A DNA stretch of 64,000 nt from Thermodesulfobacteriota bacterium (GTDB taxonomy: Bacteria > Desulfobacterota > BSN033 > UBA1163): NCBI GenBank assembly GCA_026415035.1, contig JAOAHX010000002.1:1-64000 (forward strand). Direction: 5' to 3'. Under the pieces are notes generated by a model that was not told where the DNA came from, made no database searches, and worked only from the letters and a program-made list of their open reading frames with translations. The position numbers were made by a program, and so were the translations under genes. This document shows positions 1 through 64,000 of the stretch, in pieces (the stretch's first letter is position 1; each line of letters starts with the position of its first letter).

Positions 1-222
1 GGGCTTGCCGCCTTCATCTGGACTCACGACATCAGCAGGGCCCTTCGGCCGGCCCATCGGATCGGGTCGGGGTGGGTTCAGGTCAACCAAGGGGTGGGCA
101 TCGTCCCTGGGCAGTCTTACGGTGGGTTCAAGCAGAGCGGTTTCGGGAGGGAGTACTCCCTTGAGGGGATGCTCGAAAGCTTCACCCAACGAAAGAGCAT
201 CACCGTCAATCTTCAGTTCTGA
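1..222 (+). CDS. Aldehyde dehydrogenase, C-terminal fragment (5' end outside window)
   Basis: Frame 1 is open from the first base to a TGA at 220-222 and gives 73 residues. They match the end of the NAD(P)-dependent aldehyde dehydrogenase fold: GLAAFIWTHD, then GSGWVQVNQ, then PGQSYGGFKQSGFGRE, the hallmark C-terminal GGxKxSGxGRE block, then a final oligomerisation strand (KSITVNL). In this family that part closes the active site and forms the tetramer arm; the catalytic Cys and Glu would lie upstream of the window. There is no start codon here because the gene is cut by the window edge. The substrate cannot be told from this fragment. The family call is secure, the subfamily is not. Confidence 0.9.
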   Translation, partial: GLAAFIWTHDISRALRPAHRIGSGWVQVNQGVGIVPGQSYGGFKQSGFGREYSLEGMLESFTQRKSITVNLQF

Positions 223-992
223 GGGGTTCTAACTTGCCCCTGATCCCCCTTTTAGGCCCAAAAACCTTTTGATCAAATCGAATTTCAAAAATTCAAAGAG
301 GTCCCAAACACCCTTTAGCTAACCTCTGCTGGCAAAAAGCAGGCGTCTCAAAAGCCCACCGACATGCCTCCTTTGCCACCTCGGAACTTGACTGATTCTT
401 CAAACAAGGCTTTCTCCGAAGAAGCTCCTGTCGGTACGATTCGATTCCGAAAAGGGCAAACTCTCACTTTGCTCGTAAACTCCTTGAAACGATAACAACT
501 TTCCCTGAGTAACCAATAATCCTACAAGCCTTGAAGACGTTCCAAAACTCCTAGGCCAGTTTCAATAACCCAACCTTCCTCTTATTCACCTCTTCCTGAA
601 CCTTGATTTCCTTCTTTCTAAACCTAAGGCCCCTTTTAAAACACCTCAAGGAGGTATGTAAGATTAAGTTTTACCGCTTTCAAATAAATCGCCAATGGAA
701 TATTTAAAAGAGAAAGGTTAAATCCTCCTAAATGATGTTAGCGAAAATTGACCCTCAAACTGGAACTAAAAATGAAGGAATTTCCAACTCCTTGGCAAAC
801 CTCAATAACCCAACTTTAAGGAGGAATGTCAGATCAAGTCTTGACTTTTACAATAGATTCAATAGCTATCTCCTTAGCCATTTTAAGTTTCCGCTTTTTT
901 TTAAATGGTTCCTGATCGGTTTTAAGATAACTTCTTACCTAGCAATCTATCCACGGGACAAAAGATTACCTTTGATTTTGGGAGCGTCGTGG
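223..992. other. AT-rich stretch without a convincing gene
   Basis: About 770 bases between the aldehyde dehydrogenase stop and the archaemetzincin stop. Composition is clearly more AT-rich than the flanking genes and all frames are broken by stops. One plus-strand frame is open for 92 codons (732-1010) but it has no ribosome site or recognisable domain and it runs into the end of the archaemetzincin gene on the other strand. Short imperfect repeats (541-578 against 782-818) suggest decayed duplicated DNA. Confidence 0.6.
541..850. repeat. Imperfect direct repeat in the AT-rich gap
   Basis: The segment near 541-578 (containing TTCAATAACCCAACCTT) recurs near 782-818 (CTCAATAACCCAACTTT) with most positions identical by eye. 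A second block near 645-672 (AAGGAGGTATGTAAGATTAAG) resembles 819-843 (AGGAGGAATGTCAGATCAAG). The order is the same, but the two blocks are adjacent in the second copy and about 70 bp apart in the first. It looks like a decayed tandem duplication; its origin is unknown. Confidence 0.45.
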
Positions 993-1532
993 TCATCTCT
1001 CATTCGGTAAGATTTGGAGAAGGCGGGAGCGGCAGGGGTGGCAGAAGTTGGGGCCTTTGCGGTCGGTGTCGGGGAGGCTGTTCGAGAAGGCCATCACGCA
1101 TTTTGGGTGCGGGCAGTGCCCCAAACCGTAGGTGTGGCCAAGTTCGTGGACGGCCTCTGTCAATGCCCGTCTTTCGAAGAGGTGCTGGTCACCGGGAAGG
1201 CCGTAGAATTCCTGTCTCAAGCGGGTAAGGGAGAAGAGGGCCCCCTTCCTTCCGGCCAGACCGAAGACGAAATTTAATTCCGGGACGAAGAGGTCCCGAT
1301 CCACCACCCCCAGCACCCTTTCGTAAGTCGAGCATTCTTCGAGATTTTCTAATTCCTTCAGGATAGAGGTGGAGAGATACTGTTTCCTCTTTTTATCGTA
1401 GGCATAAAAGGGTTCGGGAAGGCCCTTTCCTGAGTCTATCTTACGATAGAATCTCGCTTCCAGCCCTGGTTTCAGGTTATCGAGGACCTCTTGCGCAACC
1501 CCGCCGATCCTTACGAGGAGGATTCGCCTCAT
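993..1532 (-). CDS. amzA: Archaemetzincin-type zinc metalloprotease
   Basis: A protein of 179 residues in the archaemetzincin (M54) family of zinc proteases. The signature lies in the C-terminal third: HELGHTYGLGHC gives the HExxHxxGxxH zinc site, followed by a Cys-rich segment (CPHPKCVM, then CHPCRSRL) with the Met of the Met-turn and a predicted second, structural zinc. The reading frame stays open upstream to 1736, but that part is Arg-rich shadow of the next gene. The ATG at 1532 overlaps the TGA of the NTPase gene by 4 nt (ATGA), which decides the start. It is probably cytoplasmic since no signal peptide is seen. The family is mostly archaeal with scattered bacterial members; physiological substrates are not established. 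Confidence 0.9.
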   Translation of the reverse strand: MRRILLVRIGGVAQEVLDNLKPGLEARFYRKIDSGKGLPEPFYAYDKKRKQYLSTSILKELENLEECSTYERVLGVVDRDLFVPELNFVFGLAGRKGALFSLTRLRQEFYGLPGDQHLFERRALTEAVHELGHTYGLGHCPHPKCVMAFSNSLPDTDRKGPNFCHPCRSRLLQILPNER

Positions 1533-2053
1533 CGGGTCTTTGGGCCTCCGAATGCCTGGAGGATCTCCCCCAGGGCAGAATTTCTGTTTTTGGGGGTGAT
1601 TTCGAAGATCCTCACGTCCTTTCTCGCCTTGATCCCTGCGATGAATCCTCCTCCCTTCATCGCGATTGTGGCGATGAGCCTCTTTTCGGAGTCGAGGAGT
1701 CTGCTCACGATCCTTTTGAACTTCTCGGAGAGGCACTCCATCTTTCCGATCTCGTCAATGAGGATCACTTGGAAGGAAGGGTCGTCCCAGGGGATCGAAT
1801 CGAGGAAGTCTTCAAACCCCCTTAGGTCGACGCCGTATCTTCCCACCCTGAAGGGACCTTCTATGTCTATATGGGCCAAAAGCCTCCTTTTTCCATCGAG
1901 GCTTACGAGTTCGAAGCCCTTTCTCTCGCCCTCCTCCCGGATCTCCTCCGTGTAGAATCCGACCGGTTTTTCATCTCTCAAGGCTCTTCCCACTTCTCTG
2001 ATCAAGGTGGTCTTTCCCACACCGGGGCGTCCTGTGATCAGGAGCTTTTCCAT
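1529..2053 (-). CDS. THEP1-family nucleoside-triphosphatase
   Basis: A small P-loop NTPase of 174 residues. Walker A is GRPGVGKTT within the first 20 residues and Walker B is ILIDEIGKME near residue 100, where the DEIGKME form is typical of the THEP1/NTPase_1 family of promiscuous, slow nucleoside-triphosphatases. There is an in-frame ATG three codons upstream at 2062, but the ATG at 2053 has a better spaced AAGGA and starts directly with the conserved MEKLLITG strand. It forms an operon with the archaemetzincin downstream (4-nt overlap), so the two may act together; the family role is unsettled (nucleotide or RNA-related work has been proposed). The pair has an archaeal flavour, hinting at old gene transfer. 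Confidence 0.88.
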   Translation of the reverse strand: MEKLLITGRPGVGKTTLIREVGRALRDEKPVGFYTEEIREEGERKGFELVSLDGKRRLLAHIDIEGPFRVGRYGVDLRGFEDFLDSIPWDDPSFQVILIDEIGKMECLSEKFKRIVSRLLDSEKRLIATIAMKGGGFIAGIKARKDVRIFEITPKNRNSALGEILQAFGGPKTR

Positions 2054-2094
2054 TCTGACCATCCTTCGGGGGCTTTTAGATTCTCTTCCCTCCC

Positions 2095-2158
2095 ATTATA
2101 AACGAAGGGAACCCCGCCTACCATTTTAAATTACGAGGAGGGGTGGATGTGTTATAAT
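2095..2158. promoter_or_regulatory. Divergent promoter region between the NTPase and DUF4175 operons
   Basis: On the plus strand a perfect TATAAT sits at 2153-2158, about 20 nt before the GTG start at 2179; the matching -35 (TTACGA, 2131-2136) is poor. On the minus strand a perfect TATAAT lies at 2100-2095, serving the NTPase/archaemetzincin pair. The two -10 boxes face outward from a 60-bp core. The plus-strand leader would be only about 14 nt long with GGAG at 2170-2173. Confidence 0.5.
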
Positions 2159-2178
2159 GTTTCTATCTGGAGTGGACG

Positions 2179-5100
2179 GTGAGGTCAGGAGAGGATCTTG
2201 AACGCGATTACGAGCTCCTGGTCGGTTTCCTCAGGAGGGTTTCGAGAAGGCTTCGCCTTCGGTTCGTCCTCGAATCCGCTCTCCTTCTTGCCTCCGGAGC
2301 GATCCTGGTCCTCCTCGGATCCCTCTTCATCGTGAAGGCGGAGGGGATCTTTCCCTATCTTCCATTTGTCTTCATCCTGCTCTCCCACCTCTTGCTCCTC
2401 TTTCTCCTCTTTTTGGGCCTTTGGCGGATCTTCCACGGGCCAACCATGGTCCAGATCGCCAGGCGGCTGGAGGAACGGGCACCGGAGTTGAAGGACGATG
2501 TCATCAATTCCCTCCTCCTCTACGAAGAAAGGAAAGAAGGGCCCTCTCCCAGGATGATCTCGGAAGGGCTGATTCGGGCTCAATTGCGGAGGACGAAAGA
2601 GAGGGTCTACAGGATGTCGCCCTCGCAGTTTGTGGACTTAAAGGGGCTGCTCGATCACCTCAGGATCTTTCTCCCGCTCTTAATCACCCTTTCGATAGTG
2701 CTCCTTCTGGATCGAGGGTTCCTGAACCGCTCCCTCCTCCTTTTCGCTCATCCCTTTTCGACCCTTCCCCCGAAGGAGATCTTCCTTTCTGTTGAACCCA
2801 GGGGAGCGGTCGTATTGCGGGGGACCCCCATCGAAATCAAGGCCAAAGTGACTGGGGATGTCCCAGAGAAACTCATGCTTTTAATCTCCCAAGAGGGCCA
2901 GCCGGCCGCTTCTAAACCCATGGAGGCCGTGGGGAAGGGGACCTTCTCTTTTCGGATGGCATCGGTCCGTACCTCCTTCCTTTATCAGGCCTATGTCGAT
3001 GGGACCTCCTCCCCGAAGTACAGGATCGAGGTCGTCGATCCTCCTGAGGTGGGCCGGGTGAGGCTCACTCTCACTCCGCCCGATTACACCGGTCTTCCAA
3101 AAGAGAGGGTGGAGGGGGGCCACATCGAAGCCCTCAAGGGAACGGTCGTCCACCTGGAGGCCCAGACGACGAAGAAGGTCTCTGAAGGGAGGCTGATCCT
3201 GAACAGGGAGAGCGAGGTCTCCTTACAGGTCAGGGGCGATCGGCTCACGGGGACCCTCGTCATCCTCTCTCCGGGGACCTATTCCATCAAAGTGAAGGAT
3301 CCGTTCGGATTTGAGAACCCAAGCCCTATCCCTTATCGGGTGCGCCTCATCCCGGACCGTTACCCGGAGGCCGAGATCCTGAGCCCAGGACAGGACCTGG
3401 AGGTCACAGGGGAAGAGATCTTGCCGCTCCTCTTCTCTGCCAGGGACGATTTCGGGATCACGGCCATCCGCTTGAGCTATCAATTAGGCGGGATCGAGCG
3501 GTTCGTCCAGCTCGCCCTCCCTCAGAACCCTCGATTCATCGGTCCCGAAACTTACCGCTGGGATCTCTCCAGCCTCTCCCTGATGCCTGGAGACAGGGTG
3601 ATTTACCGCCTCGAGGTCTCTGACAACGACTCCATCTCCGGTCCAAAATGGGGATATTCCAAAACCTTCACCTTGAAGGTCAGGGACGAGCGGGCCCGGA
3701 TAGAGAGAGAGGGATGGGAGATGGAGGAGATCGCCAGCCGCCTTTTAGATCTCCTTGCGGATCAACTGGAGGAGGCGAGGGACAGGGAGGGGCTTAAGAG
3801 AGGGGTTGAGGAGATCCTCGACCGGGTGGAGAGGCAGCTCGAAGGGGTGCGAGAGAACCCCCAATCCTACGACCTCGAGGCCCTGAAAAGGAACCTCTCC
3901 TCTTTAAGGGAGAGGATCCTCGAGGAGTCGAAGGAGAAGGTGACGCAGGAGATGGAGCGGCTCGCCCTTCTCTCCGAAGAGATGGCGAGGAGGTCGAGGA
4001 TGAGGGACCTCGAAGCCCTTGCCAAGGAGGTCCGCAATCGGCAGAGTCGCCTCCTCGACCTGCTTCAGAGCCTGAAAGAACGCTCTTCCAAGGAGGGGTT
4101 CGAAGCGGCCATGAGGGAGCTAAAGAGGATCGAGGAGCTTCTCCGCTCGGTGATGGAGACCCTGGGCAAGCTCGCCTCGGGCCTTCCTGACGAGTTCTTC
4201 AACCTCCGGGACCTCCAGGGGATCGACCTCCCCAATCTCTTTTCGGAGCTTGAGGAGTTGCGGAGAAGACTGGCCGGGGGAGATATCGAAGGGGCCCTGG
4301 AGGCGGCCCAGAGGCTCCTTCAGGGCCTCTCCGAGATGATGGCCTCGTTGGGAAGGATGAGGGCCCAGGCCGGGATGAACGCCTTCGATCGGTTCCAGGG
4401 AGAGATGGACCGTCAGAGCGGGGAGCTCGATCGGATCCTCACGGAGCAGATGGAGATCCTCAGCGAGACCGAGAAGCTGGACAGGGAGCTGAGAAGCAGG
4501 TCGGAATCGGAGATGGAGGAGAGGATCGCTCGAACCCGAACGAGGTTGAGGGAGATCCTTAATCGGCTCAAATCCATTTTACCGGAGGCACAGGGGGAAC
4601 CGATCGAGGAGCTGGATCGTCTCCTCAAGGAGGGGAACCTCGAAGGATTTTTTCATCTGATGAGGGCCCTGGAGAAGGAGCTTTCAGAGAACGAAGAGGC
4701 AAGAAGACTTGGCCGGGAATCGTTGGAGCAGGCTAAGGAATGGAATGCCGGTCCGAAGCCCGGGCCTTCCTCTGAGATGCGGTCGAAGTTTTCCGGACTC
4801 TTTCCGAGACAGAGGGGGCTACGGGAGAGGACGGCCAGCGTCCTCGAAAAGTTGGAGGCCCTTTCCCAGCTCTTCCCGTCCTTCGATACGGATATTTTAA
4901 GGGACCTCAAGGCCGCAGAGGGTTCCATGGGAGAGGCAGCGGAGAGGCTCTTCCAAGAGGATGCCTCTGGCGCCCTGCCGCCGGAACAGGAGGCGATCCG
5001 GAGGCTCTCCAGATCTCAGCAGGCGATGAGGCAGATGGCTCAGCAGATGGCCCTCCGGATGCAGGCGCTCCGATGGGGATATCCCCTTCTTTACGATCCG

Positions 5101-5340
5101 AGGCCGGGCTGGTATTACGGTCCATGGATCCCTCAACCCACCCTCCCCCAGCCGGAGGTGAGGCGGCCAAAGGAGAGGGGGTTTACCGGGATCGACCGGG
5201 AGGAGTTCGAACCGCCCTCCAAAGAGGCGTATCGGGCTCCTCAGCTCTTCAGGGAGAAGGTGATGGAGTCGTTGAAGGAGGATGTCCCTTCCTCGTACCG
5301 GAGAGAGGTGGAGAGATATTTCAGGGGATTGACAGAATGA
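2179..5340 (+). CDS. Large DUF4175-type membrane protein with long coiled coil
   Basis: A protein of 1053 residues with a GTG start (GGAG 5 nt upstream). Visible layout: two hydrophobic helices near 33-53 and 60-84, a third near 160-180, then a beta-rich periplasmic-type region (about 190-490) and a very long charged helical region (about 500-880) rich in Arg, Glu and Leu heptads. A Gln/Met-rich stretch and a Tyr/Pro-rich segment (PRPGWYYGPWIPQP) follow near the end. This architecture fits DUF4175, a family found beside MoxR/DUF58/BatA genes; its role is unknown, but it probably anchors or senses at the envelope. It is first in a seven-gene operon and overlaps the next gene by 4 nt (ATGA). 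Confidence 0.8.
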   Translation: MRSGEDLERDYELLVGFLRRVSRRLRLRFVLESALLLASGAILVLLGSLFIVKAEGIFPYLPFVFILLSHLLLLFLLFLGLWRIFHGPTMVQIARRLEERAPELKDDVINSLLLYEERKEGPSPRMISEGLIRAQLRRTKERVYRMSPSQFVDLKGLLDHLRIFLPLLITLSIVLLLDRGFLNRSLLLFAHPFSTLPPKEIFLSVEPRGAVVLRGTPIEIKAKVTGDVPEKLMLLISQEGQPAASKPMEAVGKGTFSFRMASVRTSFLYQAYVDGTSSPKYRIEVVDPPEVGRVRLTLTPPDYTGLPKERVEGGHIEALKGTVVHLEAQTTKKVSEGRLILNRESEVSLQVRGDRLTGTLVILSPGTYSIKVKDPFGFENPSPIPYRVRLIPDRYPEAEILSPGQDLEVTGEEILPLLFSARDDFGITAIRLSYQLGGIERFVQLALPQNPRFIGPETYRWDLSSLSLMPGDRVIYRLEVSDNDSISGPKWGYSKTFTLKVRDERARIEREGWEMEEIASRLLDLLADQLEEARDREGLKRGVEEILDRVERQLEGVRENPQSYDLEALKRNLSSLRERILEESKEKVTQEMERLALLSEEMARRSRMRDLEALAKEVRNRQSRLLDLLQSLKERSSKEGFEAAMRELKRIEELLRSVMETLGKLASGLPDEFFNLRDLQGIDLPNLFSELEELRRRLAGGDIEGALEAAQRLLQGLSEMMASLGRMRAQAGMNAFDRFQGEMDRQSGELDRILTEQMEILSETEKLDRELRSRSESEMEERIARTRTRLREILNRLKSILPEAQGEPIEELDRLLKEGNLEGFFHLMRALEKELSENEEARRLGRESLEQAKEWNAGPKPGPSSEMRSKFSGLFPRQRGLRERTASVLEKLEALSQLFPSFDTDILRDLKAAEGSMGEAAERLFQEDASGALPPEQEAIRRLSRSQQAMRQMAQQMALRMQALRWGYPLLYDPRPGWYYGPWIPQPTLPQPEVRRPKERGFTGIDREEFEPPSKEAYRAPQLFREKVMESLKEDVPSSYRREVERYFRGLTE

Positions 5341-6890
5341 GACGGGTTGCCCTTCTCCTGATCGTCTTCTTTCTTCCTTCCCTCTCCCAGGCCGTCTCCA
5401 ACGAGGCCCTACAGTCATTGGCTGCGAAGCTCGAACGGTGGGAGATCGAGGAGGCCTGGGAAGAGGTGAGGGTCCTTCTCGGCACCGAGCCCCGGGAGGC
5501 CAGGCTCCTCGAGCTTGCCTCCCAGATCGCCTTCCACAGGGGGGATTACGAGGAGGCCCGGAGGTTGGCGAGATCGGCCCTCGAAGCAGGGGGAGGAGAG
5601 GAGAGGCTTAAAGGCTTTTTAAGCCTTATCGAGGAGACCCTCGGCGCCGTATCGCCTTTGAAGAGGTACGAGACCAGCCACTTCGTCATCCACCTCGACG
5701 AGGCGAGGGACGGGATCTTGATCGGCTATCTCACCGAGACCCTCGAGAGGACGTGCGAGGCCATGGCGGCCATCTACGGCTTTCGGCCGAAAGAGAAGGT
5801 GAGGGTGGAGATCTTCCCCGATGCGAGGTCCTTCTTTTTCGCCTCCTCCTTGATGGCGGCGGATATCGAAAAAGGAGCGGTGGGCTTGACCCGGTTCAAC
5901 AAGCTGATGCTCCTCTCCCCAGGCGCCCTGGTCCACGGTTATCGCTGGCTCGATGCCATTAGCCACGAGTACCTCCACTACCTCATCGTGAGGATGACGG
6001 CCAATAACGCGCCCGTCTGGTTCCATGAGGGCCTGGCCAAGTTCGAGGAGTCCCGATGGCGGGAAGGTCCTTCCTACCTCTCCCCCCTCCATCAGGGCCT
6101 CCTCCTCAGGGCCATCGCCGAAGGGAAGCTCATCCCCTTCGACAGGATGGAGCCCTCCGTCATCCGGCTCGAGACCCCCGAAGAGGTCCAGCTCGCCTAT
6201 GCCCAGGCCGCATCGGCGATCGAATTCCTCCTCTCAAAGGCGGGATACCAGGGGCTTCGGGAGGCGATGAAGCGGATGGCTGGCCAGAGCCGGAGGGGCG
6301 CAAAGGAGGCGATCGAGGGGGTCCTCGGGATGGCCTTCGAGGAGTTCGTGAGGGAATGGAGGAGGTTTTTGGCCGCCAAGGACCTTAAGGGGCCAAAGGA
6401 AGGCGGTGTGCGGCGCCATAGGCTCAAGGAAGGGAAGTCGGAGGAGGAGCGCCTCGACCTCGAGGAGATCCGATCCATCGTCGCGAGGAACCGGGCCCAT
6501 CTGGGAGATCTGCTTCGCTCCAGGGGACGGATGGAGGCGGCCGTTCTCCAGTACCGCCGGGGCCTCGAAGAGGCGCCCGATTCCACTCCGATCCTGAACC
6601 GTCTCTCCTCTGTGCTCATCCAGCTCAAGAGGGAGGAAGAGGCCCTTCCACTGCTCCAAAGGGCGAGGGAGCTCTCTCCGGACCATCCCGCACCCTACGC
6701 CAACTTGGGCAAGGCCTATCTAAGGCTTAGGGAGTTCGGGAGGGCGAGAGAGTCCTTCCTCGAATCGATCCATCTCAACCCCTTCGATCCCGAAGTCCAT
6801 CTCGGCCTCGCGGAGGCCTATGAGAGATTGGGAGAGGAGGCCCCAGCCCTCAAAGAGAGGGAGATCGCAAGAAGGCTCGGTCAAAGGTGA
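5337..6890 (+). CDS. Secreted HExxH peptidase (MA-like) with C-terminal TPR repeats
   Basis: Start taken at ATG 5337, which overlaps the DUF4175 stop (ATGA) and opens a clean signal peptide ([19 protein letters not shown]); the frame is open further upstream but that is shadow. Product 517 residues. The central part has a gluzincin-like site: HEYLH near 210-214 and the third ligand in EGLAKFEE about 20 residues later. This matches the peptidase-MA-like domain. The N-terminal 100 residues and the last 130 contain TPR-like helices (for example [10 protein letters not shown], then [13 protein letters not shown]). Likely periplasmic or outer-face protease that docks partner proteins through TPRs. 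It sits between DUF4175 and MoxR and overlaps both neighbours by 4 nt, so it is translationally coupled to them. Confidence 0.85.
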
Positions 6891-7912
6891 GACGAGACAT
6901 GGAAATGAACTCCGACAGATCGTTTTCCGATAGGGAGCTCTCCCTTGTCGAGGAGATGGGAAAGAAGAAGGAGGAGATCCTCCGGGAGGTCAAGAAGGTG
7001 ATCGTGGGGCAGGAGAAGGTGATCGAGGAGATTCTGATCGCCCTCTTCTGCCGCGGCCATTGCCTCCTTGTGGGCGTTCCGGGGCTTGCCAAGACGCTCC
7101 TCGTCTCTACCCTGGCGGGGATCATGGAACTCCAGTTCAACCGGATCCAGTTCACCCCCGACCTGATGCCCTCAGACATCACCGGGACGGACGTCCTCGA
7201 AGAGGAGGCGGGAAGCAAGCGCCGCTCCTTCCGGTTCCTCAAGGGGCCCATCTTCACCAACATCCTCCTCGCCGACGAGATCAACCGGACCCCGCCCAAG
7301 ACCCAGGCGGCCCTCCTCCAGGCGATGCAGGAATATAAGGTGACCGCGGGCGGGGTGACCTATCCCCTCGGCCTCCCTTTCTTCGTCCTGGCCACACAGA
7401 ATCCGATCGAGCAGGAGGGGACCTATCCCTTGCCAGAGGCACAGCTGGATCGTTTCATGTTCAATATCGGGATCGACTATCCGCCCTTCGAGCAGGAGCG
7501 GGAGATCGTGGCCACCACCACGACCTCTTATCGCCCCGTCCTGAACAAGGTGATCAACGGAGAGAAGATCCTGGAGATGCAGGAGCTCGTCCGAAGGGTG
7601 CCCGCCTCTTCCTATGTGATCGATTATGCGGTGAGGCTGGTCCGATCCTCCAGGCCCCAGGGACCGGAGGGCCTCCCCTTCGTGAAGGAGTGGGTGGAAT
7701 GGGGGGCCGGTCCGAGGGCCTCCCAATACCTGGTCCTTTCGGCCAAGGCGAGGGCCGTATTGAATGGTCGGTATACGGCCTCGATCGAGGACGTCAAGGC
7801 CCTGGCCACTCCGATCCTACGGCACAGGATCATCGTCAACTTCAAGGCCCAGGCCGAGGGGGTCACCTCCCTCGACATCATCGACCGGCTCCTCAGGGAG
7901 GTTCGACCTTGA
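6887..7912 (+). CDS. moxR: MoxR-type AAA+ ATPase
   Basis: A 341-residue AAA+ ATPase of the MoxR/RavA group. Walker A is GVPGLAKT near residue 63 and Walker B is LLADEINR near 125; sensor-like [21 protein letters not shown] follows near 165, the usual MoxR signature. These cytoplasmic chaperone-like ATPases work with VWA proteins, often to insert metals or mature complexes. Here five partner genes follow or flank it. The GTG at 6887 overlaps the previous TGA (GTGA); an in-frame ATG at 6899 is the alternative start. It overlaps the DUF58 gene by 4 nt (TTGA). Confidence 0.95.
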
Positions 7913-8799
7913 ACCCTTTCGACCCGAAGGTCCTGGCAAAGCTCAAGCCCCTCCACTTGAGGGCCCGCCTGGTGGTCGATGGCGTCATGACCGGGATCCA
8001 TCCCTCCAGGGCCAGAGGCCTGAGCGCGGAGTTCGAGGAGCATCGGGAATATTCCCCTGGAGACGACCCCCGTCGCCTCGATTGGAAGGCCTATGGAAAG
8101 TTCGACCGCTACTTGATCAAAGAGTATCGCGAGACGACCAACCTGAGGGCCCACCTCCTTCTCGATGCCAGCGCCTCCATGGGGTACGCCTCAGATGGGT
8201 GGAGCAAGTTCGACTATGGAGCCACCCTCGCCGCCTCTCTGGCCTATCTGATGCTGAAACAGCAGGATGCGGTAGGCCTCACCCTCTTCTCCGATCGGAT
8301 CGAAAGGTGGCTTCCTCCCAGGGCGAACCCGGGGTACCTCGTCGCTCTCCTGAAGGAGCTGGAGGAGAGGAGGCCGGAAGGTAGGACGCGGGCCGGCTCG
8401 ATCCTCCAGGACATGGCAGGTTCGTTACAGAGGCGCGGGCTCGTCATCCTCATCTCCGACCTCATGGACGACGAGGCCGAGGTGCTCAAAGGTCTAAAAC
8501 AGATTCGATCCAGGGGAAGCGAGGTGATCGTCTTTCACCTCCTCGACCGGGAGGAGCTCCAATTTCCCTTCGAGACGCCTGCCCTCTTCGAGGATATGGA
8601 AGAAGGCCTGAGGCTCCTCACCGATCCCCGTTCCATCCGCTCCGCATACCTGGAGACGATCCAGGGATGGATCGAAGGCTACAGGACCGCCTGTGCCTCG
8701 AACCTCATCGACTATCTCCAATTCGACACCTCCGCTGCTCTGGACCGGGGGCTGGTCCACTACCTGAGATGGAGGGAGAGGTTCGGGCCCCGCTCCTGA
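7909..8799 (+). CDS. DUF58 domain VWA-like protein
   Basis: 296 residues from a TTG start that overlaps the MoxR stop (TTGA); the longer reading frame upstream is a shadow of moxR. The DUF58 core is plain: [19 protein letters not shown] near 45-65, then the MIDAS-like DxSxS (DASAS) near 85 at the start of a VWA-type fold, and a Rossmann-like strand [14 protein letters not shown]58 proteins are the standard partner of MoxR ATPases and are thought to bind metal and clients through the MIDAS site. No membrane segment is visible, so it is probably cytoplasmic or membrane-associated through its neighbours. Confidence 0.93.
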
Positions 8800-8816
8800 G
8801 CCAAAGGGATTGATCC

Positions 8817-10655
8817 ATGGAGATCGCCTTCCTCAACCCGTGGTTCCTTCTCGGAGGCGGGGCTGTGGCCGTGCCCATCCTGATCCATCGCCTCACCCGG
8901 AGGAGGGCCATCGTGAGGAGGTTTTCGGCCGTGCGGCTCCTCATCCGCTCCCAGCAGGTGATGTCCAGACCCCAGCGGATCAAACACCTCCTCCTCCTCG
9001 GCCTGAGGGTTGCGGCCGTTTTGGCCCTCGCCCTGTTGATGGCGCGGCCCATGCTGGTCGGCCCAGGGTTGCTCGACCTGAGCGATCGGTCCGCTACGGT
9101 TTTGATCCTCGACAACTCCATGAGCATGGGATACGAGGAGACGAAGGGAAGCCGCTTCGGCCTCGCCAAGGAGGCCGCCCGGCAGATCATCGAGAGGGTT
9201 CGGGGCAAGGTCCTCCTTCTTTCCACGGCCTCGCCGGATCGGGAGGCCCGCTGGGCCACCCGATCGGAGGCCCTCCAGGAGCTTGAGAGGATCCCTCTCG
9301 TCCAAGGCAGAGGGGATCCGCTCGCCTCCTTAGGTTCGGGGTTTTCCCGGTTAAAAGAGGTGAGGAAAGAAGGGCAGGTCCTCATGTTGACCGACTTGGT
9401 CCGAGGGGACTGGGAGGGGTTCGATCTCGGAAAACTCGGGACGCCGCTCGGCGGGGAAAGGGTGAAGTTCCTCCGGATCGGTGGAAGGGACCGCGATCCC
9501 AATGTGGCCGTCCAAGGGTTGAGACTCAGCGGAGGAGATGCGGTTGCGGGATCCATGGCCCGGCTCGAGGTGATCCTTTCCAACTACTCGGACGGAGGCC
9601 TTAAGGTGCTCGCCGGCCTCTATCTCTCCGGAGAGAAGAGGGAGCAGAAGGCCCTGAGCCTCGATGCCAGGAGGGAGGGGAGGATCTCTTTCGATCTCCA
9701 CCTCGAGCGACCAGGCCAGGTGGAGGGTGAGGTGAGGATCTCAAATGATCGGCTTCCCCTCGACGATCGCCTGAGGTTTTCAATGACCGTGAGGGAGAAG
9801 GTGAAGGTCCTCGTCGTGGACGGCGATCCTCGGACCTCCCTCAAGGGGGCAGAAAGTTATTTCGTGGCCCATGCCCTCCAACCGGGGGGCTCTGAGACTT
9901 CTCCATTCCAGGCGAGGGTGGTCACGGAGGAGGAGTTTTCCCGGATCGATCCAAGGCCCTACGAAGCCCTCTTCCTCTTGAATGTGGCCGAGCCGGCCTT
10001 TTCCAAGCTCTTGCCCTTCTTGGAGAAGGGCAGGCCCGTCTTCATCTTCCTCGGAGACCGCGTCCTTCCCGAGGCCTACCATGCCTTCCCCGTCTCCGGC
10101 TGGAAAATAAGGGAGGTCAGGGAGAAGAGAGGGCTCCGGATCAGAGGGATAAGCACGGAGCGGCCCATTTTAAGGTCGCTCTCCGCCTCCGGAGCCGAAA
10201 GCCTTAGGGCGGCCTCTTTCCAACGCTACTTCAAAATCGAGGGGGGTGGAAGGGAGCTCCTCACGTTCGAGAACGGCGATCCCTTTTTGGTCGAGGCAGA
10301 TTTTGGCCAAGGGAAGGTCTTTCTCTTCGCCTCCACCGCCGATCTCGAATGGAACGACCTCCCCCTGAAGGCCGCCTTTCTTCCCTTGATCCAGGGGCTT
10401 CTCCGGGAGACCACAGGGCTTACGGAGGACCGGTTGAGCGTCAAACTCGATCGCGCCCTTGAGGAGTCGGATCTGAGCAAGTTGGGGGTGGAGGAGATGG
10501 CTCAGAGGTTCGGAGGGATGGAGCTCAACGTGTTGGAATATAACGAAGAGGTCCTGAAGGGACTCGATTTTAGCCGAAAGGAGCTCTGGCCCTATCTCCT
10601 CTCCTTCCTTCTTCTCGTTTTGGGCATCGAAACGATCGTGGCGGGAAGGATATGA
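8817..10655 (+). CDS. BatA-type membrane protein with VWA domain
   Basis: 612 residues. The N-terminus (FLNPWFLLGGGAVAVPILIH) is the classic BatA/aerotolerance N-terminal helix, a second helix follows near 62-80, and the VWA MIDAS motif DNSMS is near residue 99. The middle is a beta-rich region, the C-terminal third resembles a glutamine-amidotransferase-like fold (ILVVDGDPRTS-type strand near 330), and a last helix (LLSFLLLVLGIETIVAG) anchors the end. It is therefore an inner-membrane protein with a large soluble domain. It follows DUF58 by 17 nt and overlaps the DUF4159 gene by 4 nt (ATGA). Function in aerotolerance or envelope maintenance is only suggested by the family name. Confidence 0.87.
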   Translation: MEIAFLNPWFLLGGGAVAVPILIHRLTRRRAIVRRFSAVRLLIRSQQVMSRPQRIKHLLLLGLRVAAVLALALLMARPMLVGPGLLDLSDRSATVLILDNSMSMGYEETKGSRFGLAKEAARQIIERVRGKVLLLSTASPDREARWATRSEALQELERIPLVQGRGDPLASLGSGFSRLKEVRKEGQVLMLTDLVRGDWEGFDLGKLGTPLGGERVKFLRIGGRDRDPNVAVQGLRLSGGDAVAGSMARLEVILSNYSDGGLKVLAGLYLSGEKREQKALSLDARREGRISFDLHLERPGQVEGEVRISNDRLPLDDRLRFSMTVREKVKVLVVDGDPRTSLKGAESYFVAHALQPGGSETSPFQARVVTEEEFSRIDPRPYEALFLLNVAEPAFSKLLPFLEKGRPVFIFLGDRVLPEAYHAFPVSGWKIREVREKRGLRIRGISTERPILRSLSASGAESLRAASFQRYFKIEGGGRELLTFENGDPFLVEADFGQGKVFLFASTADLEWNDLPLKAAFLPLIQGLLRETTGLTEDRLSVKLDRALEESDLSKLGVEEMAQRFGGMELNVLEYNEEVLKGLDFSRKELWPYLLSFLLLVLGIETIVAGRI

Positions 10656-11413
10656 TTACGAGAAGGGCCTTTTTATCCTTCGGATTGGGCCTCGTTTCTG
10701 GCCTGATCATTCCAGGCCGAAAAGGCGCTTTTTCCGCTCCCCATCCCCAGTTCTTCCTTGCCCAGCTCAAATATCGGGGAGGCGATTGGGACCCCAACCC
10801 CGGATACGTGGAGCCCATCGTTCGAGAACTGGAGTTGAGGACGAGCGTGGACGGCCTCAAAGAGAGGAGGGTCCTCACCCTCTCAGACCCCGATCTCTTC
10901 TTCGTCCCATTTCTCTACATGGCCGGGAGATACGAGTTCGAGCCCTTCACCCCTCAGGAGAGGCAGATCCTCCGGAGGTTCCTCTCTTACGGAGGGTTTC
11001 TCTTCGCCGAGGATACGATGGGCGTCAAGGGATACGGGTTCGATCGGTCCTTCCGGTCGGAGATGAGAGAGGTCTTTCCCAGAGCGGAGTTGAAGAGGCT
11101 TCCCACCGATCACCCCGTCTACAGGAGCTTCTATCTGATCGATGCCCCCGGTGGCCGGCAGAGGATCCATCCCTATTTCGAGGGGATCACCCTCGATCAA
11201 TGGACGCCAGTGATCTACAGCCAGAACGACCTCTCGGGCGCATGGGCCAAGGACCGCTTCGGGAGATGGGTCAACGAATGCGTGCCAGGGGGAGAGGCCC
11301 AGCGATCCCAGGCCTTCAAGGCGGGGATCAACCTGATCATCTACTGCCTCACCTCCGATTATAAGAGGGACGTGGTCCATCACCCCTTTATCAAGAGGCG
11401 ACTCAATCTATGA
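10652..11413 (+). CDS. DUF4159 protein with Tat-like signal
   Basis: 253 residues. The N-terminus MITRRAFLSFGLGLVSG resembles a twin-arginine signal (RRAF followed by a hydrophobic stretch), so export by Tat is plausible; a tatA gene lies in the same window (44964). The body carries DUF4159 features: FLAQLKYRGGDWDPNP near 30, FVPFLYMAGRYEFEPF near 86, a GGFLFAEDT strand, and DHPVYRSFYLI. This domain is usually found in MoxR/BatA operons, as here, and resembles the amidotransferase-like domain of its neighbours. It overlaps both flanking genes by 4 nt. Function unknown. Confidence 0.85.
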   Translation: MITRRAFLSFGLGLVSGLIIPGRKGAFSAPHPQFFLAQLKYRGGDWDPNPGYVEPIVRELELRTSVDGLKERRVLTLSDPDLFFVPFLYMAGRYEFEPFTPQERQILRRFLSYGGFLFAEDTMGVKGYGFDRSFRSEMREVFPRAELKRLPTDHPVYRSFYLIDAPGGRQRIHPYFEGITLDQWTPVIYSQNDLSGAWAKDRFGRWVNECVPGGEAQRSQAFKAGINLIIYCLTSDYKRDVVHHPFIKRRLNL

Positions 11414-13596
11414 GCCCTCGAGCGATCTTCGCAGACCCCCTGCTTCCGGTCTGGATCATACCTCTTCTCCTCCTGCTGGGAGGGGGCTGCGTCCTCCTCC
11501 ATTACCGGTTCGTCCGAAAAAGGCTCTCCCCTTTCAGGGCGACGCTCCTAAGCCTTCTCCGATTCTTCACCTTCGCTTCGCTTATCGCCTTCTTCCTCAA
11601 CCCTCTCTCGGTCGAAAAGAGGGAGAGGAAGGTCCTCCCCTCTTTGGCCATCCTCCTCGATACATCACCGACGATGGGCCTTCCAGAAGGCGAAGGAAAG
11701 GGAAGCAGGCTCGAGGAGGCGAAGGCGCTCTTGATGGAAGGATCTCATCCCCTCCTCCGATCCCTCTCCGAGAGTTACGTGGTAAACCTATATCGCCTCG
11801 GCCCGTCTTTGATGCCCCTGAAGGGGGAGGAGTTGGGTCCTTTGAAGCCGGGAGAAAAGAAGGGAGACCTCGGGGAGGCCTTGGGAAAGCTTGCGGGTAA
11901 GGTCTCCCTCGTCCTCCTTTTGAGCGATGGAAACCTAAGCTGGAAGGAGGGGGTCTCGGCGGACCTTCCCGTTCTCTGTCTGCCCTCAGGCGACCCCCGC
12001 ACCTATAAAGACATCCTGGTAAAGGGGGTCAAGTCGCCCCATCTGGCCTTTCGGGGGAGGGAGATCGGGATCGATGTGACGATCGGCGTTTACGGATATC
12101 GGTGGCTTACGCTTCCCGTGGTCTTAAAAGAGGGGACAAAGGTGATCGCCGCAAAGGAGGTCCGGATCGAGGAGGGTCCTTCGGAGGTGAACCTCACCCT
12201 CTCCTTCACTCCAGAAAGGGTGGGGCCCCATCACCTCACCCTTTCGGTTCCGGTCCAATCCGACGAGGCCATCTCCTTCAACAACAGGATCGACTTCTCC
12301 CTCAAGGTTGCGAGGGATAAGATCCGGGTCCTCATGGTCTCGGGTTCCCCAAGCCTCAACTACCGGTTCATGAGGATGGCCCTTAAGAGCGATCCCTCCA
12401 TCGACCTGCTCTCCTTCGTCATTCTGAGGACGCCTTCGGACATCCTCAACGTCCCGCTCCACGAACAGAGCCTGATCCCTTTTCCCGTGGAGACCCTCTT
12501 CTCGAAGGAACTGGATCATTTCGATCTCCTCGTCTTCGACAACCTTCCCGCCCACCTCTACATCACCCCCAATTATTACGGAAGGATCCGGGATTTTGTG
12601 AGAAATGGGGGCGGGTTTGCCCTGATCGGTGGGCCCCACCTCCTTGACGGTGGGCGGTATGCGGGAACCCCTCTCGAGGAGGTCCTCCCCCTCCGGCTCA
12701 CCGGAAGGGAAGATTATCGAAGGACGGGGACGAAGAAAGTTCAGCTGACCCGTGCCGGAAGGTCCCATCCCGTCACCCAGCTCTCGACCGATGGGAAAGA
12801 GAACGAATCCCTCTGGAGGGAGATGCCCGGCCTCGACGGGTTCAACCTGCTCGAACCGAAAGCCTTTAAGGATGTCCTGCTCGAGGGTGGGGATGGAGAA
12901 CCAAGGCCCATCCTCATCGCGGGCCAGTATGGAAGAGGAAGGACCCTCGTCCTGGGCACCGACTTCTCCTGGAAATGGTATATGGGAATGGTGGCTAAGG
13001 GGGATGGCCATTGGGCCTATGTTAAGTTCGTCGAAAGGATGGTGCGGTGGCTGACGAAGGAGGAGAGCCTTGGTCCCGGCCGGATCCATCTCCCCGAGAG
13101 GCCTGCGGAGGTTGGCCAGGAACTCGAATTGAGGATCAGGATGGGGGAGGGGAATCTCTCCCTCCCGAAAGAAGGCCCCATCCTCTCCATCTTCGGCCCC
13201 GATGGGGCGAAGGTGACGCCTCGTCTGAAGGCGGGCGAATCCACCGCTGAATCCATTGCCACCTTCGTCCCTTCGAAGGAGGGGGTCTATCGCATCAAAC
13301 TGGAGTCAGGCGATGGAGTCAGGGAGGAGTTTCTGACCGTGGGAAGGGCCAAAGAAGATTGGGAAGGCAGGCCAGACCATGAAAGGCTTAAGGCCATCTC
13401 CCGGGCGACGGGTGGTATCCTGTTGAGAGATGTGGACCATCTCTTGAAGGAGTTGGAGGCTATGGGCAGGAGAGAGGAGCGGCGTCTTATAGAGGAGAGA
13501 AGGGTCCATCTTTGGAACTCGGCCTTTGTACTCGCAATCCTCCTCGGCCTCCTGAGCTTGGAGTGGTTTCTCCGCAGGAGATGGGGGTTGATCTGA
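11410..13596 (+). CDS. VWA/glutamine-amidotransferase-like membrane protein
   Basis: 728 residues, last gene of the seven-gene operon (ATGA overlap with DUF4159). Two N-terminal helices (about 13-32 and 45-63) and one at the very end (about 702-722, followed by RRRWG) anchor a large domain. A MIDAS-like DTSPT sits near residue 84, so this is the third DxSxS protein in the operon. From about 300 to 520 there is an amidotransferase-like region (IRVLMVSGSPS, then GGGFALIGGPH, then GRTLVLGTDFSWKW) without an obvious catalytic Cys nucleophile. It matches large uncharacterised membrane proteins found next to BatA and DUF4159. Role unknown, presumably a MoxR-system partner. Confidence 0.83.
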   Translation: MSPRAIFADPLLPVWIIPLLLLLGGGCVLLHYRFVRKRLSPFRATLLSLLRFFTFASLIAFFLNPLSVEKRERKVLPSLAILLDTSPTMGLPEGEGKGSRLEEAKALLMEGSHPLLRSLSESYVVNLYRLGPSLMPLKGEELGPLKPGEKKGDLGEALGKLAGKVSLVLLLSDGNLSWKEGVSADLPVLCLPSGDPRTYKDILVKGVKSPHLAFRGREIGIDVTIGVYGYRWLTLPVVLKEGTKVIAAKEVRIEEGPSEVNLTLSFTPERVGPHHLTLSVPVQSDEAISFNNRIDFSLKVARDKIRVLMVSGSPSLNYRFMRMALKSDPSIDLLSFVILRTPSDILNVPLHEQSLIPFPVETLFSKELDHFDLLVFDNLPAHLYITPNYYGRIRDFVRNGGGFALIGGPHLLDGGRYAGTPLEEVLPLRLTGREDYRRTGTKKVQLTRAGRSHPVTQLSTDGKENESLWREMPGLDGFNLLEPKAFKDVLLEGGDGEPRPILIAGQYGRGRTLVLGTDFSWKWYMGMVAKGDGHWAYVKFVERMVRWLTKEESLGPGRIHLPERPAEVGQELELRIRMGEGNLSLPKEGPILSIFGPDGAKVTPRLKAGESTAESIATFVPSKEGVYRIKLESGDGVREEFLTVGRAKEDWEGRPDHERLKAISRATGGILLRDVDHLLKELEAMGRREERRLIEERRVHLWNSAFVLAILLGLLSLEWFLRRRWGLI

Positions 13597-13670
13597 AGCC
13601 GGTTCTCCTGGCCAGGCCGATCCTTTTGGAGAAGGAGAGAGAAGTCTCTTTTAAGCAATGGAGGTGGAAG

Positions 13671-14474
13671 ATGAAAGGATGGTTTCGGATGGTCCTTTTG
13701 GGATCCCTTCTTACGATCCTCGTTTGGGGAAGGGGTGAAGGGGCCTGTCGCAATCCGAACCTGGCTGGGTGGGGATACCTCCTGACGCCGGCCTCGGTCT
13801 CGGGTTGGGTCGAGATCAAGTGGTTCGGCCACTCCTTCTTTCAGATCACCTCGAGCGAGGGGACGAGGATCATCACCGATCCTTTCGGCCCCATGGGATT
13901 CCCCATGCCCGAGGTCTGGCCCCACATCGTCACCGTCGGGAGGGAGCATGGCAATCACAACAATGTGAGCCTCGCCAAGGGGAACCCGATCGTCCTGAGG
14001 GGTTTGAAGGGAGGCGGGGAGGACTGGAACGAGATCCACTTCACCTTCCGGGACGTCCTCATCTACAACGTCCCCATCCATCAGAGGACGCCCCCTGGCT
14101 ACGGCGCCAGCTTCAAGGGGTCGGCCTTCGTCTTCGAGGTGGACGGCCTCTGCATCCTCCATTCGGGCGATGTGAGCGAACCCTTCAACGAGGATCAGCT
14201 GGAGCTGATCGGACACGTGGACATCCTCCTCCAGGTCATCGGAGGGGTCTTCACCATCGGGCCGGAGGGGGCGAAGAAGATCGTCGAGAGGCTGAAGCCG
14301 AAGGTGGTGATCCCCATGCACTACTGGCATCAGTCGAACGTCCTCGAGAGATTCCTCGATGGGCCTTACCGCGTTCGGTTCCTCAACACGAACCAGGTGA
14401 GGTACAGCAAGGAGACGCTTCCGAAGGAGACCGAGATCATCGTCCTGAAGGTCTTGAGGGAGGGCGATCTGTAG
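13671..14474 (+). CDS. Exported metallo-beta-lactamase-fold protein with altered metal motif
   Basis: 267 residues. ATG 13671 has a good GGAGGTGG and opens a signal peptide ending near GEGA; the longer frame to 13512 overlaps the previous gene and is not used. The body follows UPF0173/YtkL-like MBL proteins: KWFGHSFFQI, RIITDPFGPMG, ILHSGDVSEPF and KVVIPMHYWHQ. The main metal motif, normally HxHxDH, reads VGREHGNHNNV here, so the first His and the Asp appear to be replaced by Arg and Asn while two His remain. Activity may be lost or changed. It lies 74 nt after the MoxR operon and may be its tail. Confidence 0.85.
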   Translation: MKGWFRMVLLGSLLTILVWGRGEGACRNPNLAGWGYLLTPASVSGWVEIKWFGHSFFQITSSEGTRIITDPFGPMGFPMPEVWPHIVTVGREHGNHNNVSLAKGNPIVLRGLKGGGEDWNEIHFTFRDVLIYNVPIHQRTPPGYGASFKGSAFVFEVDGLCILHSGDVSEPFNEDQLELIGHVDILLQVIGGVFTIGPEGAKKIVERLKPKVVIPMHYWHQSNVLERFLDGPYRVRFLNTNQVRYSKETLPKETEIIVLKVLREGDL

Positions 14475-14523
14475 GGTTCCCCTGCCGATTCGATCTCCGG
14501 AGGCGAAAGAAAGGGAGATTTCC

Positions 14524-15165
14524 ATGGCCATGATCCACACTCTCTCGGTTTGGGCCCTTCTCCTGATGGCGGTCGGCTGGTCGTCTGCGCAGCCGATGGA
14601 GAGGACCCCTCTGGATCAGAGGGTCGATAGATTCTTGAAGGAAAACCGGAACCGGTGGCGCGACTGGAACGTGCCCTACGAGGACGGGAAGGTCTTGTAC
14701 TCCCTGATCCTAAAACACGGCTACAGACGGGCCCTGGAGATCGGGACATCGACCGGCCATTCGGCCATCTGGATGGCCTGGGCCTTGAGCAAGACAGGAG
14801 GCAGGCTCTGGACCATCGAGATCAACGAGAGCCGCTACCGGATGGCCCTTCAAAACTTCAAGAAGGCAGGGGTGGAGGCCTTCATCAAGGCCCATTTGGC
14901 CGATGCCCACCAGCTCGTGAGGGAGCTGGAAGGGCCTTTCGATTCCATCTTTTCAGATGCGGACAAGGATTGGTATCTTCAATATTTCAAGGAGTTGGAT
15001 CCAAAACTGGCCGTGGGCGGCTGTTTTACCGCCCATAACGTCCTTCAAGGCCACAAGGGGATCAAAGATTTCCTCGACTATGTCCGGAGCCTCCCGTATT
15101 ATGAGACCACGATCGATCGTTCAAGCCGGGCGGGTCTCTCCATCAGCTACAAGGTCTCGAAATGA
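14524..15165 (+). CDS. Exported O-methyltransferase-like SAM protein
   Basis: 213 residues. After a hydrophobic signal (WALLLMAVGWSSAQ) comes a class I SAM methyltransferase fold of the caffeoyl-CoA/catechol O-methyltransferase type: ALEIGTSTGHSAIWMAWAL (motif I) near 75, IEINESRYRMALQNFKKAG near 98, and FSDADKDWYLQYF near 140, which supplies the metal and substrate acidic residues. A methyltransferase with a signal peptide is odd because SAM is cytoplasmic; lipid-anchored or inverted membrane location should be considered. It lies 49 nt after the MBL gene on the same strand. Confidence 0.85.
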   Translation: MAMIHTLSVWALLLMAVGWSSAQPMERTPLDQRVDRFLKENRNRWRDWNVPYEDGKVLYSLILKHGYRRALEIGTSTGHSAIWMAWALSKTGGRLWTIEINESRYRMALQNFKKAGVEAFIKAHLADAHQLVRELEGPFDSIFSDADKDWYLQYFKELDPKLAVGGCFTAHNVLQGHKGIKDFLDYVRSLPYYETTIDRSSRAGLSISYKVSK

Positions 15166-15206
15166 TTCTTCATCCGATGGCCAAAAGGGTGGGACGCGGG
15201 TAGGGG

Positions 15207-16406
15207 TCAGGGCCTCGTTTCGACCATAAGGAGGACCTGGTCGGTGAGGGTGAGGCGTTCCGCTCCCGATGGGGTGATCAAATAATCGTCCTCCAATCCG
15301 ACGATCCCCCTGTCCGGGAAGACGAACATCGGCTCGAGGGCGATGACCATGCCGGGCTCGAGGGTCTGGTTAAAGCGGGGGGAGAGGATGGGGTATTCAT
15401 CGATCTCAAGGCCAAGCCCGTGTCCGATGAATCTCACCTTTCCCTCACCGTAGCCGTTGAAGTATCCTTCGAAGGCCGAACGTTTTACCCTCTCCAGGAG
15501 GAAGCGGTAGAGCTCCGAGCAGGGAATCCCGGGCCTTGCCTTTTCGACGAAGAGAGCGTGGATCTCGAGGGAGAGATCGTGAGCCATCCTCAAATCGTCC
15601 GGAAGCTCGCCTATGACAAATGTCCTGAATTGATCCGCGATGTAGCCGTTTACCCCGACCCCGTAATCGATCCCGATGGGTTCGTTCCGGCCGATCCTTC
15701 GAAAACTGGCCCCCTGGGCCATGGCTGGGGTATTGCCCATCCCGCCGTGAGGGCTATCGAGGAAGGAGACGGCCGCGCCGGTCTCTCCGGCGAGGACATG
15801 GGCATGGGTCATCTCCTGGTTCCAACCCCGCATCCTCATCACGCCCATGTGGCCTTCCCGTCGGGCGATCAGGGCCAGGTGTCCATCGACTTCGAGCTCG
15901 GTCATCCCTTCGCGGAGGATCCCTCCGATTTCCAGGTATCCCTTGTGCAGGATCGCAGCGGCCCTCCGGAGCTGTTCCACTTCGTAAGGGGACTTGATCA
16001 TCCGGAGCCTTAAAATCGCCTCTGAGACATCGACCCATTCATATTCGGGATAGGTCTGCTGGTACCGGAAAAAGAGGTTGATCGGGAGGACATCCATCTC
16101 GAGACCGATCCTTTTCAGTCGGAGCCATCCCCTTTCTTTCAATCTCTTTTTGATCTGGCCCCTTCCCACGACGGGGAGGACGTCTTTCAGCGGGGATTCC
16201 CGGCGGGCCCTTTCGAACCCCTTTTGGACCATCAGGGCCGGTTCCCCTTCTCGAGGGATGAAGAGGACGGAGGTCTGGATGGTCCCCGAGAAGTAGTATC
16301 GATCCACGTTCTGGAGGACGAAGGCGCCGTCAAGTCCCTTCTCCGCAAGGGCCTTCTGAAACCTCAGGATGCGGGATTCGATTTCGCTTGGAGGGACGGT
16401 CTCCAT
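15207..16406 (-). CDS. M24 family Xaa-Pro-type metallopeptidase
   Basis: 399 residues with the creatinase-like N-terminal domain (ALAEKGLDGAFVLQNVDRYYFSG near 18-40) and a C-terminal pita-bread domain. All five metal ligands can be placed: the two Asp in IDYGVGVNGYIADQFRT, the His in FIGHGLGLEIDEY, the Glu in VIALEPMF and the Glu in GLEDDYLIT. An active dinuclear Xaa-Pro dipeptidase or aminopeptidase P-like enzyme is expected, in the cytoplasm. It is the last gene of a three-gene unit, 28 nt after an MFS transporter; peptide or amide export and trimming would fit, but that is inference. Confidence 0.9.
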   Translation of the reverse strand: METVPPSEIESRILRFQKALAEKGLDGAFVLQNVDRYYFSGTIQTSVLFIPREGEPALMVQKGFERARRESPLKDVLPVVGRGQIKKRLKERGWLRLKRIGLEMDVLPINLFFRYQQTYPEYEWVDVSEAILRLRMIKSPYEVEQLRRAAAILHKGYLEIGGILREGMTELEVDGHLALIARREGHMGVMRMRGWNQEMTHAHVLAGETGAAVSFLDSPHGGMGNTPAMAQGASFRRIGRNEPIGIDYGVGVNGYIADQFRTFVIGELPDDLRMAHDLSLEIHALFVEKARPGIPCSELYRFLLERVKRSAFEGYFNGYGEGKVRFIGHGLGLEIDEYPILSPRFNQTLEPGMVIALEPMFVFPDRGIVGLEDDYLITPSGAERLTLTDQVLLMVETRP

Positions 16407-16434
16407 GATTTTCTCCCCAGAGGCTTTCAGGCGG

Positions 16435-17616
16435 TTATTTTGCCCCTGCCTCCTCCCTCATCAGGAGGATCGTCAAGAAAGCGGCGATCAAGGCCAAGGA
16501 GGCGCCGAAGGTGAAGGCCCATTGGACTCCGAGGGCTTTCCAGATCAGGCCCATGAGGAGGCTTGCGGGAAGGGCGGCGATCCCGATGCAGAAGTGATAG
16601 GCGCCGTAAGCCGTCCCCCTTCGAGACTCCTCGACGAGGTCGGCTACCCACGCCTTCTCCGTCCCCTCGGAGAGGCCGTAGAAGAGGCCATAGGCGATGA
16701 AAAGGATCCAGATGTGGAAGGGTTTTGAGGAGAAGGCGAATCCGAGGTAGACCAATCCGTAGAGGGTCCAGGAGAGGATCATCACCCTTTTTCGTCCGAT
16801 CCGATCCGAAAGGGAACCGCCGGGGATGGAGAAGACCGACTTCGAGAGGTGGAAGATGAACCAGAGGATCGGGATGGTGACGACGTTTAGCCCAAGCTCC
16901 TGGGCGCGGAGCAGAAGGAAGGCATCGCTCGAGTTGCCCAGGGTGAAAAGGGTGATGATGAGGAGGAAGTATTTATACCTTCTGTTCCAGCCGCTCCAGT
17001 GGAGTCTGGGAGGGGAGGAGGGGGAAGATCCTTTCTTCTGGACATCGGTGACCCCTCGCCAGAGGATCCAGAGGCAGAAGAGGGAAGGGACGAAGGCGAG
17101 GAGAAAGATGGTCCGGAGATCCTCGGTGAGGGTCGCCATCAGAAGGGAGGCGACGAGGGGGCCTGTCATGGCGCCGGCATGATCCATGGCCCTTTGAAAG
17201 CCGAAGGCCTTGCCCCTCTCTTCTTCTCCGCAAGATTGGGAGAGGAGGGCGTCCCTGGGCGAGGATCGGACCCCCTTTCCGATCCGGTCGAAGAAGCGGA
17301 GGAGGAGGACGTGGTAGGCCGAGGTGGCCAGCCCGATGAAGGGCCGGGTGAGGGAGGCCAGGGCATAGCCGAAGAAGATGAGCCCCTTCCTCTTTCGGAA
17401 CCGATCGGAGATCCAGCCGGAGAAGAGCTTGAGAAAGCTCGAGACGCTTTCCGCGATCCCCTCGATCAGGCCGATGAAGACGACCCCGGCTCCGAGGACC
17501 GTGTTGAGGAAGAGCGGGAGCAGAGGATAGATCATCTCGCTGGCGATGTCGTTGAAGAGGCTGACCCAGCCAAGGCTTCTCACGTTCTTCGATAGGCCGA
17601 GAAAGGATTTTGCCAT
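16435..17616 (-). CDS. MFS transporter
   Basis: 393 residues with about twelve hydrophobic helices. The MFS loop 2-3 motif is present as GWISDRFRKRKGL near 67 and repeated in the second half as GGSLSDRIGRKRVMI near 275. The segment DRIGKGVRSSPRDALL near 108 is typical of a widespread group of single-component MFS permeases. Inner membrane. The substrate cannot be read from the sequence. It is 15 nt downstream of the HypE/PurM-like gene and 28 nt upstream of the M24 peptidase gene, so the three are probably one operon. Confidence 0.92.
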   Translation of the reverse strand: MAKSFLGLSKNVRSLGWVSLFNDIASEMIYPLLPLFLNTVLGAGVVFIGLIEGIAESVSSFLKLFSGWISDRFRKRKGLIFFGYALASLTRPFIGLATSAYHVLLLRFFDRIGKGVRSSPRDALLSQSCGEEERGKAFGFQRAMDHAGAMTGPLVASLLMATLTEDLRTIFLLAFVPSLFCLWILWRGVTDVQKKGSSPSSPPRLHWSGWNRRYKYFLLIITLFTLGNSSDAFLLLRAQELGLNVVTIPILWFIFHLSKSVFSIPGGSLSDRIGRKRVMILSWTLYGLVYLGFAFSSKPFHIWILFIAYGLFYGLSEGTEKAWVADLVEESRRGTAYGAYHFCIGIAALPASLLMGLIWKALGVQWAFTFGASLALIAAFLTILLMREEAGAK

Positions 17617-17631
17617 TCCTTCTTCCTTTCC

Positions 17632-18645
17632 TCAGAAGATCTTCAAAATCTCATCCCGGGAGACGGCCTCGAGTTCCCTTTTCTTCCCTCCTCCAAGGGC
17701 CAAGGCCCGGCCGGGGCCTCGCCTCACCTTCCCGATCACACGGATGGGGATGGAGGCCTTCTCGAAGGCCCGTTGAACTCCGGCGTAATCTTCCGGCGAA
17801 ACCGTAAGGAGCAACGACCCGGAGGCGATCGTCCTTAAAGGGTCGATGCCGAAGGCCTGGCAAAGCGCCTGGGATTCGGGATAGACGAAGACCTCCTGGA
17901 GGTCGACCTCGAAGGTCTTTTCCGAAGCCATGGCCATCTCTACGATCCCGTTGATCAGCCCGCCCTCGGTGGGGTCGTGCATCGAATGGATCTCGGCAGA
18001 ACGGCAGGCGATCTGGGCCGCCCGAAGGACGTCGATCCCGGGATCGAAGATGAAGTTTTTCGCCTTCCGGATCAGGGAGGAGCGGAACCCCTTGGCCATC
18101 AACTCCGCCCCCTTCTCCCTTGCGATGATCGATGTCCCTTCGATGCAGACGCCTTTGGCCATGAGGAGGAGGTCTCCGTGTTTTGCCCCGCTGGTTTGAA
18201 CCAGTCTCTTCTTTGGGACCTCGCCGATCATGTGGCCGGAGAGAATGATCCGATCCAACCCCGGGGTGATCTCGGTGTGGCCTCCGATGAAGGAGAGACC
18301 AAAACGGCGGCAGGCCTGGGAGATTTGGCGGAAGACCTCCTGGACGACTTTAGGGTCCGTCCCCTTTTCCGGAAAGAGGAGGGTCGCCAGAAAGTATTTC
18401 GGAGTGGCCCCGCGGGTGGCGATGTCGTTGAGGTTGACGACGACGCCGTAGTAGCCGATCTCTTCCGTGGTGAAGGTGATGGGATCGGAGGTGAAGACCC
18501 AGTCATATTTCGATCCCGGTCCCGGATCGATCACCGCGGCATCTTCACCGATTTTGGGTCCTAAGACGACCGTGGGATCGAGGCGACAGTATCGCTTCAG
18601 AACCTTGTTGAGAAGAGTCAATGGAAGTTTGCCGGGCTCCAACAT
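17632..18645 (-). CDS. AIR synthase (PurM/HypE-like) family protein
   Basis: 337 residues from ATG 18645, which has AAGGTGGG upstream; an in-frame ATG 12 codons earlier (18681) is possible. The fold is that of ATP-binding PurM/HypE/ThiL/SelD proteins: GPKIGEDAAVIDPG near 27, VVNLNDIATRGATPKYF near 65, SFIGGHTEITPGLD near 117, and MHDPTEGGLINGIVEMA near 220. The C-terminus lacks the HypE PRIC-type cysteine tail, so it is not classical hydrogenase maturation HypE. Similar proteins are annotated hydrogenase expression/formation protein HypE-like in anaerobes. The true reaction is unknown. It opens an operon with an MFS permease and an M24 peptidase. Confidence 0.88.
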   Translation of the reverse strand: MLEPGKLPLTLLNKVLKRYCRLDPTVVLGPKIGEDAAVIDPGPGSKYDWVFTSDPITFTTEEIGYYGVVVNLNDIATRGATPKYFLATLLFPEKGTDPKVVQEVFRQISQACRRFGLSFIGGHTEITPGLDRIILSGHMIGEVPKKRLVQTSGAKHGDLLLMAKGVCIEGTSIIAREKGAELMAKGFRSSLIRKAKNFIFDPGIDVLRAAQIACRSAEIHSMHDPTEGGLINGIVEMAMASEKTFEVDLQEVFVYPESQALCQAFGIDPLRTIASGSLLLTVSPEDYAGVQRAFEKASIPIRVIGKVRRGPGRALALGGGKKRELEAVSRDEILKIF

Positions 18646-18734
18646 GGAGGCGGATTCCCACCTTAAGTTTGGGTAAAACATTAAAACAGATCGAGCGGGA
18701 ACCGCAAGGGAGGGTTGGGCGGGAAGAAGTCAAC

Positions 18735-18770
18735 AGGAGAGGGCCTGGCCGGTGGATAAGGCCCTCTCCT
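18735..18770. terminator. Perfect 11-bp hairpin between operons
   Basis: AGGAGAGGGCC at 18735-18745 pairs perfectly with GGCCCTCTCCT at 18760-18770 across a 14-nt loop. It lies 20 nt past the stop of the split PEP-synthase N-terminal subunit (minus strand) and before the PurM-like gene. No T-run follows on either strand, so it may be a Rho-dependent end, an RNA-stability hairpin or an imperfect intrinsic terminator. Confidence 0.55.
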
Positions 18771-18789
18771 CGATTTTCAGCAGAAGACG

Positions 18790-19854
18790 TCAAAGGTTTA
18801 TTTTTATAGTGGACAATGCCTTCTCCATCAGGAGCTCGTAGGCGCTCTTCTTTCCGAGCACCGGTTCTTTCTTCTTCTGGCTCCAGATCGTCTCCGGCCG
18901 GCTCTGAACCATATAAATGTTGAAAGGGAAGGGATTCTGGCGGTCGATGGCCCACTCGATGTCCTGGGCGCCTCCATAATAGTCTTCGATTCTCTTCGCA
19001 TATCGTGCCAGCTCGAGGACCTCCTCGTCCGCGAGGCAGGGGATCTCTCTCCGATCGGGAGGGATGTCTCGGTGCATGACCCCTCCGCTTCGAGGGTCGA
19101 AGACGCATTCGGTCTCTTTTAAAGAGATCTCCTTCACCAGGTCCAGGGTCACCTTATCGACGACGAATTTGTCAGGATTGCAGAGACCTGCGACGACCGT
19201 CTCTCCCAATCCCCAGTTGCCTTCGATGACCACCTTGGAGGGATCTCCGTTGAGGGGATTAAGGGTGAACATCACCCCAGCACACCGGGCATCGACCATC
19301 TTCTGGACGCCCACGCTGATCAAAACCTTTTCGTGCGGAAAGCCCATCTTCACCCGGTAGGAGATGGCCCTTGGAGTGAAGAGGCTCGCCATGCATTGCT
19401 TGATCTTTTTGAGCACCTCGTCGATCCCACGGACCCAGAGAAAGGTGTCCTGCTGACCGGCGAAGCTCGCCCCGGGTAGGTCTTCTGCCGTGGCGCTCGA
19501 GCGAACGGCGACCGGAAGGTCGGGCGTGTTGAACACATTGGCCAGGGCCTCGTAATTGGAGGCGATCTCTTCGGTCATCCTTTGGGAGAAGGGGGTGTTG
19601 GCGATCAGCCCCTGGATGGCCTGGCTTGCCTCTTCCAAGGAGGCCACGTCTTGTAAATTGACGCGGGCAAGGATCTTTTCAATCTCTTCCTTGAGACTGC
19701 CGGTGATAAAATCGAGGTAGGCCTCTGTGGTCACCGAGAATCCAGGGGGGACCGGGATGTCGGCCCGGATCAGCTCGCCCAGGCTGGCATTTTTCCCTCC
19801 GACGAGGGCGATGGCCTCCTTCCCCGCCTTATCGAACCAAAGTGTGTAGGGCAT
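18790..19854 (-). CDS. PEP synthase N-terminal-like subunit (phenylphosphate synthase beta-like)
   Basis: 354 residues. ATG 19854 has CAGGAG 7 nt upstream; the extra N-terminal frame is not needed. The protein covers only the ATP-grasp-type PEP/pyruvate-binding domain of PEP synthase: LVGGKNASLGELI near 18, VPPGFSVTTEAY near 35, VAVRSSATAEDLPGASFAGQQ near 115, and ENPF-like DRQNPFPFNIYMVQSRPETIW near 320. The swivelling phosphohistidine domain is encoded by the adjacent upstream gene. This two-protein split is known for phenylphosphate synthase of anaerobic phenol degraders such as Thauera (about 40 kDa and 70 kDa subunits). ATP-dependent phosphorylation of an unknown acceptor is the best guess; the third CBS-domain subunit of Thauera is not seen here. 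Confidence 0.87.
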   Translation of the reverse strand: MPYTLWFDKAGKEAIALVGGKNASLGELIRADIPVPPGFSVTTEAYLDFITGSLKEEIEKILARVNLQDVASLEEASQAIQGLIANTPFSQRMTEEIASNYEALANVFNTPDLPVAVRSSATAEDLPGASFAGQQDTFLWVRGIDEVLKKIKQCMASLFTPRAISYRVKMGFPHEKVLISVGVQKMVDARCAGVMFTLNPLNGDPSKVVIEGNWGLGETVVAGLCNPDKFVVDKVTLDLVKEISLKETECVFDPRSGGVMHRDIPPDRREIPCLADEEVLELARYAKRIEDYYGGAQDIEWAIDRQNPFPFNIYMVQSRPETIWSQKKKEPVLGKKSAYELLMEKALSTIKINL

Positions 19855-19935
19855 GGCAAACTCCTGAATGATAGGGGTTTGGCCGGAGGTTGGGAGATGC
19901 CCAACCTCCGACCTCAACCCTCAAACCGAGGTTCG

Positions 19936-21783
19936 TTACGCTCGCTTCAGGATCTTTACGATCCCTGTGTTTCCATCCACCCTTACAGTGTCGCCTGTCT
20001 TGAGGACGGAAGTGGCGATTCCCGTGCCCGTCACCGATGGGACGCCATACTCCCTGCAAACGATCGCTGCGTGGCTGGTGATCCCTCCGATGTCCGTGAT
20101 GGAGGCCTTGATCTTGGTGAAGACCGGGGCCCAGGCTGGGTTCGTCGTCGGGCAGACCAGGATCTCTCCCTGTTCCACCAGGGTGATCTCTTCGAGACGC
20201 TTGACGACCCGAACGGTCCCTTCGACCACCCCTGCCGAGGAGGCGAATCCTTTGAGTTCGGTCACCTCGGCCGGGACGACGGCCACCCCCTTCAGCCACT
20301 CCTGGACCTTTTCGGTCGTGATCCCCCAGAGCATGATGGTGAAAGGTTCGGCCACCTCCTCCGGTGGCTTTCCCAGGGCCGGAATCGGCGTCCATTTTTT
20401 GGCTGCCTCCAAGATCTTCTTCCTTTTTTCCACCTTGGCCTGCCAGTAGGCGCCTCCCGAGGGGACCCCTTCTCCCAGGGCCCACGTGGTGGCCAGATCT
20501 TCCATGAGATAAGGGACTTCGAACCGGTTGAACAGATAGATGTCATCGGGTTCTTTCAGGATCCCGTATTTGACGAGGACATTTCCGAATTCCCTCACCT
20601 TTTCGAACCAGATCGTATGGAGCCAGTGCTCCACCCAGAAGAGATGGTCTTCAGCGTATTTATAGATCGTCCGGACTGCCTTGTAGGTGTCGTCAAAGGA
20701 TTTTCTGTCCTCATCCGTTTTGATCAATTTGCGGTACTGTTCGGCAAGCTCCGCCCTTTCTTTGTCGATCCCTGGAAGGTCTCGTTCGATCCTCTCTCCC
20801 CTCTCGATTCTCTCGATGTAACTTTTCAGGTATCCGAAGGGGATTTCGGGTTTGGAGATCCAACTCCCCTCATAGTGGAACCAACCGCTTCCACAGGAGA
20901 CATAGAACCAGGGATCCTTCGCTTTTTCATATTCAACCAACCAGTCCCTGCCTTCGGCAGACTGGCGGAGGGCGGCGATCTTTTCTTCGACCGACAGATC
21001 GCTCTTTAGGATCTTGGACAGCTCGGGGATGGCCGCGGCGATGCGGGCCAGTCTGCCCAACTCTTCTTCGGGACGGAACATCTGGACGTAGGCTCCGGCG
21101 ACCAGTTTCCCGATGGTGCTTTCGGCGATCCCGGGGAAGAGCTTCCGGCAGGTGTCTGCGAAGAGGAGATAGGCGAGATAGGCGAGGTTGAGATACTGGA
21201 AGTGGAACTGCCAGCCTTTAATCATCAGGTTGACCAGCCTGTCCCAGGCATCGATGAGTTCGTAGGAGGTATAGAAGCCCTTGGGTTCAGGAAAGACCGT
21301 ATCATCGTCCTCGAACTTGGGGAACTCTTTGGGGACCTTGATGTTGGCCATCTCCTCACCCAAGGCCCTGAATTTTTTTAGCCATAACCCCCAGAGGGCA
21401 TCATAATGGTCGAATACATAAAAGACCCTTTTCTGAAAGAGGGCTGCTTTTTCAGCAATGATCTCCTGTGGCGGGGGGGCGACAGGGGTGATGTACATAT
21501 AGCAACCGACCATCCTCTGAGCGATGCCCTGAGCTGGCGGGATGCAGAAGACCCTTGTGGTGTATTGGGACAAGGCGATCTGCCAGGCTTCGTGGAAGAT
21601 GAGATCAAGGGGATACATTGCCTCAGGGGCATGGATCTTGTCTTGGAACCAGAAATGGCTTTCCTCCCACTCTTTTCTCTCTTTGCTGAACAGATAGTAA
21701 GGGGGATACATCTCCTCCCAACCTTCCAGTTCCTTCGGCAGTTCCAGCTCCAATGGCATTGGGAAACTTTTGGTGTTTGCCAT
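19936..21783 (-). CDS. PEP-utilising enzyme with phosphohistidine domain (phenylphosphate synthase alpha-like)
   Basis: 615 residues, first gene of a two-gene operon. The last 90 residues hold the PEP-utiliser mobile domain: ILVCPTTNPAWAPVFTKIKA, then DIGGITSHAAIVCREYGVPS, where the His in TSHAAI is the phosphorylated swivelling residue, then GDTVRVDGNTGIVKIL. The first 480 residues are helical, rich in Trp and Tyr, and are not the standard PEP-synthase part, as in the alpha subunit of phenylphosphate synthase (about 607 residues in Thauera). With the beta-like subunit 81 nt downstream it forms a split phosphotransfer enzyme. No phenylphosphate carboxylase genes lie nearby, so the acceptor may not be phenol. 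Confidence 0.85.
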   Translation of the reverse strand: MANTKSFPMPLELELPKELEGWEEMYPPYYLFSKERKEWEESHFWFQDKIHAPEAMYPLDLIFHEAWQIALSQYTTRVFCIPPAQGIAQRMVGCYMYITPVAPPPQEIIAEKAALFQKRVFYVFDHYDALWGLWLKKFRALGEEMANIKVPKEFPKFEDDDTVFPEPKGFYTSYELIDAWDRLVNLMIKGWQFHFQYLNLAYLAYLLFADTCRKLFPGIAESTIGKLVAGAYVQMFRPEEELGRLARIAAAIPELSKILKSDLSVEEKIAALRQSAEGRDWLVEYEKAKDPWFYVSCGSGWFHYEGSWISKPEIPFGYLKSYIERIERGERIERDLPGIDKERAELAEQYRKLIKTDEDRKSFDDTYKAVRTIYKYAEDHLFWVEHWLHTIWFEKVREFGNVLVKYGILKEPDDIYLFNRFEVPYLMEDLATTWALGEGVPSGGAYWQAKVEKRKKILEAAKKWTPIPALGKPPEEVAEPFTIMLWGITTEKVQEWLKGVAVVPAEVTELKGFASSAGVVEGTVRVVKRLEEITLVEQGEILVCPTTNPAWAPVFTKIKASITDIGGITSHAAIVCREYGVPSVTGTGIATSVLKTGDTVRVDGNTGIVKILKRA

Positions 21784-22001
21784 AATTGCCCCTCCTTATC
21801 GAATGGATTTGCAGACCATGAGTAGGGTGGTCTTGGGACTTGGGAACCTCTCTCTCCTCACCTCCTTTCTAAAAAGAGATTTCCCCCCTCAAAGGATGTT
21901 ATCGTGAAAGGCCTATCCCCCTATTTACTGCCACCATCGCTCATCGAAGGGAACCTTGGGCAAAGGAAGGGAATAAGGGTTCTTGAGAGCGCTGTCATAG
22001 C

Positions 22002-22043
22002 ATTATCTTCCTACTGACAAGATTTGTCAACAAAATTTTTGTT
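22002..22043 (-). promoter_or_regulatory. Strong sigma-70 promoter with palindromes for the split PEP-synthase operon
   Basis: Read on the minus strand: TTGACA (22030-22025), 17-nt spacer, GATAAT (22007-22002). The -35 end sits inside a perfect TGACA-N5-TGTCA inverted repeat (22015-22029), and immediately upstream is AACAAAA-N-TTTTGTT (22029-22043). The predicted leader before the ATG at 21783 is about 210 nt, unusually long, and holds no other gene I can see. Confidence 0.65.
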
Positions 22044-22090
22044 ATAAGTGGATTACCTATGGTTTTGTAGAAGGCTCGATCGGGAGGGGC

Positions 22091-22294
22091 TTAAGGTTTC
22101 AAGACCAGCTCGATCTGGGGGGCGTTCTTATCGATCTTGGTCCCGACGGAGGAAGAACAGTAGGCACAGAGGTATTCGAATTCGTCGCCCTCGGGCAAGA
22201 CCAGAAGGAGTCTCTTTCGCACCGGAACCGCCCTTTTGCACCTCGGGCAGTATAGAGAGGTCGCCTCGAACTCTTCGAAATTGGATGGTCTCAT
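22091..22294 (-). CDS. Small zinc-ribbon protein
   Basis: 67 residues with two CxxC knuckles: YCPRCKR near 15 and YLCAYCSS near 42, separated by a basic and acidic strand pair (VRKRLLLVLPEGDEFEY). It looks like a one-module zinc ribbon, probably cytoplasmic; partner and function are unknown. No ribosome binding site precedes the ATG. Instead a good promoter ends 7 nt before it, so the message is probably leaderless. The gene diverges from the copper-ATPase gene. Confidence 0.72.
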   Translation of the reverse strand: MRPSNFEEFEATSLYCPRCKRAVPVRKRLLLVLPEGDEFEYLCAYCSSSVGTKIDKNAPQIELVLKP

Positions 22295-22300
22295 AGCAAA

Positions 22301-22329
22301 ATTATAAAAAATTTGGGTTTGGTTGGCAA
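22301..22329 (-). promoter_or_regulatory. Promoter for a leaderless zinc-ribbon message, overlapping a divergent one
   Basis: Minus strand: TTGCCA (22329-22324), 17-nt spacer, perfect TATAAT (22306-22301); the next bases are TTTGCT then ATG at 22294, so transcription would start at or next to the A of ATG. On the plus strand the same palindromic core gives TTGGCA (22323-22328), 17 nt, TAAAGA (22346-22351), a weaker promoter toward the P-type ATPase gene. Confidence 0.6.
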
Positions 22330-22432
22330 TCTGTTCAAAATACGTTAAAGATGATTCAGAGGGGATTCTCCCCGATCGTTGGACGGGAGGAGACGAAGAT
22401 GGAAAAGAGGGGTGGCTCGATGCGGAGGTCCG

Positions 22433-24925
22433 GTGAGAACGGGTGATCCGGAGGGCAAGCTTGAGCGGGTGGATCTTCCCATCGCAGGCATGAGCTGTGC
22501 CAGTTGTGCGGCGAGGATTGAAAAGGGACTGGCCAGCCTCGAAGGGGTATCCCAGGCCACGGTCAATTTTGCCTCAGAGAGGGCAACGGTCTTCTTCGAT
22601 CCAGGCAAAATAGAGATCCCTGCCTTGATTCAGAAGGTGGCAGACCTTGGTTACAGCGCAAAGGTGGAGAAGATCACCCTACCCATCCAGGGCATGACCT
22701 GTGCCTCCTGTGTCAGCCGGGTGGAAAAGGGACTCCGTGCGGTCAAAGGGGTCCTCTCGGTCAACGTCAACCTCGCCACTCAGAGGGCGACCCTCGAATT
22801 CCTCCCCGGGACCGTTTCGATCCGGGATCTGAGAGATACCGTGGCTGCGCTCGGTTATCGGGTGGTGGAGACCGACCGGGAGGCCTCAGGTTTGGGAGAA
22901 GAAGACCTCCTCGAACGGGAGAGGCTTGAAAGGGAAGCCGAACTGGTCAGGCTGAAAAGGAAGTTTTGGGCGGGGGCCGCCCTCTTCGTTCCCATCCTGG
23001 CCCTCATGTATGGAGCGGGGATCCTTGAGAGAAGGCTGGGCCTCGAGAGGGAGATGAACTTCTTCCTCCAGTTCCTGTTTGCCACGCCTGTTCAGTTCTG
23101 GGCAGGGGCGCAGTTTTATGTCGGTTTCTTGAAGGCGATCCGGAACAAGACGAGCGATATGAACACCTTGATCGCGGTGGGAACCTCGGCCGCCTATCTC
23201 TACAGCCTTGTCGTCACCTTTGCCTCCCATTGGATCATGGTCGAAGGCCTGAGGCTTGAAGTCTACTTCGATACCTCGTCGGCCATCATCGTCCTCATCC
23301 TCCTCGGAAGATTCTTCGAGGCGAGGGCCAGGGGAAGGACCTCAGAGGCGATCAAAAGATTGATCGGCCTTCAGCCGAAGACCGCCCGTGTGGTCCGAAA
23401 CGGGATGGAAAGAGACATTCCGGTCGGCGAGGTGATTGTGGGTGACAGGATCGTGGTCCGCCCCGGGGAGAAGATCCCGGTGGATGGGGTCGTCATCGAA
23501 GGCCACTCCTCCGTGGACGAGTCGATGGTGACAGGAGAGTCTCTGCCCGTCGAAAAGAAGATCGGGGACCGGGTGATCGGTGCGACGATCAACAAAACAG
23601 GGACCTTCGTCTTTGAAGCGACCCGGGTGGGGAAGGAGACGGTTTTGGCTCAGATCATCCGTCTGGTCCAGGAGGCCCAGGGGTCCAAGCCTCCGATCGC
23701 CCGGCTGGTCGACGTGATCGCCAGTTATTTCGTCCCGATCGTCATCGCCATCGCCCTCCTCACCTTCATCCTCTGGTCCCTTTTCGGCCCTCCTCCGGCC
23801 CTCACCTATGCCTTTCTCAACTCCATCGCCGTCTTGATCATCGCCTGCCCCTGCGCCCTCGGTCTGGCCACTCCCACCTCGATCATGGTCGGGACGGGAA
23901 AGGGGGCAGAATTTGGGATATTGATCCGTGGGGCAGAGGCCCTCGAATCAGCCCAGCGGCTCGACACCATCGTCCTGGACAAGACAGGGACGTTGACGCG
24001 AGGGGTTCCGACCGTCACCGACATCGTGGCCTCTCCACCCTTTTCGGAGAAAGAGATACTGACCCTGGCGGCCTCTGCCGAAAGGAGGTCAGAACATCCC
24101 CTTGGAGGGGCAATCCTGCAGAAGGCGAACGAGGCGGGATTGACCCTCCTCGATCCGGTGGACTTTCAGGCCATCGCAGGTCATGGCATCGAGGCGATGA
24201 TCGACTCCAAGAAGGTGATCCTCGGCAATATGCGGTTGATGGAAGAGAGGGGGATCGGGCTCAACGGATGGAAGGAGCATTGGGAAACCCTCTCCGGACA
24301 GGGGAAGACGGTGATGTTTCTGGCCGTGGACGGTAAGGCGGCGGGCCTGATAGCGGTAGCCGACACCCTGAAAGAAGGCTCGAAGGAGGCTGTCTCTTCG
24401 TTACAGCGGATGGGTCTGGAGGTCGTGATGCTGACGGGCGATCATGAACGGACAGCCCTGGCCATCGCCCGTCAGGCGGGTATCGAACGGGTCCTTGCCG
24501 GAGTTCTTCCGGAGAAGAAGGCCGAAGAGGTGAGAAGGCTCCAGGCCGAGGGAAGGAAGGTCGGCATGGTGGGCGATGGAATCAACGATGCCCCTGCCCT
24601 GGCCCAAGCCGATGTGGGCATGGCCATCGGTACCGGAACGGATGTGGCGATCGAGGCCTCGGACATCACCCTCATCGGAGGGGATTTAAGGGGTGTGGCC
24701 ACGGCCATTGCCCTCAGCAAGGCCACTGTCCGAAACATCAAGCAGAACCTCTTCTGGGCCTTTGCCTACAACACGGTCCTCATCCCAGTGGCTGCCGGTG
24801 CGCTCTTTCCCTTCTTCGGGATCCTCCTCGACCCCATCCTGGCCGCCGGGGCCATGGCCTTCTCCTCGGTGACGGTCGTCTCGAATGCCTTGAGATTGAG
24901 GAGGTTTAAGCCGCCCCTTCGTTGA
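22433..24925 (+). CDS. copA: Copper-translocating P1B-type ATPase
   Basis: 830 residues from GTG 22433 (GGAGG about 5 nt upstream); a TTG-initiated extension from 22379 is less likely. Two heavy-metal-binding domains come first, each with a Cxx[15 protein letters not shown] and [14 protein letters not shown]. Then eight membrane helices, the actuator TGES, the ion-path CPC in [18 protein letters not shown], the phosphorylation site DKTGTLT, the P1B-specific SEHPLGGAI, and [20 protein letters not shown]. The CPC motif plus two HMAs point to Cu(I) export across the inner membrane. The segment is not preceded by a CopY/CueR regulator in this window. HtrA follows 66 nt downstream. Confidence 0.95.
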
Positions 24926-24991
24926 AGAAGGAAAGGGATCGATCCTTAGGACAACCAATCGCTCTCATAGGAATCGAAAGGAGGATCTCAA

Positions 24992-26077
24992 ATGGGTCTT
25001 GACAGGTCGAAGAAAACAATTCTCACCCTTTCCATCCTACTCCTCGCATTGCTCGCCCTCGGAAGGCCAGCCCTCTCCATCACCGAAGATGAGAAGAACA
25101 ATATCGCGGTCTATGAGAAGGCGGCCGATGGCGTGGTCAATATCACCAGCATCGCCGTCCAGTTCGATTTCTTCTTCAACCCCTTTCCGGCACAGGGGTC
25201 GGGCTCCGGTACGATCATCGATACAAAGGGCCACATCTTGACGAATCATCATGTGGTGGCCAACGCCCAGAAACTGGAGGTCACCCTCGCCGATGGATCG
25301 AAGTGGCCTGCCAAATTGATCGGCTCCGACCCGGATAACGACCTCGCCGTGATCAAGATCGAGGCTCCCCGGGAGAGGTTGAAGGTGGTTCCCATGGGCG
25401 ATTCGAAGAACTTGAGGATCGGGCAGAAGGTACTGGCCATCGGGAATCCCTTCGGATTCGAAAGGACCCTGACCACAGGGGTCATCAGCTCCCTGGGCCG
25501 GACGATCCGATCCGAGGTCGGGACGATGATCGAAGATGTGATCCAGACCGATGCGGCCATCAACCCTGGCAATTCCGGCGGTCCCCTGCTCAACTCCGAT
25601 GGAGAGGTCATCGGGATCAACACGGCCATCATCAGCCCCTCCGGCGGAAGCGTGGGCATCGGATTTGCCATCCCGGTCAACACGGCCAAGAAGGTGATCC
25701 CGGAGTTGATCGCCAAAGGGTATGTCTCCTATCCCTGGATCGGGGCTACCATCCAGCCGCTCCTCCCCGAGGTGGCCAAATATTTGAAGTTAAACGTCGA
25801 ACGGGGGGCGATGATCGCAGAGGTGGTCAAGGGGGGTCCTGCGGATAAAGCTGGATTAAAGGGAGGCACCCAGAGGGTCCAGGTGGGGAACATGATCGTC
25901 GTGATCGGGGGCGACGTGGTCGTCAAGGCCGATCAACAGGAAATCCGATCCCATGACGAACTGATCCGCTTCATCCGCGAGAAGAAACCGAACGAGACGG
26001 TCACCCTCAGGGTGCTACGGAAAGGAAGATTTGAAGATGTGAAGGTCACCCTCGGCGAGCGGCCGAGGAGGAGGTAA
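24992..26077 (+). CDS. HtrA/DegP-like serine protease with PDZ domain
   Basis: 361 residues; ATG preceded by AAAGGAGG. An N-terminal hydrophobic segment (LTLSILLLALLALG) acts as signal or anchor. The trypsin-like domain shows the catalytic triad: His in TNHHVV near 87, Asp in DPDNDLAVIKI near 115, Ser in NPGNSGGPLL near 195. A PDZ domain covers about 250-355 (IGATIQPL, GGPADKAGLKGG, NETVTLRVLRKG). Periplasmic quality-control protease or chaperone, here possibly co-transcribed with the copper ATPase gene, which would make sense for envelope stress by metals (inference). Confidence 0.94.
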   Translation: MGLDRSKKTILTLSILLLALLALGRPALSITEDEKNNIAVYEKAADGVVNITSIAVQFDFFFNPFPAQGSGSGTIIDTKGHILTNHHVVANAQKLEVTLADGSKWPAKLIGSDPDNDLAVIKIEAPRERLKVVPMGDSKNLRIGQKVLAIGNPFGFERTLTTGVISSLGRTIRSEVGTMIEDVIQTDAAINPGNSGGPLLNSDGEVIGINTAIISPSGGSVGIGFAIPVNTAKKVIPELIAKGYVSYPWIGATIQPLLPEVAKYLKLNVERGAMIAEVVKGGPADKAGLKGGTQRVQVGNMIVVIGGDVVVKADQQEIRSHDELIRFIREKKPNETVTLRVLRKGRFEDVKVTLGERPRRR

Positions 26078-26094
26078 AGGAGCACGCCTCTCTC

Positions 26095-26505
26095 TTATTT
26101 GGGACATTTTCCGACCCATTTGCCTTTGAGGTTCTGGGTCATCTCCATGCCCCCCTGCTTCATCTTGATCAGGCCGTCGAAGGTCTCTCCTTTGTAAGTG
26201 ACCTTGCCGTCAAAAGTGGCCGCTCCTTCCCTCGTTTTGCACTCCATCAGCCAGGTGACCGTGTCTCCTTTCACCTCATGTTTGATCAATTTACACTCCT
26301 GCCCGGGCTCAGCCTTCTGGGGGACCATGTCCTTTTTGGTCAGACAATGGGAAGAAGTCTGGGGAGGCATCTTCACGGGCATCCCCGGCATCTCCATCGT
26401 CATCGTGATCTCCCAGAGACCCTCCTTCATGTTCTGGGCGGAGGTCATACCCCCTAAGAACAGGACCGCTAACCCCATCACCAGCGCCAGACCGACCTTC
26501 TTCAT
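26095..26505 (-). CDS. DUF3617 family periplasmic protein
   Basis: 136 residues from ATG 26505 (AAAGGAGG upstream; the frame extends to 26553 but without a better start). A signal peptide (VGLALVMGLAVLFLGGMTSAQ) is followed by the DUF3617 pattern: MKEGLWEITMTMEMPGMP, a Cys pair around HCLTKKDM and GQECKLIKHEV, then MECKTREG and GKVTYKGETFDGLI. Small secreted beta-rich proteins of unknown function, common in Proteobacteria. A shorter relative lies at 27422-27697. The gene ends 17 nt from the convergent htrA stop. Confidence 0.85.
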   Translation of the reverse strand: MKKVGLALVMGLAVLFLGGMTSAQNMKEGLWEITMTMEMPGMPVKMPPQTSSHCLTKKDMVPQKAEPGQECKLIKHEVKGDTVTWLMECKTREGAATFDGKVTYKGETFDGLIKMKQGGMEMTQNLKGKWVGKCPK

Positions 26506-26604
26506 CCCCTTTCCTCCTTTCGGAATGGATATGGAATCCGCCTTCTTCCTCAAGCGGAAAGACTCCCCTCTAAAAAGGAGGGTCTTTTCCTGCCCCGTGA
26601 ACCC

Positions 26605-27480
26605 TCATCTCGTTTGGAGCGGGAATATCTCTTTTGGGACGGAGGGAAACAACCGGATCAGTTTTTTATGGTAGATCCGTTTCGCACAATAAGGATCCTC
26701 TTCACAATCGCCACAACAGGGTCTAATATCCTTTACCTGCCATTTCCCCCCTACCTTTTGGAGGAGGGCGTCGAGGGGTTCCAAAATCTTTTCTGAAACC
26801 CTCGGATCTGTCTCCACCCATGCCCATCCCTCTTTCACCTTGAGATACCGGACGATGAAATGCATCGATCCGGGGTGGTGGGCCTTTAGGCCCTCCCTCA
26901 AAGCGATAAGGATGGCTCTGCATTCCGGATGTTCCTCCGGAAAGATTTCGACCGGGGCGGAGGGGAATCTCTCCTTAAATTTTTTGTAGATGAACTGGCC
27001 AATATGATGACATTCCCCTAAATCGGGGCAGGGATAGATTCTGGGATCCACCATCCCCTGGATCGTCCATTTTTTCTCTTTTTTTAAAAGGAGGGCAAAT
27101 AGGTCCGCATCGTAATCCTTCCCCCTCGCCTCGACCCATGCCCAATCCTCCTTGATCTTGATGTAATCCACAAGGAAGTTTACGGAGGCCTCTTGGGGAA
27201 TTTTCCCATAAAGGAATAAAGACCCTTCTTTCTTGACCGGATCCCGCTTCAACCCTTCTCTCAAGGCCTCGAGGATCGCTTTTCGCTCGGGGTTTCCGGG
27301 AGGGGGGGCGTAGGATTTTTGGGCCAAGGCGGGATATTCCCAGATCCAAGGCCATAAGAAGAAGAGTATGGAGAGGGTGATCCCCTTTTTTACGTCCCAA
27401 ATCCCCTTCGGGTAGCAAAGGTTACTTACAAGGGCCGATCCACCTTCCCGAGAACTTGGCCTTCGTGATCGATTCCCCAT
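26605..27480 (-). CDS. Secreted protein with two internal repeats, unknown function
   Basis: 291 residues if ATG 27480 is used. This start is doubtful: the hydrophobic signal (ITLSILFFLWPWIWEYPALA) begins only around residue 34, the first part overlaps the upstream DUF3617-like gene by 59 nt, and no ATG, GTG or TTG lies between that stop and the signal. After the signal there are two copies of a roughly 105-residue unit, about 63-181 and 184-287. Matching blocks are NPERKAILEALREGLK with HPECRAILIALREGLK, KIKEDWAWVEA with KVKEGWAWVET, a Cys cluster (CPDLGEC; CCGDCEEDPYC), and a closing APVEIFP or VPKEIFP. The repeated unit is not one I recognise. Cys and HIGQFIYKK-type segments suggest disulfides outside the cytoplasm. 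Confidence 0.7.
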   Translation of the reverse strand: MGNRSRRPSSREGGSALVSNLCYPKGIWDVKKGITLSILFFLWPWIWEYPALAQKSYAPPPGNPERKAILEALREGLKRDPVKKEGSLFLYGKIPQEASVNFLVDYIKIKEDWAWVEARGKDYDADLFALLLKKEKKWTIQGMVDPRIYPCPDLGECHHIGQFIYKKFKERFPSAPVEIFPEEHPECRAILIALREGLKAHHPGSMHFIVRYLKVKEGWAWVETDPRVSEKILEPLDALLQKVGGKWQVKDIRPCCGDCEEDPYCAKRIYHKKLIRLFPSVPKEIFPLQTR

Positions 27481-27697
27481 TCTCTCGGACCTCTTGATCC
27501 CCCTCGAAGGTGTTTCCTCGATAGGTAATCCTCCCAACGACGGTCATCACCCCTTCCCTGTCCCTGCACTCGACCTTCCAATGAAAGGTGTTGCCGGTGA
27601 TCTCCCATAGCCCTTCCTTGAAACTCTGGGCAGTGGTGAGAGGAGGAAGAACGAGAGCCATCAGCACAACGAGGGGTAACCAAAAGATCTTCTTCAC
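27422..27697 (-). CDS. Short DUF3617-like secreted protein with internal deletion
   Basis: 91 residues from GTG 27697; an upstream in-frame GTG at 27766 would add a basic N-terminus. Signal peptide (IFWLPLVVLMALVLPPLTTAQ), then FKEGLWEIT and a tail VECRDREGVMTVVGRITYRG that lines up closely with the 136-residue DUF3617 protein at 26095. Compared with it, about 45 residues between EGLWEIT and the xECxxREG block, including two of the cysteines, are missing, in frame. So this looks like a trimmed paralogue. It precedes the two-repeat protein on the same strand and the two overlap. Confidence 0.72.
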   Translation of the reverse strand: MKKIFWLPLVVLMALVLPPLTTAQSFKEGLWEITGNTFHWKVECRDREGVMTVVGRITYRGNTFEGDQEVRENGESITKAKFSGRWIGPCK

Positions 27698-27766
27698 CGC
27701 CTTCTTCCCTTTTCTTCCTTTGAGTAAGGTCTGTTTCCCTTTTGGCCCCTTTCCCGGGGAGGTCAC

Positions 27767-28061
27767 CCCAAAGGCCCTATATTTTTGGTTATCAAAGAAT
27801 TATCAAAGGGACCAAGGATTGTCAAATGGGACGTTGCGATCCCCTTGCCGAAAAAGGCCGACCCTCTCCTCGGAACATGAACCGATAAACGGATCGAGTA
27901 TTTGAGTTTTCTCCCTTCCTTCGAAAAACGGGGGACCGGGTTTTTTTAATTTTTCGTGGGCCTCCTGAGGGGGGATGTCTAACTTATTGAAAATTTAAAC
28001 AAATTGTAACTTTAAACCTCCTAAAACAGATAAGGGGGTTTCTGTTTGGGCCCAAAACTAT
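27767..28061. other. AT-rich intergenic region upstream of the TetR gene
   Basis: About 300 bp with no open frame worth calling. There are short runs such as TTATCAAAGAATTATCAAAGG (two TTATCAAAG copies 11 bp apart at about 27788) and a T-run preceded by a weak hairpin near 27925-27945. No domain or RNA family recognised. Confidence 0.4.
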
Positions 28062-28130
28062 AAGTTTTTAATAAAAACTTGACAACCCAATCGGGTTAAT
28101 GGTAGAAAACTGAAAAACCGAGACAGGTTT
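28062..28130 (+). promoter_or_regulatory. TetR promoter with two AACC-N6-GGTT operator candidates
   Basis: TTGACA at 28079-28084 and TAGAAA at 28103-28108 (18-nt spacer) form a promoter. AACC-CAATCG-GGTT lies between the two boxes (28084-28097). A second site with the same arms and spacing, AACC-GAGACA-GGTT, lies at 28116-28129, near the expected start of transcription, exactly 32 bp (about three turns) further on. Directly upstream is a perfect AAGTTTTT-AAT-AAAAACTT palindrome (28062-28080). This layout is what autorepression by the downstream TetR protein would need. Confidence 0.6.
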
Positions 28131-28139
28131 CCGTTTTTT

Positions 28140-28736
28140 ATGGAATCGGAGAAGAGGGCCCAGATTTTAAATCTTGCGAAGAAGAGGTTTGAGCGTTTCG
28201 GGTTCAACAAGACGACCGTCGATGAAATTGCCAAGGACGCGGGAATCTCCAAAAGGACCCTTTACCAGGAGTTCGAGAACAAGGCCAAAATCCTCGAAGA
28301 ACTCCTCATGTTCGAGGCCCTTTCGGTGAGGAAGGCCATCCTGAACCAGATCGGCAAGATTTCCAGCCCCGCCGAGAAACTTCAGACCTATATCCGGTTG
28401 TCCAATAAATATCTGGAACAGAACCCTTTCATCGTGAACGTCTTGAACGATGCCTCCGGGTTCTACGCGCCCTTTCTCAAAGATAAACCCCATATCATCG
28501 AAAAGGGGATCGAGGAGATTTTCACCTCCATCTTGAAGGAGGGGATCGAAAAGGGTGCCTTCCGAAGGATGGACGCAAGGGTCGTCGGCCACTTCCTCTT
28601 CCTGCTGTTTAAAGGATTTACCTACGGAAGGCCGAATATCGCCACTCCTGTCGGAACGAACCAGATCAACGAGTTCATCCAATTCATTTTGCAAGGGGTA
28701 GGGGCAAAGCATTCGGAGTCAGGGGGGAGCCCCTAA
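28140..28736 (+). CDS. TetR family transcriptional regulator
   Basis: 198 residues. The N-terminal helix-turn-helix is clear: ILNLAKKRFERFGFNKTTVD near 9-28, then EIAKDAGISKRTLYQEFENK near 29-48. The C-terminal ligand domain is helical, ending in a TetR_C-like helix pair. It stands 82 bp before a beta-oxidation operon on the same strand and has twin palindromes in its own promoter, so an acyl-CoA-responsive repressor of fatty acid breakdown, like FadR of Bacillus or PsrA, is a fair inference. No ribosome site of note precedes the ATG. Confidence 0.92.
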   Translation: MESEKRAQILNLAKKRFERFGFNKTTVDEIAKDAGISKRTLYQEFENKAKILEELLMFEALSVRKAILNQIGKISSPAEKLQTYIRLSNKYLEQNPFIVNVLNDASGFYAPFLKDKPHIIEKGIEEIFTSILKEGIEKGAFRRMDARVVGHFLFLLFKGFTYGRPNIATPVGTNQINEFIQFILQGVGAKHSESGGSP

Positions 28737-28753
28737 GGGGCCTTCTCCTCCAG

Positions 28754-28768
28754 CTTCGGGTCCCGAAG
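28754..28768. repeat. Perfect palindrome between tetR and the fad operon
   Basis: CTTCGGG-T-CCCGAAG: two perfect 7-bp arms around one base, in the 82-bp gap before the hydroxyacyl-CoA dehydrogenase gene. It differs from the AACC-N6-GGTT sites. It may be a binding site or a small hairpin at the end of the tetR message; an A/T stretch (GAATTTTTCG) follows about 20 nt later. Confidence 0.4.
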
Positions 28769-28818
28769 TCCTACGAGATCGCAGGAATTTTTCGACAATT
28801 TAAAAAAGGGGTGGAACG

Positions 28819-31224
28819 ATGAGACAGAGAATCAGAAAGGCGGCGGTTTTGGGAGCAGGGGTGATGGGCAGTGCGATTGCGGCCCATTTGGCCAACGTGG
28901 GGATCCCTTCCTTCCTGCTCGATATCGTCCCATCGGAGCTCAGCGAAGCGGAGAAGAAAAAAGGGCTGACGACCGAAAGCCCCGAATTCAGAAACCGTTT
29001 TTCCATCCAGGGGAAGAAGAACATCCAGGAGATCAAACCCGCCCCTCTTTACCTCAAAGAGGATGCCGAGCTGATTACCGTGGGCAACTTCGAGGACCAT
29101 CTCTCGTGGATCTCGGAGGCCGACTGGGTGATCGAGGCGATCGTCGAAAATCTCAACCTGAAGAGGGAGCTTTTCAGAAAGGCGCTCCCCTTCTTAAAGG
29201 AAAGGACCGTGATCAGCTCCAACACCTCCGGCATCTCCATCCAGAAGATGTGCGAGGGGTTTCCCTCCGATTTCGAGGAGCGGTTCTTGGGGACTCACTT
29301 CTTCAACCCTCCCCGTTACATGAAGCTTCTTGAGATCATCCCTGCCCGATCGACCTCCAAAGCGGTCCTCCAGCAGATGGCCGAGGTGGGGGAGAAGATG
29401 CTGGGCAAGGGCGTGGTTTTCGCAAAGGATACGCCCAATTTCATCGGCAATCGCATCGGCGCCTTTGCCGGTGCCGTGACGATGAGGATCGCGATGGAGG
29501 AAGGCTACCTCATCGAGGAGATCGATCAGGTCACCGGGCCGGCCATCGGGAGGACCAAGCTGGCGACCTACAAACTGGCCGACCTGGTCGGCCTCGATGT
29601 CATGTCCCATGTTTCCAAGAACCTCTATGAGAACCTCTCGGACGAGAAGGAGAAAGAGTTTTTCAAACCCTCCCCTCTCATCGAACAGATGATCAAAAAC
29701 CAGTGGTTGGGTCAGAAGACCAAACAGGGTTTTTATAAGAGGATCAAGGAGAGAGGAAGAGAGGAGACCCTGGTGCTCGATTATGAAAAGATGGAGTACC
29801 GCCCTCAGAAGAAGGTCACTTTCCCATCCGTGGAGGCCTGCAAAAACATCGAGGACGTTCGGGAGCGGCTGAGGACGATGGTCAACAGCCCGGATCGCGG
29901 CGGACAGCTTGCCTGGAAGATCTTGAAGAAGACCTTCCTCTATGCGGCCGAGAAAGCTCCCGAGATCTCGGATGACATCGTCAGCATCGACCGGGCCATG
30001 CGATGGGGATATAACTGGGAACTGGGGCCCTTCGAACAGTGGGATGCCATCGGCTTGAAGCCATCGGTCGAACGAATGGCCAAGGAAGGGGAGGCCATCC
30101 CTCCGCTCGTCGAGAGGCTCCTCGGTAAGGGGTATTCCTCTTTTTACGAGAAGAAGGAGGGCCGTGTCTCTTATTTCGACTTCGGAAGGGGACAATATCA
30201 AATTCTCGAAGAGAAGCCCGAGATCATTCTCCTCTCCAGCCTGAAGGAGCGGCAGAGGACCGTCCTTTCCAACCCAGGGGCAAGCCTCATCGACCTGGGC
30301 GATGGCGTGGCCTGCCTCGAATTCCACTCGAAGATGAATACCATCGGCGCGGACACCATCCAGATGATCCGGGACGCTCTGAAGGAGGTCGAGGAGAAGT
30401 TCGAGGGCCTGGTCATCGGCAATCAGGCCGAAAACTTTTCGGTCGGGGCCAACCTGATGCTCCTCCTCTTTGAGATTCAGGATGAGAACTGGGACGACAT
30501 CGACCTGATGGTCAAGGCCTTCCAGGACGCCCTGATGGCGGTGAAGTATTTTGAAAAGCCCGTGGTGGCAGCCCCCCTCGGGATGACCCTGGCCGGCGGA
30601 TGCGAGATCTGCCTGGCCTGTTGCGCCATTCGGGCGGCTGCGGAGACCTATATGGGTCTCGTCGAGGTGGGGGTGGGGTTGATCCCGGCCGGCGGAGGGA
30701 CGAAGGAGATGCTCCTCAGGTCGATCGAGCACATCCCTCCAGAGGTGGATGCGGATCACCTTCCCTTTGTGAGGCGGGCCTTTGAAACCGTGGCCATGGC
30801 CAAGGTGTCGACGAGCGCCAAGGAGGCCCAGAAACTGGGCTATATGAGGCCCACCGATCGGATCTCCATCAACCGGGATTATTTGATCCACGACGCCAAA
30901 CAGACCGTGCTCCAGTTGGTTAAGGAGAATTACCGCCCCCCGCGGCCAAAGAAGATCAAGGTGATGGGCGAGAGGGGCCTGGCCTTGATGAAGATGGGCC
31001 TCTTCTACATGAGGGAAGGAGGTTATATCAGCGAATACGACGAGCACATTGCCAAGAAGGTAGCCTACATCATGTCGGGAGGCAATCTCCCGGATGGAAC
31101 CGAAGTGACCGAACAGTATCTCCTCGATCTGGAACGGGAGGCCTTTCTGAGCCTCTGCGGCGAGGCCAAGACGCAGGAGCGGATCGAATACATGTTGAAG
31201 ACAGGAAAACCGCTCCGGAATTGA
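28819..31224 (+). CDS. fadN: 3-hydroxyacyl-CoA dehydrogenase / enoyl-CoA hydratase (FadN-like)
   Basis: 801 residues; ATG with GGGGTGG upstream. The N-terminal NAD-binding domain comes first ([19 protein letters not shown] near 9), with the HAD His motif in [19 protein letters not shown] near 155 and the C-terminal HAD domain to about 450. The crotonase domain follows near 490-690 ([20 protein letters not shown], then [20 protein letters not shown]). Dehydrogenase first, hydratase second is the Bacillus FadN order, the reverse of E. coli FadB. It hydrates trans-2-enoyl-CoA and oxidises the 3-hydroxy product. It is followed by thiolase and acyl-CoA dehydrogenase genes, which completes the spiral. 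Confidence 0.95.
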
Positions 31225-31256
31225 ACAGGAAATTCTCTTTTGAAGGGGAGGGTTTT

Positions 31257-32438
31257 ATGAGGGAAGCGGTGGTGGTTTCGGCGGTCAGGACGGCGGTAGG
31301 GAAAGCCCCCAGGGGGACCCTCAAAGATACGCGACCGGACGATGTGGGCGCCCTCGTCATCCGCGAGGCGGTCAATCGCGTCCCTGGGCTGAAATTGGAA
31401 GACGTGGACGATATCGTCATCGGCTGCGCCTTTCCGGAATCGGATCAAGGGCTCAATCTCGCCCGGGTGCTGGCCATGCGGGCTGGGTTTCCCTATACCG
31501 TGCCCGGGCAGACGGTGAACCGGTTCTGCTCCTCTGGCCTTCAGGCCATTGCCACGGCAGCCTACGAGATCATGGTCGGGGCGACCGATGTGATGCTTGC
31601 CGGCGGCGTGGAGTTTATGAGCCAGGTGCCCATCATGGGGTTAACCCCCTCTCCCAATCCCTATCTCGTGGATCATTATCCTCAGGTCTATACCTCGATG
31701 GGACTGACCGCGGAGAACGTGGCGGAGCGGTTCGGCATCACCCGGGAAGAGCAGGATCGTTTTGCCCTCCTGAGCCACCAGAAGGCGGCCAAGGCCATCC
31801 AAGAAGGCAAGTTCAAGGAGGAGATCCTCCCCGTCCCGGCAAAGGTGAAGGAGGTCAAAGAGGACGGCACGGTCATCGTCAAAGAGGTGATCTTCGATAC
31901 GGACGAAGGGGTTCGATTCGATGCCTCCTTGGAGGCCATGGCCGCCTTGAAACCCGTCTTCAAGGCCAAAGGGACGGTGACGGCGGGAAACTCCTCCCAG
32001 ACGAGCGACGGGGCCGCGGCCCTGGTCCTGATGTCGAAGGAGAGGGCAGAGGCCCTTGGCGTCAAACCAATGGCCGTCTTTCGGGCCTTTGCCGTTGCCG
32101 GGGTTCCTCCGGAGGTGATGGGCATCGGTCCGGCCTATGCCATTCCAAAGGTGCTGAAAAAGGCCGGTCTAAAATTGGAGGATATCGGCCTGATCGAGCT
32201 GAACGAGGCCTTTGCCTCACAGGCCTATTATGTGGTGAGGGAGCTGGGTCTCAATCTCGATATCGTCAATGTGAATGGCGGGGCGATCGCCATGGGCCAT
32301 CCCCTCGGATGCACGGGGGCCAAACTCACCACCACCCTCCTCTACGAGATGCGGCGGAGGAAGGTGCGCTACGGTCTGGTCTCCATGTGCATCGGTGGAG
32401 GGATGGGAGCGGCCGGGATCTTCGAGAGAACGGAGTGA
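31257..32438 (+). CDS. fadA: Acetyl-CoA acyltransferase (3-ketoacyl-CoA thiolase)
   Basis: 393 residues; ATG 31257 follows GGGGAGGG, and the conserved [20 protein letters not shown] begins there. Thiolase signature motifs: nucleophile Cys in [12 protein letters not shown] near 90, NEAFASQA near 325, [16 protein letters not shown] near 350 and the second active Cys in [12 protein letters not shown] near 383. It cleaves 3-ketoacyl-CoA with CoA to acetyl-CoA and a shortened acyl-CoA. It lies 32 nt after the FadN-like gene and 57 nt before the acyl-CoA dehydrogenase, on the same strand, as in fadNAE operons. Confidence 0.96.
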
Positions 32439-32495
32439 GGACAGGGGACCGAGGTTTCGGAATTCGACTTTGGAATTTTTTTGAAGGAGGGACTT

Positions 32496-34274
32496 ATGGA
32501 CGACTTCATAAAGGGAGGGTCATTTTTGCTCGAATCCATTTCTCCTCAGGACGTTTTTACCCCGGAGGAGTTCAGCGAGGAGCAACGGTTGATCGGCAAG
32601 GCGGCCATGGAGTTCGTCACCGGAGAGCTGGAGCCCGTAAAGGAGGAGGTCGAGACCCAAAAGGAGGGATTGCTTCCGGGGCTTCTCAAGAAAGCCGGGG
32701 AGTTGGGATTCCTCTCCGGGGACATTCCAGAAGAGTACGGAGGGCAGGCCCTCGATAAGGTGAGCATCATCCTCCTAATGGAGAAGCTGGCCCAGGGAGG
32801 AGGCTCTTTCATGACCGCCTATGCGGTTCACACGGGGATCGGTTCTCTTCCCATCATCTTCTTCGGAAACAAAGACCAGAAGCGACGTTATCTTCCGAAG
32901 ATCGCCACGGGGGAGATCCTCACCGCCTATGCCCTTACCGAACCGGAGGCAGGCTCCGATGCCCTAAATGCCAAGACCACCGCGGTGCTCAGCCCCGATG
33001 GGAAATATTATATCCTGAACGGACAGAAACAGTTCATCTCCAACGCTGGATTCGCCGATCTCTTCGTCACCTACGCCAAGGTGGACGGGACGAAGTTCAC
33101 CTCCTTCATCGTCGAAAGGAAGTTCGAGGGCGTCTCCCTCGACGAGGAAGAGAACAAGATGGGGATGAAAGGGTCCTCCACCCGGAGCGTCATCTTCACC
33201 GATGCCAAGGTGCCGGTGGAGAATGTGCTGGGAGAGATCGGGAGGGGGCACGTGGTGGCCTTCAACACGCTCAACATCGGCCGGTTCAAGTTAGGCGGAG
33301 GATGTCTGGGGGCCTCCAAGTATGCCCTCCAAGGCGCGGTCACCTATGCCAAGCAGAGGGTCCAGTTCGGCAGGCCGATCGCCGAGTTCGGGATGATCAA
33401 GCATAAGATCGCGGAGATGGCCATCCGGACCTTCACGACGGAGAGCATGGTCTACCGGACCGCAGCCCTGATCGACCGGATCCTTCAGAAGATCGATCAC
33501 AACGCCGAGGATGCCGGCATCCAGATGGCCAACGGGATCGAAGAGTATGCCATCGAGGATTCGATCAACAAGGTCTATTCCTCCGAGATGGCCGACTATA
33601 TCGTGGACGAGGCCCTTCAGATCCACGGCGGATATGGTTATATCCACGATTATGAAATCGAAAGGGGCTACCGGGACAACCGGATCAACCGGATCTGGGA
33701 AGGGACGAACGAGATCAACCGGCTCCTCATCGTCGATATGCTGACCAAACGGGCGATGAAGAACCGGCTCCCCGTGCTGGCCGCGGCCCAGAAAGTGGCA
33801 GGCGAGTTACTCACCCTTCGGCCCAAGATCGATACGGACGACGGAAAACTCACCATGCAGAAGGAGATGGTGGAGATGGCCAAGAAGATCGGCCTGCTCG
33901 TGGCAGGGGCCGCCGTTCAGAAATACATGGCAAAGTTGGCGGAGGAGCAGGAGATCCTGGGGCTGATCAGCGACATCGTCATCGAGGTCTTTGCGATGGA
34001 GAGCGCCTTGCTGAGGGCCCTCAAGACGATGGAGAGGGGGGATGAGGAAAGGGCCAAGATCCAGAAGGCCATGGTCCAGGTCTACGTGAATGACGGGTTC
34101 AACCGGGTCGAAGATTATGCGCGACAGGCCCTTTCTGCCATTGCGGAAGGAGATACGCTCCGGACCCAGCTTTCGGCCCTGAAGAAGCTCACCCGGTTCA
34201 CCCCCGTGAATACCATCGCCTTGAGAAGGGCGATCGCGGATTACACGGTGAAGGTGGGAAGATATCCCTTTTGA
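32496..34274 (+). CDS. fadE: Acyl-CoA dehydrogenase (FadE-like, long form)
   Basis: 592 residues; ATG 32496 preceded by AAGGAGGG (a TTG five codons earlier is in frame). N-terminal, middle and C-terminal acyl-CoA dehydrogenase domains are present: AYALTEPEAGSDALNAKTTA near 145, FISNAGFADLFVTYAKVDG near 177, QFGRPIAEFGMIKHKIAEMA near 290, ALQIHGGYGYIHDYEIER near 373, and the catalytic-base segment RIWEGTNEINR near 405. A further helical 150 residues follow, typical of the VLCAD/Bacillus FadE type. FAD enzyme that makes trans-2-enoyl-CoA and passes electrons to ETF; no etf genes lie in the window. Confidence 0.95.
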   Translation: MDDFIKGGSFLLESISPQDVFTPEEFSEEQRLIGKAAMEFVTGELEPVKEEVETQKEGLLPGLLKKAGELGFLSGDIPEEYGGQALDKVSIILLMEKLAQGGGSFMTAYAVHTGIGSLPIIFFGNKDQKRRYLPKIATGEILTAYALTEPEAGSDALNAKTTAVLSPDGKYYILNGQKQFISNAGFADLFVTYAKVDGTKFTSFIVERKFEGVSLDEEENKMGMKGSSTRSVIFTDAKVPVENVLGEIGRGHVVAFNTLNIGRFKLGGGCLGASKYALQGAVTYAKQRVQFGRPIAEFGMIKHKIAEMAIRTFTTESMVYRTAALIDRILQKIDHNAEDAGIQMANGIEEYAIEDSINKVYSSEMADYIVDEALQIHGGYGYIHDYEIERGYRDNRINRIWEGTNEINRLLIVDMLTKRAMKNRLPVLAAAQKVAGELLTLRPKIDTDDGKLTMQKEMVEMAKKIGLLVAGAAVQKYMAKLAEEQEILGLISDIVIEVFAMESALLRALKTMERGDEERAKIQKAMVQVYVNDGFNRVEDYARQALSAIAEGDTLRTQLSALKKLTRFTPVNTIALRRAIADYTVKVGRYPF

Positions 34275-34313
34275 TGAACCATGGGCCCCGGAGTCGCAGG
34301 CCCGGTTACATTC

Positions 34314-34334
34314 AGGGGGAGGGATGCTCCCCCT
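34314..34334. terminator. GC-rich hairpin between convergent genes
   Basis: AGGGGGAG (34314-34321) and CTCCCCCT (34327-34334) form a perfect 8-bp stem with a 5-nt loop, in the 62-bp space between the acyl-CoA dehydrogenase stop and the convergent small-membrane-protein stop. No T-run follows on the plus strand. A shared transcription end for both units is likely. Confidence 0.55.
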
Positions 34335-34336
34335 CC

Positions 34337-34558
34337 CTAATCTTGACTATATTTCTTCAGGTGTTTGACGAGGACGAGGAGCATCAGAGGAATCAGCGTC
34401 CCTACCAACAGGACGGCCCCGCCCACGATGTAGATACTGGGGCCGATTTCATCCACTGTCCGGATCACCTGCATCACCGCAATAGAGACCATCGCGGTCA
34501 GGATGCACATCAGAATGATGATACTGACAATATTGGCTGCGCTCAATTTGATATTCAT
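34337..34558 (-). CDS. Small two-helix membrane protein
   Basis: 73 residues with a good ribosome site (GAAAGGAGG). Two hydrophobic helices: about 9-32 (NIVSIIILMCILTAMVSIAV) and 42-64 (YIVGGAVLLVGTLIPLMLLV), with a Lys-rich tail (KHLKKYSQD) that should stay in the cytoplasm. No family recognised. It follows another small membrane protein gene on the same strand by 94 nt, and both may belong to one small envelope complex. Confidence 0.65.
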   Translation of the reverse strand: MNIKLSAANIVSIIILMCILTAMVSIAVMQVIRTVDEIGPSIYIVGGAVLLVGTLIPLMLLVLVKHLKKYSQD

Positions 34559-34652
34559 GACCCCCTCCTTTCACTCCAAAACTGGCCTTTCAGAATCCAC
34601 CTGAACCACCTTCGAGGAAGCGGGTCTATTTTTGATGGAAGGCCCTCAGTCC

Positions 34653-34931
34653 TTACTTTTTCACCGCAACGGGCTCAAGCCCCGGGACCGTCACCTCTTC
34701 CTCAGACGCCTTTTTCTTGAAGGCCATGGTGGCGGTCGTTCCGATGAAGCTGAAGAAGAGGATGGCTGCTGGGATCAGCTGCATGAGGACGATCACCGCG
34801 CCGATCGCTACGAAGATCCAGAGGGTTGGCCCCGCCTCTTTCAATTCGATGGTTCTTGCAAAGGCCGGGGTTGTTAGAAGGGTCATCGCCGCTCCGACCA
34901 TCCCTGCTTTTAACATCTCTTTCGCTCTCAT
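34653..34931 (-). CDS. Small exported/membrane protein
   Basis: 92 residues from ATG 34931, which has AAAGGAGG 8 nt upstream (an ATG two codons earlier is too close to it). A signal-like N-terminus (VGAAMTLLTTPAFA) would be cut after AFA, leaving one or two hydrophobic stretches (LWIFVAIGAVIVLMQLIPAA, then ILFFSFIGTTATMAF) and a charged tail (KKKASEEEV). Function unknown. First gene of a probable two-gene unit of small membrane proteins facing away from nifU. Confidence 0.65.
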   Translation of the reverse strand: MRAKEMLKAGMVGAAMTLLTTPAFARTIELKEAGPTLWIFVAIGAVIVLMQLIPAAILFFSFIGTTATMAFKKKASEEEVTVPGLEPVAVKK

Positions 34932-34937
34932 CTTCAT

Positions 34938-35322
34938 CTCCTCCTTTGAATTGGTTTTGTCACTTCGCCCTCAATATAGCATTAAGAATGCCAACGTTAA
35001 TATTTTCGGCTGTTTTAATATAACTTATGGATTTTTAAAGATTATCCAGACAGTCCCCAGGACCTTTAAAAGGGGCTTTCGAAAAATAAATAAAAAAAAT
35101 ATACAGGAAGAGGGCCTGACGATTTCCTAAATTTTTGTAACCATTCGATATAATTATAAAAAATTTGAATAAAAAAATTATGCACCTGAAAATTTTTCTT
35201 ATACACATAGCTCATCCTTAAGGAGTGTCGATTTCTGGGAAGGCATCGGGCATTGGCCGGGGAGGTTCGAGGTCTTTTGGGGATCGGGCCTTAAGCCCTT
35301 CGAAGGAGGGTTTTTGGAAGGG
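34938..35322. other. AT-rich divergent intergenic region
   Basis: About 385 bp between the small membrane protein genes and the nifU promoter. The middle (about 35090-35215) is extremely AT-rich with A and T runs; CCTTTAAAAGG near 35064 is a short palindrome. No small frame with a ribosome site was found. A modest minus-strand promoter lies at 34973-35000. Confidence 0.45.
34973..35000 (-). promoter_or_regulatory. Possible promoter for the two small membrane protein genes
   Basis: Minus strand: TTAACG (35000-34995), 16-nt spacer, TATATT (34978-34973), about 42 nt before the ATG at 34931. Four of six matches in the -35 and five of six in the -10; moderate only. Confidence 0.4.
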
Positions 35323-35352
35323 TTGACGATCTAACGGGATTGAACTTATAAT
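35323..35352 (+). promoter_or_regulatory. Strong promoter of the nifUS operon
   Basis: TTGACG (35323-35328), 18-nt spacer, perfect TATAAT (35347-35352). Transcription would begin near 35359 with a leader of about 18 nt carrying GAGAGGGGG before the ATG at 35377. No IscR-type site was recognised by eye. Confidence 0.7.
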
Positions 35353-35376
35353 GGTTAATCGAGAGGGGGATCTTTT

Positions 35377-36219
35377 ATGTGGGACTACACGGATAAGGTT
35401 AAGGATCATTTTCTCAATCCGAGAAACGTGGGCGAGGTGGAAGATCCGGACGGCGTGGGTGAGGTAGGCTCTCTTGCTTGCGGCGATGCCTTGAGACTCA
35501 CCTTCAAACTGGACGAGAACAAAAGGATTAAAGAGGTAAAATTCAAGACCTTCGGCTGTGCCAGCGCCATCGCCTCCTCCTCAGCCCTTACGGAGATGAT
35601 CAAGGGGATGACCCTTGAAGAGGCTGAGAAGGTGACCAACCAGGACATTGCCAATTACCTCGGGGGGCTTCCGGAAGAGAAGATGCACTGTTCGGTCATG
35701 GGCCGGGAAGCCCTTGAACTGGCCATCGCCAATTATCGGGGGCAGAAGATCGCCAAGGAAGACTTCGAGATCGTCTGCCGATGTTTCGGTGTGACCGACC
35801 GGGAGATTACAAGGGCGATTCGGGAGAATGACCTCAGGACCGTCGAACAGGTCACCTATTACACGAAGGCAGGGGGCGGATGTGCCCAGTGCCACCCGAA
35901 GATCGAGGCCCTCATCCAAAAGGTGCGGAAAGAGATGGAGAAGGAAGGGGTGGGCCCGAAGCCCGAAAGGAAGAAACTGACCAATATCCAGAAGATCAAA
36001 TTGATTGAGGAGACCCTGGGGAGGGAGATCATTCCCGCCCTGAAGGCCGATGGGGGAGATCTGGAGTTGATCGATGTGGACGGGAACAGGGTCTTTGTCG
36101 CCTTGAGGGGGAAATGCTCCTTCTGCCCCAGCTCTGAGGTCACCTTGAAGCAGTACGTCGAATCGAAACTTCGGGAGTTCGTCAGCGACGAGATCGTGGT
36201 GGAGGAGGTCAGGCCGTGA
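35377..36219 (+). CDS. nifU: Full-length NifU iron-sulfur cluster scaffold
   Basis: 280 residues with all three NifU modules. N-terminal IscU-like scaffold: Cys in SLACGDALRL near 35, FGCASAIASS near 62 and MHCSVMGREAL near 105. Middle BFD-like [2Fe-2S] module: CRCFGVTDREI near 137 and GGGCAQCHP near 170. C-terminal Nfu-like domain: KADGGDLELIDVDG near 228 and KCSFCPSSEVTL with its CxxC near 247. It assembles Fe-S clusters using sulfur from NifS, whose gene overlaps it by 4 nt (GTGA). No nitrogenase genes are nearby, so it is more likely the general Fe-S system, as in Helicobacter and many anaerobes. Confidence 0.96.
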   Translation: MWDYTDKVKDHFLNPRNVGEVEDPDGVGEVGSLACGDALRLTFKLDENKRIKEVKFKTFGCASAIASSSALTEMIKGMTLEEAEKVTNQDIANYLGGLPEEKMHCSVMGREALELAIANYRGQKIAKEDFEIVCRCFGVTDREITRAIRENDLRTVEQVTYYTKAGGGCAQCHPKIEALIQKVRKEMEKEGVGPKPERKKLTNIQKIKLIEETLGREIIPALKADGGDLELIDVDGNRVFVALRGKCSFCPSSEVTLKQYVESKLREFVSDEIVVEEVRP

Positions 36220-37400
36220 AGACTGTTTATGTGGATAACAATGCGACAACCCGGGTCGCCCCCGAAGTGGTGGAGGCGATGCTTCCCTATTTTACCGAAT
36301 TATACGGGAACCCTTCGAGCATGCACTTCTTCGGGGGCCAGGTCCAGAAGAAGGTGAACGAGGCGAGGGAGCAGGTGGCCGATTTTTTGGGGGCCGATCC
36401 CTCAGAGATCGTCTTCACGAGTTGCGGAACCGAAAGCGACAACGCGGCCATCTTCGGGACCCTCGATTCCTATCCGGAGAAGCGCCACTTCGTCACCTCC
36501 CGGGTGGAACATCCTGCGGTTAAGAACGTTGCCACCTCGCTCAGCCGGAAGGGCTATCGAACGACCGAGGTTCGGGTCGATCGAGAGGGACGGCTCGACC
36601 TCGATGAGCTGAAGGAGTCCCTGACAGACGATACCGCCCTGGTCTCTATCATGTACGCGAACAACGAAACGGGGGTGATCTTTCCGATCGAAGAGATCGG
36701 CCAGATCGTCAAGGCCAAAGGCATTCCCTTTCACACCGATGCGGTCCAGGCCGCGGGCAAGATCCCCCTCAACATGAAGAAGTCCACCGTCGACATGCTC
36801 TCCATCTCCGGCCATAAACTCCATGCGCCGAAGGGGATCGGCGTGCTCTACATTCGTAAAGGAACGAAATTCTCTCCCTACATCATCGGCGGACATCAGG
36901 AGAAGGGGCGACGCGGGGGCACGGAGAACGTCCCCTACATCATTGGCCTCGGCAAGGCCTGCGAATTGGCCAAGAAGCACCTCGAGGAGGAGAATACGAG
37001 GGTGAGGGCATTAAGGGATTATCTCGAGGCCAAGATCCTCGAGAAGATCCCCAACACCTTGGTCAACGGTGACCGCACCAACCGCCTTCCCAATACCTTG
37101 AGCGTCAGCTTTGAATATGTAGAGGGAGAGTCGATCCTCCTTCTCCTTTCGGATCTGGGCATCTGTGCCTCTTCGGGATCGGCCTGCACTTCGGGCTCCC
37201 TCGAACCTTCCCATGTCCTGCGAGCCATGGGCGTTCCGTTTACGGCCGCTCACGGCTCCATCCGGTTCAGCCTCTCCATCTATAACACGAAAGAGGAGAT
37301 GGACTACATCATTGAGCACCTGCCTCCCATCATCCAAAGACTTCGGGACATCTCTCCCTTCTGGAAGGACTATCTGAAGTCCCAGGGCAGACCTGCATGA
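36216..37400 (+). CDS. nifS: Cysteine desulfurase NifS
   Basis: 394 residues, GTG start overlapping the nifU stop. PLP aminotransferase class V fold: YVDNNATTRVAPEVVEAM at the start, SCGTESDNAAIFGTL near 70, the His stacking on PLP in RVEHPAVKNV near 100, the Schiff-base Lys in SISGHKLHAPKGIGVLY near 203, and the catalytic persulfide Cys in SSGSACTSGSLEPSHVLRAM near 325. The short active-site loop SxGSACTS is that of group I (NifS/IscS). It delivers sulfur to NifU for cluster assembly. Confidence 0.97.
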   Translation: MKTVYVDNNATTRVAPEVVEAMLPYFTELYGNPSSMHFFGGQVQKKVNEAREQVADFLGADPSEIVFTSCGTESDNAAIFGTLDSYPEKRHFVTSRVEHPAVKNVATSLSRKGYRTTEVRVDREGRLDLDELKESLTDDTALVSIMYANNETGVIFPIEEIGQIVKAKGIPFHTDAVQAAGKIPLNMKKSTVDMLSISGHKLHAPKGIGVLYIRKGTKFSPYIIGGHQEKGRRGGTENVPYIIGLGKACELAKKHLEEENTRVRALRDYLEAKILEKIPNTLVNGDRTNRLPNTLSVSFEYVEGESILLLLSDLGICASSGSACTSGSLEPSHVLRAMGVPFTAAHGSIRFSLSIYNTKEEMDYIIEHLPPIIQRLRDISPFWKDYLKSQGRPA

Positions 37401-37422
37401 TCCCGTAAGGCAGGGGAATCTG

Positions 37423-38448
37423 ATGGAACTCCGGGGAATGACTGCGCTGGTCACCGGTGCCACCGGCTTCATCGGAGGTCGTCTATCGGAGCGGCTGGCC
37501 GCAGAAGAGGGCGTTCGTGTCCGTGCCATGGTTCGAAACCCCACCAAGGCAGACCGGCTGAGACCATTTCCTTTAGAGATCGTCCAGGCCGATCTGAACG
37601 ACTTGGGTTCATTGAGGGAGGCGGTCAGGGGATGCGATCTCGTCTTCCATTGTGCGGCCATGGTCCGGGAGACCGGGGACCGGCAGGTATTCTATCGAAC
37701 GAATGTGGAAGGGACGAAGAATCTCCTGAAGGTTTCAAAGGAAGCGGGCGTGAAGAGGTTCGTCCACTTCAGCAGCGTGGCGGTCTACGGGATGAACCCT
37801 CCGAGCCGGGTCGATGAACAGACCCCCTTTCAACCCTGCGGAAATCCCTATTGCGATACGAAGATCGAGGCCGAAAAGGCGGTCTGGGAGGCCTATCGAG
37901 AAAAGGGGCTTCCTGTCGTCGTGATCCAACCCGCCAATGTCTATGGACCCCATTCCAACGCGTGGACGCTCCGGCCTATCAAACTGATTCAATCGGGCCA
38001 GATGATCCTCATCGACGGGGGAAGGGGCCTTTGCAATTATGTCTATATCGATAACCTCATCGATGCGGTGCTTGCCGCAACGAAGAACGATCGCTCCGTG
38101 GGTCAGGCCTACCTGATCAGCGATGGAAACCCGGTCACCTGGAAGGAATTCTTTGGTTTTTACGGCCGGATGGCCGGAAAGCCGAACCTCCGATCGGTCC
38201 CCGGGTGGCTCGGCAAGGCCATTGCCTTCGGGATGGAGATCAGAGCCAAATTTTCTGGCAGGCCTCCCAAAATCTCACGGGAGGCCATTCGGTATCTCAC
38301 TCGTCAGTCCTGCTTCAGCATCGAAAAGGCAAGACGGGAGCTGGGTTATGAACCTCGCCTCTCCCTCGAGGAAGGGATGAAGCGAACCGAAGAGTGGTTG
38401 AGAGAGGCGGGTTATCTCCCATCATCCAAAAGGATCTCGCCTGCTTAA
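37423..38448 (+). CDS. NAD-dependent epimerase/dehydratase (extended SDR)
   Basis: 341 residues. Extended SDR: TGATGFIGGRLSERL (GxxGxxG) near 11, DL strand IVQADLNDLGSL near 48, HCAAMVRETGD near 73, catalytic Ser in HFSSVAVYG near 112, and the YxxxK pair in NPYCDTKIEAEKA near 140. VVVIQPANVYGP near 167 and VYIDNLIDAVLAA near 205 complete the family pattern. Similar proteins act on nucleotide sugars or 3-beta-hydroxysteroid-type substrates; which one cannot be told. It follows nifS by 22 nt with its own GGGGA site, perhaps in the same transcript, and converges on carB with 5 nt between stops. Confidence 0.9.
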   Translation: MELRGMTALVTGATGFIGGRLSERLAAEEGVRVRAMVRNPTKADRLRPFPLEIVQADLNDLGSLREAVRGCDLVFHCAAMVRETGDRQVFYRTNVEGTKNLLKVSKEAGVKRFVHFSSVAVYGMNPPSRVDEQTPFQPCGNPYCDTKIEAEKAVWEAYREKGLPVVVIQPANVYGPHSNAWTLRPIKLIQSGQMILIDGGRGLCNYVYIDNLIDAVLAATKNDRSVGQAYLISDGNPVTWKEFFGFYGRMAGKPNLRSVPGWLGKAIAFGMEIRAKFSGRPPKISREAIRYLTRQSCFSIEKARRELGYEPRLSLEEGMKRTEEWLREAGYLPSSKRISPA

Positions 38449-38453
38449 AGACC

Positions 38454-41400
38454 CTATCGGATCTCGGCGTGGTAGCTCTGGAGGGATCGGACCCCCCCTT
38501 TGCCCTGCCTGGCCGCGGCGATGCCTTTGGCCGCAGCGATGGCGGCGGCCAGGGTGGTGATGTAGGGGATCTTATACCGAATCGCCGTCTTCCGGATGTA
38601 GGAATCGTCCTCCTTGCTCAGTTTTCCGCTTGGCGTATTGATGACGAGCTGGATCTCGCCGTTTTTGATCGCATCGACGATATTGGGCCGGCCCTCGTGC
38701 ATCTTCAGGATCTTCTCCGATTCGATCCCGTAGTCCGCCAGAAACCGGTGGGTTCCCTCGGTGGCCTTAATTTTAAAGCCGAGCCTGACCATCTCCTGGG
38801 CGACCTCGAGCACCGCCGGTCGGTCCCTCTCGGAAACGGTGATGAGGACCGTCCCCTCGAAGGGAAGGAATTGCTGGGCCGCCTCCTGGGCCTTGAAGAA
38901 CGCCAGGCCGAAGGTGTTTGCCAGACCCAAGACCTCGCCGGTGGAACGCATCTCCGGGCCCAGCACGGGGTCGACCTCGGGGAACATATTGAAGGGAAAG
39001 ACCGACTCCTTGACCCCGAAGTGGCGGATGAATTTGGGCTTGAGGTTGAAGGCGCTCAGTTTCTTCCCCATCATGATCTGGGTGGCCAGACGGGCCATCG
39101 GGAGGTTGCAGACCTTCGAGACGAGGGGCACGGTGCGGGAGGCGCGGGGATTGGCCTCCAAGACGTAGACCCGATCCCCGGCGATGGCATACTGGATGTT
39201 CATCAAACCGACGACCTTCAGCTCGATGGCGATCCGTTTCGTATATTCGTAGAGGGTGTCGAGATGTCTGGGCGGGATGCTGATGGGGGGGATGACGCAT
39301 GCGGAATCGCCGGAGTGGACCCCCGCCAGTTCGATGTGCTCCATGACGGCGGGGACAAAGGCGTCAACCCCGTCGGAGAGGGCGTCGGCCTCGGTCTCGA
39401 TCGCATTCTCCAAAAACTTGTCGATCAGGATGGGCCGCTCCGGCGTCACCCCGACGGCGGCCTCCACGTACTCCTGGAGCATCTCCTCGTCGTGGATCAC
39501 CTCCATCCCCCTGCCGCCGAGGACATAGGAGGGCCTTACCATCAGGGGGTAGCCGATCTTCTCAGCGACCTTGAGGGCCTCTTTCAAGTTGCTTGCCACC
39601 CCCGATTCGGGCATCGGGATCTTCAACTTCGCCATCATCCTCCGGAAGCGACCCCGGTCCTCAGCGAGGTCGATCGTCTTGGGCGAGGTGCCGAGGATGT
39701 TGACCCCGGCCTGGGCCAGTTCGTTGGCGATGTTGAGCGGGGTCTGCCCTCCGAACTGGACGATGACCCCTAAGGGCTTCTCCTTTTCATAGATGGCTAA
39801 AACGTCCTCCACCGTAAGCGGTTCGAAATAGAGCTTGTCCGAGGTGTCGTAATCGGTGGAGACCGTCTCGGGGTTGCAGTTGACCATGATCGTCTCGTAC
39901 CCTTCATCCCTCAGGGAGTAGGCGGCATGGACGCAACAGTAGTCGAACTCGATCCCCTGTCCGATCCGATTCGGCCCTCCTCCCAGCACCATGACCTTCG
40001 GCCGGGAGCTGACCGGCACCTGATCGGGCCCGTTGTAGGTGGAGTAGTAGTAGGCCGCATTTTCGACCCCGCTCACCGGCACGGCCTGCCAGCCCTGGAC
40101 CACGCCGAGGGCGATCCTTCTTTCCCGGATCTTCCTTTCCGGGATCCCGAGGAGCTGGGAGAGGTAGCGATCCGCAAAGCCGTCCTTCTTTGCCCTGATC
40201 AGCAGCTCATCGGGCAGGGTCTTTTCCCTGTATTTGAGGATCTCCTCTTCGAGCTCAACCAGCTCCTTCATCTGTTCGATGAACCAGGGTTTGATGTAGG
40301 TCTTCCTGTAGAGGTCTTCGACCGTCGCCCCCTTCCGCAGGGCCTCATACATGATGAACTGGCGTTCGCTCGAGGGCTCGGTGAGGAGGTCCATCAGCTC
40401 CTCGAGCGTCTTCTGATGAAAATCTTTGGCAAAGCCCAGCCCGTAGCGGCCGATCTCGAGGGAGCGGATCGCCTTCTGGAAGGCCTCCTTAAAGGTCTTT
40501 CCGATGCTCATCACCTCGCCCACGGCCCGCATCTGGGTGCCCAATCTGTCCTGGGCGTTCTTGAACTTTTCGAAGGCCCAACGGGCGAATTTCACGACCA
40601 CATAATCTCCGGAGGGGGTATATTTTTCCAGGGTCCCCTCCCTCCAGTACGGGATCTCGTCGAGGGTCAGGCCCGCAGCCAGTTTGGCCGACACCAGGGC
40701 GATGGGAAATCCCGTCGCCTTCGAGGCGAGGGCGGAGGAGCGCGAGGTCCTCGGGTTGATCTCGATGACGACGACCCGTCCGGTGACCGGGTCGTGGGCA
40801 AACTGAATATTGGTGCCCCCGATCACCTGGATGGCCTCCACGATGTCGTAGGCATATTTCTGGAGTCGTTTCTGTAATTCGGGGGAGATGGTAAGCATGG
40901 GCGCGGTACAGAAAGAGTCTCCGGTATGGACGCCCATCGCATCCACGTTCTCGATGAAGCAGACCGTGACCCTCTGATTTTTGGAGTCCCGGACCACCTC
41001 GAGCTCCAGTTCCTCCCATCCCAGGACCGACTCCTCGACGAGGATCTGCCCCACCAGGCTCGCCGAAATTCCGCGGCTGGCCACGACCCTTAGTTCCTCG
41101 ATGTTATAGACCAGGCCGCCGCCCGTCCCACCGAGAGTATAGGCGGGCCGGATCACCACCGGATATCCCAGCTCGGCAGCGATCGCCTCGGCCTCCTCCA
41201 CGCTGTAGGCGATCTTGCTCCTCGGCATCTCGATCCCGAGCTTGCTCATCGTCTCCTTGAAGGCGAGACGGTCCTCGCCCCGTTTGATCGCATCGATGTC
41301 CACGCCGATCACCTTCACCCCGTACTGGTCGAGGACGCCTTCTCGCTTCAACTCGGAGGCGAGGTTCAACCCGGTCTGTCCACCGAGGTTGGGAAGCAGG

Positions 41401-41654
41401 GCATCGGGCCTCTCCTTCTCGATGATCTCCTTCATCCTCTGGAGATTGAGGGGCTCGATGTAGGTGACATCGGCCATTCCCGGATCGGTCATGATCGTCG
41501 CCGGGTTGGAGTTGACCAGGACGATCTCGTAGCCCAGTGCCCGAAGGGCCTTACACGCCTGGGTTCCGGAATAGTCAAATTCGCAGGCCTGGCCGAGGAC
41601 GATGGGACCTGAACCGATGATCATCACCTTTTTGATATCGTCCCGTTTAGGCAT
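38454..41654 (-). CDS. carB: Carbamoyl-phosphate synthase large subunit
   Basis: 1066 residues, the standard full length. Two homologous ATP-grasp halves: the first opens with GSGPIVLGQACEFDYSGTQA near 13, the second with GGGPNRIGQGIEFDYCCVHA near 560. VVIRPAYTLGGTGGGL near 168 and LMVRPSYVLGGRGMEV near 705 are the ATP-binding loops, NIQFAHDP and NIQYAIAG the metal-site segments, and the last 130 residues form the MGS-like allosteric domain (FLADYGIESEKILKMHEG). With CarA it makes carbamoyl phosphate for pyrimidines and arginine. carA is not adjacent. ATG follows GAGGAG 7 nt downstream of that site. Confidence 0.98.
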   Translation of the reverse strand: MPKRDDIKKVMIIGSGPIVLGQACEFDYSGTQACKALRALGYEIVLVNSNPATIMTDPGMADVTYIEPLNLQRMKEIIEKERPDALLPNLGGQTGLNLASELKREGVLDQYGVKVIGVDIDAIKRGEDRLAFKETMSKLGIEMPRSKIAYSVEEAEAIAAELGYPVVIRPAYTLGGTGGGLVYNIEELRVVASRGISASLVGQILVEESVLGWEELELEVVRDSKNQRVTVCFIENVDAMGVHTGDSFCTAPMLTISPELQKRLQKYAYDIVEAIQVIGGTNIQFAHDPVTGRVVVIEINPRTSRSSALASKATGFPIALVSAKLAAGLTLDEIPYWREGTLEKYTPSGDYVVVKFARWAFEKFKNAQDRLGTQMRAVGEVMSIGKTFKEAFQKAIRSLEIGRYGLGFAKDFHQKTLEELMDLLTEPSSERQFIMYEALRKGATVEDLYRKTYIKPWFIEQMKELVELEEEILKYREKTLPDELLIRAKKDGFADRYLSQLLGIPERKIRERRIALGVVQGWQAVPVSGVENAAYYYSTYNGPDQVPVSSRPKVMVLGGGPNRIGQGIEFDYCCVHAAYSLRDEGYETIMVNCNPETVSTDYDTSDKLYFEPLTVEDVLAIYEKEKPLGVIVQFGGQTPLNIANELAQAGVNILGTSPKTIDLAEDRGRFRRMMAKLKIPMPESGVASNLKEALKVAEKIGYPLMVRPSYVLGGRGMEVIHDEEMLQEYVEAAVGVTPERPILIDKFLENAIETEADALSDGVDAFVPAVMEHIELAGVHSGDSACVIPPISIPPRHLDTLYEYTKRIAIELKVVGLMNIQYAIAGDRVYVLEANPRASRTVPLVSKVCNLPMARLATQIMMGKKLSAFNLKPKFIRHFGVKESVFPFNMFPEVDPVLGPEMRSTGEVLGLANTFGLAFFKAQEAAQQFLPFEGTVLITVSERDRPAVLEVAQEMVRLGFKIKATEGTHRFLADYGIESEKILKMHEGRPNIVDAIKNGEIQLVINTPSGKLSKEDDSYIRKTAIRYKIPYITTLAAAIAAAKGIAAARQGKGGVRSLQSYHAEIR

Positions 41655-41714
41655 AAAGGATCTCCTCGTAAAAATTTGGGAAGAGGATCATATCCACTTA
41701 ATTTTTTGGCCAAT

Positions 41715-41743
41715 TTTATAGTTTACCTCCACCCTGATGTCAA
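41715..41743 (-). promoter_or_regulatory. Promoter of carB
   Basis: Minus strand: TTGACA (41743-41738), 17-nt spacer, TATAAA (41720-41715). The leader to the ATG at 41654 is about 55 nt. The rest of the gap up to the thiM stop (41744-41967) holds no gene or structure that I can support. Confidence 0.72.
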
Positions 41744-41967
41744 GGAAAAAAGGCCATGGCGAGGAAAGGAGAAGAGAACCTTTCGGTCCATTTAAAGCGC
41801 GGGTTTGGCCAGAAGGGGAGTCCTAAAGATCGAGTGTCCCTCGTCTTTTTGAGAAAGATGGCGAAAAGAGACATCGGAAGGGCGGGAAGGTCACAAGAGG
41901 TCTTCTCCCTCCCGGGTTGGAGTGGATCTTCAGGGACCGCAAGCGTCGATACACGACGTCTTCCGAC

Positions 41968-42771
41968 TCAGGATTTAAGCTTCAATCCTCGTCTCATCTG
42001 GTCTGGCGTCAATGAAGAGAGGGCATCGAAAAAAGCGGGTTTAAACGAGCCCGGTCCCAGGGAATGGAGACCTGCCAGTTCACCGGCCAGCCCGAAGAAT
42101 CCCACCGCGCTGACCGTGGCCACCATGGGATCGTCGGCCACCGCATTAAAAGCGGCGATGACGGCCGTCAACATACATCCCATCCCCGTGATCTGACCCA
42201 TCATCGGGTGACCATTCTCAACGATCCTTCTCTTATGGAGAGAAAGGATTAAATCCCAGGGGCCGGTGGCTACCACAATGGCTTTCGTCTCGAGGGCCAG
42301 ATTGTAGCCGAGTTGTTCGAGGTCGTCGGGGCCTGAAATGGCATCGACCCCGCCCCAGCGACCCTCCCTGCCTTCGAGGACCCCGATTTCGGCTTGATTC
42401 CCCCGGATGACCGTGATCCGGAGCTCGGAGAGGATCCTCTTTGAAGATTCCGTCCTGAACTTTGATCCACCCGCTCCAACGGGATCGAAGACAACGGGGC
42501 GGCCTTCCTGATTGGCTCGTTTCCCGGCCAGGATCATGGCCTCGATCCGTTCGGCAGACGGGGTCCCTAAATTCAGGACCAGGGCATCCGATTTGGCTGT
42601 GATCTCCTCCACCTCTTCGAGGGCCCAGGCCAGGATGGGTCTGGCTCCGATCGCATGGAGGCAATTGGCCACCTCGTTGGCCGTGACCCAGTTGGTGATG
42701 GCATGGATGAGAGGCCTTTGTCTCCGAACCCTCAATGGGACGTCGATCAAATGATCGGTATCGAAGACCAT
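41968..42771 (-). CDS. thiM: Hydroxyethylthiazole kinase
   Basis: 267 residues of the ribokinase-like ThiM family. Visible motifs: LIHAITNWVTANEVANCLHA near 22 (thiazole site), LNLGTPSAERIEAM near 66, VVFDPVGAGGSKFRTESS near 94, VIRGNQAEIGVL near 120, VATGPWDLI near 166, and MGQITGMGCMLTAVIAAFNA near 190 that includes the catalytic Cys and anion hole. It phosphorylates 5-(2-hydroxyethyl)-4-methylthiazole in thiamine salvage. A TPP riboswitch and terminator precede it, so it is shut off when thiamine pyrophosphate is plentiful. thiE and thiD are not in the window. Confidence 0.97.
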   Translation of the reverse strand: MVFDTDHLIDVPLRVRRQRPLIHAITNWVTANEVANCLHAIGARPILAWALEEVEEITAKSDALVLNLGTPSAERIEAMILAGKRANQEGRPVVFDPVGAGGSKFRTESSKRILSELRITVIRGNQAEIGVLEGREGRWGGVDAISGPDDLEQLGYNLALETKAIVVATGPWDLILSLHKRRIVENGHPMMGQITGMGCMLTAVIAAFNAVADDPMVATVSAVGFFGLAGELAGLHSLGPGSFKPAFFDALSSLTPDQMRRGLKLKS

Positions 42772-42793
42772 CGCCTCACCTCCCTGGAGGTAA

Positions 42794-42820
42794 GAAAAAA
42801 GCCGCCCCCGAAGGGACGGC
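42794..42820 (-). terminator. Intrinsic terminator of the thiM riboswitch
   Basis: On the minus strand GCCGTCCC-TTCG-GGGGCGGC type hairpin (42820-42801) is followed at once by TTTTTT (42800-42795). It stands between the riboswitch aptamer and the thiM ribosome site (GGAGGTGAGG), so control is by premature transcription termination. Confidence 0.85.
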
Positions 42821-42841
42821 CCATATCCTCGCCTCTTTCTG

Positions 42842-42937
42842 TCGATCCCTCCGCTGGCATTACCCAGTTCAGGTTCGGCGGGTCGGCAACTGACCGGTCA
42901 CCCTCTCAGCCGGGCCCATCCCAACTCCCCGCGACAA
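42842..42937 (-). promoter_or_regulatory. TPP riboswitch (THI element) upstream of thiM
   Basis: Minus-strand leader carries the conserved THI-box blocks: GGGGAGTTGGGATGGGCC, then GGCTGAGAGGGTGACC with the invariant CTGAGA, then GAACCTGAACTGGGTAATGC and CAGCGGAGGGA. These are the pyrimidine- and pyrophosphate-sensing helices of the TPP aptamer. With the hairpin plus T-run just downstream it should turn thiM off when TPP binds. Confidence 0.95.
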
Positions 42938-42957
42938 GGCTCAATATTTTGGAACTA

Positions 42958-42986
42958 TTTATAGAATAGCCTCCTTCCAAAATCAA
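42958..42986 (-). promoter_or_regulatory. Promoter of the thiM leader
   Basis: Minus strand: TTGATT (42986-42981), 17-nt spacer, TATAAA (42963-42958). The start would fall about 14 nt before the first riboswitch base, which is the expected distance. Confidence 0.7.
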
Positions 42987-43013
42987 GGCGAGAGAAAAGC
43001 AGGAAAGGAATTC

Positions 43014-43217
43014 TTAGCCGATCACGACCACGTTGGTGGCCTGAAGCCCTTTGGGGCCCTGGGAGACGTCGAACTCGACCTCATCGCCTTCATAGAGAGA
43101 CTTAAAGCCATCCCTCTTGATTGCGGAGAAGTGAACGAAGACATCCTTTCCGTCGTCCCTGGAAATGAACCCGAAACCCTTTTTCTCATTGAACCATTTG
43201 ACACGACCTTTGGCCAT
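43014..43217 (-). CDS. cspA: Cold-shock family protein (CspA-like)
   Basis: 67 residues, the usual length. RNA-binding motifs RNP1 (KGFGFISRD near 13) and RNP2 (VFVHFSAI near 26) are intact, as is the start [12 protein letters not shown] single OB-fold that binds single-stranded RNA and DNA and melts RNA structure, usually in the cytoplasm at low temperature or during growth shifts. AAAGGAGGT lies 7 nt before the ATG. The leader upstream is long and highly structured (43217-43351, described separately), as for other cspA genes whose expression is controlled after transcription starts. Confidence 0.97.
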
Positions 43218-43351
43218 TACAACTCACCTCCTTTCGGCCTTTGATTGAAGTAAGTTGTAATAGCCTCTGACCTTCGAACAAAAAAGGTCACAAAAGTTTA
43301 AGAAGCACTTTTGTGACCTTTTTGCAGACCCAAACAGATACTTCTTACAAC
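43217..43351 (-). promoter_or_regulatory. Structured cspA leader with mutually exclusive pairings
   Basis: In the minus-strand RNA three related 7-mers occur: GUUGUAA at 43351-43345, UUACAAC at 43260-43254, and GUUGUAA at 43223-43217 ending on the A of AUG. The middle one can pair with the start-codon copy (8 bp with the next base, AGUUGUAA), placing the ribosome site in the loop, or with the upstream copy, freeing the start. The upstream copy continues as GAAG so that UAAGAAG can also pair with CUUCUUA in the loop of the big hairpin. This is read by eye; no folding energy was calculated. Confidence 0.5.
43281..43323 (-). terminator. Perfect 16-bp hairpin with T-run, terminator or attenuator in the cspA leader
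   Basis: AAAAAGGTCACAAAAG at 43281-43296 and CTTTTGTGACCTTTTT at 43308-43323 are perfectly complementary; loop 11 nt. On the minus strand it is followed by further T residues. It is about 100 nt past the phosphoesterase stop and 64 nt before cspA, so it could end the upstream transcript. A promoter candidate lies upstream of it (43362-43390), in which case it is an attenuator inside the cspA leader. Confidence 0.7.
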
Positions 43352-43361
43352 CTACGGCTTC

Positions 43362-43390
43362 ATCATGGCATACGATGGGGTAAAAGTCAA
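43362..43390 (-). promoter_or_regulatory. Possible cspA promoter upstream of the big hairpin
   Basis: Minus strand: TTGACT (43390-43385), 17-nt spacer, CATGAT (43367-43362). It would give a leader of about 138 nt before the cspA ATG, similar in length to classical cspA leaders. Good -35, mediocre -10. Confidence 0.45.
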
Positions 43391-43421
43391 GGGCATGAGC
43401 GAAAAATTTTCAGATCCCGCC

Positions 43422-44291
43422 TCACCTGTCGGGAGAGAGGAGAAGGGAGTGTTTTAACGTTCCTTCTGCCCGCTCGATTTCGAAGGTGACCGCATGGAGT
43501 CTTTTCGAAATGAACTGCCCCGGATTGATCGAGATCGTTTGTCCGATCCGATCCACATACCTCCCTGAAAGCTGCGGCGATTCGTGGATGTGGCCGTGGA
43601 GGGTCAGGTAGGGCTGGCGCCTCTCGATGAAGCGCCGGATGGAGTGACTTCCCGCCCATCCTCCTCCCTGAATCCGATCGAGGTGGGTTCCATAAGGAGG
43701 GGAATGCATCAGGTAGATGGCCCTTTTTTGGACGTAGGGCTCGGGGAGGTGCTCCAGGTCTTGTTCGATCGCCTCCCGGCCCTCCAGGTAGAGATGGGGA
43801 TCGACGGGTTCCAAAACATCGGTCTGCGGCGAGGATCGAACGTAGGAGGGATGTTTCTGAGGGGGCCAGGGCGATTGGTCGTCGTCCCTCTTTTCATAAT
43901 CTTTGGGCCGAAAGGGGGTTGGAGGGACGAAGGGATATCCGATGAATTCGTAGTCGTTTTTAAACCGGTAGATCTTTCGATCCAGATCGATCAATCCATC
44001 CAAGGGATCCTGGACGAGGTGGGGAAATGCCAGATCCCAGTTTCCCGGGATGAGGAGAAACCACCTCGCCTCGCTTTCCTGCCTCATCTTTTTAAAGAAC
44101 GGGATCAGGAAGCGGTCGATAAAGGTTTTCTGATTGGGAATAAGGTCCTCGTAGCGTCTCGTCGGAGGAAAGGAAGGGAATAGGTCTCCTCCTAAAGCCA
44201 CCACTTCCGAAGAGGAGGCTCGGGCTAAGTCGAGCAGTTCCTGATAGAGGTGGATCTCCCCGTGGAGATCGGAGGCATATAAGAGGTTCAC
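43422..44291 (-). CDS. Calcineurin-like metallophosphoesterase
   Basis: 289 residues from GTG 44291. The metallophosphoesterase ligands are in order: YASDLHGE (D and H) near 5, VALGGDLFPSF near 32, IPGNWDLAF (GNxD in place of GNHD) near 107, LMHSPPYGTHLD near 200 and LTLHGHIHESPQ (GHxH) near 240. It is a cytoplasmic phosphoesterase of unknown substrate. The tiny zinc-ribbon gene ends 1 nt upstream, so translation of the two is coupled. The change of His to Trp in the GNHD block is seen in some family members; activity is still likely. Confidence 0.9.
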   Translation of the reverse strand: MNLLYASDLHGEIHLYQELLDLARASSSEVVALGGDLFPSFPPTRRYEDLIPNQKTFIDRFLIPFFKKMRQESEARWFLLIPGNWDLAFPHLVQDPLDGLIDLDRKIYRFKNDYEFIGYPFVPPTPFRPKDYEKRDDDQSPWPPQKHPSYVRSSPQTDVLEPVDPHLYLEGREAIEQDLEHLPEPYVQKRAIYLMHSPPYGTHLDRIQGGGWAGSHSIRRFIERRQPYLTLHGHIHESPQLSGRYVDRIGQTISINPGQFISKRLHAVTFEIERAEGTLKHSLLLSPDR

Positions 44292-44292
44292 C

Positions 44293-44451
44293 CTATCCTT
44301 CGTCCTCCTCCTCGAGCAGCCATCTATCTATCTTTTTGACGAGCTTGAAGGTCACTTTGCAGTAGGAGCAGAGGACCAGATCCCCTGTCTTCTCATCCCC
44401 CTCCAGAGGGATATCTGCGCTGCAGATGGGACATTCCAATTCGGTGGCCAT
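44293..44451 (-). CDS. 52-residue LysW-like zinc-ribbon protein
   Basis: A small gene in front of the phosphoesterase, with GGAGGG before ATG 44451 and TAG at 44295-44293. Product: 52 residues with two Cys pairs, ECPICSADIPL near 6 and VLCSYCKVTFKLV near 27, and an acidic end (WLLEEEDEG). The layout, CxxC then about 17 residues then CxxC and an acidic tail, recalls LysW carrier proteins and small zinc ribbons, but the terminal EDWGE of LysW is not present. One nt separates it from the phosphoesterase start, so the two probably work together, for example as a nucleic-acid or protein-binding adaptor. Confidence 0.75.
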   Translation of the reverse strand: MATELECPICSADIPLEGDEKTGDLVLCSYCKVTFKLVKKIDRWLLEEEDEG

Positions 44452-44532
44452 CCGTTCCCTCCTTTGATTAAACAGTATGGGACGCTTGAAGAAAAATCAA
44501 GCCCCAAGTCTTCTTTCCACCTCCTACGAGGC

Positions 44533-44574
44533 AGACGCCGCCGATCCTTGAATATTCTCCTTGCATCGGCGTCT
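44533..44574. repeat. Inverted repeat upstream of the WxPGHW protein gene
   Basis: AGACGCCG (44533-44540) and CGGCGTCT (44567-44574) are perfect 8-bp arms with a 26-nt loop, 32 nt before the ATG at 44606. It may be a hairpin in the leader or a regulator site. No T-run follows. Confidence 0.4.
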
Positions 44575-44605
44575 AAAAAGATATAAAAAAGAAAGGGGGA
44601 TGGCG

Positions 44606-44914
44606 ATGAAACAGGCTCTTTCGATTCTTCTGGTCCTTGGATTTCTCACCGGGATGGCTATCTCCTTGTGGGGTTGTCCTCCTCGACCCGTCTATGTGAG
44701 ACCGCCTGAACCGAGGGTGGAGATTTACGGGCCCCCGCCCTTTCCTGAAGCGGTGTGGTGTCCAGGACACTGGGAGTACCGAAGAGGAGAATGGGTTTGG
44801 GTTCCGGGTCACTGGAAGAAACGACCGAGGCCCCATGCGGTCTGGGTGCCAGGCCGTTGGGAGCCGAGAGGACGTGGTTGGGTCTGGATCCCTGGACACT
44901 GGGAATATCGGTAA
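44606..44914 (+). CDS. YXWGXW-type repeat lipoprotein
   Basis: 102 residues from ATG 44606 (AAAGGGGG 6 nt upstream; earlier in-frame ATGs lack a site). The N-terminal signal ends in a possible lipobox, SLWGC, so it may be a lipoprotein. The mature part is Pro/Arg-rich and holds three WxPGxW units: VWCPGHWEYRRGEW, VWVPGHWKKRPRPH and VWVPGRWEPRGRGW, with a closing VWIPGHWEYR. Such YXWGXW/BcpO-like repeats occur in small secreted proteobacterial proteins of unknown function, presumably forming a surface for envelope binding. Confidence 0.82.
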   Translation: MKQALSILLVLGFLTGMAISLWGCPPRPVYVRPPEPRVEIYGPPPFPEAVWCPGHWEYRRGEWVWVPGHWKKRPRPHAVWVPGRWEPRGRGWVWIPGHWEYR

Positions 44915-44963
44915 AAGATAGTTCGAAGCGATGGTTTCGTAATTCCTGACGTATGGAGTGTAG

Positions 44964-45257
44964 ATGATTTTCGGCCTCGGATTACCGGAGATCTTGATCA
45001 TCCTCGTCATCCTGCTCCTCCTTTTCGGTGCCAAGAGGCTTCCAGAGATCGGAGAGGGACTCGGGAAGACGGTCAAAGAGCTGAGAAAGATCAAGGGGGA
45101 GAAGAAGGCAGAAAAGGGAAAGGAGACGGAGGATCCGAAAGGCGACCTCGTCACCGATCTGAAGAAGGAGATCGAGGAGATTCCGGGGGTCAAGGAAGCG
45201 AAGGAGATCAAAGACACGGCAGAGAAGGTCAAAAGGGTGACGAAGCTTCTGAGATGA
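44964..45257 (+). CDS. tatA: Twin-arginine translocase subunit TatA/E
   Basis: 97 residues. MIFGLGLPEILIILVILLLL is the N-terminal membrane helix with its conserved polar start, followed by the FGAKRLPEIGEGLGKTVKEL hinge and amphipathic helix, then a long charged tail. The FG just after the helix and the length favour TatA over TatB. It forms the protein-conducting part of the Tat pathway. tatC is not in the window, so this is a stand-alone copy. The DUF4159 protein at 10652 is a possible Tat substrate. Ribosome site GGAGTG. Confidence 0.92.
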   Translation: MIFGLGLPEILIILVILLLLFGAKRLPEIGEGLGKTVKELRKIKGEKKAEKGKETEDPKGDLVTDLKKEIEEIPGVKEAKEIKDTAEKVKRVTKLLR

Positions 45258-45286
45258 ACCGGCCCGCCGATGGCCGATTCCCTCCC

Positions 45287-46726
45287 TCAAGGGATTTTAT
45301 AGCCCTTTTTCGCAAGCCGGTAGGCCAGATCGAGGACCATCTCTTCTGCATCCTCCCCATCGACGATGCCCCTGACCACGAGGCCCGCCACCCAGTTGGC
45401 GCTTGCCCTGCGCCAGAGGTCGTGGCGTGCCGGAATGGAAGGAAACGCCCGGGTGTCGTCATTGAAGCCCACCGTGTTCTGGAGCCCAGCAGTCTCCATC
45501 ACCCGATCGAAATAGCGCCTCATCCCGTTGAGGCTGTCGTGAAACCACCAGGGCGGACCCAGTTTTAACGCGGGGTAATGGCCTGCCAGAGGGGCCAGTT
45601 CCCTCGAATAGGTCGATTCGTCCAAGGTAAAGAGGATCAAGTTCAGCCTTGAATCGTTCCCATATTTATTCAGCAGGGGACGGAGGTTTTTCGTAAACTC
45701 GGACTGGGCCGGGATGTCCGCTCCCATGTTGGGCCCGAAACGGCGAAAGAGGAGGTCGTTGTGGTCGCGAACGGAGCCGATGTGGAGCTGCATCACCAGG
45801 CCATCCTCGATGCTCATCCGGGCAAACTCCATGATCATGTGACCTTGAAATCGCCTCGCATCCTCCGCGTCCACCTGTCCTCGGAGGGCCCGTTGGAAGA
45901 TCGCCTCCGCGGCGGAAAGGGTCAACTCCTCAGTCCAGGCGGTCTCCGAGGCATGATCGGTCGAAAGGGCTCCCATGGATTTAAAGAAGGCCCTGCGCTC
46001 TTCAAGGGCCCGAATAAAGGTTTGGTAAGAGTGGATCGAGAGATGGGTCACCTGGCTCAGGGCGTTCAGGTGACCGGCCCAACCCTCGGCCAAGAGGTTG
46101 ATGAGGCTGTCGGGTCGAAAGGTCGGTCGGACCCTCCCGCCCCATCCGGATTCGCGGAGGGTTTGATGAGGGGTCAGCGGATCGGTGGCCGCATCGGTGG
46201 TACAGAGGACCTCGATGTTAAATCGTTTAAATAACGCCCGGGGACGAAATTCCGGGAGATTCAGCTTGGCCTCGAGCTGATCATAGATGGATTGGGCATT
46301 TTTCCCCGTCAATTTCTCCTCGATGCCGAAGACATCCCTCAGCTCATGGGCCAGCCAGAGGCCTGTGGGCGTCCCGCGGAAGAGGAAGAAGTGGTCGGCG
46401 AAGAGCTGCCAGATCTTTCGATGGTCCGTTTCAGTGGGGGCTCCGTCCCTTCTCGGGATACCCAGGGCCTCGAGGGGGATTCCCTGGGAGTAGAGCATCC
46501 GGAAGACGTAGTGGTCCGGGAGGATCAAAAGATCGACAGGGGTGCCAAAAGAGGCCTTTTCGTCGCCGAGGAGCTTCGGATCGACATGGCCATGGGGGCT
46601 GAGGATGGGCAGATGGGCTATCCGCCGGTATAACTCCATGGCGATTTGGCGTTGGGCCGGGTCCGGGTCGAAGCATCGATCTTCAGGAAGGTTCCATTTC
46701 CCACCGTTTTCCATCATCCGCCTCAC
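45287..46726 (-). CDS. uxaC: Uronate isomerase
   Basis: 479 residues. GTG 46726 overlaps the previous stop (GTGA); an ATG three codons in (46717) is also possible. The amidohydrolase-fold metal site HGHVDPKLL is near residue 42, CTTDAATDPLTPH near 168, GLVMQLHIGSVRDHN near 310 and the closing GFNDDTRAFPSIPARHDLWRR near 430; all match UxaC. It interconverts D-glucuronate and D-fructuronate, or galacturonate and tagaturonate. It is the last gene of the large minus-strand sugar-acid series and agrees with the KDG kinase and KDPG aldolase upstream. Confidence 0.95.
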   Translation of the reverse strand: MRRMMENGGKWNLPEDRCFDPDPAQRQIAMELYRRIAHLPILSPHGHVDPKLLGDEKASFGTPVDLLILPDHYVFRMLYSQGIPLEALGIPRRDGAPTETDHRKIWQLFADHFFLFRGTPTGLWLAHELRDVFGIEEKLTGKNAQSIYDQLEAKLNLPEFRPRALFKRFNIEVLCTTDAATDPLTPHQTLRESGWGGRVRPTFRPDSLINLLAEGWAGHLNALSQVTHLSIHSYQTFIRALEERRAFFKSMGALSTDHASETAWTEELTLSAAEAIFQRALRGQVDAEDARRFQGHMIMEFARMSIEDGLVMQLHIGSVRDHNDLLFRRFGPNMGADIPAQSEFTKNLRPLLNKYGNDSRLNLILFTLDESTYSRELAPLAGHYPALKLGPPWWFHDSLNGMRRYFDRVMETAGLQNTVGFNDDTRAFPSIPARHDLWRRASANWVAGLVVRGIVDGEDAEEMVLDLAYRLAKKGYKIP

Positions 46727-47712
46727 ATCCCCTTCAGGGAGGCCCTCGTCCTCCCGCTCACCTCAGGATTGACGACCGACCCAGGCCATCGTCCTTGAAG
46801 GACGGAGGCCACGTTCTCGGCCGTCCTCCGTTTCAACTCACGAATGGAGTCCTCCGAATAGAACCCCACGTGAGGAGAGAGGACGACGTTCTCCATCCGG
46901 AGCAGAGGGGAGTCCGGATCCGGGGGCTCCTTTTCGAGGACATCGAGGCCTGCTCCGGAAAGCAAACCCTCGTTGAGGGCCCGGATCAGAGCCTTTTCAT
47001 CGACGATCGGCCCCCTGGAGGTATTGATCAGCAAGGGCCTCCTCTCCATCTTCTTGAACTCCTCTTCTCCGATCAGGTGCCGGGTCGATTCGTTCAAGGG
47101 ACAGTGGATCGAGAGGATGTCCGATTCCCTGAGGACTTCATCGAAGGTTTTGAGCCGGACGCCTTCCGGAGCCGCTTTCAGATAAGGGTCGTAGGCGATG
47201 GTAGCGACCCCGAAGGCCGACATCATCCTCGCCGTCTGCAGGCCGATCTTCCCCGAGCCGATGAGACCCAGGGTCTTTCCCCTCAGACGAGGGATGGGGA
47301 TCCCCTGACGGAAATCCCACTGATTCGATTTGACCCTTCGGTCGAAGAAGGCCGTCTTTCGCAGGAGCGTGAGGATCAGGGCGACGGTGTGGGTGGCCAC
47401 CTCCTCGATGCAGTAGTCGGGGACATTGGCCACCACGATCCCGAGGTCGGTGGCGGCCCGAAGGTCGATCGAGTCGACCCCGACGCCGTAGCGGGCGATG
47501 ACCTTGCAATTCGGAAGTTGTTCCAGGACCCTTCGGGTGAGCAGGGCATATTGATTGATCAGGCCGTCCGCATCATGGCAGACCCGGATCAGGTCTTCTT
47601 CCTCCCGGACCTGGGCCAGGGTGAGTTGGGCGCCGGTCGGAGCGAAGACCTCCCTTTCCTCCTCGATGGAGCCGTGGTCGCAATCGGTAATGACGATCTT
47701 GTAAGGGGCCAT
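46723..47712 (-). CDS. D-isomer-specific 2-hydroxyacid dehydrogenase
   Basis: 329 residues from ATG 47712 (GAGGTG upstream). The NAD-binding motif GLIGSGKIGLQTARMMSAFG near 145, catalytic Arg in INTSRGPIVDEKAL near 229, Glu near 258 and the His in LSPHVGFYSEDSIREL near 276 are all in place, with CIEEVATHTVALILTLLRK near 100. It reduces a 2-keto acid to the D-2-hydroxy acid or the reverse; the closest feel is the CtBP/3-phosphoglycerate dehydrogenase branch. In a sugar-acid cluster it may handle 2-keto-aldonates or glyoxylate-type acids. It overlaps uxaC by 4 nt. Confidence 0.92.
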   Translation of the reverse strand: MAPYKIVITDCDHGSIEEEREVFAPTGAQLTLAQVREEEDLIRVCHDADGLINQYALLTRRVLEQLPNCKVIARYGVGVDSIDLRAATDLGIVVANVPDYCIEEVATHTVALILTLLRKTAFFDRRVKSNQWDFRQGIPIPRLRGKTLGLIGSGKIGLQTARMMSAFGVATIAYDPYLKAAPEGVRLKTFDEVLRESDILSIHCPLNESTRHLIGEEEFKKMERRPLLINTSRGPIVDEKALIRALNEGLLSGAGLDVLEKEPPDPDSPLLRMENVVLSPHVGFYSEDSIRELKRRTAENVASVLQGRWPGSVVNPEVSGRTRASLKGM

Positions 47713-47731
47713 AATCCTGTTCACCTCATTT

Positions 47732-48766
47732 CTATGGGATCAGGATGACCTTGGCGGCCTGGAGGCTCTCCAGGAGACGGAAGGCCTCTTCCCATTGATC
47801 GAGAGGGAGCCTGTGGGTGATGATCTTTTCGATGGGCAAGATCCCTTTCGAGATGAGGCCGATTGTCGTCTCCCAGGCGGTCCAGCTGCTGGAAAAGCAG
47901 AAGTCATACCGGAGGGCCTTGAAGATCCCCCGATCGTAGGGGATGGGGACCTCCTCCCTTCCGGAAATCCCGATGGCACATACCCGGCCCAGCCTCCTCA
48001 CCATCTCGAAGGCCTGAGAGATGGCCCTTCCATTTCCTGAGGTCTCGATGAGCAGGTCGACTCCCAGGCCATCGGTCATCTCCAAGACCTTTTGAACCGG
48101 GTCCTCCCTGTCCACGACGATCGTGGCCTCTATCCCAAGCTCCTTGGCCTTTTGGAAACGGACGCCCTCATCGGCGCTCGTGCCCGTGATGGCCATCACC
48201 CGAGCTCCTGCGGATCTGGCCACGGCGAGAGAGATCAGGCCGATGGGGCCTGGCCCGGTGATGACGACCGTCTCTCCGGCCCGGAGCTGTGAACGTTCGA
48301 GGATGGAGGTGACGCAGATGGCGGTGGGCTCGATGACCGCGCCCGCTTCAAAGGAGACATTATCAGGAAGGCGATGGAGAAGCCGGGCCGGGCCGGCCAC
48401 ATATTTGGCATAGGCGCCATCCATTCCAATCCCATAAGGCCTCTTCTGTTCGCAGACCTGCGGAAACCCGCTCTGACAGATATAGCACATGCCGCAAGAA
48501 CCGGTCCTCGTCTCGCTGACCACCCGGTCTCCCACCTTCCATCCCCTCACTTCCTTTCCGACCTCCGCGATGACCCCTGAAAATTCGTGGCCCAAGATGA
48601 CGGGTGGCCAGTAGGGATGGGCATCGTGGTAGATGTGGAGGTCGCTTCCGCAGACCGAGACCGCCTTGACCTCGATCAGGACCTCGTCTTCCTTGATTTT
48701 AGGCTCTGGGACGTCCCGGAGCTCGATCATCCCTTTTCCTTTTCCATATTTCACGACGGCTTTCAC
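47732..48766 (-). CDS. Zinc-dependent medium-chain dehydrogenase (threonine/polyol DH-like)
   Basis: 344 residues, GTG start with AAGGAG. Catalytic zinc ligands: Cys in VSVCGSDLHIYHD near 38 and the HE of ILGHEFSGVI near 60. Structural zinc cysteines: SCGMCYICQSGFPQVC near 92. NAD-binding GPGPIGLISLAVARSAGA near 168. Members oxidise secondary alcohols of threonine, polyols or sugar acids such as L-gulonate and L-idonate. With uronate isomerase, KDG kinase and KDPG aldolase beside it, a sugar-acid dehydrogenase (for example fructuronate or tagaturonate reduction) is the best guess; the substrate is not proven. Confidence 0.92.
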   Translation of the reverse strand: MKAVVKYGKGKGMIELRDVPEPKIKEDEVLIEVKAVSVCGSDLHIYHDAHPYWPPVILGHEFSGVIAEVGKEVRGWKVGDRVVSETRTGSCGMCYICQSGFPQVCEQKRPYGIGMDGAYAKYVAGPARLLHRLPDNVSFEAGAVIEPTAICVTSILERSQLRAGETVVITGPGPIGLISLAVARSAGARVMAITGTSADEGVRFQKAKELGIEATIVVDREDPVQKVLEMTDGLGVDLLIETSGNGRAISQAFEMVRRLGRVCAIGISGREEVPIPYDRGIFKALRYDFCFSSSWTAWETTIGLISKGILPIEKIITHRLPLDQWEEAFRLLESLQAAKVILIP

Positions 48767-48787
48767 AGAGGGACTCCTTTCGATGGA

Positions 48788-50065
48788 TTATGGGCTTTCC
48801 TGGCTGACCGGCAGGACTTCGCCTCCCCGTTGAAGGACGGCCACTTTGGCCTTTCGACCCAAAAGGGAGAAGGCCATTTCGAGGGCCTCCTGCGGGGTCT
48901 CGGCGTGGAGAAAGCCGAGCCGCTCTTTCTCCGCCTTTGAGATTCCCTTCGCAACGAAGATGGCCCTTGCCCTCTCCTTGATGACCCGGCCCACGTGGAC
49001 GAGGTGGGCGGCTGCGGTCAATTTCCGGATTTTGCCCTGATGATATAACCGTTCTGCCTCTTCATACGTCTGATATCCAAACTCCAAAACTTCGGGGTGA
49101 CTGGGAGAGACCCCTTCCGGGCAGGGCGAGACGAGGACGACCACCCCTCCCTGTTTGACGGCCAGCTCCGAGGCATAGATGCCCTTTGCAGCGAGCCAGA
49201 GTTCGGAATCGTAAGGATGGGAATCGACTACGACGATATCCGCATCCGCGGGAAGCTCCGCCTTGTAAACCTCCAGGGAACGTTTTCCGCCCTGTCGATA
49301 GGCGAGGACCGGATCTCCTGCGACCGCATCGACCGTTCTGCCCGTGCCGTCCTGGATGGTGTTGACGATCCACCTCAAGCCGGCCTTAAGGGCGACCTCC
49401 TCGATCTCCTCCTTGACAGGGTTTTCGACCTTTCCGAGGATCTCCCGTCCCCTGAAGCGGGCGCTCAACCAGTGGGTCTTCCCAGTGGTCTCTTCACCGC
49501 AGATCCCAGGCTGGATGATGTTTCCACCTCCGCTGAACCCCGAAACCCGGTGGGGCACGATCTGGCCCACGCCGATGATGAAGTCGACTTCCTGGACGAT
49601 CCGGTTGACCACGACCGGGGTCCCCCTTCTCGTCTCTCCGAGATGGACGAGCTGGGAGGGATTCCACCATTCGTGGTTGAGGAGGGTGAATCGTTGGCAG
49701 AACTCCTTCCCGAATTTCTGGACCATCTCCTGCGGGCTCATGGGGCGGTGCGTGCCCAAAGCGATGAGGATCCGGATATTGGCCTGTGGGATTCCTGCCT
49801 CCTCGAGTCTCCTGATCAGGGCGGGAAGGATCTTCTGAACGGGCGTGCTTCGTGTATAATCATCCACCGCCAAAAGGATCCTCTCCCTGCCCGTCAGGAT
49901 ACGGGCGAGGGGATCGGATCCAACCGGATGTGAGAGGGCCTCTTCGATGATCGCCTCCTCGGCCTTTTCGACATCGAGGATCGAGGGTGAGAAGACTCCC
50001 ATGAGGTTCTCCTCCGGGATCTCCATCGGGCCGAAGTCTCGATAGGGGAAGAGATGCCTCATCAT
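48788..50065 (-). CDS. LarA-family (nickel-pincer racemase/epimerase-like) protein
   Basis: 425 residues. ATG 50065 overlaps the KDPG aldolase stop (ATGA); the longer frame upstream is shadow. Family motifs: AVDDYTRSTPVQK near 70, ALGTHRPMSPQEMV near 105, HRVSGFSGGGNIIQPGICG near 173, and TGKTHWLS about 26 residues after that His. By spacing against Lactiplantibacillus LarA (His108, His174, Lys184, His200) the three His are kept but the Lys that tethers the nickel-pincer cofactor is Asn here (SGGGN). LarA relatives include malate racemase and a D-gluconate 2-epimerase. Between KDPG aldolase and a zinc dehydrogenase gene, a sugar-acid C2 epimerase is a sound guess. No larB, larC or larE lies in the window. 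Confidence 0.85.
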   Translation of the reverse strand: MMRHLFPYRDFGPMEIPEENLMGVFSPSILDVEKAEEAIIEEALSHPVGSDPLARILTGRERILLAVDDYTRSTPVQKILPALIRRLEEAGIPQANIRILIALGTHRPMSPQEMVQKFGKEFCQRFTLLNHEWWNPSQLVHLGETRRGTPVVVNRIVQEVDFIIGVGQIVPHRVSGFSGGGNIIQPGICGEETTGKTHWLSARFRGREILGKVENPVKEEIEEVALKAGLRWIVNTIQDGTGRTVDAVAGDPVLAYRQGGKRSLEVYKAELPADADIVVVDSHPYDSELWLAAKGIYASELAVKQGGVVVLVSPCPEGVSPSHPEVLEFGYQTYEEAERLYHQGKIRKLTAAAHLVHVGRVIKERARAIFVAKGISKAEKERLGFLHAETPQEALEMAFSLLGRKAKVAVLQRGGEVLPVSQESP

Positions 50066-50712
50066 CCGCCCCTGGCATCCCGAACGGCCTTGAGGAAGGC
50101 TCGGGCATTTTCCGTGATGACCTCGAACTTTCCTGCCTGAACGGCCTTCTTGTCCACCAGCTCTCCTCCGACGCCGATGGCCGAGGCACCCGCCTTGATG
50201 AAGGCGCCCGCATTTTGAAGATTGACGCCTCCTGTGGGGACGAGGAGGATCTGGGGAAGGGGACCTTTGATGGCTTTCAGATATTCTGGGCCTCCCAACT
50301 GGGCCGCAGGGAAGACCTTCACCATGTCGGCGCCCGCGTTCCACGCAGTCAAGATCTCGGTCGGGGTCATGGCCCCAGGGACGACGACCGCGCTGTAACG
50401 GTGGGCCAGCTGGATCACCTCGAGATTGAGGGTCGGGGTGACGATGAACTGGGCTCCTGCGAGCAGGGCGGCACGTGCGGTTTCAGGATCGAGGATGGTG
50501 CCCGCGCCCAGGATAATTTCGTCCTTGTATTTCTGGGACAATTCCTTGATGACGTCGATCGCACCCTGGACGCTCATCGTGATCTCGATGAGGCTGATGC
50601 CCCCCTCCTTGATGGCATCGGAGACCTCGATGGCCTCCTTGGCCGAGGCGACACGAACGACAGGGATCACCCCTTCTTCCAACATTCGATTAAAAATCTC
50701 CCGTTTCTCCAT
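50062..50712 (-). CDS. eda: 2-keto-3-deoxy-6-phosphogluconate aldolase
   Basis: 216 residues; ATG 50712 follows GGAAGGGAGG. KDPG/KHG aldolase hallmarks: EEGVIPVVRV near 11, the catalytic Glu in ISLIEITMSVQGAID near 40, LGAGTILDPETARAALLAGA near 70, and the Schiff-base Lys in ADMVKVFPAAQLGG near 133, with VPTGGVNLQNAGAFIKAGAS near 160. It splits KDPG to pyruvate and glyceraldehyde-3-phosphate. The kinase that makes KDPG is encoded 153 nt upstream. Translationally coupled to the LarA-like gene by a 4-nt overlap. Confidence 0.95.
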   Translation of the reverse strand: MEKREIFNRMLEEGVIPVVRVASAKEAIEVSDAIKEGGISLIEITMSVQGAIDVIKELSQKYKDEIILGAGTILDPETARAALLAGAQFIVTPTLNLEVIQLAHRYSAVVVPGAMTPTEILTAWNAGADMVKVFPAAQLGGPEYLKAIKGPLPQILLVPTGGVNLQNAGAFIKAGASAIGVGGELVDKKAVQAGKFEVITENARAFLKAVRDARGG

Positions 50713-50772
50713 CGTAACCTCCCTTCCGAATACGCTCGATCCCCCCTCCCTCATGATGGATCTATACGGATC

Positions 50773-50834
50773 CTCCAAGGCCAGAGGGTCTAATTGGGTG
50801 GGGTCTGGTCCCTTGGAGATGGACGGTGACCGTC
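50773..50834. repeat. Large hairpin and palindrome between kdgK and eda
   Basis: CTCCAAGGCCAGA (50773-50785) pairs with TCTGG-TC-CCTTGGAG (50804-50818), a near-perfect 13-bp stem with a 2-nt bulge and 18-nt loop. Next to it is GACGGT-G-ACCGTC (50822-50834). Both lie in the 153-bp gap of the minus-strand series. An attenuator, processing site or operator is possible; there is no T-run right after the stem. Confidence 0.5.
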
Positions 50835-50865
50835 GGTTGCTTGGGGTGGGGGATTTTTTCTTTAA

Positions 50866-51852
50866 CTACCTCGAAATCCTCAAGCCTGCGCCCTTGAGCT
50901 GGGCCTCGACCTCTTCAAGGGTGCACCAGTTAAGGTCACCCGGGACCGTGTGTTTCAAGGCCGAAAAGGCATTTCCATACTGGAGACCTTTTTCAACGTC
51001 CTTCAGTTTGACCCACCCGTAGAGGAAGCCGGCCGTGAAGGAGTCGCCCGCACCCACCCGGTCCACGATCTCCACCTCATACTTTCGGTCCCTGAAGATC
51101 TTCCCGTCGTAATAGGCGATGGCGGTCCAGTTGTTTCTCCAGACCGAAAGATCCTCCCGGAGGGTGATGGCCACGACCTTGAAGTTGAAGGTCCGGGCAA
51201 GCTTCTCTGCCACCGTCTCGTAATCCTTCTCTTTGATTCCGAAGACGACGTTGGTGTCCTCCTCGGTCGTAATGAGAATGTCCACCTGCTCCATCATCGG
51301 TTCCTGAATCTTTTTGGCATCGGCCGGCGTCCAGAGTTTCTTCCGGTAATTGAGGTCGTAAGAGACCGTGCACCCCGCCTTCTTGGCCGATCGTAGCGCC
51401 TCGGCTGTCACCTCAGCCGCCGAGGGGCTCAGGGCCGGCGTGATCCCGCTCGTGTGGAAATGTTTCGCTCCATCAAAGACCTTTGCCCAGTCGATCTCTC
51501 CCGGCTGGATCATGCTGATCGCGGAGTGGGCCCGGTCATAGAGGACGCTCGAGGCGCGGGGAGAGGCGCCGAACTCGACGAAGTAGAGGCCTGCCCTTCC
51601 CTTGTCCGACCAGACCACATGGGAGCAATCCACGCCGAATTGCTGGGCCCGGTTCCGGATGAGATAGCCCAATCCATTCCTGGGGAGCTTGGAGACCCAG
51701 GCGCTCTTCAGGCCCAATCGAGTCACGCCCACGGCCACGTTGAGTTCCGCTCCTCCAGGGTGGACATCAAAAATCTGGGCCTGTTCCAACCTCTGAAAAT
51801 TGGGAGGCGAAAGCCTCACCATGGCTTCACCAAAAGTCACGATGTCGTACAT
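50866..51852 (-). CDS. kdgK: PfkB family sugar kinase, probably 2-keto-3-deoxygluconate kinase
   Basis: 328 residues. PfkB fold: FGEAMVRLSPPNFQRLEQ at the start, GGAELNVAVGVTRLGLKSAW near 33, SYDLNYRKKLWTP near 163 (typical KDG-kinase segment), ITTEEDTNVVFGIKEKDYE near 193, and the ATP/anion-hole signature DRVGAGDSFTAGFLYGW near 263 with the catalytic Asp. It phosphorylates KDG to KDPG, the substrate of the aldolase encoded next. The final step of sugar-acid entry into central metabolism is therefore complete here. Confidence 0.93.
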   Translation of the reverse strand: MYDIVTFGEAMVRLSPPNFQRLEQAQIFDVHPGGAELNVAVGVTRLGLKSAWVSKLPRNGLGYLIRNRAQQFGVDCSHVVWSDKGRAGLYFVEFGASPRASSVLYDRAHSAISMIQPGEIDWAKVFDGAKHFHTSGITPALSPSAAEVTAEALRSAKKAGCTVSYDLNYRKKLWTPADAKKIQEPMMEQVDILITTEEDTNVVFGIKEKDYETVAEKLARTFNFKVVAITLREDLSVWRNNWTAIAYYDGKIFRDRKYEVEIVDRVGAGDSFTAGFLYGWVKLKDVEKGLQYGNAFSALKHTVPGDLNWCTLEEVEAQLKGAGLRISR

Positions 51853-51878
51853 CTGCGATTCCCCCTTCCGTCTTTGAG

Positions 51879-51902
51879 TTTTATGGCAAATAATTTTATG
51901 GC
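51879..51902. repeat. Direct repeat TTTTATGGC upstream of kdgK
   Basis: TTTTATGGC occurs at 51879-51887 and again at 51894-51902, 15 bp apart start to start, in the 57-bp gap before the kdgK start on the minus strand (GCCATAAAA twice when read in that direction). It may be a pair of half-sites for a regulator or chance in a short AT-rich gap. Confidence 0.35.
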
Positions 51903-51909
51903 CTCTCCC

Positions 51910-53115
51910 TCAGGTTCCTTTTTTGACCTTCCGCAACACCTCCTTGTAATATTCTTGGTAAACCGGGCATCCGACTTCGACCTGAGATCTCAGCAGGATA
52001 CTGCATCCGCCGCAGGCCGTACAGTAGTTGATCTGGTCAAGATGGCCCGAAAGGATTTTCCTGGCAAAATGGGGGTCGGCGAGGGTCTGCCTGCCGATGC
52101 CCACCAGATCGACCGCCCCCTTTTTCAGGTTTCTCTCAGCCCAGTAGAGGAAGCTCTTTTTTGAGGGATCGGGTTCTTTGAGGTCGTTCTTTCCATCCCT
52201 CAAGTAGCTGTACCCGGATCCGATCACCGGGATCGTCACCGCCTTTTTGACAGCCCCTGCCCAGCCAAAATGTCTGTAAACCCCCTCTGGATAATTCTTC
52301 GTTGGTCTGACGATTTCGGGCGTGAGGGCCGGTATCCCTGCCGAGACATTGAGGAAGTCCATCCCGCAGTCTTCGGCCATCTTTGAAAATCGGAGGGGTT
52401 CGGAGAAGTCTTCGACCACCTCCTCGGGACCAGCGGTTCCAAAACCTCCAGGGATCCCTTCATAAAAAGAGAATCTCATCCCGAGGAGAAACCCATCCCG
52501 GCCGACCTTCGCCTTGATCTTTTCCATGGTCTCTCTGAAGAACCTCGTCCGGTTTTCGAAGCTACCGCCGTAGGGCCCAGGCCTCGTGTTGGCAGGCCGG
52601 ATCATCTCCCCGCAGAGGTACCCATGGCAGTGTTTGAAGTCGACCCCGTCCGCTCCCACCTGTTTGGAGAGGAGGGTGGCCTTGACAAAGGCTTCCCCGA
52701 TCTCCTCAATTTCCCGATCCGTCAAGAGATGGACCGAGGGATCTCCGGTGGGATAGAGGGAGACGACCTTTGAGAAGGCCGCTCCGCTCACGCGACCCGA
52801 ATGGTTGAGCTGGAAGACGATGAGCGTTTCAGGATGGATGGCCCTCATCTCGAGGACAAGTTTTTCCAACCCTTTGGCCGTCTCCTCGGAGATTTTCAAC
52901 TGATTCTTTCGGGCCCGACTCTCATAGGTAAAGGTAAGGGATTCCACCATGAGGATCCCAGGGCCTCCCTCTGCGAGGGTTCGATAACGTTGAAACGTCC
53001 GCTCGGTGGGATTTCCTTCGTCGTCCCCATCGTTACATTCCATGGGTTGATAGACGATCCGGTTGGGGGCCATTCGGTTACCCACCCTCAAGGGTTTAGA
53101 AAGCATCTCTGACAT
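51910..53115 (-). CDS. Old-Yellow-Enzyme-like NADH:flavin oxidoreductase with Fe-S site
   Basis: 401 residues from ATG 53115 (GGAGGAATAAGG upstream; the stop of the flavoprotein gene is in that site). FMN-binding TIM barrel of the OYE/2,4-dienoyl-CoA reductase type: PNRIVYQPMECNDGD near 18, FQLNHSGRVSG near 100, GVDFKHCHGYLCGEMIRPAN near 155, and VDLVGIGRQTLADPHFARKI near 335. After the barrel a Cys cluster CTACGGC plus CPVY about 12 residues on resembles the [4Fe-4S] site of the longer family members, whose FAD/NAD domains are missing here. Partner electron transfer could come from the flavoprotein encoded 2 nt upstream. Confidence 0.9.
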   Translation of the reverse strand: MSEMLSKPLRVGNRMAPNRIVYQPMECNDGDDEGNPTERTFQRYRTLAEGGPGILMVESLTFTYESRARKNQLKISEETAKGLEKLVLEMRAIHPETLIVFQLNHSGRVSGAAFSKVVSLYPTGDPSVHLLTDREIEEIGEAFVKATLLSKQVGADGVDFKHCHGYLCGEMIRPANTRPGPYGGSFENRTRFFRETMEKIKAKVGRDGFLLGMRFSFYEGIPGGFGTAGPEEVVEDFSEPLRFSKMAEDCGMDFLNVSAGIPALTPEIVRPTKNYPEGVYRHFGWAGAVKKAVTIPVIGSGYSYLRDGKNDLKEPDPSKKSFLYWAERNLKKGAVDLVGIGRQTLADPHFARKILSGHLDQINYCTACGGCSILLRSQVEVGCPVYQEYYKEVLRKVKKGT

Positions 53116-53117
53116 CC

Positions 53118-54959
53118 TTATTCCTCCGGCGGAAACCTGAGGTCCACGGGTTTCGCCCTTCTCCATCCCATTTTCCCTGACTGTTTCTGAAGGATGATAT
53201 ATCGCCGCCCTTCCGGATCCCGGGAGGGCAGGGGGTTTAGGTCCTCAAAGCAACGGAAGAAGAGATGGGGGCCCCTGGATTCCCTTCGGAGGAGACAGGC
53301 CCTAAGGATGATCTCTGCCACATCGAGAAGGTTTCTTGTTTCAAGGGCGAAGACCCATCCTCTCTCGTCCCTTTTGATCCCCATCTGTCTCAGCGATCGG
53401 AGGCTTCGCAGCCCCTCCCTCAATCCCGCCTCGGTTCTCACAACGCTGGCATAACGAGAGGCGATCGATTGGATCTCCTTCCGGACCTCCGAGGCCTTTT
53501 CCCCCCGGTCAAGGCCTCTCCATTCCCTGAGGAGGCGGTCGATCTGGGCAGGGTGGATAGGAGGGCGGGTTTGCCTCAAGGCCTCCAGGGAAGCCTCCCG
53601 TCCTGCGATCTTTCCGAAGACCTGGCCGTCGAGGAGGGCATTCCCTCCCGGCCGATTGGCCCCGTGCTGGCCGCCCGCACATTCTCCCGCGGCGAAAAGC
53701 CCCTTTAGCGAGGTCTGCGCCTTTTCTCGGATTTTGACCCCTCCTTGGAAATGTTGAACACAGGGGCCGATTTCGAGGAGCTCTCCGGAGCCGAGATCGA
53801 CGCCATGCTCCCTGAGCCAGTCGATCGATTCGGGATTGATTTCGAGGAGGCGATCGAAAGGCGATCGGTCCCTTGCCAGATCCGACAGGGGCCTCTTCAC
53901 CTCCCTCCGGTACCTCTCCTGCCACTTCGGGTCGAGGTTTCCAAAGGAGAACCCTTCGGGATTCGTTCGGTAGTCGAGGAAGATGCAGTGTCCTTTCTCC
54001 CTCTCTTTGAACATGGCCACATCGATGATGTGGGTGGGCTTCTCAAGAGAGAGGGGCCAACTGGAGCCCTTTTCAAAGATGAGGTTATGAAGGGAAGGCC
54101 GATCCATTGAACCGGGAAGGTACTTCCACAGAAACTCCTCTCCCCTCTCGTTGACGAACCTGGGAACGGCACGCATCAGACTTCCAGAGCAGTTGAGCCG
54201 GGTCTTGAGGGAGGCCGGGCCGATCTGGATGAACTCCATGTTGACCAACTCGGCCCCTGCACGATAGGCCAGGCCGTAGCCATCTCCGGTCATCCCATCG
54301 GGATAAACGTGGATTTGGAAGACTTCGCCCGCTCCTCCTGTGGCGAGGACGGTCGCCTTGCTCGAGATGATCCAGATCCGGTCCTCAAGCCTCTCTCCCT
54401 TTATCTCCTCGTCTATCCCCACGGCCCCGATCACCCTTCCCCGGTATTGGAGGAGTTCCGCGATCATACATCGCTCGATGATCCGGATGTCGGTTGTCGA
54501 GATTTTTCTCACCAGGGCCTCTTCGATGTGATTGGCCGTCCTCGGGCCGGTGTAGCAGGCGCGGGCATAGTCCGAACCGTCGGTGACGAACTGATCGACC
54601 CGACCATCCTCCCGCCTGACGAAGGGAACCCCCAGACGATCCAGATATTCGAAGGCCGACCGGGACTCACGGGCCAAGATCAGGGCAAGATCCCCGTCCG
54701 AGACATATCCTCCCATCCGATAGATGTCTTCGGCATGGTATCGCCAGTTTTCCGGGCCAACGGGTTCGGTATAAGGAAGGGTGGCATGAAAGGCCATGCG
54801 GTCCGAGCAGGCGGTCGCCGTGACCCCCGACTTCCCTAACCTTCCCTTGGTGGCCAGCACGATCCTTCCTCGCTTCAAGGTCTCCTTGGCTTCAAGGGCC
54901 GCCCTGAGGCCTGCGCCTCCTGCACCGATGATGAGGACATCGCATTGGATCTTTTTCAA
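53118..54959 (-). CDS. Fumarate reductase/aspartate oxidase-like FAD protein
   Basis: 613 residues, TTG start with AAGGAG. Dinucleotide-binding IIGAGGAGLRAALEAKETL near 10, ATGGAGEVFQIHVYPDGMTG near 212, RFVNERGEEFLWKY near 265, and FAAGECAGGQHGANRPGGNAL near 427 identify the succinate dehydrogenase/fumarate reductase flavoprotein family. The usual HPT block of the substrate site reads QIGPAS here, and the His for covalent FAD is absent (GKSGVTATA), so a free-FAD enzyme with a different substrate is expected. The catalytic-type Arg of ANRPGG and the His of VQHFQGG remain. The OYE-like gene follows 2 nt after the stop: a two-protein flavin system is likely. Confidence 0.9.
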   Translation of the reverse strand: MKKIQCDVLIIGAGGAGLRAALEAKETLKRGRIVLATKGRLGKSGVTATACSDRMAFHATLPYTEPVGPENWRYHAEDIYRMGGYVSDGDLALILARESRSAFEYLDRLGVPFVRREDGRVDQFVTDGSDYARACYTGPRTANHIEEALVRKISTTDIRIIERCMIAELLQYRGRVIGAVGIDEEIKGERLEDRIWIISSKATVLATGGAGEVFQIHVYPDGMTGDGYGLAYRAGAELVNMEFIQIGPASLKTRLNCSGSLMRAVPRFVNERGEEFLWKYLPGSMDRPSLHNLIFEKGSSWPLSLEKPTHIIDVAMFKEREKGHCIFLDYRTNPEGFSFGNLDPKWQERYRREVKRPLSDLARDRSPFDRLLEINPESIDWLREHGVDLGSGELLEIGPCVQHFQGGVKIREKAQTSLKGLFAAGECAGGQHGANRPGGNALLDGQVFGKIAGREASLEALRQTRPPIHPAQIDRLLREWRGLDRGEKASEVRKEIQSIASRYASVVRTEAGLREGLRSLRSLRQMGIKRDERGWVFALETRNLLDVAEIILRACLLRRESRGPHLFFRCFEDLNPLPSRDPEGRRYIILQKQSGKMGWRRAKPVDLRFPPEE

Positions 54960-54990
54960 TCCTGGCTCCTTGGTTGAGAACGTCTCACCC

Positions 54991-56079
54991 CTAAGGTGAC
55001 AAGACCACCTTGACCGCCTGCCTCTCCTTCATGGCGTAGAGGGCTTCGTTGGCCCGGGCCAGGGGATAGACGTGGGTGATGAGATTTTTAAACTCCTCCT
55101 TTCGGTTCAGGATGAGCTGGATGGCCATGTGGGTGTGTCGGACATCGCTCGTCCAGATCCCCTGCAACCGGAGGTTCTTCCGGTTGAGATCGTGAAAGCA
55201 ATCGAGCTCGATGGTCCCGTGGGGTTCGCCGAAGCCCGCGGAGACACAGGTCCCTCCGTTCCGGACCAGAGTGATGCACTCCCTGACCGCCCCGGGCTCG
55301 CCCGCCATCTCGAAGGCGACATCCACCCCCCGGCCATGGGTGAGCTCCAGGATGGCCTCCTTTCGTTCGGCCGGGTTGATTTGAAAACGGTTGAGGGTGT
55401 GGGTTGCCCCGAACCGTCGGGCCATTTTTAATCGTTCTTCTGTGCCTCCGATGACGACGATCGGAGAGGCCCCGGAGGATTTCGAAAAGGCGACCATGAA
55501 GATCCCCAGGGGGCCCGCCCCTTGGACGAGGACCGAATCGCCGGATTCCAAACCTGAGAGATCAAGGGCATGGGCGGCCGTGGCCCCAGAGCATGAGGCG
55601 GGGACCAGGGTGGCAGGTTCGATCTCCATTTCGATCTTAAAAAAGTCCGTCTCCTTGACGAGGAGGAGGTACTCGGCATAATTTCCGGTCAAAAAGGGAG
55701 GCTCCGAGCAGGTGGTGTGGATGCCGTAGACCCACCGATGGGGGCAGAGGGAAGGCATCCGTTTCACCCGGCAGAAATAGCAGTGGCCGCAGGTGACCCC
55801 TCGGTTCCAGAGGACCTTGTCTCCCTTCTTCAGGGGGATCCCATGGACGTCTCTCTTCTCTCCCTTGAGGTCGACAATCTCCCCCGCCCCTTCGTGGCCG
55901 AGGATGATCGGAAGTCGGGTCCGGGGGTCTCTCCCTTCCCACATATGGACATCGGAACCGCACACACCCGCCGCCTCGACCTTGACCAAGACCTCCCCCT
56001 CCTTCAAGGCGGGGATGGGAAAGCTTCGGAGCTCCAAGGGGTGGTTGAATTGGGTTAATACCGCAGCCCGGGATTCCAT
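54991..56079 (-). CDS. Zinc-binding alcohol dehydrogenase
   Basis: 362 residues. Catalytic zinc: Cys in AAGVCGSDVHMWEGRD near 38 and ILGHEGAGEIVDL near 59. Structural zinc cluster TCGHCYFCRVKRMPSLC near 95. NAD-binding VQGAGPLGIFMVAFSKSSGA near 186. The Trp/Arg-rich middle (KVLWNRGVTCGHC) resembles MDR enzymes acting on sugars, phosphonates or aromatic alcohols; the substrate is unknown. The ATG directly abuts the cupin stop (TAGATG), so the two are coupled. Second zinc dehydrogenase of the cluster and distinct from the one at 47732. Confidence 0.92.
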   Translation of the reverse strand: MESRAAVLTQFNHPLELRSFPIPALKEGEVLVKVEAAGVCGSDVHMWEGRDPRTRLPIILGHEGAGEIVDLKGEKRDVHGIPLKKGDKVLWNRGVTCGHCYFCRVKRMPSLCPHRWVYGIHTTCSEPPFLTGNYAEYLLLVKETDFFKIEMEIEPATLVPASCSGATAAHALDLSGLESGDSVLVQGAGPLGIFMVAFSKSSGASPIVVIGGTEERLKMARRFGATHTLNRFQINPAERKEAILELTHGRGVDVAFEMAGEPGAVRECITLVRNGGTCVSAGFGEPHGTIELDCFHDLNRKNLRLQGIWTSDVRHTHMAIQLILNRKEEFKNLITHVYPLARANEALYAMKERQAVKVVLSP

Positions 56080-56454
56080 CTATTTCAATCTCCCCGACAG
56101 TTCTTCGGACCAGTGATCCATGATCCCCGCAGGAGCATAGATGAAGACCAGATGGATCTCTTCCTTTCCGGTGTTCTGGAGGAGGTGTTCGGTATGGGGC
56201 TCGATGTAGAGGGCATTGAAGGCTCTCACCTCTTCCTCCCGATCTCCCATCTTCAGCCGGCCGGTGCCTTTCAAGATGAGGTAACACTCTTCGTTCGCAT
56301 GGGTGTGAAGCGGAATCCTTCCTTCCGGTTCGATGACCACGTAACCCAGCGTAAAATTCTTCGTGGGCAATCGATCTTCCCCCGTCAGGACCTTCGTCGT
56401 TCTGCCAGCAGGGAATCGGACCCCCTCGATCTCGTTCATTCGGAGGAGCTTCAA
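56080..56454 (-). CDS. Cupin domain protein
   Basis: 124 residues from a TTG start that abuts the Gfo/Idh stop; AGGAGGG lies just upstream. Single cupin: GRIPLHTHANEECYLILKGTGR near 45 (the HxHxxxxE metal site) and ALYIEPHTEHLLQNTGKEE near 83 (third His). A small metal-binding beta barrel that may be an isomerase, a dioxygenase-like enzyme or a sugar-acid binding accessory. Placed between an oxidoreductase and an alcohol dehydrogenase gene in the acid catabolic series; reaction unknown. Confidence 0.88.
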   Translation of the reverse strand: MKLLRMNEIEGVRFPAGRTTKVLTGEDRLPTKNFTLGYVVIEPEGRIPLHTHANEECYLILKGTGRLKMGDREEEVRAFNALYIEPHTEHLLQNTGKEEIHLVFIYAPAGIMDHWSEELSGRLK

Positions 56455-57630
56455 TCAACCCTCCTCTTTCCCTACCAAATCGACTCGCCTCCCGGTTTCG
56501 GCGGAGAGGTAGGCGGCATAGATCACCTCGACGGTCTCGTAGGCCAAGTCCAGGCCTGAAATCGGCTCGCGATCTTCCAGAATGGCGTAGACGAAATCTT
56601 CCATCTCCTGGGGATAGCCCCTCATCCAGTCCTCATCGGGCGAGGGAAACTGCCATCCGGCCTTCGTCTCCACCTTCTCGGTGATGTATTCGGAACCGAA
56701 GATATTTCCATCCGGGGCATAGACGACCAGGCTGTTATTCGGATTGATGTTGATCTGGGCCACGGCATTGGAGAGGTAGACCGCCATCAGATTCTTCACC
56801 CCCCCGAGGCTCACATCGGTCGAAAGGATGGTCGCCTTGGAGCCGTCCTCGAAGGTGAGGATCGCGCTGGCCCAATCCTCTACATCGATCCAGGAATCGA
56901 CCATCCATTTTTTGGGCTCCTTCTTGAAGGCCTCCATTCGGGTCAGGTAACCGACATCGCCCAGGACGGACTTGACCCGGATGGGCTTTCCCCCTTTCAG
57001 GAGGCCTTCGTAATGTTTGAGGTGGAGGACCGCCCCGATGGGATGGGAACCTAACCGCATGAGGGATCCGCCGCCGGAGGTGATCCATTGGCGGGAATAG
57101 ACCGCATGCGAACCGGAATGGCTCTCCTCTGCCCGGATATCGAGAACCGTCCCTCCGCAGGCCTTCATCAGGCTTTTGAGCTTCGCCACCGGAGGGGCGT
57201 AGACGAAGTTCTCGGCATAACCGAATTTGACCTTATTTCGCCTGACCGCCTCGACCACCGCGGAGGCATTCTTCAGGGCTTCTTCCATCATCGTCTTTTT
57301 GGGAATCGATCCCTCTCCAAAGTATCCGGTCAAGGGCTTTTCGCAGAGGATATGCTTGCCCGCCTGGGCAGCCTCGATGGCGATGGTGTGATGGAGATTG
57401 GTCGTCACGCAGAGATCGACGGCCTGGATCTCCTTCCGTTCGAGCATCCGACGGTAGTCCGTGAAGACCTGCGGAATATGGAAGCGTTTTGCAAAGGCCT
57501 CGGCGTTTTCGAGGCTTTTGGAGCAGACCGCCAGGATGTCCACCTTCAGCCCTCTCAGCTTTTCAAGGGCCCGCACGTGAAGATCGGCCGCAAATTTAGA
57601 GCCCACGATTCCGATTCCAACCCTTTCCAT
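56455..57630 (-). CDS. Gfo/Idh/MocA family oxidoreductase
   Basis: 391 residues; ATG with AAGGAGG. NAD(P)-binding GIGIVGSKFAADLHVRALEK near 5, AVCSKSLENAEAFAKRF near 35, and HILCEKPLTGYFGEG near 94 (the EKP motif with catalytic Lys). The C-terminal beta-sheet domain carries the substrate His-type segment (AEESHSGSHAVYSRQW near 170). These enzymes oxidise sugars, inositols and sugar acids at a hydroxyl. Downstream of the TctABC-type transporter and beside the cupin, it likely acts early on the imported substrate. Confidence 0.93.
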   Translation of the reverse strand: MERVGIGIVGSKFAADLHVRALEKLRGLKVDILAVCSKSLENAEAFAKRFHIPQVFTDYRRMLERKEIQAVDLCVTTNLHHTIAIEAAQAGKHILCEKPLTGYFGEGSIPKKTMMEEALKNASAVVEAVRRNKVKFGYAENFVYAPPVAKLKSLMKACGGTVLDIRAEESHSGSHAVYSRQWITSGGGSLMRLGSHPIGAVLHLKHYEGLLKGGKPIRVKSVLGDVGYLTRMEAFKKEPKKWMVDSWIDVEDWASAILTFEDGSKATILSTDVSLGGVKNLMAVYLSNAVAQININPNNSLVVYAPDGNIFGSEYITEKVETKAGWQFPSPDEDWMRGYPQEMEDFVYAILEDREPISGLDLAYETVEVIYAAYLSAETGRRVDLVGKEEG

Positions 57631-57659
57631 GAAAAACCTCCTTCGGTCGTTTCTCCTCT

Positions 57660-59216
57660 CTATTTCTCCCTTTCCGCCCCCTTCTTGCGAGGGAAGTCCT
57701 TTCCAATTTTAAGCCAGAGGAGGCGACCTCCCTCCTTGAGGGCGCGTCTCAAGGGATGGATGCTGAGCAAGATGGACGAGAGCGTGATCACCCAGAGGAC
57801 CAGACAGATCGGTCGGGTGAAAAAGGGAATGAGATCGCCATCGGTCAGGACGAGGCCCCGGCGGAGGTTTTTGTCGAGGAGGTCGCCCAAGATGATTCCC
57901 AAGACCAGCGGTGCCATCGGATATCTCATGCGACGGAGGATATATCCCAGGATCCCGAAACCGACCATCACCCATATGTCGAAGATGCGGTTCGTGATGG
58001 CATAGGACCCGACCGCACATAGCACAAAGACGATGGGCATGAGACGGGTCCTCGGAATGGCCAGCACCTTGAGGAGGATTTTTGTAAGTCCCACGCCATA
58101 GATGAGGATGGCCAGGGTGGCGAAGAAGACCATGGCCACCACCTGGTAGACGAACTGGGGGGACTCCACCATGATCAACGGGCCAGGCCGGAGGCCATGG
58201 ATGAACATGGCGGCCAGGAGGACCGCGGCCGGGGCTGATCCAGGGATGGCCAAGGTGAGTGCTGGGATGATGGCCCCGGGCACGACGGCATTGTTACCGG
58301 TCTCGGCCGCCATCAGCCCTTCCAAAGACCCTTTTCCGAACTTCTCTCGTTCCTTGCTCTTCCGCCGGGCAGCGGCATAGGAGACCCATGCCCCGATATC
58401 CTCCCCGACCCCGGGGATGATCCCGATGAAGGTCCCGATCAGGCCGCTCCGGATGATCGTGCGCCAGTATCGGAGGACATCGCCGAGCTTTGGCAGGATG
58501 CTGTCTTTGGGAGCGGCGGCCACTTTGGCCGGGGGGTTATACATCACGTTCAAGACCTCGGAAAAACCAAAGGCGCCCACCATGGCCGGGATGAGGGCAA
58601 AGCCACCCAAGAGCTCGGTCGTGCCATAGGTGAAACGCTCATAGGCATGAATGCCCTCCTGTCCGACCATGGCCACGAGAAGCCCTAAAAAGCCGGCGAT
58701 CCAACCTTTGATCGGGTCCTCGAGGGCAGTCAGGTGGCCGGAGATCACGATCCCGAAGATGGCCAGCCAGAAGAATTCGAAGGATTGAAATTTCAAAGCG
58801 TAATTCCCCAGCCAGGGGGCGATGGTGGCCAGGAAAAACATCCCGATGAGGCTTCCGAGAACCGAACCGGTCGTGGCCACCCCCATCGCCCGACCCGCCA
58901 ATCCCTGCATCGCCAGGGGAAAGCCATCCAGTGTCGTGGCCGCATTGGCCGGGGTTCCGGGGATGTTGATGAGGATGGCGGTCCGACTCCCCCCATAGAT
59001 GGCTCCCACATAGACGCAGATGAGGACCAGGATGGCGAGGTTTGCCGGAAGCTTGTAAGTCAGGGTCGTGATAAGGGCGATGCCCATGGTGGCCGTCAGC
59101 CCTGGAAGGGCGCCGATGAGGATTCCGAGGAGGGTGGCCCAGGCGATGTGCAGGAGTGCCGCAGGGGTTATAAATCCAGCGATCGCATTCAGGAAATTGA
59201 CCAAGTTATCGATCAT
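57660..59216 (-). CDS. tctA: Tripartite tricarboxylate transporter large permease TctA
   Basis: 518 residues with about eleven or twelve membrane helices. The TctA signature GALPGLTATMGIALITTLTY near 38, YVGAIYGGSRTAILINIPGTPAN near 68 (split here only by naming: GGSRTAILINIPGTP), and GIIPGVGEDIGAWVSYAAARR near 265 are present. It forms the channel of TTT-type secondary transporters that import tricarboxylates or other organic acids with Na or H. TctB and a TctC binding protein are encoded upstream on the same strand. Inner membrane. Confidence 0.95.
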   Translation of the reverse strand: MIDNLVNFLNAIAGFITPAALLHIAWATLLGILIGALPGLTATMGIALITTLTYKLPANLAILVLICVYVGAIYGGSRTAILINIPGTPANAATTLDGFPLAMQGLAGRAMGVATTGSVLGSLIGMFFLATIAPWLGNYALKFQSFEFFWLAIFGIVISGHLTALEDPIKGWIAGFLGLLVAMVGQEGIHAYERFTYGTTELLGGFALIPAMVGAFGFSEVLNVMYNPPAKVAAAPKDSILPKLGDVLRYWRTIIRSGLIGTFIGIIPGVGEDIGAWVSYAAARRKSKEREKFGKGSLEGLMAAETGNNAVVPGAIIPALTLAIPGSAPAAVLLAAMFIHGLRPGPLIMVESPQFVYQVVAMVFFATLAILIYGVGLTKILLKVLAIPRTRLMPIVFVLCAVGSYAITNRIFDIWVMVGFGILGYILRRMRYPMAPLVLGIILGDLLDKNLRRGLVLTDGDLIPFFTRPICLVLWVITLSSILLSIHPLRRALKEGGRLLWLKIGKDFPRKKGAEREK

Positions 59217-59240
59217 CGGCGTCGAACCCTTTTGCCAACC

Positions 59241-59741
59241 TCACGGCAGAGATACCAGAAAGAGGCGCTCGAAGATCAAGGTGATGGCGATGGATGAAAG
59301 GGTGGCGATGGCCAGGGCCGAAAAGAGGGTCCTCCCCTTTCTCCCGGCGTTGCCAACAGGCTCCCATTCGAAGAGGAGGATGAAGGTGAAGATGAAGAGT
59401 CCTGTGGCCAGAGGGTAAGGGAGCCTCCCGATCAATAGGAGGGCATAGATCAGGCTCAGGAGGCCGGTCAGGAGAAGACGTTTGTTCTCGGGAGCCTTCA
59501 ATGTCTGTGATAAGCCCCGCATCGAAATGCTCAGACGATGTCCCCCCCTCAAGGCGGACCGCAAGGTTAAAACGGCCCCAAAGACGAAGAGGACCGATGC
59601 GAGAAAGGAGGGCACCAATCCTGGAACGCTCAAGGGGTGAACCTTCAGGTGTTCCAGCCGAGGCATCCGGCCGGCCTCAATGATCACATAGAGGCTTAGG
59701 CCCATCAGCAACAAACCTGTCACGAAGTCGGCCTTTGGCAT
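59241..59741 (-). CDS. tctB: Tripartite tricarboxylate transporter small permease TctB
   Basis: 166 residues from ATG 59741. Four membrane helices: DFVTGLLLMGLSLYVIIEAG near 5, SVPGLVPSFLASVLFVFGA near 38, and two in the second half (LLLTGLLSLIYALLLIG; TLFSALAIATLSSIAITL). The VPGLVPSF segment is typical of TctB. It pairs with TctA (24 nt downstream). The longer frame to 59801 lacks a convincing start and would overlap the hairpin after tctC. Confidence 0.88.
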   Translation of the reverse strand: MPKADFVTGLLLMGLSLYVIIEAGRMPRLEHLKVHPLSVPGLVPSFLASVLFVFGAVLTLRSALRGGHRLSISMRGLSQTLKAPENKRLLLTGLLSLIYALLLIGRLPYPLATGLFIFTFILLFEWEPVGNAGRKGRTLFSALAIATLSSIAITLIFERLFLVSLP

Positions 59742-59771
59742 CTCGATCCTAACCCCCTGATTGTGAAAGAG

Positions 59772-59809
59772 AGGAAGGGGCGAGGATCCGGAGAAACCCA
59801 CCCCTTCCT
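59772..59809 (-). repeat. Hairpin between tctC and tctB
   Basis: AGGAAGGGG (59772-59780) and CCCCTTCCT (59801-59809) are perfect 9-bp arms with a 20-nt loop, 10 nt past the tctC stop. No T-run follows. Such stable hairpins after a binding-protein gene often protect that part of the message so that more binding protein than permease is made. Confidence 0.55.
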
Positions 59810-59819
59810 TTTCCCGAAA

Positions 59820-60827
59820 TCAGGGCCTTGGCATGCCCACCTCGTCCGGCCTGATCTTGGCCTTTCCTCCGTCGTAGAGGCCCCAGGCCGCATTGACGAT
59901 GGATGGCCAGGCCTTTTTAAGGGCCTCTTCTCCATAGAAGGGGGCGACGATCTGACCTCGAAGCCGCGCAAATTCCCTCAACGATTTCGAGTGGGCCACC
60001 TTCTCCCGCCACACCTTGTTCATGGTCTCCACCACTTCCTTGGGGGCGCATTTCGGAATCCAGATGCCGAAGTAGATGGGGTCGGCCGCCACCTTGGGAA
60101 GCCATTTCGTTGCGGAAGGGACGGTTCCGTATCCATCGATCACCAGGTCTTCCGGGGTGAGGGAAGCCAAGGGTCGGAGCTTTTTGGCCCGGATCATCTC
60201 GATCTGTTCGCTGAGCAACTGCGTGGTGGCTATGGTCTCTCCTCCCACCGTGGCGATCACGGCAGGCGCGCCCCCGTCATAGCTGACCAGCTTGTAGTCT
60301 CCTCCGTTGGCTCGCTTGATGGCCTCGATGGCGGAGTGACCGGCCGAGGGAATTCCCGCGATCCCCACGGAGATCTTTTTGGGATCTTTCTTCATGAGGT
60401 CGAGAAATTCGGCAAAGTCTTTGATCGGTGCATTGGGATTAACAGAGACCAAGGTCGCATTGGCGCTGTTGAGATAGACATGCCAGTCCTGGACTTTGGT
60501 CTCAAGGGTACCGGTGATGATGTAAGTTCCCAGGTCCTTGATCGCTCCAGAGGCCCAGGTATAGCCATCGCAGGGGGCGTCGAGGACGCTCTTCGTTCCG
60601 ATGGCGCCTCCCCCTCCGGGCTGATTCACCACGACGATCTTCTGTCCCAGGGCCTCTTCGAGGTCCCCGACGATGGAACGGACCGCTTGGTCTGTGGACC
60701 CTCCTGCTCCCCAGGGGACAATGATCCGGATCGGTTTGGTCGGTTTCCAGTCTTGGGCAGAGACCCCACCGAATCCGGCCATGACCCCGAGGATGATCAA
60801 CCCGATGACCCACATCTTCCTTCTCAT
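59820..60827 (-). CDS. tctC: Tripartite tricarboxylate transporter binding protein TctC
   Basis: 335 residues. The signal peptide (MRRKMWVIGLIILGVMAGFG) ends near VSAQ. The Bug/TctC family pattern follows: PTKPIRIIVPWGAGGSTDQA near 30, VVVNQPGGGGAIGTKSVL near 65, GIPSAGHSAIEAIKRANGG near 150, and KTLEDL-like LKPLASLTPEDL near 215. Periplasmic receptor that binds a carboxylate and passes it to TctA/B, whose genes lie just downstream. One of two TctC genes in this cluster (the other begins outside the window end). Confidence 0.93.
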   Translation of the reverse strand: MRRKMWVIGLIILGVMAGFGGVSAQDWKPTKPIRIIVPWGAGGSTDQAVRSIVGDLEEALGQKIVVVNQPGGGGAIGTKSVLDAPCDGYTWASGAIKDLGTYIITGTLETKVQDWHVYLNSANATLVSVNPNAPIKDFAEFLDLMKKDPKKISVGIAGIPSAGHSAIEAIKRANGGDYKLVSYDGGAPAVIATVGGETIATTQLLSEQIEMIRAKKLRPLASLTPEDLVIDGYGTVPSATKWLPKVAADPIYFGIWIPKCAPKEVVETMNKVWREKVAHSKSLREFARLRGQIVAPFYGEEALKKAWPSIVNAAWGLYDGGKAKIRPDEVGMPRP

Positions 60828-60857
60828 CCTTTGTTCCTCCTTTCCTCCTTAAGATTT

Positions 60858-60927
60858 TTTGGGAAGACTACCACATTCCATTTCTGGGTGTCAAAGACGT
60901 AAAAGGGGTGCTCGCTGCCTTCCCAAA
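60858..60927. repeat. Long-range inverted repeat between the ABM gene and tctC
   Basis: TTTGGGAAG (60858-60866) and CTTCCCAAA (60919-60927) are perfect 9-bp arms 52 nt apart, filling the 100-bp gap between the ABM-domain stop and the tctC start. The leader of tctC could fold into one large stem. An A-run follows on the minus strand, not a T-run. Confidence 0.45.
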
Positions 60928-61221
60928 CTACCTCTGGCCGATCACCTCGTAGACCTGAACCGTGCTTTCCGTGTAGAGGGCCTTGATCTTTGGAGAGAGG
61001 GCTTGATGATCTGCCGACCCCCTCCAGGCCGCAGCGGTTTCGAGGGACTGGAATCGGATGGCCATCTGATACACGGACTCCTTTTCATGCTCTTTTAAGA
61101 GGGTGACCGATACGAACCCGGGCTGACGGGACATGGCCACGCTATATTCCTCTCTGAAAAGGGTTTCAAAATCCTTCTCTTTCCCGGGTATGACATGGAA
61201 GGTGACGTGCCGCTCGATCAT
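60928..61221 (-). CDS. ABM (antibiotic biosynthesis monooxygenase)-domain protein
   Basis: 97 residues forming one ferredoxin-like ABM/dimeric alpha-beta barrel: MIERHVTFHVIPGKEKDFETLF at the start (given here as its first strand and helix), QPGFVSVTLLKEHEKESVY near 33, and IRFQSLETAAAWRGSADHQA near 55. Small dimeric proteins of this fold act as monooxygenases, haem oxygenases or simple binding proteins. In an anaerobic-looking cluster a ligand-handling or isomerase-like part is as likely as oxygenation. It follows the M24-like gene by 25 nt. Confidence 0.85.
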   Translation of the reverse strand: MIERHVTFHVIPGKEKDFETLFREEYSVAMSRQPGFVSVTLLKEHEKESVYQMAIRFQSLETAAAWRGSADHQALSPKIKALYTESTVQVYEVIGQR

Positions 61222-61246
61222 CTTTTTCTCCTCTCGGGTTTCTTCT

Positions 61247-62353
61247 TCAGGTTTTTTCGAAGATCTCTGGTCGTCTGAATGGGATACCGGCCACCTCCAT
61301 CGTCAGGGTGGGGTAGAGGATGGGACGGGTGATCATCTCCGGCCCCCTTGAGGTGGCGAGAATCGTGTCCTCGGATTTGGTTCCGGTGAGCGAAGGATTC
61401 CAGGTGAAGGCCTGATTCTCCTGGATGACGTCGGGTGTGCTGAAATGGGTCCGGTAGTCCCTGCCCGTGTAACCGATCGATCCCCCCTGGTGGTGGAGCC
61501 TCCATTCTTCAGGATAGCCCATTTCACGATAGGCCTCGATGCCTCTCTGAAGCACCTCCCGGGCCGGGATCCCCGGCCGGGTGTGGGCCATCATCGTGCA
61601 GTCGATGAAGACATTGGCATGATACTTCTCTTTCAACTCTTCCGGTGTTTTTCCGAAGTGGACGAACCGGGTCAGCGAGACGATGAGCCCCCACTTTCGG
61701 GCATTGACCGAAACCATCAAGATCTTTTCAATTTGTTTCTCGGTGGGGATGGGGTGACGAAACTTCGAAATCCTCTCGTCGGCGGCCGACATCAGGGTGA
61801 TCGGGTCGATCCGATCCTTCCAGAGTTCCTGGCAAAGTCTTCCGACGACCTCGGACTCTTTTTCTCCCTGCCTCGTCTCCATCACGGTCTTCTCAAGGGC
61901 GAGGGAGACCTTCTCCCCGAGCCATCGGTACCGCTCCTGTTCTTCAGGGGTCAAGGAGTACCGAAGCCGGGCGATCTCCTCCGGGAGGACCGTCGCCTTC
62001 GGAAAAGGGGCATCGCTTCCAAGGGGGCCGTCTCCGACCAGGTCCTGGACGATCGAGACTTCCCGATCCTCATGCCAGGGGAAGGTTTTTACCTTGAACC
62101 CCTGCTCCTCCAGCCTCTCCTCTTCGATCATCCGGGGCGCCTCGATGTTGTTGGAGATGAGATATTTTGAATCATCCGTGATGAGAAGCGAGGTTGCCCC
62201 GAACTCGGTGGTGATCCCTACGAGGTTCAGACCGCCGCAGGTCATCCAGCAGAAATTGGCCTGCCGTTTGAGGAGCAGGCCCTTGAGTCCTCTCGATCTC
62301 AGAAATTCCCTTACCCGTCTCTCTTTCTCTAAGATTTCCTCTCTCAATCCCAT
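61247..62353 (-). CDS. M24-fold (creatinase-like) protein without canonical metal ligands
   Basis: 368 residues: an N-terminal creatinase-type domain (RVREFLRSRGLKGLLLKRQ near 12) and a pita-bread C-terminal domain. Where true M24 peptidases have DxG and DxTRT the sequence reads VSVNARKWGLIVSLTRFVHFG, losing both Asp. The His block is LHHQGGSIGYTGRDY, and the EPG block is TWNPSLTG, losing a Glu; only SEDT keeps one. It is thus likely a metal-free hydrolase or lyase in the style of creatinase. It lies between DctP and ABM genes, so action on the imported substrate, perhaps at a C-N bond, is conceivable. The M24 protein at 15207 keeps all ligands. Confidence 0.87.
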   Translation of the reverse strand: MGLREEILEKERRVREFLRSRGLKGLLLKRQANFCWMTCGGLNLVGITTEFGATSLLITDDSKYLISNNIEAPRMIEEERLEEQGFKVKTFPWHEDREVSIVQDLVGDGPLGSDAPFPKATVLPEEIARLRYSLTPEEQERYRWLGEKVSLALEKTVMETRQGEKESEVVGRLCQELWKDRIDPITLMSAADERISKFRHPIPTEKQIEKILMVSVNARKWGLIVSLTRFVHFGKTPEELKEKYHANVFIDCTMMAHTRPGIPAREVLQRGIEAYREMGYPEEWRLHHQGGSIGYTGRDYRTHFSTPDVIQENQAFTWNPSLTGTKSEDTILATSRGPEMITRPILYPTLTMEVAGIPFRRPEIFEKT

Positions 62354-62393
62354 GGGTCGCCTCTTCAGGGTGGAGTCTGAGAACCTCGGGGTT

Positions 62394-62432
62394 GGGAGAA
62401 GAGGGAGCGAGGAAATTGGCTCCCCCTTCCCA
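62394..62432 (-). repeat. Hairpin after the dctP gene
   Basis: GGGAGAAGAGGGAGC (62394-62408) and GCTCCCCCTTCCC (62419-62431) form a stem of about 13 bp with one mismatch and one bulge, 24 nt past the dctP stop on the minus strand. As after tctC, no T-run follows, so it fits an mRNA-protecting hairpin behind a binding-protein gene. Confidence 0.5.
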
Positions 62433-62455
62433 GATTTTCCGATCCCTTTTCGCAG

Positions 62456-63442
62456 TTATTGGGCCAGCACCTCTGCCCAGGTGGTGACGGTCCACTGCGT
62501 CTTGAAGAGCTCGTTGACGGCCTCCTTTGCCTTCTCCCGGAAGGAGGCGGCATCGGGAATGATCACCTGCATGCCAAACCTCTGGAGTTCGACCAGGAGG
62601 GCGGCCTCGCCTGTCTTGATCTTGTTGAGGGCCCACTCCTCGGCCTCCTTCCCTGCCCTCACGATAAGGTCCTGGTCGGCTTTGGGCAGTTTGTCGAAGA
62701 AGGGCTTGTGGATCAGAAGCCCTGCGGTCTGGACCAGGTGATTGGTGATGATCAGATGGCTCTGGACCTCGTAAAGCTTGAAAGAGTGGATCTGGGGGAG
62801 GTCTCCCTCGGAGGCCTCGGCTTTCCCTTCCTTCAAGGAATTGTAGAGTTCGGGCAAAGGAATTCCGATCGGATCCGCGCCGATGGCCTTCCAGACCGCC
62901 ATCCAGCTCGGGATGGGCGGAAGCCTCAATTTCAGGTTGTAGACGTCGGCCGGCGTATAGATGGGCCGTTTGGCCGTGGTCTGCCTCAGCCCCCTGTAGA
63001 TGGTTCCCAAGAATTTCAGATCGTTCTTTTCGAGCTGGGCCCTGGCCTCTTGTCCGAGCCGGCCGTTCCAGACCCTCATGTAGTGATCGAAATCCCTCAT
63101 GACATAGGGGCCGGTGAAGAAATAGTACGGGGGGGCATAGTATTCGAGAAAGGCGGTGCCGTTGGACTGCATCTCGATTTCGCCGTTTCGGTTCATCCTG
63201 TTGATGTCGATTTCGCTCTTCGTGCCGGCATCGATCTTCACCTCGATCCGGCCCCCAGTTCCTTTCTCCACGATCTCTTTGAACTTTTCAGCCGCCTCGA
63301 CGACGATGCCGCCTTTGAAGGGGCTGGCCAGACGGATCGTCGTCTTCTCCTGAGCCCTGACGATGGGAATCGCCTGGATGGCGAAGAGAAAGGCAAGGAG
63401 AGCGATGGCGAGAAAGACCGAAACCCATTTGATCGCTTTCAT
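62456..63442 (-). CDS. dctP: TRAP transporter solute-binding protein DctP
   Basis: 328 residues. Signal peptide (VSVFLAIALLAFLFAIQAIP) then the DctP family: TIRLASPFKGGIVVEAAEKF near 36, GRIEVKIDAGTKSEIDINRM near 65, the conserved Arg region LRLPPIPSWMAVWKAIGADP near 180 that salt-bridges the substrate carboxylate, and IPLPELYNSLKEGKAEASEG near 200. Periplasmic receptor for a carboxylate. No DctQ or DctM membrane genes are found in the window, so it is an orphan or uses distant partners. Confidence 0.92.
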   Translation of the reverse strand: MKAIKWVSVFLAIALLAFLFAIQAIPIVRAQEKTTIRLASPFKGGIVVEAAEKFKEIVEKGTGGRIEVKIDAGTKSEIDINRMNRNGEIEMQSNGTAFLEYYAPPYYFFTGPYVMRDFDHYMRVWNGRLGQEARAQLEKNDLKFLGTIYRGLRQTTAKRPIYTPADVYNLKLRLPPIPSWMAVWKAIGADPIGIPLPELYNSLKEGKAEASEGDLPQIHSFKLYEVQSHLIITNHLVQTAGLLIHKPFFDKLPKADQDLIVRAGKEAEEWALNKIKTGEAALLVELQRFGMQVIIPDAASFREKAKEAVNELFKTQWTVTTWAEVLAQ

Positions 63443-63469
63443 GTCGTTAACCCCCTTTCCTCTAAAAGA

Positions 63470-64000
63470 TTATTTTTTGATCTCCTTGACCAGTTTCCCA
63501 TAGAACTCGTGGTCCTGGGCCATCAGTTTCCCGAAGGCCTCCGGCCCGAGATAGGAGAGGTTGACCGCCATATCCTTGGCCGTCTTCTGGAAGGCAGGGT
63601 CCTCCATCCCGGCTTTGAAGGCGTCATGGAGCTTCTTGATCACATCGGGAGGTGTCCCCTTGGGTGCGGCCAGGCCTCGCCACATCCCCATCGCAAAGTC
63701 GATGCCCTGCTCCTTCACCGTGGGCACATCCGGGAACATTTCCAAGCGCTTCTCTGCAAAGAGGGCGATGATCCGGAGTTTTCCGGCCTTCACGTGCTCG
63801 ATGCCCTCCGGAGGGGAGACCGAGACGGCGTTGATGTGGCCGCCTAAGATGGCCGTCACCGAAGGCCCTCCGCCGGAGAAGGGGATATGGTTGAATTTCA
63901 CTCCCGCCGCCTTTTCAAAGGCGAGGGCGACCAGGTGAACTCCACCACCTGCCCCGGAATTCCCGACGGTGATCATGTTCGGATTCTTCTTCGCATAGTC
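63470..64000 (-). CDS. TctC-family binding protein, C-terminal part (5' end beyond window)
   Basis: 176 residues seen, with the frame still open at base 64000 (DYAKKNPNM precedes the first in-window Met). Bug/TctC family segments: ITVGNSGAGGGVHLVALAFE, FNHIPFSGGGPSVTAILGGH, RIIALFAEKRLEMFPDVPTV and RGLAAPKGTPPDVIKKLHDA, all typical of the second lobe. Periplasmic carboxylate receptor; the signal peptide and first lobe are outside. It is transcribed toward dctP, 27 nt away, and is a second TctC copy relative to the one at 59820. Confidence 0.93.
   Translation of the reverse strand, partial: DYAKKNPNMITVGNSGAGGGVHLVALAFEKAAGVKFNHIPFSGGGPSVTAILGGHINAVSVSPPEGIEHVKAGKLRIIALFAEKRLEMFPDVPTVKEQGIDFAMGMWRGLAAPKGTPPDVIKKLHDAFKAGMEDPAFQKTAKDMAVNLSYLGPEAFGKLMAQDHEFYGKLVKEIKK

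Follow-up and report, generated by a model that had tools for sequence, protein, structure and literature searches.

The larA homologue P0001, encoded in a catabolic operon for sugar acids in an uncultured bacterium of Desulfobacterota type, carries Asn at the position of the lysine that tethers the nickel-pincer-nucleotide (NPN) cofactor in LarA, and the replacement is shared by a whole clade. In this study, we lean towards the view that P0001 epimerises C2 of a six-carbon sugar acid as a nickel-pincer enzyme, with the cofactor held non-covalently. We infer cofactor use, non-covalent binding, epimerisation and the substrate class from the sequence, the predicted fold, the conservation of the clade, the operon and larBCE. 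A thioamide tether to Lys184 typifies nickel-pincer enzymes. The purpose of this tether is puzzling because one LarA functions although it does not form the bond (PMC11796402). The Asn clade, a natural one that has the Lys replaced and keeps the catalytic set, offers a test of the role of the tether in cofactor retention, oxygen stability and turnover. A further sugar-acid reaction would come to the LarA family with this clade, whose proteins form a defined set for assays.

Position, family and fold of P0001

P0001 lies in the window, the 64,000-nucleotide stretch of DNA that was analysed. Its reading frame is on the minus strand, and the frame on the plus strand is interrupted by stops. The first-pass annotation had placed a larA homologue at 48788-50065 and gave no strand. 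The homologue stands as a full-length ORF, and the minus strand is supplied here.

48788..50065, minus strand: larA homologue P0001, ORF of 425 aa with translation; Lar_N and LarA_C domains, AlphaFold2 model, Foldseek matches

P0001 scored 192 bits for Lar_N and 40 bits for LarA_C, both over the Pfam cut-offs. The AlphaFold2 model, built on an input alignment of 24 relatives, had a pLDDT of 95.8. Foldseek matched this model to LarA_Ip (9eid) with a TM of 0.91, the top value against the LarA structures, and also to LarA_Lp (5huq) and the LarA of T. thermosaccharolyticum (2yjg). The best-scoring curated NCBIfam model was the malate racemase LarAH6 (NF052593), with 285.1 bits against a cut-off of 500. 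The scores were 251.6 bits for the lactate racemase LarA (NF033504, cut-off 460) and 106.6 bits for the hexonate epimerase/GntE (NF052594, cut-off 500). For NF052592, the single-His LarA subfamily (LarAH14/15, group 17), P0001 reached 85 of 740 bits, and His172 is present. These results showed that P0001 is a homologue within the LarA superfamily and falls outside every characterised group tested. The domains and fold of the superfamily, its catalytic set and a genomic larB, larC and larE were all found; the tether Lys184, called universally conserved in LarA (PMC11851776), was not.

Active-site residues and the Asn-type clade

P0001 was aligned with the LarA of L. plantarum (5huq/6c1w), with Mar2 and with LarA_Ip, and HMMER was used for alignment to the solved LarA chains. 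The following sites were located.

49850..49852, minus strand: Arg72, LarA Arg75 (cofactor phosphate / substrate carboxylate), by alignments
49748..49750, minus strand: His106, LarA His108 (catalytic), by alignments
49550..49552, minus strand: His172, LarA His174 (catalytic), followed by Arg173-Val174 (Glu-Val/Ser in hexonate epimerases), by alignments
49520..49522, minus strand: Asn182, LarA Lys184 (tether site), codon AAC, by alignments and reading of the codon
49472..49474, minus strand: His198, LarA His200 (nickel ligand), by alignments
49430..49432, minus strand: Lys212, invariant in the Asn clade and absent from outgroups, a candidate compensating residue, by alignment
49193..49195, minus strand: Leu291, LarA Gln295, Leu/Val throughout the Asn clade, by alignments (PMC11851776)
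49184..49186, minus strand: Lys294, LarA Lys298 (catalytic), by alignments

The match of three His to LarA His108, His174 and His200, noticed in the first-pass annotation, holds for H106, H172 and H198, and in the HMMER alignment to the solved LarA chains the interval between the second catalytic His and the nickel-ligand His is free of gaps. The Asn reported there at the Lys184 position is Asn182 in every alignment tried, and a search for a hidden Lys at site 184 gave none in any of them. In the Asn clade, the interval from H172 to residue 194 does not include a Lys; therefore, an alignment shift cannot bring a Lys to site 184, and misalignment hiding the tether Lys was ruled out. The nearest Lys is K195, which is Arg in two orthologues. 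The equivalents of R75, H108, H174, H200 and K298 are retained in all full-length Asn-type sequences. At the Gln295 position, all Asn-clade sequences that cover it have Leu or Val, and the sister sequence has Gln. This Gln contacts the substrate carboxylate in LarA_Ip (PMC11851776). Lys212, Arg207, Lys218, Trp232, Tyr256 and a few others, 14 positions in total, are invariant in the clade and differ in the outgroups.

Orthologues were collected from relatives, from the phylum and from named GTDB contigs, and another 60 LarA gene regions were taken from the phylum. The tether site is Asn in 14 and Lys in 90 of the 104 aligned LarA sequences, with no other residue. Besides the window gene, the Asn-type set comprises 11 relatives from its own family (about 69-76% identity), G322 (63%) and G368 (about 61%); the 14 sequences come from three families of one phylum. 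In the maximum-likelihood tree, they form a single clade with an SH-aLRT of 100. Its sister, the sequence of G018 (52% identity), has kept the tether Lys. Six LarA from plasmids of other phyla all have Lys at this site. Outside the phylum, no further Asn-type LarA was found in the GTDB contig scan, the plasmid search or the class of G322; the contig scan used a single protein query that reaches close relatives only, and Asn-type LarA elsewhere are possible.

Between P0001 and four relatives, dN was 0.15-0.18 and dS 1.9-3.7, the latter near saturation. By this measure, the gene is under purifying selection. Because the Asn-type sequences form one clade, Asn occurs in 14/14 and dN is far below dS, K184N is a single conserved change fixed clade-wide in a constrained gene. 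A sequencing error or a pseudogene was ruled out by the 14 genomes and the purifying selection. The copy of G368 (L048/L070) is interrupted, and TctA, the M24 gene, larA and the Zn-ADH in L070 are each split in two. These splits look like an error-rich assembly rather than decay. In another relative (G005), larA ends after about 79 residues (L184 10865-11101).

Gene neighbourhood and the source of KDG

The neighbours of P0001 in the window are as follows.

45287..46726, minus strand: uxaC, glucuronate isomerase, by family matches
46723..47724, minus strand: D-isomer-specific 2-hydroxyacid dehydrogenase with the catalytic Arg/Glu/His motifs, by family matches
47732..48766, minus strand: Zn-dependent alcohol dehydrogenase (Zn-ADH), directly downstream of larA, by family matches
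50062..50778, minus strand: eda, KDPG/KHG aldolase, overlapping larA by 4 nt, by family match
50866..51852, minus strand: PfkB sugar kinase, KDG-kinase-like, 83-89% identity in the relatives holding it
51910..56079, minus strand: OYE-type flavoenzyme, fumarate-reductase-like flavoprotein and second Zn-ADH, in some relatives only
56455..57630, minus strand: Gfo/Idh/MocA-type dehydrogenase, by family match
57660..60827, minus strand: TctA, TctB (by position), TctC uptake system
61247..62353, minus strand: M24-fold protein with weak family scores only, conserved in many Asn-type clusters
62456..63442, minus strand: TRAP transporter binding protein (DctP)

The overlap of larA with eda, also seen in the first reading of this DNA, spans 50062-50065. 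A sugar-acid dehydrogenase had been described beside larA as well. The dehydrogenase is there, as the Zn-ADH; the term sugar-acid is only plausible, with L-threonine 3-dehydrogenase models closest and scores below their cut-offs. Past the window edge lie, as read by eye, a second TctA/TctC pair, an SDR, a TRAP system and an IclR-type regulator, in an apparent continuation of the cluster. Judged by its gene families, the neighbourhood is a uronate/KDG-type sugar-acid cluster.

This arrangement is largely kept in the relatives. The eda gene lies directly upstream of larA in 14/14 Asn-type loci. The 4-nt overlap recurs in L068 and L070, the most distant loci, and gaps were found in the closer relatives read in detail. 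The Zn-ADH and the 2-hydroxyacid dehydrogenase follow larA in nearly all Asn-type loci and uxaC in several; no Zn-ADH match was found in L063, and L061 ends inside larA. In L068 and L070, a KduI/IolB-like isomerase replaces the KDG kinase upstream of eda, a gluconokinase-like FGGY kinase comes after the 2-hydroxyacid dehydrogenase, and no uxaC was seen in the stretches covered. More distant Lys-bearing relatives are without a neighbourhood of the P0001 type. In the sister G018, a 2-hydroxyacid dehydrogenase adjoins LarA, and the contig ends there.

Some loci are rearranged. In L054 (7339-13643) and L057 (10281-14823), a NagA-like deacetylase and TRAP genes are inserted between larA and the Zn-ADH, and the insertion in L054 also holds a SIS-domain protein. 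The Zn-ADH, the 2-hydroxyacid dehydrogenase and uxaC were not found after the shortened larA of G005 (L184), where eda and the kinase are retained.

The presence of a KDG kinase and Eda implies KDG as an intermediate. In the host genome, which is 97% complete, neither UxuA nor a UxaA/GarD-type dehydratase was found. No Edd-type dehydratase was found there either: the single ILVD/EDD homologue reads as IlvD by eye. The one MR_MLE match in the genome is below the cut-off. A recognised dehydratase completing the route from hexonate to KDG was thus rejected for this genome, with the UxuA, UxaA/GarD and Edd types all undetected. It is possible that a gene was missed, since the genome is not fully complete. 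Possible origins of KDG are unsaturated uronates, an unrecognised dehydratase, or a 3-deoxyhexonate that LarA epimerises and the 2-hydroxyacid dehydrogenase oxidises.

In the last case, LarA would epimerise C2 of the 3-deoxyhexonate, the D-2-hydroxyacid dehydrogenase would turn one of the epimers into KDG by oxidation, the kinase and Eda would consume it, and a dehydratase would be unneeded. The lack of recognised dehydratases fits this scheme. So does the 2-hydroxyacid dehydrogenase, which is linked to LarA in Asn-type loci and adjoins even the LarA of the Lys-bearing sister. However, unsaturated uronates could also yield KDG without a dehydratase, and uxaC, the Zn-ADH and the KduI/IolB-like and gluconokinase-like genes would be left unaccounted for. 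In addition, 3-deoxyhexonates are not among the known LarA substrates in the literature searched. Overall, we consider this scheme unlikely.

Cofactor attachment and substrate pocket

Absence of larBCE, raised in the first-pass annotation, was ruled out: the host genome encodes LarB (contig C6), LarC and LarE (both contig C19), all over the curated NCBIfam cut-offs. LarC was found in 13 of 15 further genomes, including all 12 of good quality; the 15 include G018 and G005, both without an intact Asn-type LarA. Since the nickel-ligand His is invariant and larBCE is present, the natural inference is that P0001 uses NPN. Besides P0001, the genome has four LarA-type genes and one group-22 NPN isomerase (NF052515, over the cut-off), six in total; the other five are at C2 77513, C14 18846, C2 163708, C9 96706 and C8 57016. 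On contig C14, beyond the window, another LarA paralogue adjoins ilvD in convergent orientation (L086 6778-9871). Match coordinates suggest that this LarA-ilvD pairing is kept in most relatives, and the substrate of the paired LarA might be a dihydroxy-acid or a branched-chain hydroxyacid.

Asn is unable to form the thioamide that Lys184 makes with the pincer thiocarboxylate; therefore, NPN binding in P0001 would be non-covalent. The cofactor had earlier been proposed to be held differently, which most simply would mean non-covalently. The LarA of T. thermosaccharolyticum (2YJG) resembles this prediction: its NPN is untethered and is lost on purification, but its lysine is kept (PMC11796402). 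Untethered NPN is thus already known in a Lys-bearing LarA, and what is new here is a clade with the Lys itself replaced. No published LarA with Lys184 replaced was found in the literature searched, and a mutant study may exist.

Both the tether Lys and the carboxylate-contacting Gln have been lost, which would suit a protein that has the LarA fold but has given up NPN and serves another role in the operon. The nickel-ligand His, both catalytic His and the equivalents of Arg75 and Lys298 are nevertheless kept clade-wide, which makes this quite improbable. The presence of larBCE also argues against it, though the other LarA paralogues of the genome would need larBCE too. It is very unlikely that the cofactor is still covalently bound through another residue such as Lys212. 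Lys212 was gained with Arg207 exactly where Lys184 was lost, in the stretch between the nickel-ligand helix and a conserved Asn-Pro, and it could provide a charge or even an anchor near this helix. However, clade-specific residues are expected by descent, as the 14 such positions illustrate, and precedent for an alternative anchor is absent from the literature searched.

P0001 has kept the catalytic parts of a LarA epimerase, and by anatomy it would work like one, probably with non-covalent NPN. It would invert C2 of a hexonate of the mannonate/gluconate kind, or of a 3-deoxy or phosphorylated form, and in this way equilibrate an intermediate of the uronate/KDG/KDPG route around it. It would work by the proton-coupled hydride transfer of LarA, with both catalytic His. 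NPN would be held by the nickel-His198 bond, contacts of Arg72/Asp and hydrogen bonding, and perhaps would be exchangeable. The lactate racemase LarA of L. plantarum (5HUQ, 6C1W) shares the fold, both catalytic His, Arg75, His200 and Lys298 with P0001. It depends on LarB/C/E, and the same is expected of P0001. In contrast, its Lys184 tether is Asn in P0001, its Gln295 is Leu/Val, and its Phe-Phe after His174 is Arg-Val.

The pocket was compared with that of the hexonate epimerases, in which Desguin and colleagues described a Trp in helix 11 (PMC7583248) and for which the residue set E,V,A,H has been given (PMC11770544). P0001 has the Trp in helix 11 (W290) and the Val of this set, appears to have its Ala and His in helix 14, and has Arg for the Glu after His174. 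Alignment methods disagree by one residue on the helix-14 register to LarA_Lp, so direct motif comparison was used instead. The motifs are WLAAKGIY and AAAHLVH in P0001, WLGNKAIY and AAAHLIH in L178 of Catenovulum, and VWTAGKGSY and AAHVIN in GntE2 (4NAR). Mar2 also has AH at the helix-14 place, and the AAH motif is weak on its own. Trp at 294 together with a non-Gln residue at 295 occurred in the sample only in the Asn clade, two 'EV'-loop sequences and L052. Apart from the Arg after His174, the pocket appears to resemble that of hexonate 2-epimerases more than that of lactate or malate racemases. An ordinary malate/lactate-type 2-hydroxyacid racemase, with a functionally neutral Asn and an incidental operon link, is very unlikely: LarAH6 is the top curated model (285 bits) and Mar2 the closest solved sequence to P0001, but the score is well below the 500-bit cut-off, the Mar2 pocket differs (Tyr-Lys after the second His, Gln before K298; PMC7583248), and the conserved operon is of the uronate/KDG kind. 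Mar2/LarAH6 also differs in gene context, and Lys181 is present in Mar2.

Against the hexonate epimerase reading are the score of 107 of 500 bits, the Arg for Glu after His174, the uncertain helix-14 register and the lack of a recognised hexonate-to-KDG dehydratase. The Arg may accommodate a further negative charge of the substrate, for example in an aldarate or a phosphorylated hexonate. Extracts of L. suebicus have a 6-phosphomannonate 2-epimerase activity (6-phosphomannonate/6-phosphogluconate) without an assigned gene (PMC6978723). We tentatively entertain, without expecting it, a clade with permanent loss of covalent anchoring, exchangeable NPN, a rebuilt pocket and a sugar-acid reaction new to LarA. 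The rebuilt pocket would be the Arg after His174 and Leu/Val for Gln295, and the reaction could be 2-epimerisation of 6-phosphomannonate/6-phosphogluconate or epimerisation of a 3-deoxyhexonate. Overall, the earlier proposal of a sugar-acid epimerase with a differently held cofactor has gained strength from the clade-wide conservation, the operon and the pocket residues, which are like those of hexonate epimerases.

The single-His LarA (LarA_Sp, LarA_Bw; 9Q3K, 9Q3J) resemble P0001 in having Asn for a conserved active-site residue and in their linkage to carbohydrate genes. These proteins have a substitution at the second catalytic His and keep the tether Lys (PMC12611868), whereas P0001 is the reverse. 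The GntE hexonate 2-epimerases (4NAR; NF052594; L178) are like P0001 in the Trp in helix 11, a non-Gln residue at 295 and AAH, and they share neighbours of the P0001 kind (uxaC, TRAP or gluconokinase). They differ in the kept Lys184 and the Glu after His174, and overall similarity is low (26% to L178). The Catenovulum hexonate epimerase L178 itself scores 620.9 bits with the curated model. On a plasmid of Catenovulum adriaticum (L178 1-8383), it lies in a complete-looking cluster of uxaC, TRAP, gluconokinase, larA, larC and larB, a close functional parallel to the P0001 operon.
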